From Panorpa germanica (taxonomy: Eukaryota > Arthropoda > Insecta > Mecoptera > Panorpidae): DNA of 64,000 nucleotides. Of this stretch, positions 1-64,000 are shown in pieces. How positions within the stretch are numbered: the stretch's first letter is position 1; each line of letters begins with the position of its first letter. The DNA lies in NCBI GenBank assembly GCA_963678705.1, contig OY783204.1, positions 4,282,334 to 4,346,333 of the forward strand, given 5' to 3'. A program made the position numbers and the translations under genes. Under the pieces are notes generated by a model. That model worked only from the letters and a program-made list of their open reading frames with translations, was not told the origin of the DNA and ran no database searches.

Positions 1-13
1 AGATAAACTGGGC

Positions 14-335
14 GTGGAAATAAAAAGCATTGCGAAAACAAAGGAGGGATACGTAAAACTAAGTCTAGTATGTGGACAAAGAGGAAACGGAGAGTCATTA
101 ATGGAAGCTGTGCACGAAAAAATGAAAAATTCAGTGGAAGCTAACCTAGTACATAAACAACGAAGTATTGTAATCATCGACATAGATGAAGCCACTAACG
201 AGGAGGAAGTAGTGGACTCTATAGAAATGGAATTAAATGACTCAAAAATTAAGAGGAAAGACATTACCATTACTATGTCACAAAAGGCTAACAGTACCTC
301 CAGCGCCTGGGGAAAAACATTAGGAGGCAAAGCAA
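14..335 (+). pseudogene. R1-like LINE ORF1 fragment
   Basis: C-terminal part of a gag-like ORF1 protein of an R1-clade non-LTR retrotransposon, which would bind the element's RNA. The reading frame enters from the left edge of the window, so the 5' end is missing. Visible are the KTKEGYVKL stretch, followed by a NEEEVVDSI segment typical of the partner-strand region before the zinc knuckles. No CCHC knuckle survives: the frame runs into endonuclease sequence at about 305-335, so the end of ORF1 and start of ORF2 have been deleted together. Assignment rests on the neighbouring endonuclease and RT pieces as well as on this protein. Fairly sure of class, less of clade. Confidence 0.6.
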
Positions 336-339
336 AGAG

Positions 340-785
340 GTGATCATAGCAGGCGACCTAAACGCGAAGTCTCTAACATGGGGCTCTACCGTAGAAGACA
401 GGAGAGGCCGAGCGTTGATGAAATGGATGGCCGAGCATGCAATGGTGATTCACAACAAAGGCAATGATCCAACCTTTGTGAGGAGGCAAAGCAGTTCTCA
501 CATAGACGTCACAATAACCTCTGAAAAACTCGCTGACAAGATAATGGGGTGGAAGGTATCGGACGAAGGAAATCTCAGCTTCCATAGGAACTTATACTTT
601 GAAGTAAAGCTGGGGAACACTGAGAGGAAACAAACGACGGTAATGAAGTGGAGAGTACAGAAGGAAAGACTGCCCGTCTTCGCTGCGATCCTGGAAGAGG
701 AATTTGGAAGAGTTCCAACAATAAATGCAAACACCTGCATAGAAATGATTAGGAGAGCGGACTACCAGAGGGTGCAACAGTACTC
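340..785 (+). pseudogene. LINE ORF2 endonuclease domain fragment
   Basis: Apurinic-type endonuclease (exonuclease-endonuclease-phosphatase fold) that nicks target DNA for target-primed reverse transcription. The motif IIAGDLNAKSLTWGS near the start is the classical GDLNA/H core, and the SSSHIDVTITS stretch matches the later S-HIDVT motif of the family. The frame opens with GTG, so the apparent start is only the point where the deletion joined it. The N-terminal third of the domain is missing. The frame then passes, out of phase, into reverse transcriptase sequence at about 780, so the linker and the first RT motifs are deleted. Dead copy. Confidence 0.8.
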
Positions 786-975
786 GGATTTGCGGATGAT
801 ACAGCGCTCATAGTAGAAGCAAAGACTGAAGAAATACTAACAGCTCATACGAATCTAGCCCTAAACAGAATAGAGCAGGCGATTGCCAGGAAACAGCTGC
901 AGCTGGCGGCGGAAAAAACGGAGGCTATTGTATTATATGGGGGTAGAAAGATGAGAGAGGTCACAGTCGAGGTGG
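786..975 (+). pseudogene. LINE reverse transcriptase fragment (FADD box)
   Basis: In the third frame from 786 the sequence reads GFADDTALIVEAKTEE, the palm catalytic box (F/Y-ADD) of a LINE reverse transcriptase. It is followed by a helix-rich stretch ending KTEAIVLYGG, which matches the region after the catalytic box in R1-type elements. The upstream RT motifs, including the first catalytic Asp, are absent. The fragment ends in a short TA run at about 980. With the two pieces to its left it forms a twice-deleted R1-like element. Confidence 0.75.
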
Positions 976-1270
976 GGGGGTTATATATATATATTTAAAC
1001 GTTTTTATATTTGAAAACATATGGAATACTAGTAAAAAGTTGCAAATCGACTGTCATTTTAGTACACATTTGCCATCTATATCTACCTGTAAACCCATGA
1101 AGTAATGTTTTACCGTAAACGTATTATTAAAATAGAACAAAATACTCTCCCACATTTATTACATATTTATTGAACTAATTTGATTTTCGTTTCTAGGTGC
1201 ACCAACGAAACTTTCTACACAGTTTCCAACAATCGTCGAAGCAACTTGTTGATCTTTAGAAAATACTGCC

Positions 1271-2801
1271 ATGTCGATGGAGAGTCTTAGGACGGAACGA
1301 GTTCAGGCAATATTAAAGCTCATGTCAATAGAGAAGGTGTTGATGTATGGTGAAATTTTTCCGGGGCACCACAAGGCCGTAACTGCTTATATTAGGAATT
1401 GTCTCGCAGTGAATTTAATGGGATTAAAGTCCGAAGACGCAGATTGCCTTTATCCGAAAATAGAAACTTTAGATTTATCTGGCAAAGAACTTAATACTCG
1501 TGTAAGAAATTTCGTGAGATTATGCGAAAATTTAATAACTTTGAAAGTGAGCAACTTCCAGATGAGCTCAGATCTATTAAATAAAAAAGCACAATTAGAA
1601 GAACTGTGGCTTGAGGCACCCTTTCATGTAGAAGGTAGAGATCAACAAGAAGGCGATGTTTCTTTGTTGGAAGCATTCGCTGAAACGCAAATTTCGTTAC
1701 GAACAGTAAAACTGGACAGTGGAAAGGAAAACATCCTCTGTCGTCTGTTTTCCAACAACCCACAACTTCAAGATGTGAGAATACACATCTATCAGATAAC
1801 GGGAGTTTGTCTTAGAAGTTCGCCTACAACTTTAAAAAATTTAGATATAAGAATGAATACCAAAACTAATTCTCAGACACTAGTAGAATGTCTTAGTAAC
1901 TGAAACCTGGAATCGCTTGGAGTTAAGTTTGACAATAAAGAAACCTTCCTGTGGAACTTAGTAGCAGCAACACCAAAATTGCAATATAAAGTACATTAAA
2001 TTGTGATTTTGTATATACAACGACATTGGGATATCTTCGAAAATTAATAAATTTGAAGACGCTGCGCCTCACCCATTTAAACGATATTCATGCTTAGAAG
2101 AATTACGGATACCTGTGTTCAGCTGGAACTACTGGAAATTATTGGAGTACAGATATAAGCGAAGATTTGTTTGTTTCAGCGCTTCCGCATCTGAGAGAAT
2201 TGTTTATACATATTGCAAACGACTCCTTGGCCACTGACTACGAACCATTGATGCAAAGCCTTTCTAAGAGCCCTAGCATAACCAACATAGAGTTAAACTT
2301 TTACGCGCGATATAGCGCGCTTACAAACCAACATGTGCTCACGCTGATCCGCGGTTCCAATATTCTCACGGTACGTTTCAGCACTCTAGGAAAATGTTGT
2401 CATTTCTATAAACGTTATAACTGGTTTTCTTTTTACAGAATTTACAAGTGGTAAGTCGGGACCTGACGACTGATTTAGTCCTGAAAATATGTAACGAACT
2501 GGGCCTGCAAGGTTTCAGAACAGCGGCATTAAACCTTAAATGGGTTCTATTTGCTCCAGAGGTTAGTATTACTGCTTCTTACATTTCGTTTGTTACCTTA
2601 AATGTATGATGTTGTAAAGAGAACAATTTTAAATAGGGAGAAATTCTACCCCTGAAGTTTATGCGACACAACTAACACTTTAAAATTAGTAGACTTCGTT
2701 AAAACGCGACATTTTAACCAAATTTTAATTGAATTTTTATGTTTCAGGATGTTCTGGAAGACAGTTACCACCCCGTGCTGAATGTCCATTTTTTGAGCTA
2801 A
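1271..2801 (+). pseudogene. Leucine-rich-repeat gene, probably decayed
   Basis: A multi-exon gene with LRR-type repeats (IETLDLSGKELN, LITLKVSNF, LEELWLEAPF, LRTVKLDSG, LKNLDIRMN). The first frame (ATG 1271) ends at TGA 1901-1903, and the same frame carries on with NLESLGVKFDN to 1999, so the stop looks like a nonsense mutation. A further repeat around 2025-2090 is shifted and broken. The 3' part is clean: exon to 2370 (donor CG|GTACGT), exon 2439-2561, exon 2748-2801, all phase 0 with good acceptors. A TTTCTAG acceptor at about 1196 suggests a 5' UTR exon to the left. It resembles the repeat part of F-box/LRR proteins, but no F-box is visible. The intact splice sites suggest recent loss, or an assembly error at 1901. 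Confidence 0.6.
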
Positions 2802-2873
2802 CGTTGTATCCATCGATTTGTAATGTGATTATAGTTGTTTAATAATGTATATATATTGATAGATTATATTATT

Positions 2874-2879
2874 AATAAA
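2874..2879 (+). terminator. AATAAA polyadenylation signal of the LRR gene
   Basis: AATAAA about 75 bases after the TAA of the LRR gene's last exon, followed by a T/G-rich tract. The position fits a normal short insect 3' UTR. Confidence 0.5.
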
Positions 2880-3311
2880 GTTTTATAGTGTGTTATAATT
2901 ATAGTTTTATTTGTTAATATAGTTTTATTTGTTATGAAGTTAGTTATAGTTAGATTTGTTATATAGTACCATACAATAGATTCCTTTCCTTGAAATATAG
3001 ATGCCACATTAAAGTTGAAATTTGCGCTTCGGTTAAAAGCGTAAAATATTTATTTAAATATATATATATACTAGCGGACCCGACAGACGTTGTCCTGTAC
3101 ACACGTCTTTAATTTCATACTTTTTTTAATGAGCTGAAACAATCTGGACCGCTTTGATGAAAATTATTATTGAAAAGTTATTACTTTGTTAAATAAATAA
3201 CAGCATCGTAAATGAAAACTTTAACTCATTTTAATGAAAGGTGAAAAAGCTTGCACTCAAAACATTTTATAACATATATATTTATTTATTTTTAATTTAC
3301 AAAAACTTAAT

Positions 3312-4585
3312 TTAGCGTAATGCCATTGGATGTACAATATTTTTAGTTAGTCCATGAGGAGTATAAACAAACAAACTCGATGGTTTTCCAACTCTGGAAC
3401 ACGCAACGTACAATTGGCCGTGAGAAAAACACGGATTTTCTAAATCTAAGCCACAAAATGTCATCGTTTGACCTTGTGACTTATTAATAGTCATAGCATA
3501 TGCCAAACGGATCGGAAATTGTAAGCGTTTAAATGGTATAGGTGAATCTGAAGGAATCATTGGGATCCGCGGTAAAAGTACAATTTCACCTTGGAATTTT
3601 CCAGATAAAATATTCGCTTCAATAATGTTGCCCATGATTTTTTTTATAACTAATCGCGTGCCATTACACAATCTCGGGGCATTTAAATTACGAAGCAAAA
3701 TTATAGGTGAGCCAATCTTCAGTCGCAAATTATGTGGTGGCATTCCAAGTAAATCTAAAGAATTCAAAAATTCTACTGGATAGTTGACCACTTCGTCAGG
3801 ATCAACAACGGTGTCAATTGATTTAAATGTAATTTCATTACCAGGCAATGACTGTTGTATTTTAAAATTGATGGCGTCTACATCTAAATTTTTTGCAGCT
3901 AAAATAGCTCGCTCTCGTAGCCATTCATGATTAGTATAGTTATATCTTAAATCTGGAAAGATACTATTTATTAATTCATCTTTGGTAGCCACCATGTTGC
4001 AAAAGTTCTCTGGAAATTTAATAAATTGGGTATCTTCATACAGTTGAATTTTACCGTTGCCAATGTCTAACAATTGTTCAGAGAATCCTGACGCTAATGG
4101 ATCATTTTGTAGTTGAACGCGCATATTGATAGTAAGGCTCAATTTACTGACACTCCGCCATAGATAAGATTCCTTCAAACATGCGTTTACTTCGTCTGCA
4201 TATGTCGCACGTGGAATTACTGGCAATGTTTGCCTGAAATCACCAGACAGTAGCAGTAGAGCACCACCGAAAAGCCTAGTATTATCTTTGATATCCTTCA
4301 GGGACCTGTCGAGAGCTTCAAGCGAATGCTTGTGGGCCATTGTACATTCATCCCAAATAATAATTTTGCATTTTCTCAAAACTTCAGCCATGCCGGAATG
4401 CTTCTTTATGTTACACATTGCTTCGGGATTTGTATGAACATTCAAAGGTAACTTAAGTGCTGAATGCGCAGTCCGTCCACCATCAAGTAACGTCGCTGCA
4501 ATGCCTGATGAAGCAATGGCCAATGCAATATGATTTTGTGATCGAATGCGCGCAAGTATCAGTGAGATGAGAAAGGTTTTACCAG
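3312..4585 (-). pseudogene. Helitron PIF1-type helicase, C-terminal part
   Basis: Superfamily 1B helicase part of a RepHel protein, which unwinds DNA during rolling-circle transposition. The frame begins at the GKT of Walker A (minus strand from 4583, GKTFLISLILARI) and continues through SSGIAATLL, Walker B IIWDECTM, motif III SGDFRQTLPVI, TINMR, NKSQGQT and the terminal LYVACSRVG. It then ends at the stop at 3312. From Walker A to the stop the frame is unbroken, about 420 codons. The upstream Rep domain is absent, and the N-terminal frame at 4855-4586 joins out of phase at the GKT codons, so no full protein can be made. Confidence 0.9.
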
Positions 4586-4855
4586 TGTATTATCTTGTAC
4601 TCGCTGTTGGTTACGTTCTCTATGTGCGTTGGTCGCTCGTTGACGTGCCTCTCGTTGTCTTAATGTATTAGCACGAAGACGTTGAGCACGTTGCTCTAAA
4701 TTTTCATTTGCACGTGTACATGCAGCTCGATCTCTTAAATTTACATTATCCATAGAATGTTCTTCTACTGTTCTATTCAATCGATGATCATGAACTAATT
4801 GCGCGTGCTGAGTACGTCGACCAATATTTCTTGCTCTTCCACGAAGACGTGGCAT
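4586..4855 (-). pseudogene. Helitron RepHel N-terminal Arg-rich region
   Basis: The start of a Helitron polyprotein: MPRLRGRARNIGRR, followed by degenerate Arg/Glu/Asn-rich repeats (for example RDRAACTRANENLEQ, RANTLRQREARQR). It resembles the repeated N-terminus of the intact Helitron at 45993. The frame reads out of phase across the GGTAAAACC that encodes GKT of Walker A (4583-4575) and stops just after. The deletion removed everything between this region and Walker A. About 600 bases upstream lies the element's 5' end, which probably holds its promoter. Confidence 0.75.
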
Positions 4856-5501
4856 TTTTCTACAAAAATAAAATATTGCAAAATAATATACAATTAATAT
4901 GAGTTACTTATTGATAATGAATTTTTAATTAATTAACTCAAAAGATTTATTATGACAAATTTTAGATAAAGAACATGTAATCGCATTTTGTGAGTTTTTT
5001 TATTTAATATCTCCAAAAATGAATTAATTGTCAATAAAAATAATTAAAAAAATTCAATCCTCTAACTACACAAATAAACTTGAAGGTTATGTTGGTTGTT
5101 TAAAAAAACATCTGAATTCACAAAATTATTTATACACACTTCAAAACTCTTTAAAAAATAATTACATTTAATATTTTAATCAGCACATGAATTGAATAAC
5201 AAAATTTTTTTCAAATTAATCGTAGCACCATCTGTCGGGACAAACTAAAATTGAAATAGAATAATATTGAATGCGATGATAGCGCCGTCCGCCGGATCTA
5301 ATGTAAAACATTCCAAAATCAACAACTCCTTATAAATAAGAAATTAATTGAAAAAACATTTTCCAGTAGACCAAACTGTAAATCTAAACCATTCTCGAAT
5401 CTCCACGAACACACACAAAAAATTTCATCAAAATTGGTCCAGTCGTTTAGGAGGAGTTCAGTCACATACACACGCACACAAGAAATATATATATATTAAG
5501 A
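4856..5501 (-). promoter_or_regulatory. Helitron 5' leader
   Basis: Noncoding, AT-rich leader of the 3071-5501 Helitron, between its ATG (4855) and its TC end (5501). It contains the sequence around 5380-5470 that reads on the minus strand ACTCCTCCTAAACGACTGG, a stretch of the kind that follows the 5' end in many insect Helitrons. I see no TATA box I would defend. Confidence 0.4.
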
Positions 5502-5511
5502 TATATATATA

Positions 5512-6260
5512 AGGGCCATGATTGTGCCAATGTTAAAATAACATCTGAAGGACAAGCACAATTAGACTGGGATGAAGTTTCATTTTATTTAGACGCGCGA
5601 TATGTATCCCCACCAGAAGCCATGTGAAGAATATTTGCATTCGACCTGCAATATAAAACACACACTATATATAGGTTAGCAGTTCATTTAGAAAACCAAC
5701 AAAATATTTTATTTACTGAAGGAAATGAAGAATCTGCATTAGCACGGTCTTCAGAAACTACATTAACGGCTTGGTTTAAATTAAATTCAACATCGGTAGG
5801 GGCTAAAACTTATTTGTATACAGAAATACCCGAACATTACATTTTTGATCGCAACAAGACATGGACTTTAAGACAGCGCATAGGTCATTTGATAATTCCG
5901 AGAATGTATAGTGTTAGTCCTAAAGAAAATGGAAGGTTTTATTTAAGGTTATTGTTGCTTCATGTACGCGGCGCTACATGTTTCAAAGACTTGCGAACTC
6001 TCAATGGAATCGAATATTCCACTTTCCACGAAACAGCAAAACAATTAGGTTTATTGAATGATGCTACTCAATGGGATCGTTGTTTAGATGATGCTTCAAT
6101 TTGTAAAATGCCCAAACAGCTACGACAGCTATTTGCTTTTATTTGTATTTTTTGCGAACCCTGCGATCCTAATTTATTATGGGATAATCATAAAGTTAGT
6201 TTATGCGAAGATTTTAGTTTAGCTTATAACCAAGAAACTGCGGCAGTTAGCCATCAATGA
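5512..6260 (+). pseudogene. Second Helitron, post-Rep region fragment
   Basis: Part of a Helitron RepHel protein between the Rep domain and the helicase. From 5514 the frame reads CANVKITSEGQ, then LDWDEVSFYLDARYVSPPEA, a TGA where a Trp is expected (5625), RLAVHLENQQ, and from 5814 on FYLRLLLLHVRGATCFKDLRT, the conserved stretch before the helicase. The Rep HUH and Tyr motifs would lie to the left and are missing: the sequence begins abruptly beside the right-hand boundary of the 3071-5501 Helitron. Several stops mark it as an old copy. It shares only family-level similarity with the other Helitrons here. Confidence 0.85.
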
Positions 6261-6299
6261 TATCATTAATATATTAAAATTAAATAATTTATATCTGGA

Positions 6300-7424
6300 T
6301 CTGGATTTCTGGAATATCATAATGTAAATTTAGTTTTAGTTAGGGAAACATTTAACCAAGCAGAAGAATTTGAGCAAAGAGTTAATTTTAGTAATCAATT
6401 AAATTCGGAACAGAAAAACGTATTTGATGAAATAATGCTTTGCATAAACAACGATAATGAAGAGCAAAGATATTTCTTTATTCATGGGTCGGGTGGTTCT
6501 GGAAAAACATTTCTTTATACTACTTTATTACACGTCGTATGTGGCATGGGATTAACTGCTATACCTGTAGCTTGGACAGGAATAGCAGCTACGTTACTAA
6601 AATCAGGTAGAACGATCCATTCGCAGTTTAAATTGCCAGTTCCCCTAGATGGAAATTCAACTTCGTCTATAAGGCACAACTCTATAGATGGAAAATTATT
6701 AAAATCAGCTAGGTTAAATCTATGGGACGAGATTACAATGGCGCCTTACTTTGCTTTAGATGTAGTTGATATGTGTCTTAGCGATTTAATGAAAAATAAT
6801 AAACCATTTGGAAATAAAATCATTTTACTAGGAGGAAATTTTCGATGTCTTCCTGTTGTTAAACGCGGAACGGTTGCAGATATAGTTTCAACGTGTATTC
6901 AAAATAGCAGGTTATGGTCACTTTTCAAAATTAAGCATCTGACTATTAACATGAAAGTTGCGCAAGAAGAAATTGATTTGTAAACGTGGTTATTACAACT
7001 TGGAGATCGACTAATTAATGATAGTCCAAATAGTGTAGTAAACATGGTTAAAATTCCAAATAAATTCATTTCTGACAAACCATTAGTCGATGAAATATAA
7101 GGCGATATTAATTTAGTTAGTGTTGATAATTTAAAATCTCGCGTAATTTTATATCCATTAAATGAAGACACATTACAGAATAATTAAAAAAATTTAAATT
7201 TATTGGATGGTGAACAAATTTGCTCTTTAAGTCATGACTATGTTTCAACTGATTCAGATACAGAACAAAATCATTTCCCAGTAGAATTTTTAAATAGTTT
7301 GACACCATCAGGTATGCCTCCACATAAATTAAATTTAAAAATAGTTGCAATCATAATGCTTTTAAGGAATATGAATCCTAATAGTGGACTTTGTAATGGA
7401 ACCCGTTTAATTGTAAAACATATA
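6300..7424 (+). pseudogene. Second Helitron, PIF1 helicase N-terminal part
   Basis: PIF1-type helicase: QLNSEQKNVFDEI, then Walker A GSGGSGKTFL (about 6490), TGIAATLLKSGRTIHS, Walker B-like LWDEITMAP, LGGNFRCLPVV and TINMKVAQ. After a TAA at 6981 the frame goes on with further stops (about 7098 and 7186). From 7203 it reads FPVEFLNSLTPSGMPPHKL and NGTRLIVKHI, the conserved pre-C-terminal block. It is then interrupted at 7424 by a mariner element. Walker B has lost the usual Cys after DE. Non-functional. Confidence 0.85.
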
Positions 7425-8159
7425 CATGGGCTGAAAAGTCCCGGGCCTAACAAAGAAAACACGGTTTTTTTGGTTCAAAATTAGCTTTATTCATCAACGT
7501 AATCTCCATCAAGAGCAACGCAATCATTCCAGCGCCGCTCTAACATTTCAATACCACTTTTGTAGAACGATTTATCTTTTGCCTCAAAATAGGCCTCAGT
7601 TTCAGCGGTAACCTCTTCATTCGTGCAAAATTTCTTAACGGCGAGCATTTTTTTCAGGTCTGCGAACAGGCAGTAGTCGGTGGGAGCCAAATCTATCGAA
7701 TACGGTGGATGTGGGAGCAGTTCGAAGTTCAATTCATGTAGTTTTGCCATTGTTTTGATTGACTTGTGACACGGTGCGTTGTCTTGATGAAACAAATTTT
7801 TTTTCTTTGCCGTATGCGGTCTCTACGACCACGTTTGAAGTCAGCAAATCAACGTTTTATTGTTGTTTCTGATGGAGCGGAGTCCCCAAAACACTTTTCA
7901 AGCCATTGCTTCGCTTGAACGGTATTTTTTCCCATCAAGAAGCAGTGTAAAATTAAAACACGAAATTGTTTTTGATCCATTGTTTTGAAAATAACAAAAG
8001 TAGCGTCACTCTTAGCACAATAACTCACAAACTACTGAATAGAATATCATGAAATTTGAACAGCTGTCTTTTGAAGGTTAGCATTAACTGAAAAAAAGGT
8101 GACTGCAATAAAACTAGCGCCATCTATGTGTTAGGCCCGGAACTTTTCAGCCAATGTGC
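7425..8159 (-). mobile_element. Deleted mariner element (735 bp) in the Helitron
   Basis: Tc1/mariner element flanked by TA at 7423-7424 and 8160-8161. Removing it with one TA copy restores the helicase frame (codons ...CAT ATA | TAT ACA...), which fixes the ends. The terminal repeats match well from the second few bases inward: GGCTGAAAAGTCCCGGGCC on the left and, inverted, GGCTGAAAAGTTCCGGGCC on the right. Outermost bases differ (CAT against GCACAT). The transposase on minus is a deletion derivative, so the copy is non-autonomous. The insertion postdates the Helitron. Confidence 0.9.
7487..7980 (-). pseudogene. mariner transposase, internally deleted
   Basis: D,D34D-type transposase. ATG at 7980 begins MDQKQFRVLILHCFLMGKNT, the first helix-turn-helix; a stop (TGA) follows in SETTIKR*FADFKRG. 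The frame then changes and jumps at about 7800 to FHQDNAPCHKS, the second catalytic Asp, and continues to LLPHPPYSIDLAPTDYCLF, which carries the third Asp. The spacing between these two Asp residues is the mariner 34. The central part with the first catalytic Asp and the WVPHEL-type linker is gone. The C-terminal frame is otherwise open to the stop at 7487. Confidence 0.9.
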
Positions 8160-8520
8160 TATATACAAATGTAATAGATACAGAAATAATTACTGGAAGT
8201 CACACTGGTGATCACGCTCTTATTCCTAAAATAGTTTTAGCTGCTTCTGATATAAATCTTCCATTTATTCTTAAAAGAGTTCAGTTTCTTGTCGATTAGC
8301 ATTTGCTATGACAATAAATAAATCACAAGGCCAAACTTTTGAAAAAGTTGGTGTTTTATTACGGGAACCAGTTTTTACCCATGGCCAATTATATGACGCG
8401 TTTTCAAGAGTTAAATCATCCAATAATTTAAAAATTGAAACATTAACTTCTGTTGCTAAATCAAAGAAAGATATATTTACATCTAATGTGGTTTATAAAA
8501 ATGTACTTCTATTAAAATAG
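8160..8520 (+). pseudogene. Second Helitron, helicase C-terminus
   Basis: Resumes the helicase interrupted by the mariner: NVIDTEIITGSHTGDHALIP, FILKRVQF, a broken codon at about 8295, then MTINKSQGQTFEKVGV and THGQLYDAFSRV (motif VI, with A to D change in LYVA), ending at TAG 8518-8520. No CTAG-type Helitron 3' end could be placed within the next few hundred bases, so the right boundary is open. Confidence 0.85.
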
Positions 8521-10682
8521 ATACCTCCAAATTATTCTAAATTATTTACCTTTTGCTATTTCATCTGCTATTCGTGTTTTATAAGTAATGATATTATATT
8601 TCATCATGTTCAAGTCAAATAGTAGTGTTCTTAAATTTTAGATTCTCTTTACGTATTTTTCTTTGAGCATTTATTTGTTAAACAAATACTCTGTTCGGGA
8701 GAGTGAGATTATCATTTAATTGCTTTTAGATAGGTATAATTGAGATTTATTATTTAAGTTCTTATCTATCACTTTATTATTTACTTTTAGATGTAAGTGT
8801 TATATATATTATATTGTATGTTATTGGCATTTTAATTGTTTTCAGGTTATCAAAATTCAGTAATATTCATAATGCAATAACTTTTCAATAAGTGCATTCT
8901 ACATGCATGCTATATTATCATATGAATAATTTATTTTAAAAATTTGTTTGTTATTCTTCACCTCCTCGCTGGTGTTGTCGCATGATTTATTTGATAACGT
9001 TTAGAAAAATACTCTTTTATTTACAAAACGTTAATCGTTATACATTTTCTTTATTGTAGAGTAAAGTTTAATACCTGATCAGCATTTTTGTTACAACGTT
9101 TGCAGATAAATTAACCAAAAAGAATATTTCCTTTTTAAATTATAAATTACGCTTTCATATTATAAATTATTATTACAAATAATTTATATTAAATAATAAA
9201 CTAAATAATTCTAATAAGTTATTATATTGTACAAATCAACTTTTAGGTATTTGCAACCAAGAATTGTGTAAAATGAGTACAAACCTACCATTATGGAAGA
9301 ATCATTTGTTTGAAATACGTTTAAAAGTAACCTAAAATACCTTTGTCAAACAATTATGTCGTTATGCTAAAGTTCCCTAAAATAACATAACATTCTAAAA
9401 AGTATTATACTTTTTAAATAGATTTTTAATCAAATTAATTAATGCTTTTGATGTTGCAAAACATAACTTTTGTGAAATAACTACTACAAATATTATTACT
9501 ATACTGTATTATTTTTTTATAAAAAAAATTACGATATATTGTTCATGTTGTTTAAGACGTTCTTGCAAGTTCGATGTAAATTAATGTTATTGTAATTTAC
9601 AGAGCGAAAAAAGGGCCGTGACAATAAGAAGTTCATCGAATTATAATAAAATAAATATATTTATTTTAGTTGAACAATAAGATTTATGAAATACAACACT
9701 TACACGACTTACGGGAAATTCATTAAATATTATTTTGATAATCAATTGAAAGAAGCAGATAATAGTGGTGTTCATCACATGTACAAACTGTAAGTGCACT
9801 TTTTTTTTAATTCAATATATTTTCTTTATTTATTTATAATGGATGCTTCTTTTAGGTGGGTAATAATTCAGAACTACTACTTAAATGCTCAACCTGAAAT
9901 GATAGTGGGTTAACACACCGCCAAAACAAGTTACTACTATCGCATGAGATGTGATAGTAACGATAGTGTTTTAATGGCTTTACATTTATGAGGAAACAAC
10001 AAAAATGACAACAACATGAAAATAAAAAGAATACTGTTTACTGGTCAATGAAGGAATAATTTTCATTATATATATTAAAGTGTATGAATAATGAAGACGA
10101 TATATACAAATATATATATATTTCACAGAAATATTTAAATTTAATTATGAAACATATAAAATAATTATAAAACTATAATTTAAAAATTTTATGGTAGGAT
10201 ATAATAAGTAAATCTTGCAGAATAATTGTTGCAACAAGCGATTTTAAAGTAGTAGATTGAAAATATTATAAGATTAATTAAATGCAGAATTTTAATTTTA
10301 ATTTTTTTTTATCTATATGATGTACGAGTATGATATCTCTAAAAGAGCGACCATGCTTTTCTAATATTATTATGACAAATTTGAAATGAAATTACAAATT
10401 GCTTTATTAAATTCAATTGATATACACCACAAATCACACAAAAATAGATGCATAACTTAGAACAAAGTTCACTCCCTAGTATTGTGTAGGTGAGGGGAAT
10501 TCTATTGAGAGTTGCAGGGGATTACAGCTTGCACCTAGTAGGTATGCAATACACTAAGCACTATTTAATTATAAAAAGAAGAAGAATAATTTTAATTAGT
10601 TCATTAAAAAAAAGATAGATGGTTTATAAATTATATTTATTTATATTTATGTATAAATATACATATAAGTGTTAATCGTAAA
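8521..10682. other. AT-rich stretch without a recognisable gene
   Basis: About 2.2 kb with stops in all frames and many A/T homopolymers. I looked for protein motifs, terminal repeats and Helitron ends and found nothing I would defend. The right part may hold the 3' flank of the P-type element that ends at 10683. Confidence 0.5.
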
Positions 10683-13135
10683 TTACTCATCTCTTCTATC
10701 GGCGAGTTTTGGATGTCTGCATATTTTTTTCCGTTTTAATGTGGCAGCAAGTTTCACGGAATCCTGCACTGATGGTGGTAATGGCATTCTTCCTGATAGC
10801 ACATAGTTTATGTCCTTTACCCATTTGTATATGTACAGATTTACGGCAACGTTTATTATCTTCTCTTTTAAATCGGTACTATGAACTGTACATTCAGAAA
10901 TAGAAAAATCAACATTTTGTCGGACTGTCTCAAAAATATCTGCAACCTGATGATGATGCTTTGGTAGCATTTCTATTACAACATCTTGTATGTGGAATAT
11001 AATATTAATTAATTTACTACTAGGATATTGCAAATTTTGTTGCCCATTATATTCTCTTTCTACAATAAGTTTATGGATTCTATCTGGACAATTTGCTCTA
11101 AGAGAGTTTAGGCACTGGCAACAATTCTCAACAACACCAAGACGTTTTCGTCCAACATAGCCCACAAAATATGCCATTTGATATGTACAAGCTTGATTTA
11201 ATTCGTTGGCAGAATCTTGCAAATTTAAGGCAGAATAAACTTTCAACGGCACATTTATATTTATTCCCTGCAGTTTTTCTAATGTTGGTGTTAAGAGAGT
11301 CGAAAAGTTTGTTGAAGAAATCTAGCAATTCTGCAGTATCATACGCATATTTACCAACTTGTTCTGGAGCTAAAATCAAGATAAAAATTACTATAGTGTA
11401 TTTATAATTATAAAATCAAAAAATTTAAAGTCATAACAAATTATTACCTGTATCACTGTAGACCCGCAAACAAGATGCCACTCGTTGGCTAAACACCTGT
11501 GTACAGTATTTCACTTTCATTTTCCTTATTTTGCTCTTTAACACGTGGTAATCGGTCAGTTTTGGTACAGCTCGAATTATGTGGCGTTTGTCTAATTCAT
11601 ACAATTTCGATATGCTGTTCCAAGATGCACGTTACCACTGTTATGGAATATAATATCTGCATTAATAAAGGTATTTCGAATTTGTTTCAACATGTGGGGG
11701 ACATCATAAAAATGTAGCATTTTACGCCCACTAATTAAAATGTGGTTATTATCAACATTATTGCTTTCTGCTTTTATGATTTTAATTGCAGACACATTGG
11801 TCGAGGCCTGGTCACAAATAAGGGCTTCTGGTTTCAGTCCTGTTGAAATAACGCTGTTCACTACTTCTTTTAGTATTTTCACTAGGTTTATTGATTTTGT
11901 ATTACTTTCACAAAAGTAATATGCTAATGGCATCTTCCATTTCTTTCTTAAACCTGTTAGCATAAAAACTAAAGCATGATCCGCAAACTTTGATGAAACA
12001 TTGCCATCTGCTAAATCCTGAAACCCAGATGCAACACCTTTGTTGGATTGATACTTTAAACCTGAAACAGATATTATGTTAGAGCGACCCATAAAATCAA
12101 ACATTGTACTATACAATAATAAAGCATTGGTAGTTACCCGGCATTAGAAAAATCTCATCAAACATAATTGCACAAGCTCTATCCTGTGAGCTTAAACCGC
12201 TAGACATGTCCGAGATAAATTTTATAAAAAAATCGTTAATACCTGCAATGAATTTATCCAATATGAGTTTTATTAATAATATTAATTATTTATACATAAT
12301 TATGCAGTATACCTGTTTTAAATGGCAGCTTTCTAAGTAGTTTCATTAAAGTTATCCTGGAAGGTAGTGAAAATAAATGCGAAAAATATCTATATGCTTT
12401 AGGTCCTTGTTTATACAAAGAAAGAGCAAGAATTTTATCTTCTAATGTATAACGTCGGCCCTGTTTAATTTTTCCAGATAATCTTAACTGCATTTCTATA
12501 AATTGTGAACCCGAAGTAGTCAAATTGTTAAGTTTATTTAAAAAAATGCGATTCTTTGCTAAATTCTTAGCCGCTTTTAGTCTCTGTTTTAGTCCTACAT
12601 TTTTTCTTAAAGATAATTTTTGTTCATTTTTCAGTTTTTTTAAAAACGCGCCATTCGTTAATATTGTCAAATATTTTTTTCTTTTTTGAAACCTTTTCTG
12701 TCGCTATGAGACGCGTTGACCGTGGTCTTGATATTTGTGGTGGTGATGCGCTATTGTCATTAGTAAAAGTAGTTTCAAGCTTGATTTCATTATCTACAAA
12801 AAGTACTTTATTAAAAAGGCTGTCCATTATTTATAGTAAGAAAATATTTACAACTGCAGCAGCTTACCTTCTGGCGGAAATAAAGAGGGAATGCTATTTA
12901 GTTTGGGAACAATTCTATTAAAATCTAAGATAAGGTCTTCGTCCCGAAAATGTCTTCTACAAACTACAATTTGTTTCCGGTATAATTCTTCCCTACTTGA
13001 GTTGGCATATATTGCTTTGTTAATAAATTTAATCCATGCATCAAAGATATTATGATTATCCATTTTAGTTGGATTAGGCAAGCGAAACTTTGATACCCCC
13101 TTCCCTGATTTACAAACAGAACATAACGCCGGCAT
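10683..13135 (-). pseudogene. THAP/P-element transposase, five exons
   Basis: P-element superfamily transposase with an N-terminal THAP zinc finger for DNA binding. Exon 1 (13135-12868) gives MPALCSVCKSG...W...CRRHF...LFPPEG, a C2CH THAP domain. Exon 2 (12819-12313) has the coiled region and RRYTLEDKILALSLYKQGPK. Exon 3 (12242-12138) carries AIMFDEIFLMPG with the first catalytic Asp. Exon 4 (12061-11448) has ALICDQASTN, DVPHMLKQIRN and, after a frame change near 11620, LDKRHIIRAVPKLTDYH. Exon 5 (11369-10683) has LLDFFNKLFDSLN and YFVGYVGRK. All four introns have GT and AG. Three frame changes (about 12640 in a homopolymer, 11620, 11255) indicate decay or sequence errors. No terminal repeats were found. 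Confidence 0.85.
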
Positions 13136-13594
13136 TTTGCTATTCTGACAAAAAACTGAAAGCAAAAATCTTTAATAATGAAATATATTATAAAGATATA
13201 ATATAAAACAACACTCACCAATGAAGAATATCTCACTATTTAATATTAATTACCAAATGTCACCAAATGTTTTTACAATAAATTGATGCCGAACAATATC
13301 ACTTTTACCAAATGTCACTTTTAAATAGTAAACAAATAAATAAAAATATTTTTAGGTTAATGTCAACAAATCTATTGTCAAAAATACAAGTTTTCAAACA
13401 GAGAGGTCATTAGCAATGCTTGACAACTAATAGAATGAGATAGATTGCTTTCCCCTTACGTCTGGTAATGGATTCATACCCCTCAAAATGTAAAAACTTA
13501 TTTGTTCACAGTGAATCGTCTATTTAATATGTGGTTTGTGATATACACTAAACAAACGTCGCTTTGGGAAGGGATAAAAGCTAGTTTTTCATAT
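13136..13594. other. Upstream flank of the P-type transposase
   Basis: Noncoding. It has two near copies of an ACCAAATGTCAC motif (about 13252 and 13308), which might be part of a subterminal transposase-binding region, but I could not match an inverted repeat on the other side of the gene. Confidence 0.35.
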
Positions 13595-14175
13595 AAATTG
13601 ACTAAAAAAATATATTTTTTTTATCAAAATAAAAAATATTTTCAATTTATGCGTTATTTGACCAACTTTTTTTCAAAATTTGGGATTTTTTTTTCGATTC
13701 GGAAATAAGTTGCCAAGGTTAGCCTATATACAAACTTTCTAGCACAATTTTTACTCTCGGCAAATACTGCCCCCGTGCCTCAAAATAAAATTTTGAAATT
13801 TTGAATTTTTTTTTATTAATAATATACTTAATTATTCTAGAATCCAGAATAGGAAAGTTTCTCCAAAGTTCTTACCGGGCCACCGAATTTCTTTAACCTG
13901 CCTTTTTCCAAGTTTTGAATTTCTAATTTTTTTAAAATGTGAGCATTGAACACCTTAATATACATGCAAAATTTCAACTTTCTATCTTTTACGAATAAAA
14001 AGTTATATATACAGCAAAAAAGAGCCCAACTTTTTTCCAGTTTTTCCAAAATTACGGGTTTCAAGGAAAAATTCAGGGAAGCCAAAAGTCTTAGAATTTT
14101 TTTCTCTACGAAATTGGAAATTTTCAAAAACATTGACGGAGCCGTATTTATTGTACCATACGAATTTCAGCAACA
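13595..14175 (+). repeat. AT-rich interspersed repeat, left copy
   Basis: Imperfect copy of the repeat at 15341-15665 in opposite orientation. Shared landmarks include a long AATATATTTTTTTTATC run, TTGACCAACTTTTTTTCAAAAT, GGTTAGCC-TATATACAA and AAAAGTCTTAGAATTTTTTT followed by TCTCTACG. The left copy has about 250 extra bases in its middle. Neither copy encodes protein. Together they could be the long inverted ends of a larger element or two insertions of one family. Confidence 0.6.
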
Positions 14176-14286
14176 AACAAACATTAACATATAAACATAC
14201 ACCTGGAATATTATAATATAGGAGGATATGGTAAAGTATAAAACAACGGTTTATTTAACATGAATATTGTATAAACGAAAATATTA

Positions 14287-14574
14287 TCTTAATATATATA
14301 AATTACGTGTCACGTTGTTTGTTCCCGATGGACTCCTAAACTACTTAACCGATTTTAATCAAATTTGTACACCGGGTGCAGTTTGATCCAACTTGAAAGA
14401 TAGGATAGCTTACATCTCAATTTATGATTAATTATTATGATTTATTATTAATTATCTGATTTTAAAAGATGGCGACATCTGTTGACTAGATTGAGTAAAT
14501 ATTCAATAGATGGCGCTATGTAATGTAATATGACAAAAACGTTAGTCACAGCAACGCGTGGCCGGGACAGCTAG
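14287..14574 (+). mobile_element. Non-autonomous Helitron (288 bp)
   Basis: Begins 5'-TCTTAATATATATAAATTAC after an A and ends ...CGTGGCCGGGACAGCTAG before a T. A near-palindrome GCAACGCGTGGC just before the end is the expected terminal hairpin. No coding capacity. Its first 14 bases equal the 5' end of the 2.4-kb Helitron at 5501, while the 3' ends differ, so it may be moved by a related autonomous copy. Confidence 0.85.
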
Positions 14575-14679
14575 TATAATATATAATGGAATATAATAAT
14601 ATATGTAATATAAAAGAATAATAAGGTAGACAAGCTATATTATTATTCTTTTTCAGGGTAAACGCCGAAAGCGTTGAGT

Positions 14680-15224
14680 GTAGCCCAAGTTAGAGGCTCG
14701 TTTTCAAATTCTCTTGGCAGTACTTCTTTGTAGGCGTTAATGCAGTTGGTTTTAGGACTCATCACTTCATTCGGTTATGGCGTTTCGCTTGAAGTGGAAA
14801 GGGTTGTCATGTATGTTTCCATAAGCTTATCGTATACCCTACCTCTGCTTCATATTGTATATTATTTATTAAGTGTTGCACTTTTGCATATTGTGTTTTT
14901 AATCTTCGTACTTTACGACTCACGAATTCACCAAACTCGTCAAAATCATCACGCGTTGATTGTTCTTTTCTTTCCTACTATTGTAAACAGATTTCATCAT
15001 TTCAAATGCTTCTTGCCGTATGTTGGTAGCAGTTGGTTTTGATTCTTTGGAGATCGGTTTGGGAACAGTAAAGGAATGCTCCACTTTCTCTGCGGCGGCT
15101 TCTTCTGGAGTCCCTGAAAGTATTTCGGGTGGAGTCCCGCTACTTTCATAGTCAAGGTTCCACACCATAACTTGTACTTTGCACGTCATTCAATACATTC
15201 AAACTATTGTCTGATAGGCAGTCG
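14680..15224 (-). pseudogene. Harbinger accessory (MADF/BESS-like) gene, 3' exon
   Basis: Second exon of the Myb/MADF-type DNA-binding partner protein of a PIF/Harbinger element. On minus an acceptor with a long pyrimidine tract (TTCTTCTTCTCGTGACAG) opens the exon at 15224. The frame reads GTPPEILSGTPEEAAAEKVE, then, after a one-base shift near 14965, DDFDEFGEFVSRKVRRLKTQ and HLINNIQYEAEVG, the C-terminal BESS-like block of these proteins. In intact elements the partner brings the transposase to the nucleus and the ends. A stop around 15150 also interrupts the join to the upstream part. Confidence 0.7.
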
Positions 15225-15340
15225 CTGTCACGAGAAGAAGAAAAAGAAAATAAATAAATCGTCATACTACATTATAAGTTTCCAAGTGAAAGTTTTTGTT
15301 TTTTTTTTTAATAATAATTCACGGGCTTCTTAGGAGAAAG

Positions 15341-15665
15341 TTTATTTGTTTACGCGATTCGTACAGTGGCTCGAAAACGGCTCCGCGCATTTTCTTGAAA
15401 ATTGTCTATATCGTAGAGAAAAAAATTCTAAGACTTTTGGTAGATTGGCGGCACGGAGTCGGGTTTGCCGGAGTGGGTTTCCGAGGGGTAATAATTGTGC
15501 TGAAAAGTTGAAATGTTGTATATGGGCTAACTTTGGTACCTTATTTACAAATCGAAAAAAAAATGTCATATTTTGAAAAAAAACTTGGTCAAAGAGCGAA
15601 TAAATTATTCGAAAAAAATATATTTTTTTTATCAATTTTATTATTGAACGAGTTAAACATTTCAA
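15341..15665 (-). repeat. AT-rich interspersed repeat, right (inverted) copy
   Basis: Inverted counterpart of the repeat at 13595-14175. It lies in the intron of the MADF-type gene and directly upstream of the Harbinger transposase exon. It includes GGGCTAACTTTGGTACC (15522-15538), close to the GGGGCTAACTTTGGTGACC end of the Mutator-like element at 41227. Confidence 0.6.
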
Positions 15666-15840
15666 TTTAAAAAGAATTAAAATTTGAAATGAAATTCGAA
15701 TTATTTTATTGGATTCAAATTATATACTCCAAAACGACGGGAGTAAACTCTAGTAAATATATAAAATCCAATATTTTTACATCACTTCACTTAACATTAT
15801 GATATAAAAATAATTAATAGCTTTTTTTATTATGTTACAG

Positions 15841-16640
15841 GTACCCAGAGATCCTGAGGAATGGAAAAAAATTGCTTGTGACTACAATTCTATATGGAAC
15901 TTTCCTATGTGCATTGGGAGCAAGGATGGTAAACACGTGCTTATACAATCTCCCAAGTTCAGCGGCAGTGAATTCTTCAATTACAAAGGAACATTTAGCA
16001 TAGTCCTGTTTGCTGTAGTGGATGCCAGTTATAAATTTATTTACATTCACGTAGGTTGTCAAGGGCGTATCTCAGACGGGGGTGTTATCAGAAGTACTGC
16101 ATTCGCAAAAACAATGCAATGTTTGAAACTTAATTTACCCCCAGAATCACCTCTACCTGGACGTGCAGAATCAGTACCGTACGTTTTAGTGGCAGACGAC
16201 GCCTTCCCGTTATAACCGAATGTAATGAAACCTTTTCCTGGGGATCACATACGTGAATCACGAGCAAGAAGAGTAGTGGAAAATGTCTCTGACATACTAT
16301 CTTCGGTATTCAGAGTTCTACGTAAGCCTATACTCTTATAACCAGCAAAGGCAGAAAAAATAGTTTTTTCATGTACATGTTTGCATAACTTCTTGCGCCG
16401 TGATTCGCAATCAAAAGACGTGTACTGTCCGACAGATACTTTAGGCGCGGAAGATATTCAAACAGGAATAGTGTCAGAGGGAGCTTGGAGACAAGATGCA
16501 GACCCACTACAGTCTCAAGAAAACCTTCTGCGCGGCCACTTCAAATACGAAATGAATTCAGCGAATATTTCTCATCGGAAATGGGACAAGTACCATGGCA
16601 ACGTAATTACCAGTAGAATTAACATAAGGAAATATTTACT
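15841..16640 (+). pseudogene. PIF/Harbinger transposase, 3' exon
   Basis: DDE_Tnp_4-type nuclease. A good acceptor (TTTTTTATTATGTTACAG) precedes VPRDPEEWKKIACDYNSIWN; the motifs CIGSKDGKHV (first Asp), SDGGVIRST, VADDAFPL (second Asp) and RARRVVENV (Glu) are all present. Two nonsense codons lie in otherwise continuous frame: TAA 16213-16215 and TAA 16339-16341. The C-terminal part LHNFLRRDSQSKD follows. The N-terminal exon with the helix-turn-helix is not found to the left, where the AT-rich repeat sits. This exon lies on the opposite strand inside the intron of the element's MADF-type gene. Confidence 0.85.
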
Positions 16641-16724
16641 TATGCAATTTAAAATAATAAATAAATATTTGTCTTTGAAAAACTTACCTCAGTATCTAAA
16701 TTCAAACCACCTTGCCTTCCTTAC

Positions 16725-16960
16725 CTTGGTTTGATTCTGTCTTGCAAAAAACTCATGGCCTCATAGCCAAACCATTTTGATATAAAGGATTGTGCAGCGC
16801 CCCAGATTTTTTCATCTGTTTGTACTTCTTTCTTTCCCTATTGTATTGAGCAATCAAGTTTCTTATTTTTCAAAAAGTGAAGTTGTAAATGATTGCGGAA
16901 TGTTACAAAAATATATTCAATTACCCAATACCTCAGAGAAGTTAATAACATCCGACTCGT
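16725..16960 (-). pseudogene. Harbinger accessory (MADF-like) gene, 5' exon
   Basis: On minus the sequence reads NLIAQYNRERKKYKQMKKSG and, after a small frame change, SKWFGYEAMSFLQDRIKPR followed by a donor AG|GTAAGG at 16724. This is the middle and end of a MADF/SANT-type DNA-binding domain as found in the second ORF of insect PIF/Harbinger elements. The downstream exon at 15224-14680 continues the protein. The first helix of the domain is not clear. Confidence 0.65.
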
Positions 16961-16989
16961 GTAAATTGTTTTGTGTTTGTCACTTAGTT

Positions 16990-17458
16990 TTTACTTAGTC
17001 AATTAGTATGTGAAACGCAGTTTGAAGGGAAAAAGGATAAAGAGAAGCAAGAATTGTATAAGTATATTCTTACAATTACATTTCAAACGATTCCGAACCA
17101 ACAATGTCTCTTCAGTATCTTTGCTGACCATGCACTTTAGAGATAATGAAATTGTATGTAACTAATATGTTAAGTTTAGACTAATCAGTTCATGTATAAA
17201 CTGCGTGTAAAATCAAATGATAAGAAAATATCAGTTGTCGATATGTTCATACCAATGTTTTGGACTACAAGAATTGATATTGTGGAAAACGTAGATATAG
17301 AAATTTCTGAAGAAGAACTTAAAAGAAAACATCTACACTTATCCTTATAAAGCTCATTCTATAATGAAATTTAAAAGGAGGGTTTAAAATTTGAAGAAGA
17401 AATTAAATATGCGGACTTCAGAGACTTAATAATTTTCTTTGGGGGTCAAAATTTACAT

Positions 17459-17460
<2 letters not shown>
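16990..17460. other. No recognisable gene
   Basis: AT-rich and stop-rich. A fragment around 17130 reads MHFRDNEIV, which could be the decayed end of a THAP domain belonging to the P-type gene to the right, but this is too short to assert. Confidence 0.35.

Positions 17461-17539
<79 letters not shown>
17461..17539. repeat. (TA)n microsatellite
   Basis: Uninterrupted AT dinucleotide repeat of about 79 bases, directly before the P-type transposase remnant. Likely a site of assembly uncertainty. Confidence 0.95.
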
Positions 17540-17543
<4 letters not shown>

Positions 17544-17558
17544 CATTTATTATAATGT

Positions 17559-19453
17559 TTGATAATGTCCATAACAATTCCTACTGCTACGGAAACCCCA
17601 AGTGAAAGTGGAAATGAAGCACATTTTATAGAAACATTTACGTCTAGTGATCACGATGCAATGGAGATTAGTGATGGCAATGAACGAAGCCATATGGAAA
17701 CTGTAACCATAAGTGAAGCTTCTTCTGGTATATACTTTTTACTTTTATATATATTTTACTGTACTTTTTATATACTCGTAATATAAGTTTTTACTATGTT
17801 ATATTAATATTATTCATAGCTTCAGAAGATCTTGCTCCGGGAGAATTTTTAATAAGTAAGTATCAATATTTACTAGTATTCAATAGTTTTTATTCCTAAT
17901 TATTGTCTCCAAGCATTATGAAAAATCATATACAGATTTTGAAAAATATTATGTAAAAGGAAGGTACCCGCTCTTACCTTCCGTCATAAGGAATTGTAAG
18001 GTAAAAGCTAATGCCAGGAAGTGGACGTTAGACGACAAACTCCTGGCATTAACTATTTACAAAAGGGGACCTAGATGTTACAGGTATATATCAACCCTTC
18101 AAGCTCTGCCTTCTGGAACGACCCTAATGAACGTGTTGGCTAATGTGAGATTAGATCCAGGTATATAAAAACATTATTAAGCATTCTAGGTAAAAGAATT
18201 AAAGATTTAGATGAAAAACATAAGTGTTGTGTGTTGATGTTTGATCAAATAAGTTTAACTCAAGGGTTAAACTTATTATCATTTCAAGCAGACACTTCGC
18301 GGATGCGTTGATTTAAGAGACGATAAGAAGCAAGATGAACTGGCTCACCATGCATTAGTTTTCATGGTGAAAAGTTTATTTAAAAATTGGAAACAGCCAG
18401 TTGCTTATTATTTTACAAAAGCTTCTACTCCGGTAAAAACTATGAAGGAACTTGCTATTAATGTTATAAAAGAAATACAAGAGGAAGGCCTTAATGTAAT
18501 GGCAGTGGTGTCTGATCAAAGTCAGACATCATGGACTGCTATGACGGAGCTCTGTCATCTTCATAAAGAAGACGGAGCTTCGTTTGAAGTTAATGGCAAA
18601 AATATTGTTTATATTCCTGATCCACCACATTTAATAAAAAGTGTTAGAAATAATTTTATAACTCATAACATAACATTTGAAGAAAACAAAACAGCGAGAT
18701 GGGAATATCTCGCTAGGGCATATAAATATGAATGCGAAAGGCAGTTTTAAATGATGCATAGATTAAATGGCGATAATTTTTCAAAAATAGAACGGAACTC
18801 TAAGATGAAAATGAGGGTAGGAGTTGCGGCTAAGCAAATGAGCAGGACATCTGCTGCTTGTTTAGAATCAGCCGTATGCTGTTCCAAAAAAAGGTTCAGA
18901 TAGAGCCGTTCTACCAGGGGAAGCTATGTATACTGCCGAATTTATATCCATAATAGATGAATTGTTTGACAGTGTCAACGGTACTAATCCAGTCAGATCG
19001 AAAAAGTACCGTCGACCTGTGAAAATCACATCAGGTATACATTTGGAATATTGGAGGCAAATGATTCCTCAAATACAGAAATGGAAATTAAAAAATTAAA
19101 TTATTTGCAAAGAATCTGGTGCCAAAGTGTGTGTCTGCACACCATTTTGCACACTACCACCAGATACAACAGAATCACAGAAACGAGGAAATATACGGTA
19201 CATTGATGGTTGGATTGTTGCATTAACAGGCATGATTGAAATAGCTGAGAATTTAAAATTGATGGGCATTCATCAATTTAGTCCGCGATCTATTAATCAG
19301 GACCTGCTAGAAAATTTCCTTGGACAAATGCGGCAGGTGGGAAGCGCCAACATACACCCGACGTGCAGTCTGTTTATTAGTGCATACAAAGTTTGTATTA
19401 TAAATTCGCTAACTTCATTCGCTATAAATAGTGGTAACTGCGAAAATGATAAT
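17559..19453 (+). pseudogene. Second P-element-type transposase, truncated by BEL
   Basis: Related to, but clearly diverged from, the transposase at 10683-13135. Pieces in order: acidic exon 17559-17738; short exon after 17819; exon 17935-18161 with RKWTLDDKLLALTIYKRGPR; a broken segment with CCVLMFDQISLTQG (first Asp); 18310-18750 with LAHHALVFMVKSLFKNWKQP, VVSDQSQTSW and DPPHLIKSVRNNF; 18790-19100 with MKMRVGVAAKQMS and IIDELFDSVNGTNP; and 19127-19453 with INQDLLENFLGQMRQVGSAN. Multiple frame changes and stops show a dead copy. The coding sequence stops at the BEL 5' LTR. A THAP domain is not visible. Confidence 0.8.
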
Positions 19454-19702
19454 TGTTCAATACAGAACATAAAATGTGTGTGGCAACGTTTTAATATTTC
19501 AGTAGAAGCCACACACATATGGCAACATTTTAATGTTTCAGTAGAAGCCACACACATATGGCAACACAGATTGTCATTCATTCCTTTTTTTTACTGTGTC
19601 ATGAGTGCACTACCATTGTTTAAAGATAATTGTTAAATTGTTTAAGTTTGAATATTCAATAAATATTCGTTAAAATTACTCTCGCATGCTTTATTTCGTA
19701 CA
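19454..19702 (+). repeat. BEL/Pao 5' LTR
   Basis: 249 bp, starts TGTTCAATACAGAACA and ends TTTCGTACA. Contains two tandem copies of a roughly 45-base unit (TTTCAGTAGAAGCCACACAC) and an AATAAA near the end. About ten differences, mostly single bases, separate it from the 3' LTR at 25454-25700. No target duplication: flanks are ATAAT and GTTTT. Confidence 0.9.
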
Positions 19703-20289
19703 CGCGAAGTTGGTCCTTCATCCGTAAAGTAACCGTGAGTGTATTCATTGTGTTTAGAGTTACATCCATATTGTAACCGACACGTGTACCGGCGTTTTGA
19801 GTTGGCCCATGGCGGCTCATGAAGTCACCCAATGCCATTGATTGGGTGCTACAACGCTTTATTTCAACGGAGCACAGACGATTCATCGAAGGAAAAGCGC
19901 ATGAGCTGCTATTCGGCGTCATTACCTGCGCATACCATTTGGCCGCTGAAACCTATTCAACCCATAGTTTGGATAGTACATACTTATATTTCAAGAAAAA
20001 TGTGCAATATCAGCTTGGAAAGGGCATACAAGGACGCTGGAACAGGCTTCGATTGGCGGTAAATAACTTCCTATCAACGGGGGTGTCAATGTCAAACTTA
20101 TTCGCGGCATTACATCGACATTGATATTTGACAATTTGATCGTGACAGCTGTCGTCTGTCATCTGTGTCTCGTCTATCATAAAAGGTAAACAAAGTGGTT
20201 TGTGCTATTTTACCTTATCAAATCAGTGTTAAAAGACTTATATGTGAAAGTGCGTAATATTATTAGTACGGTATTATCACGTAAGAATA
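19703..20289 (+). other. BEL/Pao leader
   Basis: Region between the 5' LTR and gag. TTGGTCCTTCATCC begins 7 bases after the LTR and might be a tRNA primer-binding site. An open frame at 19819-20124 has no recognisable domain, and its base composition is less AT-rich than the rest, so it may be captured or inserted sequence. Confidence 0.5.
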
Positions 20290-21974
20290 ATGGAGGGACT
20301 GAAAAAGCTTAAAACTGCCCGAACAATAGTGAAAGGTTTAATATCTAGGATAGACAACTACGCTAACGACTCAAGAGGTCTCGAATCCGGTACTGTGGAG
20401 TTGTTAGAGGCCAAAAAAGAAAAGTTGCTGACTACATATCAATCGTATGAGCTCACACGCAGTCAAGTATTTTAGAGATTGATGAGCAAGATGATGAAGA
20501 TATAGATGAAGTTGAGGAAAAATACTTTAATAGTCTAGCCAAATTAAATGCTAATATAACTAAATTAAAAGAAATTAATAAGCCTACTTGTGCTAACTTA
20601 GTTGCATCGAAACTTCCAGCAGTGGAAATTCCAACCTTTGATGGCAAGGATATAACTAAATTTAAGCCCTTTTATGAGCTTTTCTAAGCAGTTATTCATA
20701 ATAATACTGCACTGTCAGATGTGCAAAAGCTCTTTTATTTGAGAAAGTATCTCCTTGATGAAGCTCTTTCAATAATTATAAATCTGCCGCTTGTGAACAG
20801 CTCATATAAAGAGGCACTTGATTTATTATTAACGCGCTATGATAATAAAGCACGCTTAATCTCTAATCATATTAACATACTACTTGATATTCCACACATG
20901 CAAAAAGGTACTGCAGCCTCTATAAGGACCTTTTTATGTCAAGTTAAACAGCAATTGCAAGCTTTAAAAAATCTTGATGAGCCTGTTGATAAATGGGACA
21001 TGATTTTAATATCAATTTTAGGCAGGAAGTTAGATCTGTATACTAACCGCACATTCCATATGGAAAGAAATTTGGAAAAACTGCCTACTATGGCAGAATT
21101 TATTTCCTTTTTAGAAAAACGCGCAGTTGCACTTGAAGATAGTTTACCTTATAAAAATATGTCACATGACAAAAATTATAAAGAAAATTCACACTCAAAA
21201 GTTTCCAATGTCACTACTCGCTCCAATGTAGCATGTAGGTATTGTGATATGGAACATGGAATTTTTAAATGCCAAAAATTCAAAATGGTCCCTATAGAGA
21301 CTCGCAAATCCTTTATTGAAGAACATAAATTATGTTCGCTATGTTTGAATGCCCATAATGACAAGTGTCGCTTTAAATTTAAATGTAAAACTTGTAAGGG
21401 TCTACATAACACTTTGTTATGTGATAAAACTGAAACTCCAGTTGTAATGTGCTCTAGCAATGATAATTTGGGTGGTACCATATTGCTGCCTACTATAAAG
21501 GTTAAAATCGTTGACAAATTTGGTCGCGAGTTCCTAGTTCGTGCATTGCTTGACAGTGGTAGCCAAGCGTCATTTGTGACTACTGAACTTTTAGAAAAAT
21601 TGTGTTTACACACAACTACTCAATGTAGTAACATTATTGGTATAGGTAATAAAGCCACAAAAACATACCAGTCAGCAATTTTGAACATACAGTCCTATCA
21701 TAACAACAATATTAAATACAATGTGAACTGTCATGTAGTTGAGTCTATCACTACTCCTTTGCCTCAATTATTGATTGATACATCTAAGGTTATTCTTCCC
21801 AAAAATATTACACTAGCTGATAAGCAGTACAATGTACCGTCGAAAATATCATTGCTATTAGGAGCTGAGGTGTACTTTGCCATTCTATTAGGTGGCTGTA
21901 TTAAGTTAAATAATGGGTCAGTCTTACAAAACACTACATTTGGATATGTGGTTGCAGGCAAATTGCACAATTAA
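20290..21974 (+). pseudogene. BEL/Pao gag and aspartic protease
   Basis: ATG 20290 starts gag (MEGLKKLKTARTIVKGLI). Frame change near 20465, then VEIPTFDGKDITKFKPFYEL, the DUF1759-type capsid start; a TAA at 20685 interrupts. From 20721 the frame is open to 21974: capsid, zinc-binding CRYCDMEHGIFKC and CSLCLNAHNDKC, then VRALLDSGSQASFV, the retropepsin-like active site (D-S-G), and ISLLLGAEVYFAIL. TAA 21972-21974 is an in-frame nonsense codon, since the same frame continues into RT. Gag would form the particle; the protease would mature the polyprotein. Confidence 0.9.
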
Positions 21975-23240
21975 AGTAATAATTCATATGATAATATTGT
22001 ATCTAATTTTGCTATTTGTGACCACAAAAAACTTGAAAATGTTATGGAACAATTTTGGACGACTGAGAAAGTCCCAGAGCATACAGATAGGTGTTCTGAG
22101 GAATATTTAAAAGCTGAAAATATTTTTCAAAAATCAGTAGTACTTAAAAACAATACTTTTAATGTTGATTTGCCATTAGTTAGCCCAGTCAATGAACTGG
22201 AATTGGGGGATTCTTTCTCAGTTGCCTTACAAAGATTTTATGTGTTAGAGAAGAGATTTAAACGAAATCCTTCACTATTGGAGGTCTATAAGAAATTTAT
22301 TGATCAATATGTAGAGATGAGACATGCCATAGAAATTGATATAGGTTCTTATGATGTTTACAATGCTCCTAATTACTTTCTAGCGCATCATGCAGTAACC
22401 AATAATGACAGCAAGACTACTAAATTGCGTGTGGTCTTTGATGGAAGTATGCATTCTAAAAACAAAGTTTCTCTTAACGACGTCATGCTGAATGGTCCTG
22501 TGGTTCAGGGTGAGCTTTTGGATATTCTCATATTATTTAGAACTTATATGTTTACATTAATCTGTGACATAGAAAAAATGTTCCGCTGTGTCCTAATAAA
22601 TGATACTTACAAGGTGTTACAAAATATTTTATGGAGAGACGATCCAAGTAATCCCATCATTTGTTTGCAATTACAGACAGTAACATACGGACTAAAGTCT
22701 TCTACCTTTTTGGCCACACGGTGTCTCATAGAACTTGCCCATCGCTACAAAGATAAATATCCTTTTGCTGCAAGAGCAATGCTCTACAATACGTATGTTG
22801 ATGATGTCATAGGTGGGTGTGATGATGTGGAACAATTACTTGAATTAAAGGCTCAATTAATTGATTTATTGCACTTAGGTAATTTTAAATTGCACAAATG
22901 GTCTTCGAATCATCCCTCAGTACTCGATGACATCTCTAGTGATAAAAGATATATTGAAGAATTGGATTTAAATAAAACAAACATTATTAAGACATTAGGT
23001 TTGAAATACAATATTATTTCAGACACATTTACTTTTAAGTGTCCTGACACCAATGGTGATAGTTTGAATACTAAAAGGAAAGTACTCAGTTTTATTGGAA
23101 CTCTATTTGATCCATTAGGCTTGATTGGTCCTATCATAGTAGTAGCCAAGTTAATTATGCAAGAACTTTGGTTTTTAAAAATAAATTGGGATGCATTGCT
23201 GCCTGCCAAACAACTACAGATGTGGGAAAGGGTCCTCTCA
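21975..23240 (+). pseudogene. BEL/Pao reverse transcriptase
   Basis: Continues the gag-pol frame after the nonsense codon. Shows NYFLAHHAVTNNDSKTTKLR, VVFDGSMHS, ICDIEKMFRCVLI (first catalytic Asp), the substrate block YGLKSSTFLATRC and NTYVDDVIGG (YVDD catalytic box). The connection domain follows, with GTLFDPLGLIGPI. The frame is broken near 23240 by a one-base change; RNase H is in the next frame. Confidence 0.9.
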
Positions 23241-23761
23241 ATGGTCTTAAAACAGCAGACAGTATTTCAGTTGATCGACTTTTAAAGAAAGAAAATTTTG
23301 TGAGTGCAGAGTTGATAGGCTATGCAGACGCATCCATGAAAGCGTACGGGTGTTGCCTTTACTTGAGAACTGTTACAGCAAATGGCAAAATAAAAACAAA
23401 ATTAATTTGCTCCAAGTCTCGTGTGGCTCCATTAAATAAGGTACTTACAATACCCCAACTAGAACTTAATAGCGCAGTCTTGCTGGCGCAGCTCTCATCT
23501 AGAGTCAGTAAAATACTTACGCCTAGATTTGAACATAAAGTTTTCTTGTATAGTGATTCCCAAATAGTCCTTGCTTGGATTCAAACTAAAAAAATAAAGG
23601 CTAATACCTATGTCAATAACAGGGTAAAGCAAATTACACAACTTACTGATAAAAATTCATGGTACTATGTAAAGTCAGGTAATAACCCGGCTGACTTAAT
23701 TTCTCGTGGTGTAGAACCACAATATTTAAAGGATCAGTCTCTTTGGTGGCATGGTCCTTAA
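23238..23761 (+). pseudogene. BEL/Pao RNase H
   Basis: Degrades RNA of the RNA-DNA hybrid. ELIGYADASMKAYGCCLYLR carries the first Asp, IPQLELNSAVLLA the Glu, FLYSDSQIVLAWIQ the second Asp, and NPADLISRG the final Asp. The frame ends at TAA 23759-23761, after WWHGP, where the same frame continues with YLSDCDF; this is another nonsense mutation rather than a natural end. Confidence 0.9.
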
Positions 23762-25360
23762 TATTTATCAGATTGTGATTTTAAACATAATCATTCTTAT
23801 GATTTAAATACAGTACTTCCATCACAAGGTGAAGGTATTAACTATAATGCTTGTAACATTGAGGTAGAACAAGCACCTTTACCGCTGGATTTACTTGAAA
23901 AATTTTCTAACATTAATAAACTACAGCGTGTCTTAGCTTACATGTACAGATTTTTTAATAACTGTAAGAAGAATAACAGTGACAAATTAAATGGACATTT
24001 ATCTCCAAAAGAACTTCATGATTCCCTATTAGTTATCATTCGTTCAGTCCAAAAACAAGTATTTTTTAAAGAAATTAAATGCCTCTTAAGTGACACAAAT
24101 ATCAAATCTGGTATAGGTAGTCTCCATCCTTTCATGGACAGCTCTGGCTTGATTCGTGTTGGTGGCAGGTTGCAAAATGCAGGCATTGCAAAAGACAAAA
24201 TGCACCCAGTCATACTGCCAAAGGCTAACAATATTACTTCTATGATAATTAAAAATGAACACTTACGCTTGCTCCATGCTGGTGCTAGATTAGTACTCAG
24301 CTCCTTGTCACAAAGGTTCTGGATTATCAATGGCATACGTGAGGTCAAAAAGGTAGTTCACAAATGTGTTATATGTTCGCGATTGAAGGCTGAATCTGCT
24401 AAACAATTGATGGGTTCTCTACCACCTGACAGAGTTACAGCCACGAGACCATTTCAGCATGTAGGTATAGATTTTTGTGGACCTTTTAATATGAAGATAG
24501 CTCGCATACGCAAACCATTGATTACCAAAGGCTACATTTCTTTATTTGTTTGCTTTTCAACGAAGGCCATACACATGGAAGTAGTTTCTGATTTAAAAAC
24601 TGAAACATTTTTGGCATGTCTTAATCGTTTCATTTCTAGACGCGGCATGCCCACTAAAATTTACTGTGATAATGCTAAAACCTTTAAGGGTGCCGCTAAT
24701 GAATTAAAGGAATTGTATAATCTACAGAGCAATATGTCTCATAGAGACACTGTTATAAACTTTTGTAATAATATATATATTAAATTTATGTTTATACCTA
24801 GTTATGCTCCTGAATTTGGTGGTATATGGGAAGCAGGGGTGAAAAGTGTGAAGCACCACCTTAAGAGAGTAGTTGGAAATTTGACCTTAACTTATGAGGA
24901 ATTAAATTCTGTTGTTATCCAAATTGAAGGAGTGTTGAACTCTCGACCACTGCTCTCACTTAGCCCAAATGAATATAAATATTTAACTCCAGGGCATTTT
25001 CTAGTTGGCACTGCTTTGACTGATTACCCTGATGTTAACTTAACAGATGTACCAGTCAATCGTCTTAAGTTTTGGAATATTGTCAAAAAATTAAAACAAG
25101 ATTTTTGGCAAGCGTGGTCAAAAGACTACCTCACACAGCTTCAAAGCCGTCCCAAGTGGAAATATGCTAATGAAAACTTAAAAGAAGGTGATTTAGTTAT
25201 TGTGAAACATTTAAACTCACCTCCACTAAGTTGGCCGATGGCCAGAATTACAAAGGTCTTTTCTGGGAAAGATGACAAGGTGAGAGTGACAGAAGTAAAA
25301 ATTGGTGATAAGGTATACAATAGACCTATCACAAAATTATGTAAATTGCCATTAAATTAA
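23762..25360 (+). pseudogene. BEL/Pao integrase
   Basis: From about 23942 an unbroken frame of 472 codons. The zinc-binding H-H-C-C domain is seen in HLRLLHAG...HKCVIC. The catalytic core has VGIDFCGPF (Asp), YCDNAKTFKG (Asp) and PEFGGIWEAGVKSVKHHL (Glu). The C-terminal DUF5641-type domain has VGTALTDYP and GDLVIVKHLNSPPLSWPMAR. Integrase itself looks undamaged, but earlier breaks prevent a full polyprotein. Confidence 0.9.
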
Positions 25361-25453
25361 GAAGTCTATAATATTTTTATGTAATTTTATATTCTAAATA
25401 ATTGTTGAAAATGGTTGTGCGGTCATCAGTTTTTCCTTTGGCCCCGCAACTTA

Positions 25454-25700
25454 TGTTCAATACAGAACATAAAATGTGTGTGGCAACATTTTAATATTTC
25501 AGTAGAAGTCACACACATATGGCAACATTTAATATTTCAGTAGGAGCCACACACATATGGCAACACAGATTGTCATTCATTCCTTTTTTTACTGTGTCAT
25601 GAGTGCACTACCATTGTTTAAAGATAAATGTTAAATTGTTTAAGTTTGGATATTCAATAAATATTCGTTAAAATTACTCTCGCATGCTTTATTTCGTACA
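25454..25700 (+). repeat. BEL/Pao 3' LTR
   Basis: 247 bp, TGTTCAATACAGAACA to TTTCGTACA, directly comparable to 19454-19702. No clear polypurine tract is seen before it. Confidence 0.9.
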
Positions 25701-26889
25701 GTTTTCACAAATCAAGTGAATATTCCCAGTAGTATGCTTGAGAAGTTATAACGACAAACGGAGAACGTGTTAAAACAGTTGAGAGAGGATCAGTTATCCT
25801 TAAGGTTTGGTTTGCGGCAAGGTTTGTCAATAAGTTGAGAGCTGATGAATACTGAAGGGGATGAAATTTAGGATCTTGCATGAAGGTACAATCTCAAAAC
25901 TTAATTCATATTCGTTGGATATAAGGAGATCATGGCACTCATTTACTTGTTGCAGAACCATTTCCTGTAATGTTATGGGACTACCTGATTTGAAAATCAG
26001 AATGACTGATATAGCGGTATACTGTGTCAAGTGTGATAGCACTTATAACCAAAAAAGAAACACGCCTTCGTATAGGATTGATTTGTCAGAGTTTGATGAG
26101 AAGGTTTTGAATGATTTTAATACGGTAGAGCCTAAATCGTACATGGACAATTGCAAACAATTTGAGTTTGAGAATAAGATGTTAGACTCAAACATAACTT
26201 GCGAGTCTAAAGTAAATGAATTACGTTCGGTAAGAAAATACATAATTGATAAAATTATTTACGAAACAATTTCAAGTGATAATGCAGTTGTAATATTGAA
26301 TATTTTAGATAGTGTTTATTTTTACAAGAGTGAATGCTTTGGTAAGGGTAAGAAATATGTCGAAAAAAACTTCAGAGAAGTGTTGGTTAATCTGACACTT
26401 AGTAGTTATGTAGAAGAATATGAACATTTATTGGCACCCCATGTAGATCAGATATATAAGGAATTGATGGTGAAGGATGTGGTACAGTACAATGCAAAAG
26501 ATGTTGGAATATGGAGCGTTGGGTTCAACTATTTTAAACCAGAAAGTATCACAAGTATCTAGAACTGAAGGTAGCACTGTTGTTACAAAGCTTAAATTCA
26601 AACGACATGTAGATGATTATGTCAATGAATTTTCTTCTAGGATACTTCAGACATTTGATCAAATCATTCAATGTCTCAATTTATGTTTGACATTGAATCT
26701 CTTAGGGAAGTATATTATGGCAACACAAGCCTCAAAAGTTTGTTATTATGGATCATGATTGCTTTTATACTATTTGCGATGCAGACTTGGAGTGAATTCT
26801 TTAGAGTGATGTGTGATTATGAATTTGGAAATGAGAATAAAATGCACTCCAAGACCACAGGAAATATTATACACAGAAAGATTGTTTAA
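25701..26889 (+). pseudogene. Unrecognised protein with C-terminal membrane segment
   Basis: A degraded gene in at least three frames: 25861-26515 (Cys-containing N-terminus, then GKGKKYVEKNFREVLVNL and EEYEHLLAPHVDQIYKELMV), about 26517-26660 (LKFKRHVDDYVNEF) and 26671-26889 (FDIESLREVYYGN, then SLLLWIMIAFILFAM). The last is a good single transmembrane helix near the C-terminus, followed by a Trp/Phe-containing segment. I do not recognise the family. It is not part of the BEL pol frame, and it lies outside the 3' LTR. An endogenised large-DNA-virus envelope-type protein is one possibility, given the PolB fragment next door, but this is inference only. Confidence 0.4.
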
Positions 26890-27273
26890 TTATAGATTTT
26901 TTTATCCTCGAGAATACTAGATTTAGTTCAACCGAAGAATTTTTACTCGATAAGCCTTCAATGATAACTACAAATCCTGTTGATGACATTTATATAGTAG
27001 ATAGATGCTAAAAATATTGTATAACATTTTAAATAAATAAAACTACTGTTTATTATAAATATGTATTTATTTTACATTGAAAATTTACTTATAACAATAA
27101 ATCGCAATCACTAAAATTATCAAAACCCTAAGACAAAGTATCTGTACTGTTTTTTATAATACACCGTTTATCATTAAAAGGACTTAAAGCAATTTTTGTT
27201 TGCTTAATAGAGTACACATTATGTAATTTTGAAACTATTCCTCTCTGAGTACAATTTTTTTCATTAAAAGTTC
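26890..27273. other. No recognisable gene
   Basis: AT-rich spacer between the membrane-protein remnant and the PolB fragment. No motif or terminal repeat identified. Confidence 0.4.
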
Positions 27274-28625
27274 TCAAACAATTTTCATAATCTTCAAAAG
27301 AATTTTACCGTTGTTTTCATCCTTCATTAAACTCAATACTTTATTATTTACACGAGGAATATTATATTGATTATTTTCTTTATAATCACTTGTATCAAAC
27401 TTACATATATCACGCTTTATAGTTTCATACATATCTGATGTGATAATTTCATATATTAACGAGTCAGCATCAATATATAATAACTTTAAATTATTATTAA
27501 AAAATTCTTTTAGCATATAATTGTAATGAAAATCATACATTACTGTTTTAGATAAATCTAATATTGAAAAGCCAACATATATAGGTTTATTAAATTTTAT
27601 ATTAGGTTTTAGCAATTCAATTGCTACAACATTTTTATTAAAAATTATTTGACTATGAAAAGTAGGCCATTTTGTTTTTAATTTTATATCACGATGTTTT
27701 CTAACATTTTCCATTGTCTTACCAAATACACTATTATTCATTAATTTATACAAGTTTTTTTTTTCAAAATTATTAGTAGCCATTTTTCTTTTTTCTGTAT
27801 TTAAATCGATATAGCTTTTAAGCCACGGTGATTGACTAAATTTTAAAACTCGATGTATTTTTGATACTTGCATTCCTAAATGTATACATTGCTTTAAATT
27901 ACTATAATGAATTATATATTTCTCCTTATCATATAAAGTAGTTAAAAGTTTTTTATGTTTACTTCCCGGTGCAATGCAATGATCAGGACAAAGCGGTAAA
28001 TCTTTATGGAGAGTATGCAAACTTTGAGTATTGCTAGTTTCTGACAAATTGCTTATAGTATTACTTATTTTTAATATTTCCTGATTGTTTAACCATTTAA
28101 AATTTCATCGAAATACATTAGATATTTAGAAGGTAATTCAGGTTTATACTTTTCATTCATGAATTTGTTATTGACCTCTACATATCTGTTTGAACATTGA
28201 CTTATACCACCTCTGATACCCTTCTCTATAAATAGCCACATATTTATATCAGTAAACAATTCAAGTTTAATTTTTGTAATTTTTAACATAGAGTCCCATG
28301 CCACACCAGAAGCAGATACAAAATGTGCTGGATCTAATTTATACGTCTCTAAACAAATATTTCGAAAATTTTCAAATATGTCGCAAAGTAATAACACATC
28401 GGTTTTTAAGTACAAATCGGAATATTCACCAAGTGTTTTAATATGAAATGTATTCCATACATCTTGTGCATGTTTGTAATCTACATCTGATAAGCTACTC
28501 TCATTTAATAAATTAAAAAAATTATCCTGAGGTGGTAAAGCTGTCTCATTTAACTTTTCCCAGGAATTTATATAATCATAAGGAAATACACCTTTTTTGC
28601 TTACATTTTTGCTACATTTCGTGTG
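27274..28625 (-). pseudogene. Protein-primed type-B DNA polymerase (Maverick/Polinton kind)
   Basis: On minus: FPYDYINSWEKLNE, then YLKTDVLLLCDIFENFR (Exo III motif of the proofreading domain), SGVAWDSMLK, EKGIRGGISQC and MYFDEILNG at the start of motif A. A deletion and stop follow at about 28089. The frame resumes with [51 protein letters not shown] (motif B) and [13 protein letters not shown] (motif C, DAD in place of DTD). This is DNA_pol_B_2, used by Mavericks/Polintons and related viruses. No integrase, ATPase or capsid gene is seen nearby, so it is an isolated fragment, truncated at both ends. Confidence 0.85.
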
Positions 28626-28859
28626 ATATTAACAAAATTGCCGAGGCCGTAGTGTAGATAGGAAAGTGGTTCTGGAAGCATAGTTTTATAGTTCTGTCAA
28701 AATTGAATTACCCGTTTATCCTGGCAATAGACTTTATCAGCCGCAGGAGAATGACATTGAACTTCCCCCGAAGACTAGTCGAATTAAACTTCAGGAACGG
28801 TGGTCGAATTTCTATGACATCTGTGGAAAAGTCAATTTAAAAAAATTAAATTTGAAAAA
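28626..28859. other. Junction between PolB and gypsy remnants
   Basis: Short region with no clear coding content. It reads a possible Pro/Glu-rich peptide around 28690-28780, which may be the linker of the gypsy gag-pol to the right. Confidence 0.3.
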
Positions 28860-29990
28860 ATGAAAATGGATAATAACGACTATGAGTGAAAATGTCAGGT
28901 GAGAAAAGAAAAACTGATACAACAGGTGAGAAGATTAAATAAAAGCATTAATAGATACTGCTAGTGATTGTGTAATGAAAATAAATGACTCTCTTATAAC
29001 AATACGCGGCTTGTCAAACTCTAAAGTAAATTCTTTAGGTAGAATAGAATTAAACATAGTAATTGATTCAGAACATTGCACTAGTTATTTTGAAGTGTTA
29101 CCGTCACACGCTATGCATATGAGCATGACCTATCACCATGGGTTTAGACATTATTTCTGAAGCTAGAGTAATTATTGACAATACTGGTGTTAAATTTCAT
29201 AAACTTTATAATAATAAGGATGATACTAAAAGTGAAAGTACACAATTAATGGCATTAAGAATAGGCAATGGTGATAAAGAAAGTGAAAGATAAAAATGTT
29301 ATTAATAAAATACATGATCTAGTGGACAATTATAAACCAAGAGTTGCTGAAGTCTAAAATTGAAATGATAATTACATTAAAGTATACCTCGTTTGTTGTG
29401 TACAATGCACAATTTGAATTCAACAGAACACCTTTCGGATTTTGTAATTCCCCTGTTTTTTTTTTCAGAGACATGTAAATATTATTTTTAGGGACTTAAC
29501 GCAAAGAATATAGTAGTGTTGTATTAAGTAGCGCTACATAATTTTAAATTAGTTGCACAGGAAATAAACTACCTAGGTTATGTAAATAAACAAGGCACTG
29601 TTCATCCCACTAAGGATAAGGTCAAAGCCGACAAGAATTTTCCCATGTCGAAGACGACGAAACAAGTACAAAGCTTGTTACTTTTGGTGAGATACTTCCG
29701 TAAATTTATACCACAATTCGCTAAGTTAGCAAGATCATTTAAAGAGTTACTCAAAAAGAACATTCATTTTGAATTTGGGCATGGAACAAATGGATGCATT
29801 TAACAACTTAAAAGTTTTGTTATTATAAGACCCTATGCTTAAAATATTCAGATATAAAGTATATACGGAGCTAAACACAGATGGTTATGGCGGTATGTTG
29901 TTCCAAAATGTAATATTGATGACAATATGCATCCAGTGAGTTACATGAGTACAAAAACCTATGCAGCTGAACGGAATTATCATTCGTAAG
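28860..29990 (+). pseudogene. Ty3/gypsy pol remnant
   Basis: Fragments of one gypsy polyprotein: ALIDTASDCVMKI (protease active site, D-T-A) with ITIRGLSNSKVNSLGRIEL at 28950-29290; FEFNRTPFGFCNSP and FQRHVNIIFRDLTQRI of RT at about 29400-29510; YLGYVNKQGTVHPTKDK and VRYFRKFIPQFAKLARSFKE of the RT thumb and connection at about 29570-29760; and TDGYGGMLFQ of RNase H near 29880. Stops and frame changes are frequent and the YVDD box is lost. An old copy from a different gypsy clade than the one at 31956. Confidence 0.75.
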
Positions 29991-30314
29991 TTAACTTTCG
30001 ATATAGATCTCTATTATTACATCTACATTGTGAAATACAATACTATGAATAAACAAATACAGTCAGCAAATAATACAACTATCAATTGCAAACTCTATCA
30101 TTACAGGATAATATTAAAGCTTGACAACAAAGATGCAGAACCATTTAAAAAGTGCCATCTTTGCATAAAGATAGACATACAGTATAAGTACTGTATAAAA
30201 CTATCAAACGTGAATGAGTGGCAAGTAACACTCACGTTACAAAACAGATCACAAGTAATGTACAATCAGTACACAGTAAATATAGCAAAGAGTACGATGC
30301 TATATATTAAATAA
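29991..30314 (+). other. Open stretch of unknown nature
   Basis: A frame of about 117 codons with no recognised domain. It lies between gypsy and BEL remnants and is probably noise or eroded element sequence. Confidence 0.25.
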
Positions 30315-31955
30315 GATCACAGATAATGTTCCTATCTGCGATACTGAACAGATTGATTTGAATCTGCCCACTAATGTGAATTTGGCAGATCCAAACTATT
30401 TTAAATCAAGTAAAATAGATATTTTGCTCGGGGCAGATATCTTTTGGAGCTTATTAGCCATTGGTCGAACAAACCTTGGTAATGGGTTGCCAACCATACA
30501 TAAAACAGCATTAGGCTGGAAATTAATTCCAAATACATTCAATTCTCGCAAAAACACAACGTAGTGTTTTTTAATGCAAAACCGCGATGTACAGTCTTAA
30601 CTTCAAGCATTTTGGGAATTGAGACAATAAATGAGACACCGATTCTCTCAGAAGAGGAAACGGCATGTGAAAAGTATTTCACAGAAACTACTACTTGTGA
30701 AGCGAGCGGTAAATTTAATGTATTCATTCCATTCAAGGAATCTATCAGTAAACTGCTGGGCGATTCTAAAAGCTCAGCTACAAAAAGATTTATTAATCTA
30801 GAAACAAAAACTATAAGTATTCCAAGATTAGAACTGTGCGCTGCTCAGCTGCTAACAAAATTATCCGTAAAAGTAATTGAAATATTAAATCATGACATCG
30901 ACAAAATTGTTTTATGGCCAGATTCAACAATAGTGTTGTCATGGTTAAACTTGTCACCGAATACGTTAAATACCTTCGTATCAAATAGAGTATCTAGTAT
31001 TCAAAGGGCCATGCACCCAAGTTGCGAATGGCGCCATGTGGATACTAAATCGAACCCTGCAGATTATATATCACGAGGCACTACCCCTCAAGCATTAATT
31101 CATAATAAAATTTGGTGGTCCGGACCGCACTGGCTCTCCGAAGTGGAAGAGCACTGGCCCACAAATGAATTTACGATTCAAAAGATACCCGAACAAAGAA
31201 AGTGTAAAATCGTATCTAGTTTTGCCAAAATAGACACCGATATATTCAGTCGATATTCATCCTTCAGAACATTGAAGCGAGTGAATGCTTATATGCTCAA
31301 ATTTATAAATAATTCCCGAAAGTCTAATAGTAAATTAGTCGGTGAATTGTCGCTAAGTGAACTTGAACATTCAGTTCAAGTGCTTGTCAAAATGTCGCAA
31401 CGATAATCATTTAACCAGGATATAAAAATGTTTTTGAATGAGAAATCCGTTCCTCCATCGAGCAGTCTGCTATCACTGAATCCATTTCTGGACGAACATG
31501 GAATTATCAGAGTTGGTGGCAGGCTCAGGAATTCAGACTTTGATTTTGACAAAAAAACATCCCATATTATTATGAGCCGACCATGAGCTGACTAGACTAA
31601 TTATGTTGCATGAGCATCAGTGGATGTGTCATGTAGGGCCGCAAGCATTACTATATTCAGTAAGAGAGAGATACTGGCCTATTAAGGGTCTGTATCTAGC
31701 AAAGAAAATTGTGCGGGAATGCATAATATGCTTTAGAACAAAACCAACACCAACGAAACCAATTACGGACGATCTGCCAGCCAATAGGCTCAAGTTCGAG
31801 TTCCCTTTCAAAACGACAGGGATAGATTACGCAGGTCCCAAGCTTATTAAAAACAAAACAGAACGCGGCTCCATTCTTATAAAGGCATATGTAGCTTTAT
31901 TTATGTTTTGCTAGAGCGGTACATTTAGAATTAGTTACAGAGTTAACCACTCAAG
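30315..31955 (+). pseudogene. BEL/Pao pol, RT deleted
   Basis: A second, distinct BEL/Pao copy without visible LTRs. Protease C-terminus: NLADPNYFKSSKIDILLGAD and TALGWKLIP. Next comes a linker (FNVFIPFKESISKLLGDSKS), then a jump at about 30800 straight to TKTISIPRLELCAAQLL of RNase H, so the entire RT is missing although the frame stays open. RNase H continues with VLWPDSTIVLSWL and NPADYISRGT. Integrase N-terminus: LLSLNPFLDEHGIIRVGGRL, MLHEHQWMCHVGPQALLYSV with the zinc-binding His/Cys, and TTGIDYAGP (first Asp). It stops after HLELVTELTTQ at about 31955, where gypsy gag begins. Confidence 0.85.
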
Positions 31956-32942
31956 GCGCAAACAATATACCTTTTAAAACTTACTCTTATCAACCTTTTA
32001 AAACATCTCAATCTCAACAAACAAAACAAACGAATGTTTGGAACAAGAAACTCCAAATGCCCATTGGAAAACATTGGACTCATATGGATACAACTTCCAC
32101 GGTTAGACCAAATAACAACTGGAGACCAAATTTTAATACACCAGGCTTAAACTATGTAGCCGAAGAATTGAATAATATAGAAGGAGAACCCGAAGAAGAG
32201 CAAGGATATGAAGTAGTAGAGGAGGGCGAAGAATACTACACATATGAAAACCAAGAGGAAAATACACAGCATTTTCACATTCACGGCATCACGGAGCATT
32301 CACGGAGAACACATAGTATTAAGCAACATACGACATGACTCTCTGCCTTACATAATAAACCCAATACCAAATATCCAGCTCTTATTAGATACATGCAGCA
32401 ACAGAACAATCATAAACCCAAAACTTGCATACACCACCATACCATAAATGATAGAAAACGAAATGTTCACTATCAAAAGTACACACGGAACTACTAAACA
32501 TAACCAGGTAGCTCATGTACAAACATTTCCGGTATTCCATTCAAAAAACAAATGTAAAGTGTATTTATTTAGATTCAACAAAAAATACGACGGCCTTACA
32601 GGCTCTGATCTGTTAAATACAGAAAAGGCAAAAATCGATTTTGAAACCAAACAATTTATTACCGAAAAAGCAGTTATACATATTTATTTCCAAGATGCTT
32701 GCGACATTCAAATAGATCAAATACAAATAAGAAATGGTCATATGAATCGGAAAGAGAAAAATCACATTTGTGAACTCCTAAAATACTACCCTGACCTCTT
32801 TAGGGAAAACCACGAGAAACTCAGCTTCACGAAACATATCAAACATGAGATTACTACCGCCAACGAAGTTCCTATTTACAGTAGGAATTATAGATATCCT
32901 TACGTCCATAACAACGAAATCAATAGGCAAATCAAAAAACTA
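31956..32942 (+). pseudogene. Gypsy gag tail, protease and start of RT (left part)
   Basis: Gypsy of the 17.6/297-like kind. An open frame from about 31956 to 32338 is the gag tail, Asn/Pro/Gln-rich then strongly acidic (EEEQGYEVVEEGEEYYTYE). Protease follows: LPYIINPIPNIQLLLDTCSN, where the active-site triad D-T-G is D-T-C. From 32448 comes YDGLTGSDLLN, then the RT N-terminus ITTANEVPIYSRNYRYP and NNEINRQIKKL. The frame is cut at 32942 by the Mutator-like element; its last nine bases (32934-32942) are the left copy of the target duplication. Confidence 0.85.
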
Positions 32943-33415
32943 AGGTCACCAAAGTTAGCCCCTCAAAAATATTTTTTTTTTCTATTTTCGACTTTTTTTC
33001 TATTAATTCGTTTGTTCATCGTTTGTTCTTAATTGTTCGCTGTTAATAATTGTTTGTTCCCCATTTATTTATTTAAAAAAAATTAATTAAAAATATATCT
33101 TCAAGTTAGCCCCCCTATTGCAATCTTTAATATTTTTCCGTCAATAATGACTCGTAAATATTTATTTTCGATTGTTCGTGCATAAAATACATTTGTTCTC
33201 TTTCGAAATTACTCATTTTTTGTTTAATTAACTATTTTAATTAGTTGAATGTATGTTTGCAAAATTTGTGTATTGCGCATGCGTCAACCATACGTTTAAA
33301 CTTTCTACGCGGTTGTTTTAATCGTGAAAAAAAAAATACAATTTTAAATCCTGAAGGAGCAATTAATTGGTATACAGTTTAATTAAAAAAATTAAAAAAT
33401 AAACTAATAAAATAA
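32943..33415 (+). repeat. Left terminal inverted repeat (about 470 bp)
   Basis: Matches 40755-41227 in reverse complement with only scattered single differences. Blocks such as TATTGCGCATGCGTCAACCA and CCTGAAGGAGCAATTAATTG are shared. Similarity fades in A/T-rich sequence at about 33415. It contains a second, internal AAGTTAGCCCCCC motif (about 33104) echoing the terminal CAAAGTTAGCCCC, a possible pair of transposase-binding sites. Confidence 0.9.
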
Positions 33416-33824
33416 TAAACTAATAAATAAATAAAAATAAAAAAAAAAATATATTATTCATCATAATTTAATTAACGACCAAGGACTTTACACATATCAT
33501 TTAATTATAAATAATTAAATACAAAGTCGCATAGAGGTTATGGTAGCTACGTGGTTGTTTACCGTGAAATAAATGATTTTTCAGTTCTAAATTTATATAT
33601 GTAAACATTGAAGCTAAATATGTAAATTATTACAAACAAAACTTTGAAAGTACAGGTAATTTTTACTATAAAAATTAATTTATATTAATCACATTAGGCA
33701 GAGTATAACGACGATTAGTAGTTTGTTCAGTAAGTAATTGTAACCACTTTAAAAATCTTAATTATTTAAATGCTAATGAATTTCTTTATTTTTTCCAGAA
33801 TATTGTGTGAAATATATTAATATA
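33416..33824 (+). promoter_or_regulatory. 5' region of the transposase-USP gene
   Basis: AT-rich sequence between the left inverted repeat and the ATG. A splice acceptor (TTTATTTTTTCCAG) at 33799 lies just before the gene, so a noncoding first exon and a promoter inside the inverted repeat are likely. The ATG at 33825 is preferred over the in-frame GTG at 33807. Confidence 0.45.
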
Positions 33825-36800
33825 ATGCCAGCAATATCAGTAGTACCTGTTGATTTGGCAGTTAATGCGTTAATAAAGTATATAACATACTTTAATACTG
33901 ATAAATTGCCAGAACATAGCTCGAGAGTATGGCAAGATATATCTGATGAATTAAAAGGATTGTGGAAAGTCCCAGCTGTAAGGATTAATGTACGGCAAAA
34001 TAGAAGGAAAATTTTAACACTTGCTCGAGAAAAATGTGGGATTTTTATCCAGAATAATGAAAATATTTCCTCCAATTTGAATGTTTCAACTGCCAGTTCT
34101 GATAATTCTAATACTACAAATGATTTAAATGACAATGACAGTGATAATAATAATGAAAAAAATGGTGAACTTGAATCTACTGTGAGTGACAACGATGATG
34201 AGTGTGAAGATTTCCACGTTACAATTACACGAGAGCAATGGAATCTAATGAAACATGACAAACCATTTATTTATAATGGTCGCAAGTACTATGGTTTTGA
34301 ACCTGGTGTGTGGACAAATATTGTTTCATTCGCTTTTTGGGAACAATACCGTCTCAAATGTGCTTTTGTATTTAAACGTGGTAAAATTAATGGAAGTAAT
34401 AACTATGCAGTCATGAATGGACGATGTAAAGATCGCTCTTGTCTTAACTCTGTTCGTAGAATTATTAAAGATCCTCCTTTAGATGACGGGCCAGTTGTTA
34501 TTACCATGAAGTGTAGGGATACACGTTATTCCAAGCATGCTGATGTAAAACGTCCTCTTAATGGTAAAAAACGTAAAGAAGTTCAGCCAAAATTACTACG
34601 TTCTGGTGTTCTAGGTTGGAGGAAGGAAGAAGCTAAAACCATTTTAAAACCTGGAGATACTGGATCGCCTTTTTTATACAATTCAAGCACACTTCACCAA
34701 GCTAAAAAAGAGGCGACAGATGAAGAACTTGGAATTCATTCTGATGATCGAAGAGATATGATATTAGCTATACGCAAGATGAATCAGGATCCATCGTATG
34801 TTAATTCTATTTTATGGATTGGTGATTCACCATTCTTTGTCTTCTATGCAACTCCAACACAATTTCACACTTACGCAGAATATAGGCGAATTCACAAACA
34901 ACACTCATCAATAGAGATTGATGCAACTGGTGGATTAGTTAAAAAACTGTCAGATTCTCGAGATAAAAAAACTGGTCATATATTCCTGTATCAAATTGTT
35001 ATTAATTTTGATCATACTTCGATTCCGGTTTATCAAATGCTATCAGAAAAGCATAGTGCAAAGTTTATTGCCTTTTGGCTTTCTGAATGGGCAGAAAAAG
35101 TTAATTTACCACAGCAAGCAGTCTCTGATGGATCCCGAGCTCTTTTAAATGCAATGTCTGTTGCATTTAATGGTAAATCTTTAAAAGATTATATTAACTT
35201 TATGTTTGAAAGTGTAACCACCAGTGCTAATTTACAACCACGTACTTTCATTAGATTGGATGCAGCACACTTCCTTCATGCAGTTAGCAGTTGGAAATGT
35301 TTTCAAACTGCCCTGCATAAAATCGTAAAATCATTTTTTCTATACTGTGTCGCATTGATGATTGATTGTGAAGAACTATCTAACTTGGAGGAAATTTTTA
35401 TGATGACATTAATAGTGTGTAGCACAGAGTTTGAAGATACAATCATTGCTATGGGTGACCGCGTGATGACTCCAGGTGAAGCTAGAAAATATTTAGAAGA
35501 ATTAGTGGCAAAACGGAATCCTGATCTTACTGTTATCGATTCTGTTGAAGTTGATCCTGATAAAACTGTAATTTTAGAAGAACTATCATCAAAAGCTACT
35601 AATGACAACGGGTGGTCAGTAGCTCTTGTAACATGGATTGAAAATCTTTGTAAAAAAGTTAATACAACAATTTTTATTGGTCAAAAGCTTAACACTCATT
35701 ATGTCCCAGGCCTGTATGCTGATCTCGTTGATAAGATGAAAGATTTTCCACTTTGGACAAAAGTATGCACACCTAAGACTATGTCACGGCCAACTTCTTG
35801 TTACGTTGAAACAGACTTCAAAGACCTGAAAATGAATTTGAGAAAAAAAGTAAAATTACCTACGACAGTAAACAAGTTTTTAAAATTACATATTGCTGAC
35901 ATTTTAGGTGGAGTTAATATATTCCGATCAAAACTAACGAAATTTGTAGTCGATAATTCTTCCAACGAGTATCAGAAGAAATCAAAAGAAGAGAATGAGT
36001 ATGAAAACTGGAAAGGATTCGGTAAAAATGAAACTGCGACAGATTATGATTGGGCAACAGATTACGGAAATGTGCCGGATCAGGTTGAACATAATGATTC
36101 AGCTACCGTGTCGGAGAATCCTATTGACTTGGTGGAAGATACGAATTTAGCAGAGAAAAATATTGATCAAAATGACTCTGTAACTGCATTCAACATTGGT
36201 GATGATCACAACTATAGCTCTATAAGTATTCAAGAAAAACATGAAGACTCAAATATAAACACTAGTATTATTAATGAAAAAATCAACAGCTCTGATGAAG
36301 AACTATCATTTAAACATAAAACCAATCAAAATGATTCTGTGGTTTCGTTAGAGGATCAAAATGATTCTAGTGACAACCGAAATTTTGATGAAGACAAAAA
36401 TTATTGCCTCGATATTAGTATCACTAGTGTAGAAAATCACGAAACTATTGATGTCGGATTATTAAATACTGACTTTCAAATTGTTACTGTTACTTCTACT
36501 GATTCTCTAGATGATAGTATTTCTAATTTATCATCATCCACAATATATCTCGATAATGAAAAAAAAAATACTCATGAATTTTTGACAGTAAAACAAGATA
36601 GTGATCCTTTATCTTTAGCAATAGAAAACATGATGAAACAAAAAATGATGAAGAAAAAAAACGGTCATTACTTCCAAAAATGTCCAGAAGTTGCTCTATT
36701 GAATAATTTAGTAGATGATGAAAAATCTGAAGGTACCAAAAAAAGAAAAGATTTTTTACTTCGTAACGGTAATAAAACCGGTCCAGTTAAATTTAAAGGA

Positions 36801-37691
36801 ATTAAATGGACAGCATTGAATACTTGCCCCTTTGACTCAATAGTTCAAATTATCTTCACAGCAGCAATCGATAATACTCATTATCGTCACTTCATAAATA
36901 ATTCTGACCTTTCAATATTTAAATTTGTTAAAAGTTTCATAAAGACCGGAGCAACGCAGGAAATATACGAACAACGAATGGCTATTTTACATCCTATTTT
37001 TGACACAAAAAAATTGGAGGAAAATAGTTTAAAAATCAACTTGGCTCCCTACATAAATTGCCAAGATAACGTCATCAAACTTTGGGAAAAATTACATGAA
37101 GCTGCACCAAGTGTTATTGAAACTACTTCATGCTCAAATAGTTTGTGTCAAATTTATACGCAAACTATTCCAGCTATAAGTGCTAACCACAGAATAATAA
37201 CAAGACATGGATTTAAAGCTCTTGAAAAAGCTTTACAATTTTATCACAAAATTTTCAACGTTCGTTGTCCATTTTGCTTTAAAGCAATGGCAACTCGTGT
37301 CACTGTTCCTCAAAAATATCTATTTATTGAATTAGATGTACGGGACGAAAAGCGCGGACCGAGAGGAAAAAGATGTAAATTAAGTGAGCTTCCACTTTAT
37401 TTAAATTTGCAACTCGAAAATAGTGAGGAATCTAAAACTAATTTACGTTATAGGTATATTTATTACACTTGTTAATATTCGTATTTTATGCATATTGTTG
37501 TAAATAACATCAAAAATTTATTTATTTTAAGAATATCAGGCGTTGTGGCGTTTATTGAGGGCCATTACTTGGCTTATTGCAGACGACTAGGAGGTAATTG
37601 GCAGGAATACAACGATTTGTCAATAAAACCTGAATCTGTATCTGATCATGCCAAAGTTGAACTACACGCAGTGTTCTATATATTAGAATGA
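33825..37691 (+). CDS. MULE-like DDE transposase fused to USP-like protease
   Basis: Join 33825-37453 and 37532-37691, 1262 residues. Residues 1-70: helical start. 85-125: acidic, low complexity. About 130-230: Cys-containing region (CAFVFKRGKI, GRCKDRSCLNSV) like the WRKY/FLYWCH-type fingers of MULE transposases. About 325-680: transposase core, SIEIDATGGLVKKL (D366), QAVSDGSRALLNAMSVAFN (D435), RLDAAHFLHAV (D479, H482) and CYVETDFKDLKMN (E662). 740-940: acidic Ser/Asn linker. 985-1262: protease, with Cys box NTCPFDSIVQ (C1001), finger-type Cys pairs SCSNSLC and RCPFCFK, and in exon 2 the His box EGHYLAYCRR...W-EYND (H1221, N1237/D1238) ending LHAVFYI. This order is that of peptidase family C19. 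Donor TATAG|GTATAT and acceptor TTTTAAG|AAT restore the frame exactly. Transposase role is strongly supported; deubiquitinase activity is inferred. Confidence 0.85.
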
Positions 37692-40600
37692 TTAATTCTT
37701 TGAAGAAGAAGCTAATTACCAATGAATATTGATTAAAATTATTATCAATACTTGAATTACTATTAGTATCACTACTAAAATGGTGATATAAGGATTATCA
37801 TTCTCGCTGAATTATTTGAAGGTATTGAACATCTCATAAGTTTTAATACACTGAAATATCTCCGATGGACACATTAAAGGTGAATTAATTTTTATGTTTA
37901 ATAATTTCAATATAAAATCATTATTTTTTTTTTATTCGTAAATTTTATTTATTTAAGGCATCAATAAGATCGTTAAATTATTGAAGTTATATTAGAGCTA
38001 ACTAAGCAAAAGGAAAAAACTATAAATCTTTTAAGTCATTATTCGCGTGATAAAATTATATTTGTGATATGATTATTAAACCTCATAAAATTTAATATTT
38101 TACAGAGTAAGCTTGTGCCAACGATGCTTTTATCAAAGAACTAACAAGACAACAAGATCCGAGATACAATGAGGCTATCACTTTTTTTTTACTAATTACT
38201 ACGTTTTACTAATTACTTTTTACTAATTAGATTTTAGGTAAAAAAAAATGTATAGTACGGGTAATAAAGTTATTATAAATATATTTAATAGAAAATGAAT
38301 TTTTGTTTATATTTAATTTTATTTTTCTACTTGTCAATAAATTAATCAATAAATTTTTCTCTTTATTCGAATAAATTAATTCAACTATAATTGATCTTGG
38401 CTAATTATCGTGCAAACTTTGCGGTCAAAACATATCTGAGTATTTTATAAATACAGATATATTCCCAGTACTAATTTTGTTTTAATCTTTGATTGTAAAA
38501 CGGGCTCTTAATGAATTTAGTTGTGACTTAATGCTTGAAAATCTCTATGATTAGTTTCTTAAAAGTGGTCGGTAACAATATAATTTTAGTTCATTTTAAA
38601 TCTGGAAAAAAATTTATAAAAAAATATCAAGTGATAACTATAACTTATACAGCGTATCATTTAATCATAAATAAAAAAATAATTCATTTTTATATAACAA
38701 ACATTTATTATCTATAAGTGTGATTTAATCAACATTGATGAAATTTTTAATGAGACAAATAAATCTTTAATAAAGGAAATGGAAATTTAAAAAAAAAACT
38801 TGGATAGATTTTTCAATTTTCTTAATGCGGAACTTTTATTATTTCATTTTATTAATATTTAACCTTATATTTTTGTTAATGACAATAGACATTAATTTAG
38901 CTCTGGCAGATTCATACTCGTTATTATCCAGATCTTATACGATTTAGAGAATCTATAAAATTTTTGAAATGTTATTTATACAGCAGAGGTTCTTTTCAGT
39001 AGGTCTTTATTAATATTTCAATTTTTTTTTTGTTATTCGTACCTTCTAAAATTTCGAAAACATTTCTAATTAAGTGATCCACTTTTTATAAATGCAGTTG
39101 AAATAAAAAAGTTATCATCATCTAGATATTATCAAATGTACATATTTTCATCATTCGATATACAAATTATATTTTTATCATAAAAAGAAAACGTATATTT
39201 ATATCAATACATTGTATAATACATTCAGTTATTGACAATAAATTCTAAAAAAACATGATTATAAAAAATAATATTTTATGATTATACATATATAGATATT
39301 TTTCTTGACAAAACAATAACAAACTTAATTTTAATCTTGTCCAAAAAATATCAAATGGCTTGCTCTAGTTATTGAGTGTCTTTTTTTATTCAAAGCTGCG
39401 ATTCTTATTATATTAATTGATATACAATAATGAATGAATTTGATAATTTACAAAAAAAGACCTATGTAAGGAAATTTTTTTCATTTACTCTTGAAAAATT
39501 ATCTCTTTCCTTAACATAACATTAATTTACAAAGTATTGCACTTATAAAAAATAAATATTTTTGTTAGCCTTTTACATTGATTTCATGAGTTTGTGAATT
39601 TTTTAGAGTAATTTAATATAGTTACTTTTTTTTTTTATCAAGGTATAACTAGCAGTGACAGACATTTAATTGTTTAGCTTGTTGAAATGCAACGATATTT
39701 ATGGATGCCGCAAAGTTAGAGGATCAACCAGTTGATTCAGTCAATGATCATAATAATTTGACATGACATCGTGTATTTTCCCATCCACTTGTTATTAATA
39801 TTATACAACTCGATTTTCATGCACATTTTTACGATCTCTCGTTATCTTCATTCGAGTTATGCCGTCATAATTATGGTGGATGAAAAAATTAATTTCATCC
39901 CCATTATAATTTTAAATCAATCTGAAAATAAAATTATTTTTTTAATAAAAACAAATTATGACTATAGTCATTATTACTTAGTAATTTAAACTAACAAACA
40001 TAATAGCTTTATTGTTTTTTCTTAAAAAATGTATATAATAGCTTGTAATAGAGACGTAGATATCTAGATAATCCGAAAATCATTAGAAAATTAAAAAAAA
40101 AATTTATTTAGTAGTAAAATTTTACAGTTACATAATAATTTTTTTATCTGTTTTCACAAATTATTCATGAACAAGATGATAAGTTATACACATTCTTCGA
40201 CAAAAAAATTTAAAAAACTAAAGGAATTTTTTTATATCTGTTATTTTTGTCATGTAACATCCGAAAATTACTAACAGCCCGAACTCTAATACCATATAAT
40301 TATTTATTAATTTCTTCTATGAATATTTTTGAATTTACAAATTCTAATTTTATGATAATGATTGTGACCACCCCATAAATCACAAAATTAAAAATATTTA
40401 ACATAACTTATTTTCTATTTTTAAATAATAAAGATTAAAAATCATAAACAAAGATAGCGTATTAAAACGTTATATGCCTATCATTCTTAAATAATTCAGT
40501 AAAGAAATAATTTTCGCTTCACCGTATATAATTGATATGAATAATTGAAAGACAATTATCTCTTGAAAGAGAAATAATGAACATAAATATTTACTTATTT

Positions 40601-40754
40601 GTTTATATTTTGTCAACCCTTAATATTTTGTCAACCCTATCTTTTTTATACCTTCATAACGACTATGGAGGGTAGAGGTACCTCTACCCTCCATAATAAC
40701 GACAGATGGGAAGGGATGGAAAAAATGTATTTGGTCTAAAGTTTACGCGTATGC
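37692..40754. other. 3-kb AT-rich noncoding interior of the Mutator-like element
   Basis: No open frame longer than about 72 codons and none with a recognisable motif. Contains short tandem TTTACTAATTAC units near 38195-38230, an AATAAA-rich stretch just after the gene, and the palindrome at 40664. Much longer than needed for a 3' UTR; may be captured or decayed second-gene sequence. Confidence 0.5.
40656..40703. repeat. 32-bp perfect palindrome between 8-bp direct repeats
   Basis: Bases 40664-40695 (TATGGAGGGTAGAGGT and its exact complement) form a perfect 32-bp palindrome without a loop. It is flanked on both sides by ATAACGAC (40656-40663 and 40696-40703). The arrangement looks like a minimal inverted-repeat insertion with an 8-bp target duplication. 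Confidence 0.8.
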
Positions 40755-41227
40755 ACATTATTTTGTTTATTTTTTTATTTTTTTAATTAAACTGTATACC
40801 AATTAATTGCTCCTTCAGGATTTAAAATTGTATTTTTTTTTTCACGATTAAAACAACCGCGTAGAAAGTTTAAACGTATGGTTGACGCATGCGCAATACA
40901 CAAATTTTGCAAACATACATTCAACTAATTAAAATAGTTAATTAAACAAAAAATGAGTAATTTCGAAAGAGAACAAATGTATTTTATGCACGAACAATCG
41001 AAAATAAATATTTACGAGTCATTATTGACGGAAAAATATTAAAGATTGCAATAGGGGGGCTAACTTGAAGATATATTTTTAATTAATTTTTTTTAAATAA
41101 ATAAATGGGGAACAAACAATTATTAACAGCGAACAATTAAGAACAAACGATGAACAAACGAATTAATAGAAAAAAAGTCGAAAATAGAAAAAAAAAAATA
41201 TTTTTGAGGGGCTAACTTTGGTGACCT
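40755..41227 (-). repeat. Right terminal inverted repeat (about 470 bp)
   Basis: Reverse-complement match of 32943-33415, ending GGGGCTAACTTTGGTGACCT at 41227, followed directly by AAAAAACTA (41228-41236). Confidence 0.9.
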
Positions 41228-41940
41228 AAAAAACTACTAGATGATGAAATAAATAAACCATCTAATTCACCCGTCTGGATCGTACCTAAGAAAGGCGATG
41301 ACAGTGGAAAAAAAATATTTTAGAATGTTAATTGATTATCGAAATCTAAATAACAAAACAGTGGATGATAGATACCCTATCCCGAACATTTCTGAAATCC
41401 TAGACAAGTTAGGTAGAAGCCAATTCTTCACTACCCTTGACTTCTCGGGATTCCACCAGATCGAAATGGAAGAACATGACATAAGGAAAACAGCATTCAA
41501 CGTCGAGAACGGTCACTACGCGCCCGCCACCTTCCAAAGGGTCACGGACAATGTACTAAGGGACCTAGTACAAAACACGTGTCTTGTATATCTCGACGAT
41601 ATACTTATATGTTTCACCTCCTTACAAGAGCATATGGAGAAACTAAAAAATGCACTAGATAGACTCAGAAATATGAATCTTAAGATTCAGATAGATAAAT
41701 CCGAATTTCTCAAAAAAGAAACGGAATTTCTGGGACACGTCGTTACACAGGAAGGCGTCAAACCAAACCCTAACAAAGTACATGCAATAAAAACATTCCC
41801 AATACCAAAAACCGTGACAGAGATAAAATCCTTTTTAGGACTCGTTGGTTGCCATAAAAGACTTTGCAAAATTAACCAAACCAATGACAAAATATTTGAA
41901 AAAAGGAACAACACAGATACTATACACATCTACCTCACAT
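41228..41940 (+). pseudogene. Gypsy RT (right part, after the Mutator-like element)
   Basis: Continues the interrupted gypsy pol: LLDDEINKPSNSPVWIVPKK. A frame change in an A8 run (about 41312) follows, then FRMLIDYRNLNNKTVDD, FFTTLDFSGFHQIEM (first catalytic Asp), CLVYLDDILIC (YLDD box), FLGHVVTQEGVKPNPNK and IKSFLGLVGC. Another frame change near 41860 precedes DFAKLTKPMTKYLKKG. The copy ends near 41940; RNase H and integrase are absent. Confidence 0.85.
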
Positions 41941-42117
41941 ATAGTGGGTACCTGGCTGCTGATCGACTGCTGATGGGCGGTATTGCCCATATTTACAAAT
42001 AGGGCCATAGGGCGTGATTAACCGATCAAGAAGGTATGCTATATATTATATGTATTTTTTGTTTTCCACAAATTTAACATATATATGAAGTTTAATCTAA
42101 TCTTTTTTTTGTTGCAG

Positions 42118-43041
42118 GTTGATAAAATAACATCTAGATGGCTCTTTTATTATATTTTAAAGAAAGTTTTATTTATCAGTATACGAAATTCGTATTGCTG
42201 CATTGCTGCATGTGTTAGAAACTCAGCAGAAAATTAACAATCTGAAAGCAATCATGTTTGTTTTAAAAATTGGGATAAATCTGCTAACTCTATAGAGACT
42301 GATATTATTGCAGAAGGGTTTAGTCGTAGTGTAGAAATGCATGGAGTAAAATACAATAGGTTAATTGGTGACAACGACAGTAGTGTTATGGACCAAATAT
42401 CAAAAACTTTTTCTTATGATCCCAACCTATTCCTATATGTAGGAATTATCGGCGAAGACTTGGTGAAATGACCAAGCAAATGACGAAAAGGTCTGTAGTT
42501 GTGCCACGCATACTTAAAGTGAAGCTATAAGAAAATATTAAACGGCTTGTAGCTGCAGTACAAGGGTCTGTGAAATATCGAAATAAACAAAACGCACCCT
42601 TAAGTAAACGGATAGATGACATGAAAGCTGATTTAAAAAATAGTCCATACCATATATTCCGAGGATTATTTCTGCACCAAGAAAAATGCAACAGTGGAAT
42701 TGGAAAGAAATATTGAGCCTGATTTGCAAACGTGTGGTCTATGGACCGATATAAATTATATATTTAATTTTGTTATTAATCAGGCAAACAGTCTAATTCA
42801 TAATGTAAATAATAACGCTGCCGAATGTTTCAATTCTATTGTTGCAAAAAACGTAGGAGATAAAAGAATAAATTATACACTTCGCGGATCTTATGAAGCA
42901 AGATGTAACATAGCTGTTTCATCTTACAACAGAGGAAAGGAAGTGCACAGGCCATTGCATAAGGCACACTTGATGGAAATAGTCCAGGAAAGTATACGAA
43001 GGAATATTCAAGTAGAAAATTTAGAGAAAATAAAAATATAA
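42118..43041 (+). pseudogene. Insect Mutator-like transposase-domain remnant
   Basis: After an acceptor (TTTTTTTTGTTGCAG) the frame gives FISIRNSYCC, HVCFKNWDKSANSIETDIIA and HGVKYNRLIGDNDSSV, the conserved block of the Mutator-like domain found in many insect elements together with a YqaJ nuclease. Breaks lie at about 42230, 42468 and 42528. Next come LVAAVQGSVKYRNKQNAPLS, DYFCTKKNATVELE, and from 42694 an open frame with NNAAECFNSIVAKNVGDKRI and LRGSYEARCNIAVSSYNRG. It is unrelated in sequence to the transposase at 33825. Non-functional. Confidence 0.7.
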
Positions 43042-43114
43042 AACTCAGCCGTTTAATATTCCTCAAAAATAAAAGACCGCAGAAAAACGTTAGTCAAGCT
43101 GATAAAGATTAGGC

Positions 43115-43726
43115 TTGGAGGAACAACCTGATACGGAGCCCGCTTATTATCGAAACAAACGAGAACCATTTAAAAAATCACTTTGTAAAACCTCAGTGGT
43201 GATAATTGAGCTTGAAAAGAATACAAAAGAGCAAAGTCGCAATAACTTGTGGAAGCAAGAAAGATACAAGCGACTAAAGTCATCTTCATTTGGTAGAGTT
43301 TGCAAAATGAGAAAGAAGACATCTTGTGCAAATTTAGTCAAAAACCTTCTTTATAGCACATTTTCTGGAAATAAAGCAAGATATGCTATAGAAAATAAAC
43401 CTGTGACTAAAAGTGGCCGTACACATGATTCGCATATCTGGAATAATCGATTCCACCACAATTTACCTCAAAACCTATCTACCGAGACACCCGAAGCTCT
43501 GAGCCTATGGAGACCTCGCCCTCGACTTCGGAGAATGACACGCTTGAATTACATAAAGCAAAAACCAGATATTAACAACGAAAATACTTCCGATGAGCAT
43601 TATGAATATTTTGAATCAGAACTGGAAGTTGACCACGAAAATACACCTGAAGATTATTATCAATATTATGAACAAAACCATGAAAACGAAAACCAGAATT
43701 TTCAAGACACAGCCTCAGAAAAATAA
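43115..43726 (+). pseudogene. Chimeric frame: YqaJ nuclease start fused to gypsy gag tail
   Basis: The first part (to about residue 90) reads LEKNTKEQSRNNLWKQERYK, KSSSFGRVCKMRKKTSCANL and VKNLLYSTFSGN, the N-terminus of a YqaJ-type recombinase exonuclease that normally follows the Mutator-like domain to its left. At about 43385 it passes without a stop into a different protein, Asn/Glu-rich with YYQYYEQNHENEN, which resembles a gypsy gag tail, and the gypsy protease follows. The frame is open across the junction but probably only by chance. Confidence 0.6.
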
Positions 43727-43920
43727 AGCGAATTAGAATAAACACACATAATCCTAAATCACTACCGTTTATATATATTCTCGAATATAAAGCTAAATTA
43801 CTAATTGACACAGGGTCCTCCAGAACTATCATTAACCCACAATGACATTATAAGGCTTCATAAACCAAATATGCCTCACATATCTAGATGATATAGTTGC
43901 TGATGATGCTGAATAATCGA
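43727..43920 (+). pseudogene. Gypsy protease and RT scrap
   Basis: Reads KAKLLIDTGSSRTIINPQ, a gypsy protease active site with a normal D-T-G, then at 43868-43888 the RT box YLDDIV. The more than 500 residues that normally separate these are deleted. Stops are present between them. Confidence 0.7.
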
Positions 43921-44473
43921 CCCCCTGAGAAGTCTACTATGCGATTAACAGTACGGAAACTCTTTGCTGAAGCTAAGGCAAATCAGAATGATACTATCAA
44001 TGTCACTCGATCTGTCGCTCAATCTGTCTTTAGCTTCCAGCTCCCACCAACTGGTGTGACCAGACAGTTAATTTCTTATGTATAACATCAACATATATAT
44101 AATCATAAATACCCAGACGAGTCTAATATTACTCGAATGTCATAATTTAATCACCTTAAGATAAGACTAATATTACTCGCATATTTTAATCAACTAATGA
44201 TAAAACTAATAATATTCATATAGACAACAACAAGTTGTATTATCTGCATAGTAACCATTTGCTTACAGGTCATCAAATGACAAATAATACTATATAAACG
44301 CATGGTCACATTACTCAGGAACTCAGTCTCAATATAATAATCAACGCAGTAGTTGTGTTGTTCAACTATACCGAACACACAGCTAATTAGTTTAGCTTTA
44401 AAGCTTACGTGTATTATTATTACAAGTGCAAATAAAAGTTCAATGTCTTTTTTTTTGTATTAATTAGGTAGGA
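43921..44473 (+). other. Possible gypsy LTR region
   Basis: Noncoding, with a TATATAAACGCATGG box (about 44291), an initiator-like CAGTCT downstream and AATAAA at 44431-44436, an order expected of an insect gypsy LTR. No second copy exists in the window, so this cannot be proven. The ORF at 43897-44085 has no recognised domain. Confidence 0.35.
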
Positions 44474-44815
44474 TTGTGCAACGTCTACGGAAGGAAGGAA
44501 AACCCTACACCACCAAGACGGAAGAAAACGAACTTCGCAACACACAATCCACAACTCAACGGATCGAACTGGAAACTCTTCTACAATAGATTGACGCTGC
44601 TCATAGATCACCAGACGCAGTACGCAGCCCACTATAGAGGCGCAGAATCAACGCAAGCTGTATCCCGCTATAGAGGAACACCACAACCAAGAAAAACAAT
44701 TAAAATTATCATCGCCGCAATACTACTACTCACACAGGACTATAACACTCGAAGCAAAGCCAAAGCCAAAATGCCGGTAGATTCAGCTTCAGCATCTACA
44801 ACTTCTACTATATAG
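44474..44815 (+). other. Open frame of unknown nature after the putative LTR
   Basis: A frame of 113 codons, Thr/Arg-rich, without a recognised domain; in position it would be the gag start of the gypsy whose LTR may lie to its left. An alternative frame (ENELRNTQSTTQRIELETLL) looks like a coiled-coil gag start but has stops. Confidence 0.3.
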
Positions 44816-44872
44816 GCTATATAGGCTATATAGGCTATAGGCTATAGGTTATATAGGCTATAGGCTATATAA
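44812..44872. repeat. Short tandem repeat (TATAGGC)n
   Basis: About eight imperfect units of TATATAGGC/TATAGGC. Confidence 0.85.
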
Positions 44873-45992
44873 CATCACGCTACGACCAATAGGAGCAAAG
44901 ATATAGTGGTAAATGTGTAAAAAACGGGAGAAATTATTTCATCTTTGAAGCCTTCCGTTGCGTGCGCCGTGAAAACGGTTCAAGATACACAAAAAATATG
45001 TATTAAAGAATAATAGCTCTTTTAATGATCTAAAAAACAGTCCGCGATAGTATATGTCTATCTTTTAAGATTAACTCACAAAAACCGTTTTTATGGTACC
45101 TAATTTGGTCGAAATAATTTGTTTAAGTTGTATCAACATAATAATATTAATCTTTATTCAAATAAATATGTTGTTGGTTAAGAGTACTTCATTGTGAATA
45201 AAATTGTCTTTGACATAACTTAATTTCAACAAAAAACTTTAAAGATTACAATGATAAATAACTCCGAAACAAAACCAACTCGCTCTCTGCGCTGGCCGGC
45301 GCGGCGGGAGAGAGGCGGTGCTTGCGGGCAAGCCGGGAGGGGGGTGTAGCTCAACGAGATACCATGCCGCGCGGCTCACTCGCGCGGTCGGCTCCCTACT
45401 GAACGGTTGAATGCAGCGCTAATTTGTTTATGCAATATAATTATCATCGTAATATTACTTTTTAAACACAGTTTCATTTTGTAGTTGTTTTCTATATTTA
45501 TTTGTTTTAGGATAGTATTTAGTTACACAATAATAACACTTTTTTGTTTTCATGTAGATTATTAATTTATAAGTATGTGTTTTCTATAGGTATATTATTG
45601 TTTGTTTTAAAAATAGTATTTAGTTTCTAATATTTTTTTTTTTTGTGGTACATAATACCTGTAGGTACCTAAATAGGTGTCGCCTACTTAATTATTCTTA
45701 TTAGATTAGGGTTTAGTTTAACGTATTTAGTTTCTAATTTTTTTTTGCTTTAGATAAAACCTGTAAATAGGTGTGGTCTACCTATTTATTCTCATTAGAT
45801 TAGGGTTAAGTTTAAGCATAAAGTTAGTTTACCTTATTTTCATTTTACGGTTGTTCTTTTGACATAATCGTTAAAAATAAAAGTAATTAGGTTCCTAATT
45901 ATTAATCTTCTTAATCTTACGTTTCTTTTTTTTTATTACGAGATACGCTTTAGTTAAGTTTTCATTTTCTACGTTTTTTCTTCATCACTATA
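44873..45992. promoter_or_regulatory. Region upstream of the large Helitron with a GC-rich island
   Basis: Mostly AT-rich, but 45276-45420 is strikingly GC-rich (CGCTGGCCGGCGCGGCGGG, CCGCGCGGCTCACTCGCGCG). It probably includes the Helitron's 5' end and promoter. I could not find a TC-type terminus like those at 5501, 14287 or 63112. Two copies of a TTAGATTAGGGTT(T/A)AGTTTAA motif lie at about 45700 and 45797. Confidence 0.45.
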
Positions 45993-48713
45993 ATGCCGAG
46001 AAAAAGAACTCAGCTTTCTCGGCAGACTGCTGCTGCAAAGCGGCTGCGAGTTTTGCGCAGCAATGAAACTGAGGATGAAAATATGCACAGGTTGGCTACA
46101 CAACGAGCAATTACTGAACAAAACCGTGCAAGGGAATCAAGCGTTGAACGTTCGCAGCGTATAGCCTCACAAAATTTCCGAACTTTGGCGAACCGGCAAA
46201 GGGAATCGAGTTCTCGTTTGGCTTCACAGAATGCCCGAACATTGGCTAACCGCGATCGGGAATCGAGTGCTGAACGTTCTCAACGTTTGGCCTCACAGAA
46301 TGCCCGAACATTGGCTAACCGCGATCGGGAATCCAGTGCTGAACGTTCTCAACGTTTGGCCACACAGAATGCCCGAACTTTGGCTAACCGCGATCGGGAA
46401 TCGAGTGCTGAACGTTCTCAACGTTTGGCCACACAGAATGCCCGAACATTGGCTAACCGTGATCGGGAATCCAGTGCTGAACGTTCTCGACGTTTGGCCT
46501 CACAGAATTCCCGAACTTTGGCTAACCGTGATCGGGAATCAAGCGCTGAACGATCCCATCGATTAGCACAGCAAAATGCCCGATCAACTAGGAATAGAAC
46601 TCGCAGACAACATAATTTATTAAATGCTGCTTTTGCTTATGATTGTACCGTTGACTATTCTGAGCTAAATGATATTGATATTGGTAGAATGGATAAAATA
46701 TGCAACTTATGCCAAGCAAAAAAATGGGCAGCTGAAACTCCTGGACTGTGTTGTAGTGGTGGCAAAGTAAATATACCTATAATTCCGGAACCAACATCCG
46801 TTTTAAAGGAACTGATATCAGGCTCACATCCATCATCTAAGCATTTCTTAAATCACTCAAGACAATATAATACATTATTTCAGATGACTTCATTTGGTGC
46901 CAAAGAAATTCGTGAGGGAAACTTTATGCCCACTTTTAAAGTCCAAGGGCAAGTTTATCATTTAATCGGTGACTTACTTCCAGCTGTAGGGGCACAACCC
47001 GAATTCCTGCAAATATATTTTGTTTCCCATGCAGATCAGGTATCCTTGCGCTCAAATTTAAACCCAAGCTTGCAAATCGATCTTATCGACGTTCTCCAAA
47101 CATATCTTCATGATCATAATACGTATATTCAAAGTTTTAAGTACAATCTAGAAAATAGACCACCGAATGATTTAAAACTTATCATTCATGCTGATGTAAA
47201 ACCTCCTAATGAGCATGGAGGTCGGTATAATGCGCCGGTAGTAGATGAAGTAGCTGTTCTTATGATAGATGAAGACAAAGGTCCCCGTGATATTGTATTG
47301 ACTGCGAGAGATGGTCGACTTCAACGAGTTTCTGAAATTCATAGATCTTATGACCCGCTTCAATATCCCTTACTGTTTCCCTTTGGAAACGACGGATACT
47401 GTATTAATATTCCACAGCAGAATACTACGGCTACATCTAAAACTGTTTCATGTATGCAGTTTTATGCATTTAGATTCATGGTGAGAATAAATGACTTTAA
47501 CAGTATACATTATTTCAAAGGATTATTCAACCAATATTGTGTTGATATGGCGGCAAAAATGATCTCTGAGAGGCTAGACTTCATCAAAAGAAATCAAAAA
47601 AAATTGAGAGCAGAAGAGTACATTCATTTAAGAGATGCCGTCGTAAATGATGGACATATAAACGCTTCTAATATTGGCCAGCACGTTATATTGCCGTCGT
47701 CATTTACAGGATCCCCCAGATTCATGAATGAAAAAAGTCAAGATGCCATGACATATGTCAGGAAATTTGGAAGACCTGACCTCTTCATTACATTTACATG
47801 TAACCCCGAATGGCCAGAAATAAAAAGTGAGTTATTGCCCAATCAACATTCTTATGATAGACATGATTTAATTTCTAGGGTATTTCATTTAAAACTCAAG
47901 AAAATGATAGACCTATTAACGAAGAAAAATATTTTTGGCCCATCGAAAGCCTTTGTTTACAGTGTAGAATGGCAAAAAAGAGGTTTACCTCACGCCCACA
48001 TTTTATTGTGGCTGGCTAACAAAGTTCAACCAGATTCTATAGATGCAATAATATCGGCTGAAATACCTGACATATAACAAGATCCGATTCTTCATAATAT
48101 TGTCATAAAAAATATGATACATGGTCCTTGCGGATTTCATAATCCTACATCACCATGTATGAAAGAAAACGTTTGTTCTAAAAAGTTCCCTAGGCATTTT
48201 ATTTCGGAAACACAAACGGGGGATGACGGTTATCCAACCTACAGACGCAGGTCTCCAGATAATGGTGGAAACACAGCTATAATTCGTGTAAAAGGTACAG
48301 AAATGAGCGTGGATAATCGTTGGGTGGTTCCCTATAATCCACTGCTATCACGAATTTTCAATGCACACATTAACGTAGAGTTTTGTCAATCGGTCAAAGC
48401 TATTAAATACATCTGTAAGTATATTCATAAAGGTTCTGATCAAGCCACATTTTCGTTACAAAGTAATAACGATGAAGTAGAAAAATATCTAAATGGTCGC
48501 TATATAAGTTCCTCGGAGGCGTTTTGGAGAATTTTCCAATTTTCTATTCATGAACGTTTTCCGGCAGTAGTTCATTTAGCCGTTCATTTGGAAAATGGAC
48601 AAAGAGTATATTTTTATAATAATGAAAATCTCCAAGATCGTGTGAACAATCCTTCATCAACGACCTTACAGCATTCTTTGATCTCTGCAAAAGCGACGAT
48701 TTTGCAAAAACCC
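45993..48713 (+). pseudogene. Helitron Rep (HUH nuclease) region
   Basis: N-terminal half of a RepHel protein that nicks and joins DNA in rolling-circle transposition. ATG 45993 starts MPRKRTQLSRQTAAAKRLRV, then seven 23-residue tandem repeats. A Cys region CNLCQAKKWA...LCC follows, then ILPSSFTGSPRFMNEKSQDA, LFITFTCNPEWPEI, the HUH motif KRGLPHAHILLW (H667, H669) and YICKYIHKG (Tyr at 48408 and 48420). TAA at 48075-48077 interrupts an otherwise continuous frame (PDI*QDPILHN), so it is a nonsense mutation. The frame changes near 48710 in LYHEVPQYYVW. One stop and one shift separate this copy from a full protein. Confidence 0.9.
46130..46600 (+). repeat. 69-bp coding tandem repeats in Rep N-terminus
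   Basis: Seven units of 23 residues (RESSAERSQRLASQNARTLA plus NRD). Middle units are nearly identical in DNA, outer ones diverged, and the second is shortened. Arg-rich and likely helical; copy number may vary between elements. Confidence 0.95.
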
Positions 48714-50743
48714 TTTTATATCACGAAGTTCCCCAGTATTACGTTTGGCAAAGAAATTCATTTTCTAGAAGAAGACGCGGGCAAGATGTTGAGGGATATC
48801 CCGGTGTAAAAAAAGACACAACTTTAGGCCGTGTTTATAACATTCATCCAACTCAAACTGAATGTTTTTATTTAAGAATGTTATTGCAATATGTTCGCGG
48901 TCCAATGTCATTTCAACATCTAAGAACCGTGAATGGTGTTATTTTCCAAACGTACCAAGGCGCTTGCAAGGAATTAGGTTTACTGGAGGGAGATGAACAT
49001 TGGCAAAATACCATGTCCGATGCTATCATATCCGAGCCAGCTACAAAATTAAGAGAATTATTTACCACTATCCTTATATTTTGCCAACCATCTGACCCCT
49101 TAGAGTTATGGAATAAATTTCGTGATGTTTTATGTGAAGATATATTAAACAGAATGCGTAATGAGAATCAGGATATGACATTAGCATATAATGATGATAT
49201 ATACAATGATGGACTAATCATAATTGAAGATAAAATTCATGAGATTTCAGATAAATCCCTAACCGACTTTGGGCTTCCTGCAGCAAAAAGAAATAATTCG
49301 CTTCTGGCCCCGTTAGAAGTAGCGTTGCGAAAACCATATAACATAAATGAATTAAATGAGTATATCACACAAAATGAACCAAGATTAGTTAATGACCAGG
49401 TGACAACGTATAATTGTGTCATGAAAAGTGTTCGTTTTAATGAAGGAAGAATTTTCTTTTTGGATGCTCCCGGTGGGACCGGCAAGACGTTTATCACTAA
49501 TCTTATATTAGCAAAAGTAAGGTCTCTAGGAAAGCTAGCCTTGGCAGTAGCGTCGTCAGGTATTGCTGCAACCTTATTAGCAGGTGGACGCACAGCTCAT
49601 TCCACTTTTAAACTGCCCCTAACTGTGTCTTTAGAGAAAGATAGCGTGTGCTCTATACGCAAAAATGGCCCTTCGGGGAAAATTTTACAAGACGTCAGTC
49701 TAATAATCTGGGACGAATGTACCATGATACATAGAGCTCACGTAGAAGCTCTAGACAGAACTCTTAGAGATCTTAGAAGCTGTGATAAAATCATGGGTGG
49801 GATTACTGTTATGTTTGCTGGGGACTTTCGCCAAACTTTACCGGTAATAGTAAGGGGAACTAGAGCAGACATTGTGAAGGCTTGCCTTAAAAGTTCTTCA
49901 TTATGGAAATTTGTAAATATTTTAAAATTATCGACAAATATGAGAGCACATTTGGGGGGAGGTAGTATAACTTTCCCTTCAAAATTACTTTCTGTAGGAG
50001 ACGGGAAAATACCTCATTCTAATAATAAAATTGAAATTGATTGCGATTTAGGAGTAAAAGTGGGTAACATCGAGGAATTAGTAACTAAGGTATACCCTGA
50101 CATCAGCCAAATAGAAAACAAGGACCATCAATGGATGTGTCAAAGAGCAATATTGGCGGCAAGAAATAGTAGCGTTGACGAAATAAATGATATCATTTTG
50201 AGTAAACTCCCAGGAGATATTGTAACCTACACATCCATTGATACCGTGATGGATCAAGAAGATGTAGTTCATTACCCACAGGAGTTCCTCAATTCCTTGA
50301 ACCCAAGCGGCCTTCCCCCACATTCTCTTAAGTTAAAAATAGGTGCCCCAATAATTTTACTAAGAAATCTCAAACCACCAAATTTATGCAACGGGACCCG
50401 ACTTCAAGTAAAATTTCTGCGCAATAACGTCATCGTTGCAATAGTTTTGACTGGTCCAGCAGTTGGTCAAACAGTCCTCATACCCCGCATCCCAATGATA
50501 CCCAACGACTTACCTTTCAATTTTAAAAGAATACAATTTCCGCTTAAATTATCTTTCGCAGTCACAATAAATAAATCACAGGGGCAAACATTCAAACACG
50601 TGGGGATCGATTTACGCCAAGACTGTTTTTCGCACGGCCAGTTATATGTCGCGTTATCAAGATCGGGTTGTGGCGAAAATCAATATGTTCTTCTGCCACA
50701 AGATAATAAAACAAAAAATGTAGTATATGCAGAAGTTCTTTAA
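48714..50743 (+). pseudogene. Helitron PIF1 helicase region
   Basis: C-terminal half of the RepHel protein. After the shift the frame reads LYHEVPQYYVW, GVKKDTTLGRVYNIHPTQTE, LLQYVRGPMSFQHLRTVNGV, then Walker A DAPGGTGKTFITN, SSGIAATLLAGGRTAHS, Walker B IIWDECTMIH, FAGDFRQTLPVI, LSTNMRAHLGG, NGTRLQVKFL, TINKSQGQTFKHVGIDL and SHGQLYVALSRSG. It is open from about 48714 to TAA 50741-50743 and all helicase motifs are conserved. It is called a pseudogene only because it depends on the broken Rep half for translation. Confidence 0.9.
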
Positions 50744-50939
50744 AATAATTAAATTTACTTTAAAAATTGTACAGATATAGTTTGGAACTCGAAAAAAAAG
50801 AAACATAGGTTTTATCCTGAAAATTCTGCGGGAACTCGACCATTCCGAAAATCCCGCAAGAACGGGAACTATGTGGGAAGAACCAAAAATCTGCCGGAAG
50901 TCACTATTCCACGCGGACAAAGTCGCGGGCAAAAGCTAG
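50744..50939 (+). terminator. Helitron 3' end with terminal hairpin
   Basis: The element ends ...AGTCGCGGGCAAAAGCTAG at 50939, followed by T. The stem CGCGGAC/GTCGCG with loop AAA lies 13 bases before the end, as expected for the Helitron terminator. This is a different 3' family from the 3071 and 14574 ends. Confidence 0.9.
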
Positions 50940-51163
50940 TAAGTTATAACTATAAGAATATCAGGTAAATTGAAACCCAGTCCCTTAATTTATACGCCAT
51001 TGCAACCTTGAGAAAACATCTGTCCCCTGTTCAATTGTGTGCGTGGGTAGGGTCTTATACCTGCTATAATAACTGAAATACTGTTAGTCTTGAACGCCAG
51101 TTGGTAGTGAAAACACGTATTTATCCTAACCTATATCGCGCTGTTTTGAGTTTTATAACAAAC

Positions 51164-54100
51164 ATGTCAGAATATTGTTTTATTTGCGCTAAACTTTTAA
51201 CTGAAAGTGAAATTGTTACTGTTGAACGTGGTATGAAGACATTAATTAATGCAAGTATCGAAAGAGCAGATGAATTTTCGGAGTATCTAAAAAATCAAAA
51301 ATCTGTGACAATACATGAAAATTGTCGTAAAAATTATACTCGAAAGTCTTCTATTGCTGCAGCTAATAAAAGACAACGTGAAGAACAAGAAGCCAGTACA
51401 TCCACAGAAAGTCCTCCTCGTACTAGATTACGTTCGAGTGAATCAGCTTTTTGTTCTAAAAACAATGTCTATTTTGTGGCCAGGAATTCAATGAAGAGTA
51501 TGAGAAAAGAAAACCCTCAGATATTCGCCGTCGAATCAGTCAAGTAAGTACACTTCAATTTAAAGATTCAATTCTGGAAATAGCTTGGACTCGTAACGAT
51601 ACTACAGCAAAAGCTGTTCTTGCTCGACTCGAATTTGAATTGAACTCGAAATATGATTTAGTTGCCGCAGAAGCTAAATATCATCACGGTTGCTATGCTT
51701 CTATCATGAAACCTTCCACTGGACTTAAAATCGGTCGTCCTAAAGACAAAGCTACGAATCGGGCAATGGAGGAAATATTTACTTACATGCAAAATAGCGA
51801 TGACTGTCAGTTTACTTTAAACGAATTAAAGAATATTTGCAAAACTACGACTTTAGATAACAGAACGATTAAGCTACGACTAAAACTGAAGTATGGTGAT
51901 AAACTTATTATCACTGAGAAATCGGGAGCATCAACATTCATATGCTTAGTAGATAATCATCATGATATTTTGAATCAAGCCTGGTACGAAAAAAAAAATG
52001 AATAAAAAAGAAGAACGATTCAGAGTCCTAGAGGCAGCTGCAGATATCATTAGCGAAGATATTCAAACCGCAGTGTTTGATAATTCTAACTACCCTCCAC
52101 CAGGTCGCATGTTTGAAGATTTAAATAATGAAATCCCAGAATCGTTGACATATTTTGTAGAAGAAGTGATTTTAAAGAATAAACGATCAAATTTAGATCA
52201 TTTAAAATTAGTATGCACAAATATTTGCCATAGTATCATGACTGCTGTTCGACCAAGGTCTTTTAAGTCTAAGTTACAATTAGGCCTCGCAGTTTTTTTT
52301 CATCGAAGGTTCGGTTCAAAACGTTTTATACAAATCTTTTCGTCATTTGGTTTATGTGCATCCTATAATGAAACAATAATGTATGAGGCAGCAGCAGTTT
52401 TTCATCGTCCTCCTCATGTCCTATCACCAGAAAGTAAAACACTCATTCAATACGTTGCCGACAATGCTGATATTAATGTGAATACGCTCGACGGCAATAA
52501 CACACTCCACATAATGGGTATTATTCAAATTGTTACTCCTAAAAATTCAGTTTTACTAGAAGAGCCTATGCCACGAATAAAAGAAGCTCTTTCAGCAAAA
52601 GATTTCAAAGCAAAAGCTCATGTGCCGATACAGATCTATCAAAATGACGGTGTAGTAGGTTACAGTAAAATAAATGTTACTGATTTTGTTTATGGAACTG
52701 AAACGGTATCTTTCCTCAAAAAAGCTGATGCAGTATGGTTTTATGGGAAATGGAAAAATGAGTCTTTACCTGGTTGGAACTCTAAATCTCAAATTTCATT
52801 TTTACCGTTTATTCACCAACCAGCCAGTAACTATAATACTATCTATACGACTTTACTTTGTGCATTAGAGAATGCAAAACGGTATGGCCAAAATGTATGC
52901 ATCGTGACCAGCAACGTATCCATTTCGACCAGCCCCTGTACGCTAAAGCTCGAGAAATTGTATCAGCCGCACCTGAGGGCTCTGAAGTATCAAAAATCAT
53001 CGTCAGACTCGGAGGATTTCATCTACTGATGTCCTTTCTGGGAGCAATCGGTCATATTATGCAAGGAAGCGACATGAAAGAAGTACTCGCAGAAATCTAT
53101 GCGGTCAAATCATTAGAAAAAATGCTCATTGGTCATGCTTACGCAAGAGCTATTCGAGCTTATACACTACTTCAGCTTACTTTAGCAATTAAAATATTAA
53201 AAGAAGTTGAAATTGATGACATCATGGATGCAGATCTAATCATAAATATCGAGCACATATTAGATAACACTCTTTCATACAATGATATTGAAAATGATGA
53301 TGAAGTATCTGGAGCTTTACTTAATAAATTGAATCAAGAATTAAAAGAATATGAGGAACGAGGACCAACTGCAAAACTTTGGATTCAGTATTTTCATATG
53401 GTTTCTATTGCTAAAGAGTTCCTAAGAGCTGAGCGTATGGGGGATTGGAAAGCTCATTTAAACTGCGTCAAAGAAATGCTTCCTTATTTTCACGCATCTG
53501 CACATTTTCCTTATGCTAAGTCTGCACACCTTTACTTGCAGGATATGCAACAGTTACAAAATTCGATAGATCCTGAAGTTTACGAAAGATTTTCAGACGG
53601 ATTTTTCACAGTTAGGCGTTCTGACAAATTAAGTTGTGGAACTTCAACGAACATGGTAATCGAGCAGTCTATGATGAAAGCCATGAAGACAGATGGAGGT
53701 ATTCCTCGAGGGAGAAGTACAAAAGAGAGTGTCATAAGTAAATGGGTTTATAGTATGCATGCTATGAATACCGTTTGTGAAAAATTAGAAGATCTCGCTA
53801 ACGTTAGGATGGATACGACCGAGCAGCATGTTGATGCAAGTGATTCGCGAATGAAAAAAGATGCTAAAGATGTACGAAAACTTTTCTGTGAGTGTTTCTC
53901 AACGCATGATCCTTTTCCAGACGTTAGCAAAATTGTTTCTATTGCGAGTGGTGTCGTTGGTGATGATAAAATCAATTGTTATAAAGCTCGTGAAGTTGGG
54001 CTTGCTTCTATGGCAAAAATGACAGGACTCACATTCAATAATATTAAATTAAAACGCTCTGACAAAGTTGTTCCTCTTTACGCTATGACTAGTACCATAA

Positions 54101-54276
54101 AAGTTCATGAAGAAAAAGTACCTGTTGACCCTGTCGTGTTGTTCCAACACGACAATGCGACATACATCATTAACGGAGGATACTTACTACATCGCGTTGT
54201 GTGGGATAGTGAAGAAACATTCAACGTTATATTAGATAAATACGATAATACGATAAGTACGATAAATCGTACTTAG
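51164..54276 (+). pseudogene. PIN/CXC family protein, copy 1 (N-terminus to start of PIN)
   Basis: Large protein of unknown family. ATG 51164: CFICAKLLTES and HENCRKNYTRKSS, a first Cys/His zinc site. After a frame change near 51460 comes CLFCGQEFNEEYEKRKPSDI and then AAEAKYHHGCYASIMK, a second site. A shift in an A-run at 51990 leads to VRPRSFKSKLQLG, FGLCASYNETIMYEAAAVFH and NVNTLDGNNTLH. After another shift near 52910 come HFDQPLYAKAREIV, GGFHLLMSFLGAIGHIMQGS, CGTSTNMVIEQSMMKAMKTD and PRGRSTKES. At the end YIINGGYLLHRVVW begins a PIN-like nuclease, but the frame stops at 54276. About 70 residues before that point are missing relative to copy 3. No introns are needed, only frame repairs. 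Confidence 0.7.
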
Positions 54277-55619
54277 ATATACTTTAAGTTAGTCTGTAAA
54301 AGTATAAACATCAATCGAGATCATTTTACTTTCACTTGCTCAAGGATCTCTAGAATAACACCACAATAGCTGTACGTGTTATTTTGATTCAGTAATAGTC
54401 AATTTTTATCGCATACTATTGACATTGCCACAAATTAGATTTAAGAAACAAAAGTCGAAAAAGACACCAAAGCAGAAAGTGCAAAAGAAACAAACAAAAG
54501 TTTTAATTCACAAAACAAGAAAGATTCAAAAACGAACGAAACAAGTAAAAGTAAAGATTACAAAATAATTAGAAATTAGTGTATTAAAATAATCAACCAA
54601 CTAACAAATATTATTAACGTCATACATATGCTAAATATATAATAATCAAAACTAACAAGAAACAAGTGTAACTTAGCATTTGAATTTATTAAATAAAATA
54701 CAGTTTTTTAAATATATGTTTTTTCATTCTTATACTAATGTCAACAAATACTAACAACCTATAAACAACGACGACCACGATATATGAACTAGCACAACGT
54801 TCTTAAAATTACGACTGAATAAATTTATAAAGTAAATTAATCTACTCAAATATAAATTTGTTAATATTTTCGGCTCTCAGAAAATATATAACTCCCATCC
54901 GACTTAACTCTTATAAATCAAACAAGTCAAGATCTTGTCTCACGCTCTAGCGAAAGTACTAAAGCGTAACTATACGAAAATTTGGTACTAGAAATAATTC
55001 ACAGTCTATTGTTCAAACTATAAACACGTATTCGTGAATAATCGATAGACTAATTGTTGATTTAATTACCAATTACAAAACAACAATAGAAATATTAAGA
55101 TATCAATAAAGTTAAAGTGTGTTAATATTTGTTTTATTATCCTTGAATAGAAAAAGCTAAAAGAACTTACAAAGCTCTAAACGACATGCCAAACTTTAAG
55201 AAAATTCAATAAGTCTGTTCGGCAGAACCTAACAAATATAAAAAAAGCATTATGTCTCTTTAATTATTGAAATGATTGAACGTTACAGAAAATTCTAATG
55301 CATTGTACGTCACATCCGCAGATATTCCATATCATGTATACAACAGAAACGCAAGCGATAGTGAGTGGTATTAATACGTCATTAATCACTAACATCTGAC
55401 ATATGTATCCCATCAAGTATTAAATTTCCGTGGTCGTGAAAATGGAAAAATAATCTCGAATACTTATTTCTTTTGTGACATCTCATAAATAGTTAAAACA
55501 TGCGAAAAAACTGAAATTAAAATTTAATATAGTTAAATCTTTGGATATTTAAAAAAAAAAAAATTAATCCGTCCACTAGTCCATTAGTACTAAACATCAT
55601 AGGTTAATTACTAAAAGAA
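54277..55619. other. AT-rich spacer between family copies
   Basis: No open frame above noise. A Lys-rich patch near 54450-54560 has no recognised domain. I see no terminal repeats that would mark an inserted element. Confidence 0.4.
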
Positions 55620-55759
55620 TGGTTCGTAGGATGAACAAAACTGTTAAGTCCTTGACATATTATTCTTACCCTGAAGCGAAAGGAAATCTGTCTCGTGCCT
55701 GTGACTATTTCTACGAAAACCTGTTCACATACATCCGCACGGCCACTATGGGTTAAATA

Positions 55760-56695
55760 GTAATTTTTGACGGATATCCAATTAATGCTACACAGAAAAC
55801 ACAAAATCTGCAGAGAAATATCGTCGAACAACGAAATACAGTTGCTCGGATATTATCTTTGATGAAACAATGATTTCTCAAGTTCCACAACAGAGATTTC
55901 TAGCAAAAGAAATTCATAAAAACCGCTTAATTTCAATGATGAAAAGAACATTCGAGGAGACAAATGTAGTGGTTAAGCAGGCTAAAGAAGATGATGATGT
56001 GCTAATTGTTACCACTGCAATTTCATTGTCCTCAATATATGATAGCGTTGGTATTGTCGGCGAAGATATCGATCTACTAGTTCTACTGCTAGCATTGGCA
56101 CCATCTTTAAACAACATTTCGATGCGAAAACCTGGTAGAGAAAATATGTCAGAAGAATATTATTCCACAAAGTTATTCAAATATGACAAAGCCCTCGAGA
56201 ATATACATTTTCTACATGCATTTACTGGTTGCGATACAACTACTGCTGTTTTTAACCAAGAGAAAATAAAGTTTCTGTCCATCGTCCAGAAGTATCCGCA
56301 ACTAAATGAATTAGCTGAAGTGTTCAAGAAACCGAATAGGGATCCAGACAGCACTGCCAATTGAGGAGAACGATTTCTTGTAGCGTTATATGGTGGGAAT
56401 ATAGAACGCGAAACATTGAGTACATTGCGCTACCAACGTTTTGCAAAATCTATCACCAAATGCAAATTTAATCTTGCTTCTCCGCCGCCAACAAGAGACA
56501 CTGCACGGTATAACTCAATTCGAACATAGTATCAAGTACAAGCATGGTATGGAAATGAAAAGAATCCGCAAGACTGTGGTTGGAAACGTTGTAATAATGG
56601 GCTTATTCCAGTGAGATCAACAAAGGATCCAGGTCCTCAGGTTTTGCTCAACTACATTTCTTATAATAGTCCAGTCATACGCTTAAATTAGGAAA
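55760..56695 (+). pseudogene. PIN/CXC family, copy 2 (PIN core and C-terminal region)
   Basis: Starts with VIFDGYPINATQK, a PIN beta-strand with catalytic-type Asp; the frame changes near 55860. From about 55859 it reads DETMISQVPQQRFL, KEDDDVLIVTTAI, GEDIDLLVLLL and FTGCDTTTAVF, the acidic sites of a PIN/FEN-like nuclease. After a TGA at 56362 the same frame goes on with GERFLVALYGGN, TLRYQRFAKS, SPPPTRDTARYNSIRTYYQV (one stop removed) and WYGNEKNPQDCGWK, the conserved region between nuclease and CXC tail. No CXC tail is seen here. Confidence 0.65.
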
Positions 56696-56739
56696 GAATC
56701 TCGGAATTTGAGATACCCAGCTGTAAGTCTGTAAATACT

Positions 56740-56970
56740 TGTATATTGACACCCGCAAAGTTGTCTCAAAACATACATATGGTAGGGTGTACGCAACTAT
56801 TAAATTTCAAGGTCAAAGGTCACAAAAATCGTTTTTTTGCGCTTTTTTTTGTAAATATCTTATTTCCTATGGGTTTTTTGCTATTTGTATTTATTATCAA
56901 TATTGTAGAACACAAAATTCTCTACAAATTTTGTTTAAAAAAATTTTTTATACGATGAACCGTTTTCAAG
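56740..56970. other. AT-rich segment between copies 2 and 3
   Basis: Overlapping short frames (56739-56990) are T-rich and hydrophobic but unlikely to be coding. Sequence is of the type found as noncoding arthropod repeats. Confidence 0.3.
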
Positions 56971-58139
56971 ATGCCGCTTTCCAGTGTTAACAAATCTGTA
57001 AAAATAAATGATTGTAAAGTTGCAGTGGATCCATTATTACTCTTCCAAAGAATTACTGTCAGAAAACAATTTGAAAGTAATCTTGAAGAATATCTTCAAT
57101 ATGAATTGAGTCCGTATCCAACAGCTCTATTTGATAATGATGGCATGAGAAAAACAACAAAATCGTCATTGTATGACAACATGAGCCCAATTGATTTTGT
57201 TCTCAATGAAAATAATGTGACGTTCATTATTGATGGCGGATTTCTTCTTCATCATGTTGTATGGAGCAGAGAAGATACTTTTTCCATTATTTTTGATAAA
57301 TACATGAATTATTTACAAAGGCATTACAATTCCAAAATAATTGTTGTATTTGACGGATATTCAGACTACAGTAAGAACGTAAAAGCTATGGAGCAGCAGA
57401 GAAGAACTGCTGCACTTTCAAAAAAGTATGAAGTCTGTTTCGATGAAACAATGGTTGTACCAGTTACTCAAGAAAAATTCTTATCAAATCGAAATAACAA
57501 AGATATGCTCATTAATATGTTAATTGAAAAATTACAAGCTGCAAATATTGCTACTAAACAAGCCAGAGATGATGCGGATGTTCTTATTGTTGAAACTGCA
57601 ATTGAAGAATCAAAGTCTGAAAAAACTGCAGTTAAAATAGGACAAGATATTGATTTACTTGTCATTTTAATTGGGCGTACACTGTATTACGAACAAGATA
57701 TTTTCTTTAAAAAAGTTGTGAAAGGAAATGTAAAAACGGAGATATACTCGACTAAAAGTTTTGATAATTATCCTCATTCCAAAGCACATATTTTATTTCA
57801 GCACGCATTAAGTGGCTGTGACACAACTTCTGCGCTTTTTAAAAAGGGAAAAAAATCATTTTTAAAAGTTTTTGAGAAACTGACAAATTTGGATGAACTA
57901 GCTGCAGCAATTGAGGAAGAAAATTGTTCGGCCCAGAGATTATTAGAGAGTGGAAAAAAGGTTGTGGCAGCGCGTGTGGATGTAGAAAAGATGGATGGAA
58001 GTGCTTAGTTATCTATGGATATTGTAATGGACAATCCTGCGAAAATATACTAGAAGTTCTGCTTAACAGTGAAGATGAAGGAGAAGAAACGTTTTCTATT
58101 GTTGAGGAGATTCACGGGACTGAGGGCAATGCCATTTAA
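56971..58139 (+). pseudogene. PIN/CXC family, copy 3 (PIN nuclease and CXC tail)
   Basis: Best copy of the nuclease. VDPLLLFQRITVRKQFESNL, then FIIDGGFLLHHVVW, IVVFDGYSDYSKNV, ARDDADVLIVETAI (57560-57600), GQDIDLLVILIG (57640) and LSGCDTTSALFKKGK (57810), giving the conserved acidic residues of a PIN/FEN-like metal-dependent nuclease. At about 57925 a deletion with frame change joins to EWKKGCGSACGCRKDGWKC and CNGQSCEN, a CXC (tesmin-like) Cys-rich DNA-binding tail ending at 58139. The region between nuclease and tail, present in copy 2, is missing. Start in the window is arbitrary; the N-terminal two thirds are absent. Confidence 0.7.
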
Positions 58140-58689
58140 ACGTTAATCGCATATATTAAACATAGAGGAGGAATAATTAATGTATGAATATGAATAAAAC
58201 AAAACTGTATAAAATCGGGTGTTCCGGTGAATTAGGCTTACTAGAGAAACAACTAGAAAGAAAACATACCGTCAACTCTACCTCATGGTGGGTGGTGTGG
58301 AAATGAACAGTAAACAGTTCGTATAGATATAGTTTATTTATAATCTATAAAAAATAAACATAAAAAAAATTGAGCTTAAAATTGAAATATTTTAAAATTT
58401 TCAATGAAGTGCCATACATATAGCAGTGACGCATCTCCGTCCCTGTAAGACATACAAAAAAAATATTGTATAAAAAATTTGTAAGGAATTGAGTCCTCTA
58501 TAAGTTTGATAATAACTATTGTTATCGTAGGGCGCACTAGTAACGAGATATTCATAATAAACCGTTTTAGCCGCGACTTTTCCCAGATGACAGCGCGCGC
58601 CGACGTTGTCCATGTTGGATAACTTGGATTTTTCATTATTGTATTGTAAAATAAACAAACAAATACAATAACAAATAAGTTCAAGGATA
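58140..58689. other. No recognisable gene
   Basis: AT-rich; short open frames on minus (58376-58684) lack motifs. Confidence 0.4.
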
Positions 58690-59735
58690 ACTGTTGGGAT
58701 AAGATTACTATGAAATATAACGCATCAGCAGTTTCAGGTGTGCGTACAAAGAACAGCTAAAGGAACTGTATAACATATTAAAGACAAAAAGAAATTGAAC
58801 GACGATCGTGTAAGTAACACGTTTCAATACGTAATACCTAATTTTTTGTTTCAATACCTAATTTAATTATTATTTAAGTTTTCAAGAATATGTAACTATA
58901 GTTTTCTCAATATATTAAATGCTGAATATTAATTTTCAGCAAGAATCTTACAAAACTGGAGGCGGAACATAAGAGAACAAATGTAGCGAAGTAGATTTGA
59001 AAATTATAAATATTTTAAAGGATAATTTTATGCCGAATGATAATCCATTCGATTCAAGTGTTGATCTATTCTGTTGTTAAACAAATTATATCTTACTACA
59101 AACAATAAGTGATACAAATTTTATTTATTTAAAATAATGTGAAAAAGGAGGAAGTATTATTATCAATTGAATTTACAAAAGTAATATTACATCGTTTCTT
59201 TTTAAAGACTATTGTATTGAGACAAAGACAAAGTCCATAGATTTAGATAGAGCCGAGCCCTCGACAGCAGTCATTAATTTAGAAATTTCAAACACTGCAC
59301 TCGAAGTGTCCACATGCTCCTCTTTACTATAATCTTCTATAAACAACGAAACACCAAAAATAAATAACCAAGGAGTTACAAAAGTACCAGCGATTCAGCT
59401 GAGGAAAAGAAAATATTTAAATGAAATAACCGATGCGTTTATTAATAGTAAATCAAAAAAAAAATAATGAGGACGATCTACAATTAAATAAGAAAATAAT
59501 AATACTTAACTCCGAAAAAGAACGTAAACTTAAAAAGCTGGAGCAGAGTGAAATGTTATTTAACAAACAAATGGAGATTTTAGAGCTGGAGAAAAATTGT
59601 AAATTGCAACAAAGCAATAAACAAATAATGATATTTTAATTGGAGAAACAAATTAAAGAAGCAGAACTAAACTACCTCCATTATGTGTCGGAATCTAATC
59701 CGTGTCCAGAGCGAATAGATTTAAAATCGAATTAA
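58690..59735 (+). pseudogene. Myb/SANT-like DNA-binding gene remnant
   Basis: Pieces of a Myb/SANT-like protein of the type found as the second gene of Harbinger elements and as domesticated genes. CWDKITMKYNASAVSGVRTK, then after one base QLKELYNILKTKRN, is the end of the trihelix domain. After an acceptor at about 58940 comes QESYKTGGGT, then VDLKIINILKDNF and DNPFDSSVDLFC, the conserved KTGGG linker. At 59430-59735 a coiled coil (LKKLEQSEMLFNKQMEILEL) ends with EKQIKEAELNYLHYVSE. Several stops. Whether it belonged to a transposon or to a host gene cannot be decided here. Confidence 0.55.
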
Positions 59736-60640
59736 TATTTGATCAAAAAACGATTTAAATATGCAAGCAATAATATTAATTAAAGAAACAAAAACAATTT
59801 CAGAATATTGGATTTGCTACAATCTATAAAAACAATGATATTATTAATAGGTATAGACCTAATAGATCTTGCCCTTAATAGAACAATCGCAAGTGCGTAT
59901 CCTGATACGCTTGTCATGATAAAGTATGAATAAATAAACATCAGTGTTGAATTAACGTATACTTAATAAAGTGAATATATAAAGGTATATATTTGCAAGA
60001 CCATGTATAGACTGCTCAAAACAAAACGAACTCTCTGAAACTGGTTCCGGTTGATATCAAGCTTAAAATGTAAATACAAATTTGTTATTGATGTTCATGT
60101 TCATACATTCAGTACAAACCACTATTTGGAATTGTAAATAAAATTACATAAATCTTGTAAATAGACTAACTGGTCCATTTGGATAAAATAGTTTCTCCTC
60201 GCAATTAGTATGATAAATTTCGAGCAGCATTCAATATTTCACAATCTAACAAATTCCGTTATGTATACCAGATGGAATGAAATGCAGTACATAGCACCAA
60301 AAAAAAATATCAACATTATTAATAAAAGGTATTGTTAATTTGAAGACAGCTGATTATTTATTATCCTGAATTACAGCTTATAATTTCTAATGTATTGTAT
60401 TGTGAATGATCATTTTAAATTTTATTCAATTGTCACTAGAATTAAATTAAAGGAAACCGGCAATTTTTAAATAATTTTCTTACATTAAGAACAAGTTCTT
60501 AAGTTTTTTAAGTTAACAAACTTAATGACAAAACCTAATGACCTACTCAAACACAAGAGTGCCTTTTATAAGAGTAATTTCTTTAAATATACACATATTC
60601 TAATTATTTAACAAAAATTAATTGAAATTATTACATTTTA
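59736..60640. other. AT-rich stretch, nothing recognised
   Basis: Stop-rich in all frames, no repeat or motif I can support. Confidence 0.4.
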
Positions 60641-60960
60641 ATGTTTTATTTACTTAATTTTTTTAATGTTTATTTTTTATCTTTCATAATTTTTTTTTTT
60701 CCTTTTTTCAATTTTTCTATATCTTTTTATGTTTCTATATTTTTTTTTAACTTTCCCTTTTTTTATTTTTTCTATTTTTTTTTAACTTTTTCTATTTTTT
60801 TAACTTTTTCATTTCTTTTCATTTTCTTTTTTAATTTTCTTTTTTATTTAAATTTTTTTAATTTGTTTTTACATTAATTTTTTTTCAATTTCTTCTTAAT
60901 TTATTCTAAAAAAGTCTTTTTTGTTATATATTTTATGTTTTTTCTTTAATATATTGTATT
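60641..60960. repeat. T-rich low-complexity tract
   Basis: Degenerate poly-T with units such as TTTTTCTATTTTTTTTTAAC. The open frame across it (Phe-rich) is an artefact of composition. Confidence 0.85.
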
Positions 60961-63111
60961 ATGTCCAGATGCAAGCAGCCTGAAGTTGTCCGCGGTAAAT
61001 TGAGGTCTATGTAATGTCGATATAGTTCGGTTAAATACTTCTTCTTGACATAATTAGTTATTTAATAATCATGAATATTCATTTTCAGGTTTGTCCAATT
61101 CATTATATTACCACACCTGTACTAATGAAACACTCTGAGGAACTAGTCAACCCAGTATCAGATCTGCCTATTCAGCAAGGTGACAATATCAGTAAGATGT
61201 GAGATGTAATTTCAATAAAATATTGTACAAATATTTTCTTTGTTATCATTCTTTTGTAAGATGTTCTTGATAGTGTGAAGGTTGATGTTCTTCTCCACTC
61301 TTGCTTGATGCTCTTTGTTTATTTGAAGATGATCTTGAATAGTTGAATAGTTGAATAGTAGTTGTTCTTATTAAATGATTACTCAATACTTCCTCTTAAC
61401 ACAAGGAAAATTGTTTAAGGAGCACCGTTGATGGAGGACCGTCGCACTGCCACATGAAGGAGAGGCGACCACGCCTTCTTTCCATAAAACCCTTTAGATA
61501 TTCGATTAGCAACGTTATTCGATACTCGGGCATATTGGAATTGCAGTATTGATCGATTGATATTGAATTCTATACACGATATGACATTTCACATAGCGCA
61601 CACGTCATAAGCAGATGTTGGTTTGTTAGATCGAGTCGCTTTACCAGAATGCGTCAATGTTAGAGCTAACCGGGCGAACACTTCTACGTCGTAGTTAGAA
61701 TTTTTTTTCAAGGGTCCTCACATATACCGCATCATGTTCATTTGTCCGATATTTGTAGGTCACCGATACATCACAGGCAGCCAGCAAACAGTGCATTATG
61801 GGTCTACGAAGATAGATGTGTCAACTGGCTTTAATTATAAAGGCTCATACACATCTACATTCAAGCACACTTAGCTGAAGAGGACATGTAGTTTGCTATT
61901 TATATTTTCAAAATGACCATCAGCATTAAATCCCCGGGAAAAAGTTAGAGAAAGAGTGTAACTTTCTGACACTTCTATTTTTAAATTACCTATTGTCTGT
62001 TTTTACCTTCATTGCATGTTATATTTACATTTCGACAATCATTTAGTACATATACACTTTGAAACTGTCGTAACATTTTACATAATGGTCCAGGATAGCA
62101 ATTACTAATCTTATGACAAAAACTTTAATTCGTAATTACATTCAGCCTTTGTGCCCGACTCTACTTTAAGGATAATATAGAACTCAATCTTTTTCGAATA
62201 ATTTGGACGGTAATGTAGACTACATTTCTAGCATACGCTGGTAGATGGCTCTTCAATTCGATTTAAAGTGCGACATAAGCTTAATAAATTACCTATGAGG
62301 TTTAATCTATCCAAACTAAACGGTTTGTAATTGAAAAAAAGTCAAGTGATTGATGCAATTTATGATGGTACAAACTACTTCCAAATTTTCTATGTACTTC
62401 AAATTATCAGATAATTTTTAATATTTATCAAGTTTTTACATTTCTGAGCATAAAGTATTCATAATTTGAACCACCATTTAACAATTTCCAATTATCTATT
62501 CGGGTGCATCACTATATAATCATTTCTAACTCAAAAGTTGAGAATATTAAAATGTTCTTAATGTAATCAGTATTAGTCTTTTAACAAAGATATGCCTTAC
62601 TTCTTAATTCTTATTGTCCTCTCACAGTTTCAAGTATTGTTAAACTAATGGTTGAACTACACAGCAAAACGTAAATTTATTTGACCAAAAATTCATAATT
62701 TGAGAAAACTTCAACTGCAATTCATATTTTGTTGTGTAACCCATATAAATGTAAAACAGAATTGTTGTTACCAAAAAAATAAAATACCAGCTGTCTTCAT
62801 CTTATCTTCAACTTATCATTTATTTAAATAAAAACTACTATACTCAAACTTGATGGTATGTATTTATAATTTAATATATTCCTTTGGTATTTGGCGACAA
62901 GACAGTAACAATCTATGCAAACGACAACAACCGGCAACAGTGCAGGAGACGATATTGGACATAATGGAACAGTTCAGATTGTAAATTTTTACTACTTTTT
63001 TATCTTTATTTAAAGTGTATTTATCAGTGTACATTATTTATAAGAGTATTCATTTGTTACAAAGTAAATAGTACACATTAACTGCACACATTTATTAGTA
63101 AAGTAAGTTAA
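60961..63111. other. Noncoding stretch with one possible exon
   Basis: Mostly stop-rich. At 61090-61186 an acceptor TTTTCAG is followed by about 32 open codons and a GTGACA donor-like site; product not recognised. The sequence at 61420-61860 is less AT-rich than its surroundings but has no coding motif. Confidence 0.35.
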
Positions 63112-63205
63112 TCCTACTAATATTATAAGCGTGAAAGTTTGTGAGAATGTATCGCAAAAAGTACTAAACAGATCTTAATGAAGCAGACATTTATACATGA
63201 TCATG
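63112..63205 (+). mobile_element. Helitron 5' end fragment
   Basis: After an A the sequence TCCTACTAATATTATAAGCG, followed by a run ending GAAAGTTTGTGAGAATGTAT, has the form of a widespread insect Helitron 5' terminus. No matching CTAG end is visible before the window closes, so this is a fragment or an element that runs past the edge. Confidence 0.65.
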
Positions 63206-63252
63206 CACAGTACTTTTTTCCTTAAAATATACTACTTATGTGTTATATTGTA

Positions 63253-63815
63253 GAAGCAAGAACAAAGTACCGTAGATTCTACAGAAAATGTATGTTGTAT
63301 TTGTCCACAAAGCGAAAATGTAGATGCTCCCAGTACCTCAACTCAAGTCAAGGTAAAATTGATCAAAGTTACTCGTGGACTGTCAAAATTGAAGACCATT
63401 GCAACAATTTTGAAGAATAATGAACTTCTTAGTTTTCTGAACACCGGGGAAAAAGTATTCGATTCACTGATAGTAAAAGTGTTTCAGCTGAAATGAGTAA
63501 AGTTGAGTTATGTGAAAAATAAGAAGATTTTCAAACTCCTCTTTTGATTGGGTTCAGAATTGTTTCATTGGCACTAAATCATTATTTGGACAAAGAAAAA
63601 TTAAACAACATCAAAATTTATCTATTGTTACTTCACATAAAACAAAACAGACATTACTTAATGTCATCAAAAATATAAGACATGAGTATTTTCGATCTCC
63701 TCTTTTGAGAATAAATTCAGTAAATGATTTAAGATCGGTCAGTGAAAGACATCATCGATCTTGTTATACAAATATTATGAAACAAGAACATACAGCACAG
63801 GGTACTATCAGTTAG
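63253..63815 (+). pseudogene. PIN/CXC family N-terminus, divergent copy 4
   Basis: In the frame of 63253 the sequence gives NVCCICPQSENVDAPSTSTQ and VTRGLSKLKTIATIL, comparable to the first zinc site and the following helix of copy 1. In other frames further right come DWVQNCFIGTKSLFGQ and VSERHHRSCYTNIMKQ, the latter matching AAEAKYHHGCYASIMK of copy 1. Several frame changes and stops. It is a distant relative rather than a duplicate of copy 1. A possible upstream exon lies around 62930-62980, with an acceptor-like TTGTAG just before the frame. Confidence 0.5.
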
Positions 63816-64000
63816 TGTAAAATTATTCAACTGTATTCAACATGGACAATTCAACAACTAAAGTTCAGTGCAGTTCAGTGATACCACATATTAAAACATA
63901 ATATTTTTTACTTTTACAATTTCTGTTGGTAGAAATACATTTGAGTTTATTATTTCTTTTTCAATACTATTTGTAACATTTTTAATATGAGTAGATATAT

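Follow-up and report, generated by a model that had tools for sequence, protein, structure and literature searches.

The locus raises the question of whether one DNA transposon of Panorpa germanica encodes a Mutator-like transposase and a ubiquitin-specific protease (USP) in a single polypeptide and, if so, what the protease would do for the element. The window, the whole 64,000-nucleotide stretch of DNA that we analysed, holds a feature that we describe as an autonomous-looking, recently mobile DNA transposon of the Mutator superfamily (NOF-like), with one gene for a transposase and a USP-type protease. The first-pass annotation had read the locus as such a fusion, and three findings were set in advance as refuting it: no significant peptidase C19 match, a predicted structure lacking the protease core, and a C-terminal domain captured in this copy only. 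None of the three was obtained, and the analysis supports the fusion.

The transposon is complete and spans 8285 bp (32943..41227), with the 9-bp target site duplication AAAAAACTA on its left (32934..32942) and right (41228..41236). When the flanks are joined without the element they form a single continuous Gypsy frame, PYVHNNEINRQIKKLLDDEINKPSNSPVWIVPKKG, and because this one frame is restored, the boundaries are exact. In alignment, the left terminal inverted repeat (32943..33416, plus strand, 474 bp) and the right one (40757..41227, minus strand, 471 bp) differ by 1 mismatch and 5 gap columns, and a separate scan returned repeat arms of 443 nt at 99% and 39 nt at 100%. The alignment and the rejoined Gypsy frame confirm the element size, the 9-bp duplication and the inverted repeats of about 470 bp that had been proposed, and we are all but certain of this anatomy. 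Downstream of the gene lies an AT-rich 3′ part (37692..40756, plus strand) that is partly absent from other copies; a second gene in these 3 kb is ruled out, as no stop-to-stop frame exceeds 80 aa. Tandem repeats in the element are short and low in copy number, and the one closest to the 3′ terminal repeat has 1.9 copies of 18 bp at 40605-40639.

The gene, with all residues and domains given below, lies on the plus strand. It starts with an ATG at 33825, and exon 1 (33825..37453) encodes residues 1-1209 and ends two bases into codon 1210. A GT-AG intron of 78 bp (37454..37531) falls inside the USP domain, and exon 2 (37532..37691) carries the His box and the stop. The open reading frame list alone gives just the unspliced frame; we infer the splice from the frame, the GT-AG borders and the relatives, where eight open frames, taken as unspliced, stop no more than about 25 residues past the same intron site. 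The spliced product is 1262 aa long with no internal stops, and D366, D435, E662, C1001, H1221 and N1237/D1238, the residues singled out in the first-pass annotation, all carry those numbers in it. A Cys/His-bearing N-terminal region and the DDE core (residues 130-745, 34212..36059) were folded separately, and the N-terminal region with its conserved Cys/His is probably DNA-binding. Between the core and the protease runs a fast-evolving linker (residues 746-950, 36060..36674; 34% identity to relative P0001). Its counterpart in the structure model of relative P0003 has pLDDT <50, and these roughly 200 residues are probably disordered.

The transposase carries the features of a Mutator-like element (MULE). 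In a 32-row alignment (A4), the first two acidic catalytic residues, D366 (34920..34922) and D435 (35127..35129), are invariant, and the third, E662 (35808..35810), is nearly so (at least 90%). The model of residues 130-745 (pLDDT 85.4, pTM 0.78) sets them in an RNase H-like core with an IS256-type fold. The ISCth4 transposase is its closest structural neighbour, a fold call that rests on a second structure aligner, which only re-ranks Foldseek candidates and itself warns that single domains may score weakly in models above about 400 residues; in Foldseek, the transposase model alone had no match at E ≤0.001. MULE transposases have a [C/D]xxH signature between the second D and the E, found here as D479-A-A-H482 with both positions nearly invariant in A4, and they duplicate 8-11 bp of target, typically 9. 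All 20 complete copies examined, the window copy and 19 others, have their own perfect 9-bp duplication. Terminal inverted repeats of MULEs are often long, with 14-500 bp reported in passages of PMC6446971, and the repeats here are about 472 bp. The proposed profile check divided: the window protein had no match to the Pfam MULE family (PF10551) as an unspliced frame, as excised parts or as the whole spliced protein, but 5 of 41 relatives matched at E ≤0.1 (best 5.8e-4), as did one of 19 more distant ones (E 0.01).

Relatives in Microplitis demolitor, Cotesia and Lasius niger are annotated as '120.7 kDa protein in NOF-FB transposable element' or similar, and the NOF-like link of the window element is taken from these source names alone. 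Drosophila NOF was not among the matches of our protein searches, which covered proteins sharing short words and say nothing about NOF's domains. Literature passages on NOF, those in PMC8277862 among them, name no protease domain; the latter present FB4 as more likely a MULE, with duplications of 9-10 bp and repeats about 700 bp long. By description the window element also resembles Rehavkus, an insect and annelid element that passages of PMC6446971 present as MULE-like in structure and as having conserved DDE residues and long inverted repeats. According to the same source, Rehavkus carries a PHD finger, and a minisatellite precedes its 3′ repeat, whereas Pfam finds no PHD finger in the window protein and the tandem repeats of the window element are the short, low-copy ones given above.

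The USP (peptidase C19-like) domain covers residues 982-1262 (36768..37691, intron-interrupted). We aligned nine domains picked as complete, from the window and eight relatives. The predicted catalytic C1001 of the Cys box (36825..36827), the predicted catalytic H1221 of the His box (37563..37565) and the predicted third catalytic residue N1237 (37611..37613; Asn or Asp) are present in all nine, kept at about 20% identity. Among the finger cysteines, C1103, C1108, C1148 and C1151 (37131..37277), three are invariant, and C1108 occurs in four of the nine domains, with a CX2C pair instead in the other five. An aromatic residue, Y1222, follows H1221, and Y or F stands directly after the catalytic His in 8/9 domains. 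VTD proteases are defined in passages of PMC9741609 by an Asp-x-His catalytic motif and the lack of an aromatic gatekeeper; here the Asn/Asp comes after the His, the aromatic residue stands behind it, and no domain (0/9) has an Asp two before it. This motif order rules out a VTD-type protease.

Against Pfam, the expected C19 match held for the excised domain and failed for the whole protein. Residues 982-1262 scored 26.6 bits (E 5.4e-6) for UCH (PF00443), above the cut-off of 23.9, but there was no match for the unspliced frame, nor for the whole spliced 1262-aa protein at E up to 1. The cut-off was passed by three of the nine excised domains (window, P0044 and P0045; best E 6.1e-8). The excised domains of P0001 and P0003, the two closest full relatives, had no Pfam match at E ≤0.1. 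As whole proteins, P0001, P0003 and P0013 had no UCH match, and UCH was found in 0/41 relatives and 2/19 distant ones. Pfam support for a USP is patchy, and a profile search and the modelled fold argue for it more strongly. As had been anticipated, structure prediction gave a USP core: the model of P0003 has a predicted USP fold, finger cysteines included, across its C-terminal domain. Yeast Ubp8 is the best match both by profile (E 1.1e-9) and by Foldseek (5.5e-10), and the P0003 model is 14-16% identical to USP30, USP12 and Ubp8. Ubp8, USP2, USP12, USP30 and USP36 share the C19 fold and motifs of the transposon domain but are host enzymes outside mobile elements.

Fusions of a transposon protein with a ubiquitin- or SUMO-type cysteine protease are already known. 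According to passages of PMC2836005, MULEs and Ginger1 carry Ulp1 (C48) or OTU proteases, that of Ginger1 lying C-terminal to its DDE integrase-like core; neither of these protease families is C19. Helitrons with VTD or OTU domains likewise join a transposon protein to a deubiquitinase, but they are rolling-circle elements with another protease class. For one of them, DrT1-VTD2, deubiquitinase activity was shown biochemically, as passages of PMC9741609 report. The first-pass annotation knew of no description of a C19 fusion, which proved too strong. A single sentence from 2010 in PMC2836005 mentions a Trichomonas vaginalis protein, XP_001314237.1, with transposase_11 and Peptidase C19 in one chain, and the source annotation of the butterfly relative described below already reads 'USP domain-containing protein'. 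Compared by description, the Trichomonas case is one protist protein whose transposase is not of the MULE type. Such proteases occur in unrelated transposons as Ulp1 (Mutator, Ginger), OTU (Ginger, Helitrons), VTD (Helitrons) and, in the window element, C19, and this recurrence suggests a common need for them. A 2026 survey (PMC13359780) covered 4268 arthropod genomes, and the transposase-USP family may be a gap in MULE surveys.

We propose that the transposase would bind the inverted repeats, move the element by cut and paste and leave the 9-bp duplications. The USP domain would act as an active isopeptidase, an activity that we consider likely. Held by the flexible linker, it would deubiquitinate the transposase as well as the transposase complex at the ends of the element, and this would delay proteasomal removal and raise transposition per molecule. 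As a whole, a mobile NOF-like element whose USP protects its own transposase complex is the best explanation, and we favour it with some confidence; that self-protection is the main function of the USP, as we infer, has a little less than an even chance.

The USP could instead be brought by the transposase to chromatin, deubiquitinating histone H2A or H2B and giving less silencing or more access. Ubp8, the best match by both methods, is the SAGA deubiquitinase, its substrate is H2B, and the fusion would carry the protease to DNA; even so, we regard chromatin as an unlikely main target. The domain may also be a deSUMOylase or another ubiquitin-like-protein protease resembling USPL1, in parallel to the Ulp1 of plant MULEs. 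The distant relative P0046 exceeds the cut-off for the SUMO-protease family C98 (PF15499; 27 bits), with 29.0 bits as a whole protein and 30.3 excised, instead of that for UCH. This result slightly raises the probability of a SUMO-type activity and leaves ubiquitin a putative substrate. Four of the nine excised domains match PF15499 at E ≤0.1 and only P0046 exceeds the cut-off; the window domain matches UCH, not C98, three of nine pass the UCH cut-off with E down to 6.1e-8, and the USPL1 chain is absent among the 24 PDB sequences from the profile search at E ≤0.01. On balance a SUMO-type activity is doubtful.

It is quite improbable that the USP acts in repair by editing ubiquitin on repair or replication factors at the gap left by excision or where the element integrates: passages of PMC2836005 propose such a role in general for Ginger transposases, through their Ulp1 and OTU domains, but nothing specific to the window element favours it. 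Maturation of the protein, the least likely of the three functions suggested in the first-pass annotation, would have the domain cut the polyprotein and free the transposase. Its position behind a long linker in the same polypeptide would suit this, but USPs cleave bonds that follow a ubiquitin-like C terminus and Pfam finds no ubiquitin-like domain in the window protein, leaving autoproteolysis very improbable.

Relatives come from wasps, one ant and one butterfly. Both domains are present in 21 proteins, and the transposase and USP trees share 14 of 18 splits; these largely congruent trees show common descent of the two domains, and the pairing is old. MULEs are known from passages of PMC8277862 to take up gene fragments, but capture of a host USP gene by this copy with no part in transposition has next to no probability: homologues carry the domain too, the congruent trees refute a one-copy capture, the catalytic residues are kept at about 20% identity, and this genome has four intact copies and no other related locus (E ≤0.001, best candidates). 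The closest relative found is the butterfly protein, at 66% identity, which is sister to the window protein in both trees (support 100/99 and 86/79). The mitochondrial gene order of the host is I-Q-M, and ditrysian moths and butterflies have a different one. A horizontal exchange of the element between this host and butterflies was considered and is not claimed. One scan of one viral-contig collection gave 123 pattern matches, none confirmed as relatives.

Four copies in this genome encode an intact transposase-USP fusion; a match on contig C53 (L036), with one end only inside its stretch, was left out of the copy count. A search limited to the best candidates found neither other loci with a related USP domain at E ≤0.001 nor diverged DNA copies with that domain. 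The window copy has a private R212, where all 11 other copies holding that codon have G, and for this reason it may differ from the active form. The USP is missing from eight of the 20 complete copies; these keep the transposase part, with the 842-aa transposase frame open in five, and they too have spread. A copy can therefore move without encoding the USP itself. P255Q and L668Q are common to all five, L668Q lying six residues past E662, and so these copies do not decide whether the USP is needed in trans. With both enzymes fused in one protein, four intact copies in one sequenced genome and natural derivatives that lack the USP, among them the five with an open frame, the family makes the role of the USP testable by one point mutation and offers a concrete route to how Mutator/NOF elements handle the host ubiquitin system. 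We speculate, as a broader and rather unlikely scheme, that a transposase-USP fusion underlies a whole, old lineage of animal Mutator elements (NOF-like, together with one far relative that shares about 20% identity). Its sequence-targeted deubiquitinase would edit the ubiquitin of chromatin or of the transpososome at the two ends of the element itself, and the USP-less derivatives that arise from it would depend on or repress the full enzyme in trans. If true, this would parallel, on the basis of ubiquitin, the activator/repressor pair of the P element.

The first-pass annotation of a Mutator-superfamily (NOF-like) element at 32943-41227 holds up, and the inverted repeats and duplicated flank fix its ends exactly. 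Aligned with each other, the terminal inverted repeats (474 and 471 bp) show one mismatch and five gap columns; the target duplication AAAAAACTA is present at both flanks. The insertion is in a Gypsy retrotransposon, where the element lies within the pol gene and splits its frame into two halves (ORF 32448-33032 and ORF 41298-42002, the latter with an RVT_1 match, E 1.7e-24); once the element and one duplicate are removed, the Gypsy reading frame is unbroken.

The transposase-USP gene starts at 33825, has a single intron (37454-37531) and ends at 37691, giving 1262 residues. In the spliced translation, the DDE triad (D366, D435, E662) and the protease residues (C1001, H1221, N1237/D1238) sit where the first reading had placed them. 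The splice, which we deduced from the GT-AG boundaries and the frame, is supported by two relatives, a butterfly protein (P0001) and a wasp gene model (P0003), both aligning across the junction with no gap, and by eight others (P0005, P0007, P0010, P0012, P0017, P0022, P0028 and P0029) whose open frames, assumed unspliced, stop at most about 25 residues past the junction position. Three protein searches (9, 39 and 20 matches) yielded 60 distinct proteins. Species named among the proteins that have the Cys box or more are Euphydryas editha (66% identical from end to end), Microplitis demolitor, Cotesia congregata (P0006, whose frame stops past that box) and Temnothorax nylanderi. Scanning for the motifs detected the Cys box in 20 of the 60, the His box in 10 and both in 9, counts that are lower bounds and not usable as a loss rate because many remaining relatives are fragments or stop before the last exon. 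Both boxes are visible by eye in P0044, which the scan pattern missed. A distant clade (P0039, P0043-P0046, P0048 and P0051), about 20% identical, has the same transposase-USP plan, and in these seven sequences the frame continues to the His box free of introns.

Transposase and USP pairwise distances were compared in 21 proteins that have the DDE core together with the first part of the USP domain or more, several of them lacking the His-box exon; the correlation is 0.94 (Mantel p 0.0001). Separate maximum-likelihood trees of these proteins have 14 of 18 splits in common. The eight discordant splits have bootstrap values of 48-93, the strongest conflict being the placement of P0007 and P0013 (93/95 versus 80/99). 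The simplest reading is one old fusion, inherited ever since. Identity to P0001 is 62% for the USP part of exon 1, 73% for that of exon 2, 77% for the DDE core and 34% for the linker, which suggests that the protease domain is under constraint. The window element clusters with P0001 and next with the braconid P0003, a host-parasitoid pairing that invites a horizontal-transfer test.

The inverted-repeat query hit at least 40 places in the 464-Mb assembly. Twenty stretches were fetched, one with a single end (L036) and 19 with a complete element, each flanked by its own perfect 9-bp duplication. Within nine copies checked, repeat pairs differ by 0-4 mismatches and at most two gap columns per 440 bp, and this near-identity indicates recent movement. 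Counting the window's element, 4 of 20 complete elements hold the whole gene, stop-free, the other three differing from the window copy by 3-4 residues. Eight (L020-L026, L035; 4.34-4.35 kb) retain only element positions 1-3398, 5875-6018 and 7481-8285, which removes the USP domain and makes USP-deleted versus full copies 8 versus 4; the remaining eight are MITE-like (1.1-1.7 kb). The 842-aa transposase frame of the USP-less copies is open in five and broken in three, and all five open frames have P255Q and L668Q in common, so they probably derive from one master. The USP-less copies are possibly a trans-dependent or repressor form. At residue 212 (34458-34460), Arg is private to the window copy, with Gly in all 11 other codon-holding copies.

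Transposition would be cut-and-paste, as expected from the family. Since the catalytic residues are conserved, we infer that the USP domain is catalytically active. We favor a role in which it would protect the transposase's own complex, because the long flexible linker would bring the protease within reach of that complex. From the fact that USP-less copies have spread it follows only that mobilized DNA need not itself encode the USP domain. Self-protection is analogous to the proposal (PMC9741609) that Helitron VTDs shield transposition proteins from the proteasome; for Ginger protease domains, action on repair factors has been proposed (PMC2836005).

Precedents are the Ulp1 and OTU domains known from Mutator and Ginger elements (PMC2836005) and VTD in Helitrons (PMC9741609). 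The first-pass annotation knew of no described USP fusion, and our search of the open-licence literature gave no account of a USP in any MULE or NOF element. A one-sentence mention of a Trichomonas transposase_11-C19 protein (PMC2836005) came earlier. The USP domain had also been labeled before, since a source names P0001 'USP domain-containing', with no sign alongside that label that the transposon context was recognized.

Elsewhere in the window are Helitron remains (Helitron_like_N, 45993-48077; PIF1 helicase, 48878-50743, with a further piece at 3312-4523 on the minus strand) and a BEL/Pao retrotransposon (22044-25360; Peptidase_A17, integrase with DUF5641). ORFs 51998-53029 and 56971-58008 have no Pfam match. 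A similar stretch is common to ORFs 52858-54276 and 56971-58008 (NGGYLLHRVVWDSEETFNVILDKY and DGGFLLHHVVWSREDTFSIIFDKY), which perhaps encode an undescribed repeat-borne protein. Contig C249 of the assembly (L040, L041) is mitochondrial (16386 bp, 77% AT), with tRNA orders I-Q-M and K-D that we take to be ancestral for insects, which makes a ditrysian moth or butterfly an improbable host; 19 more COX1-like pieces lie in other contigs.
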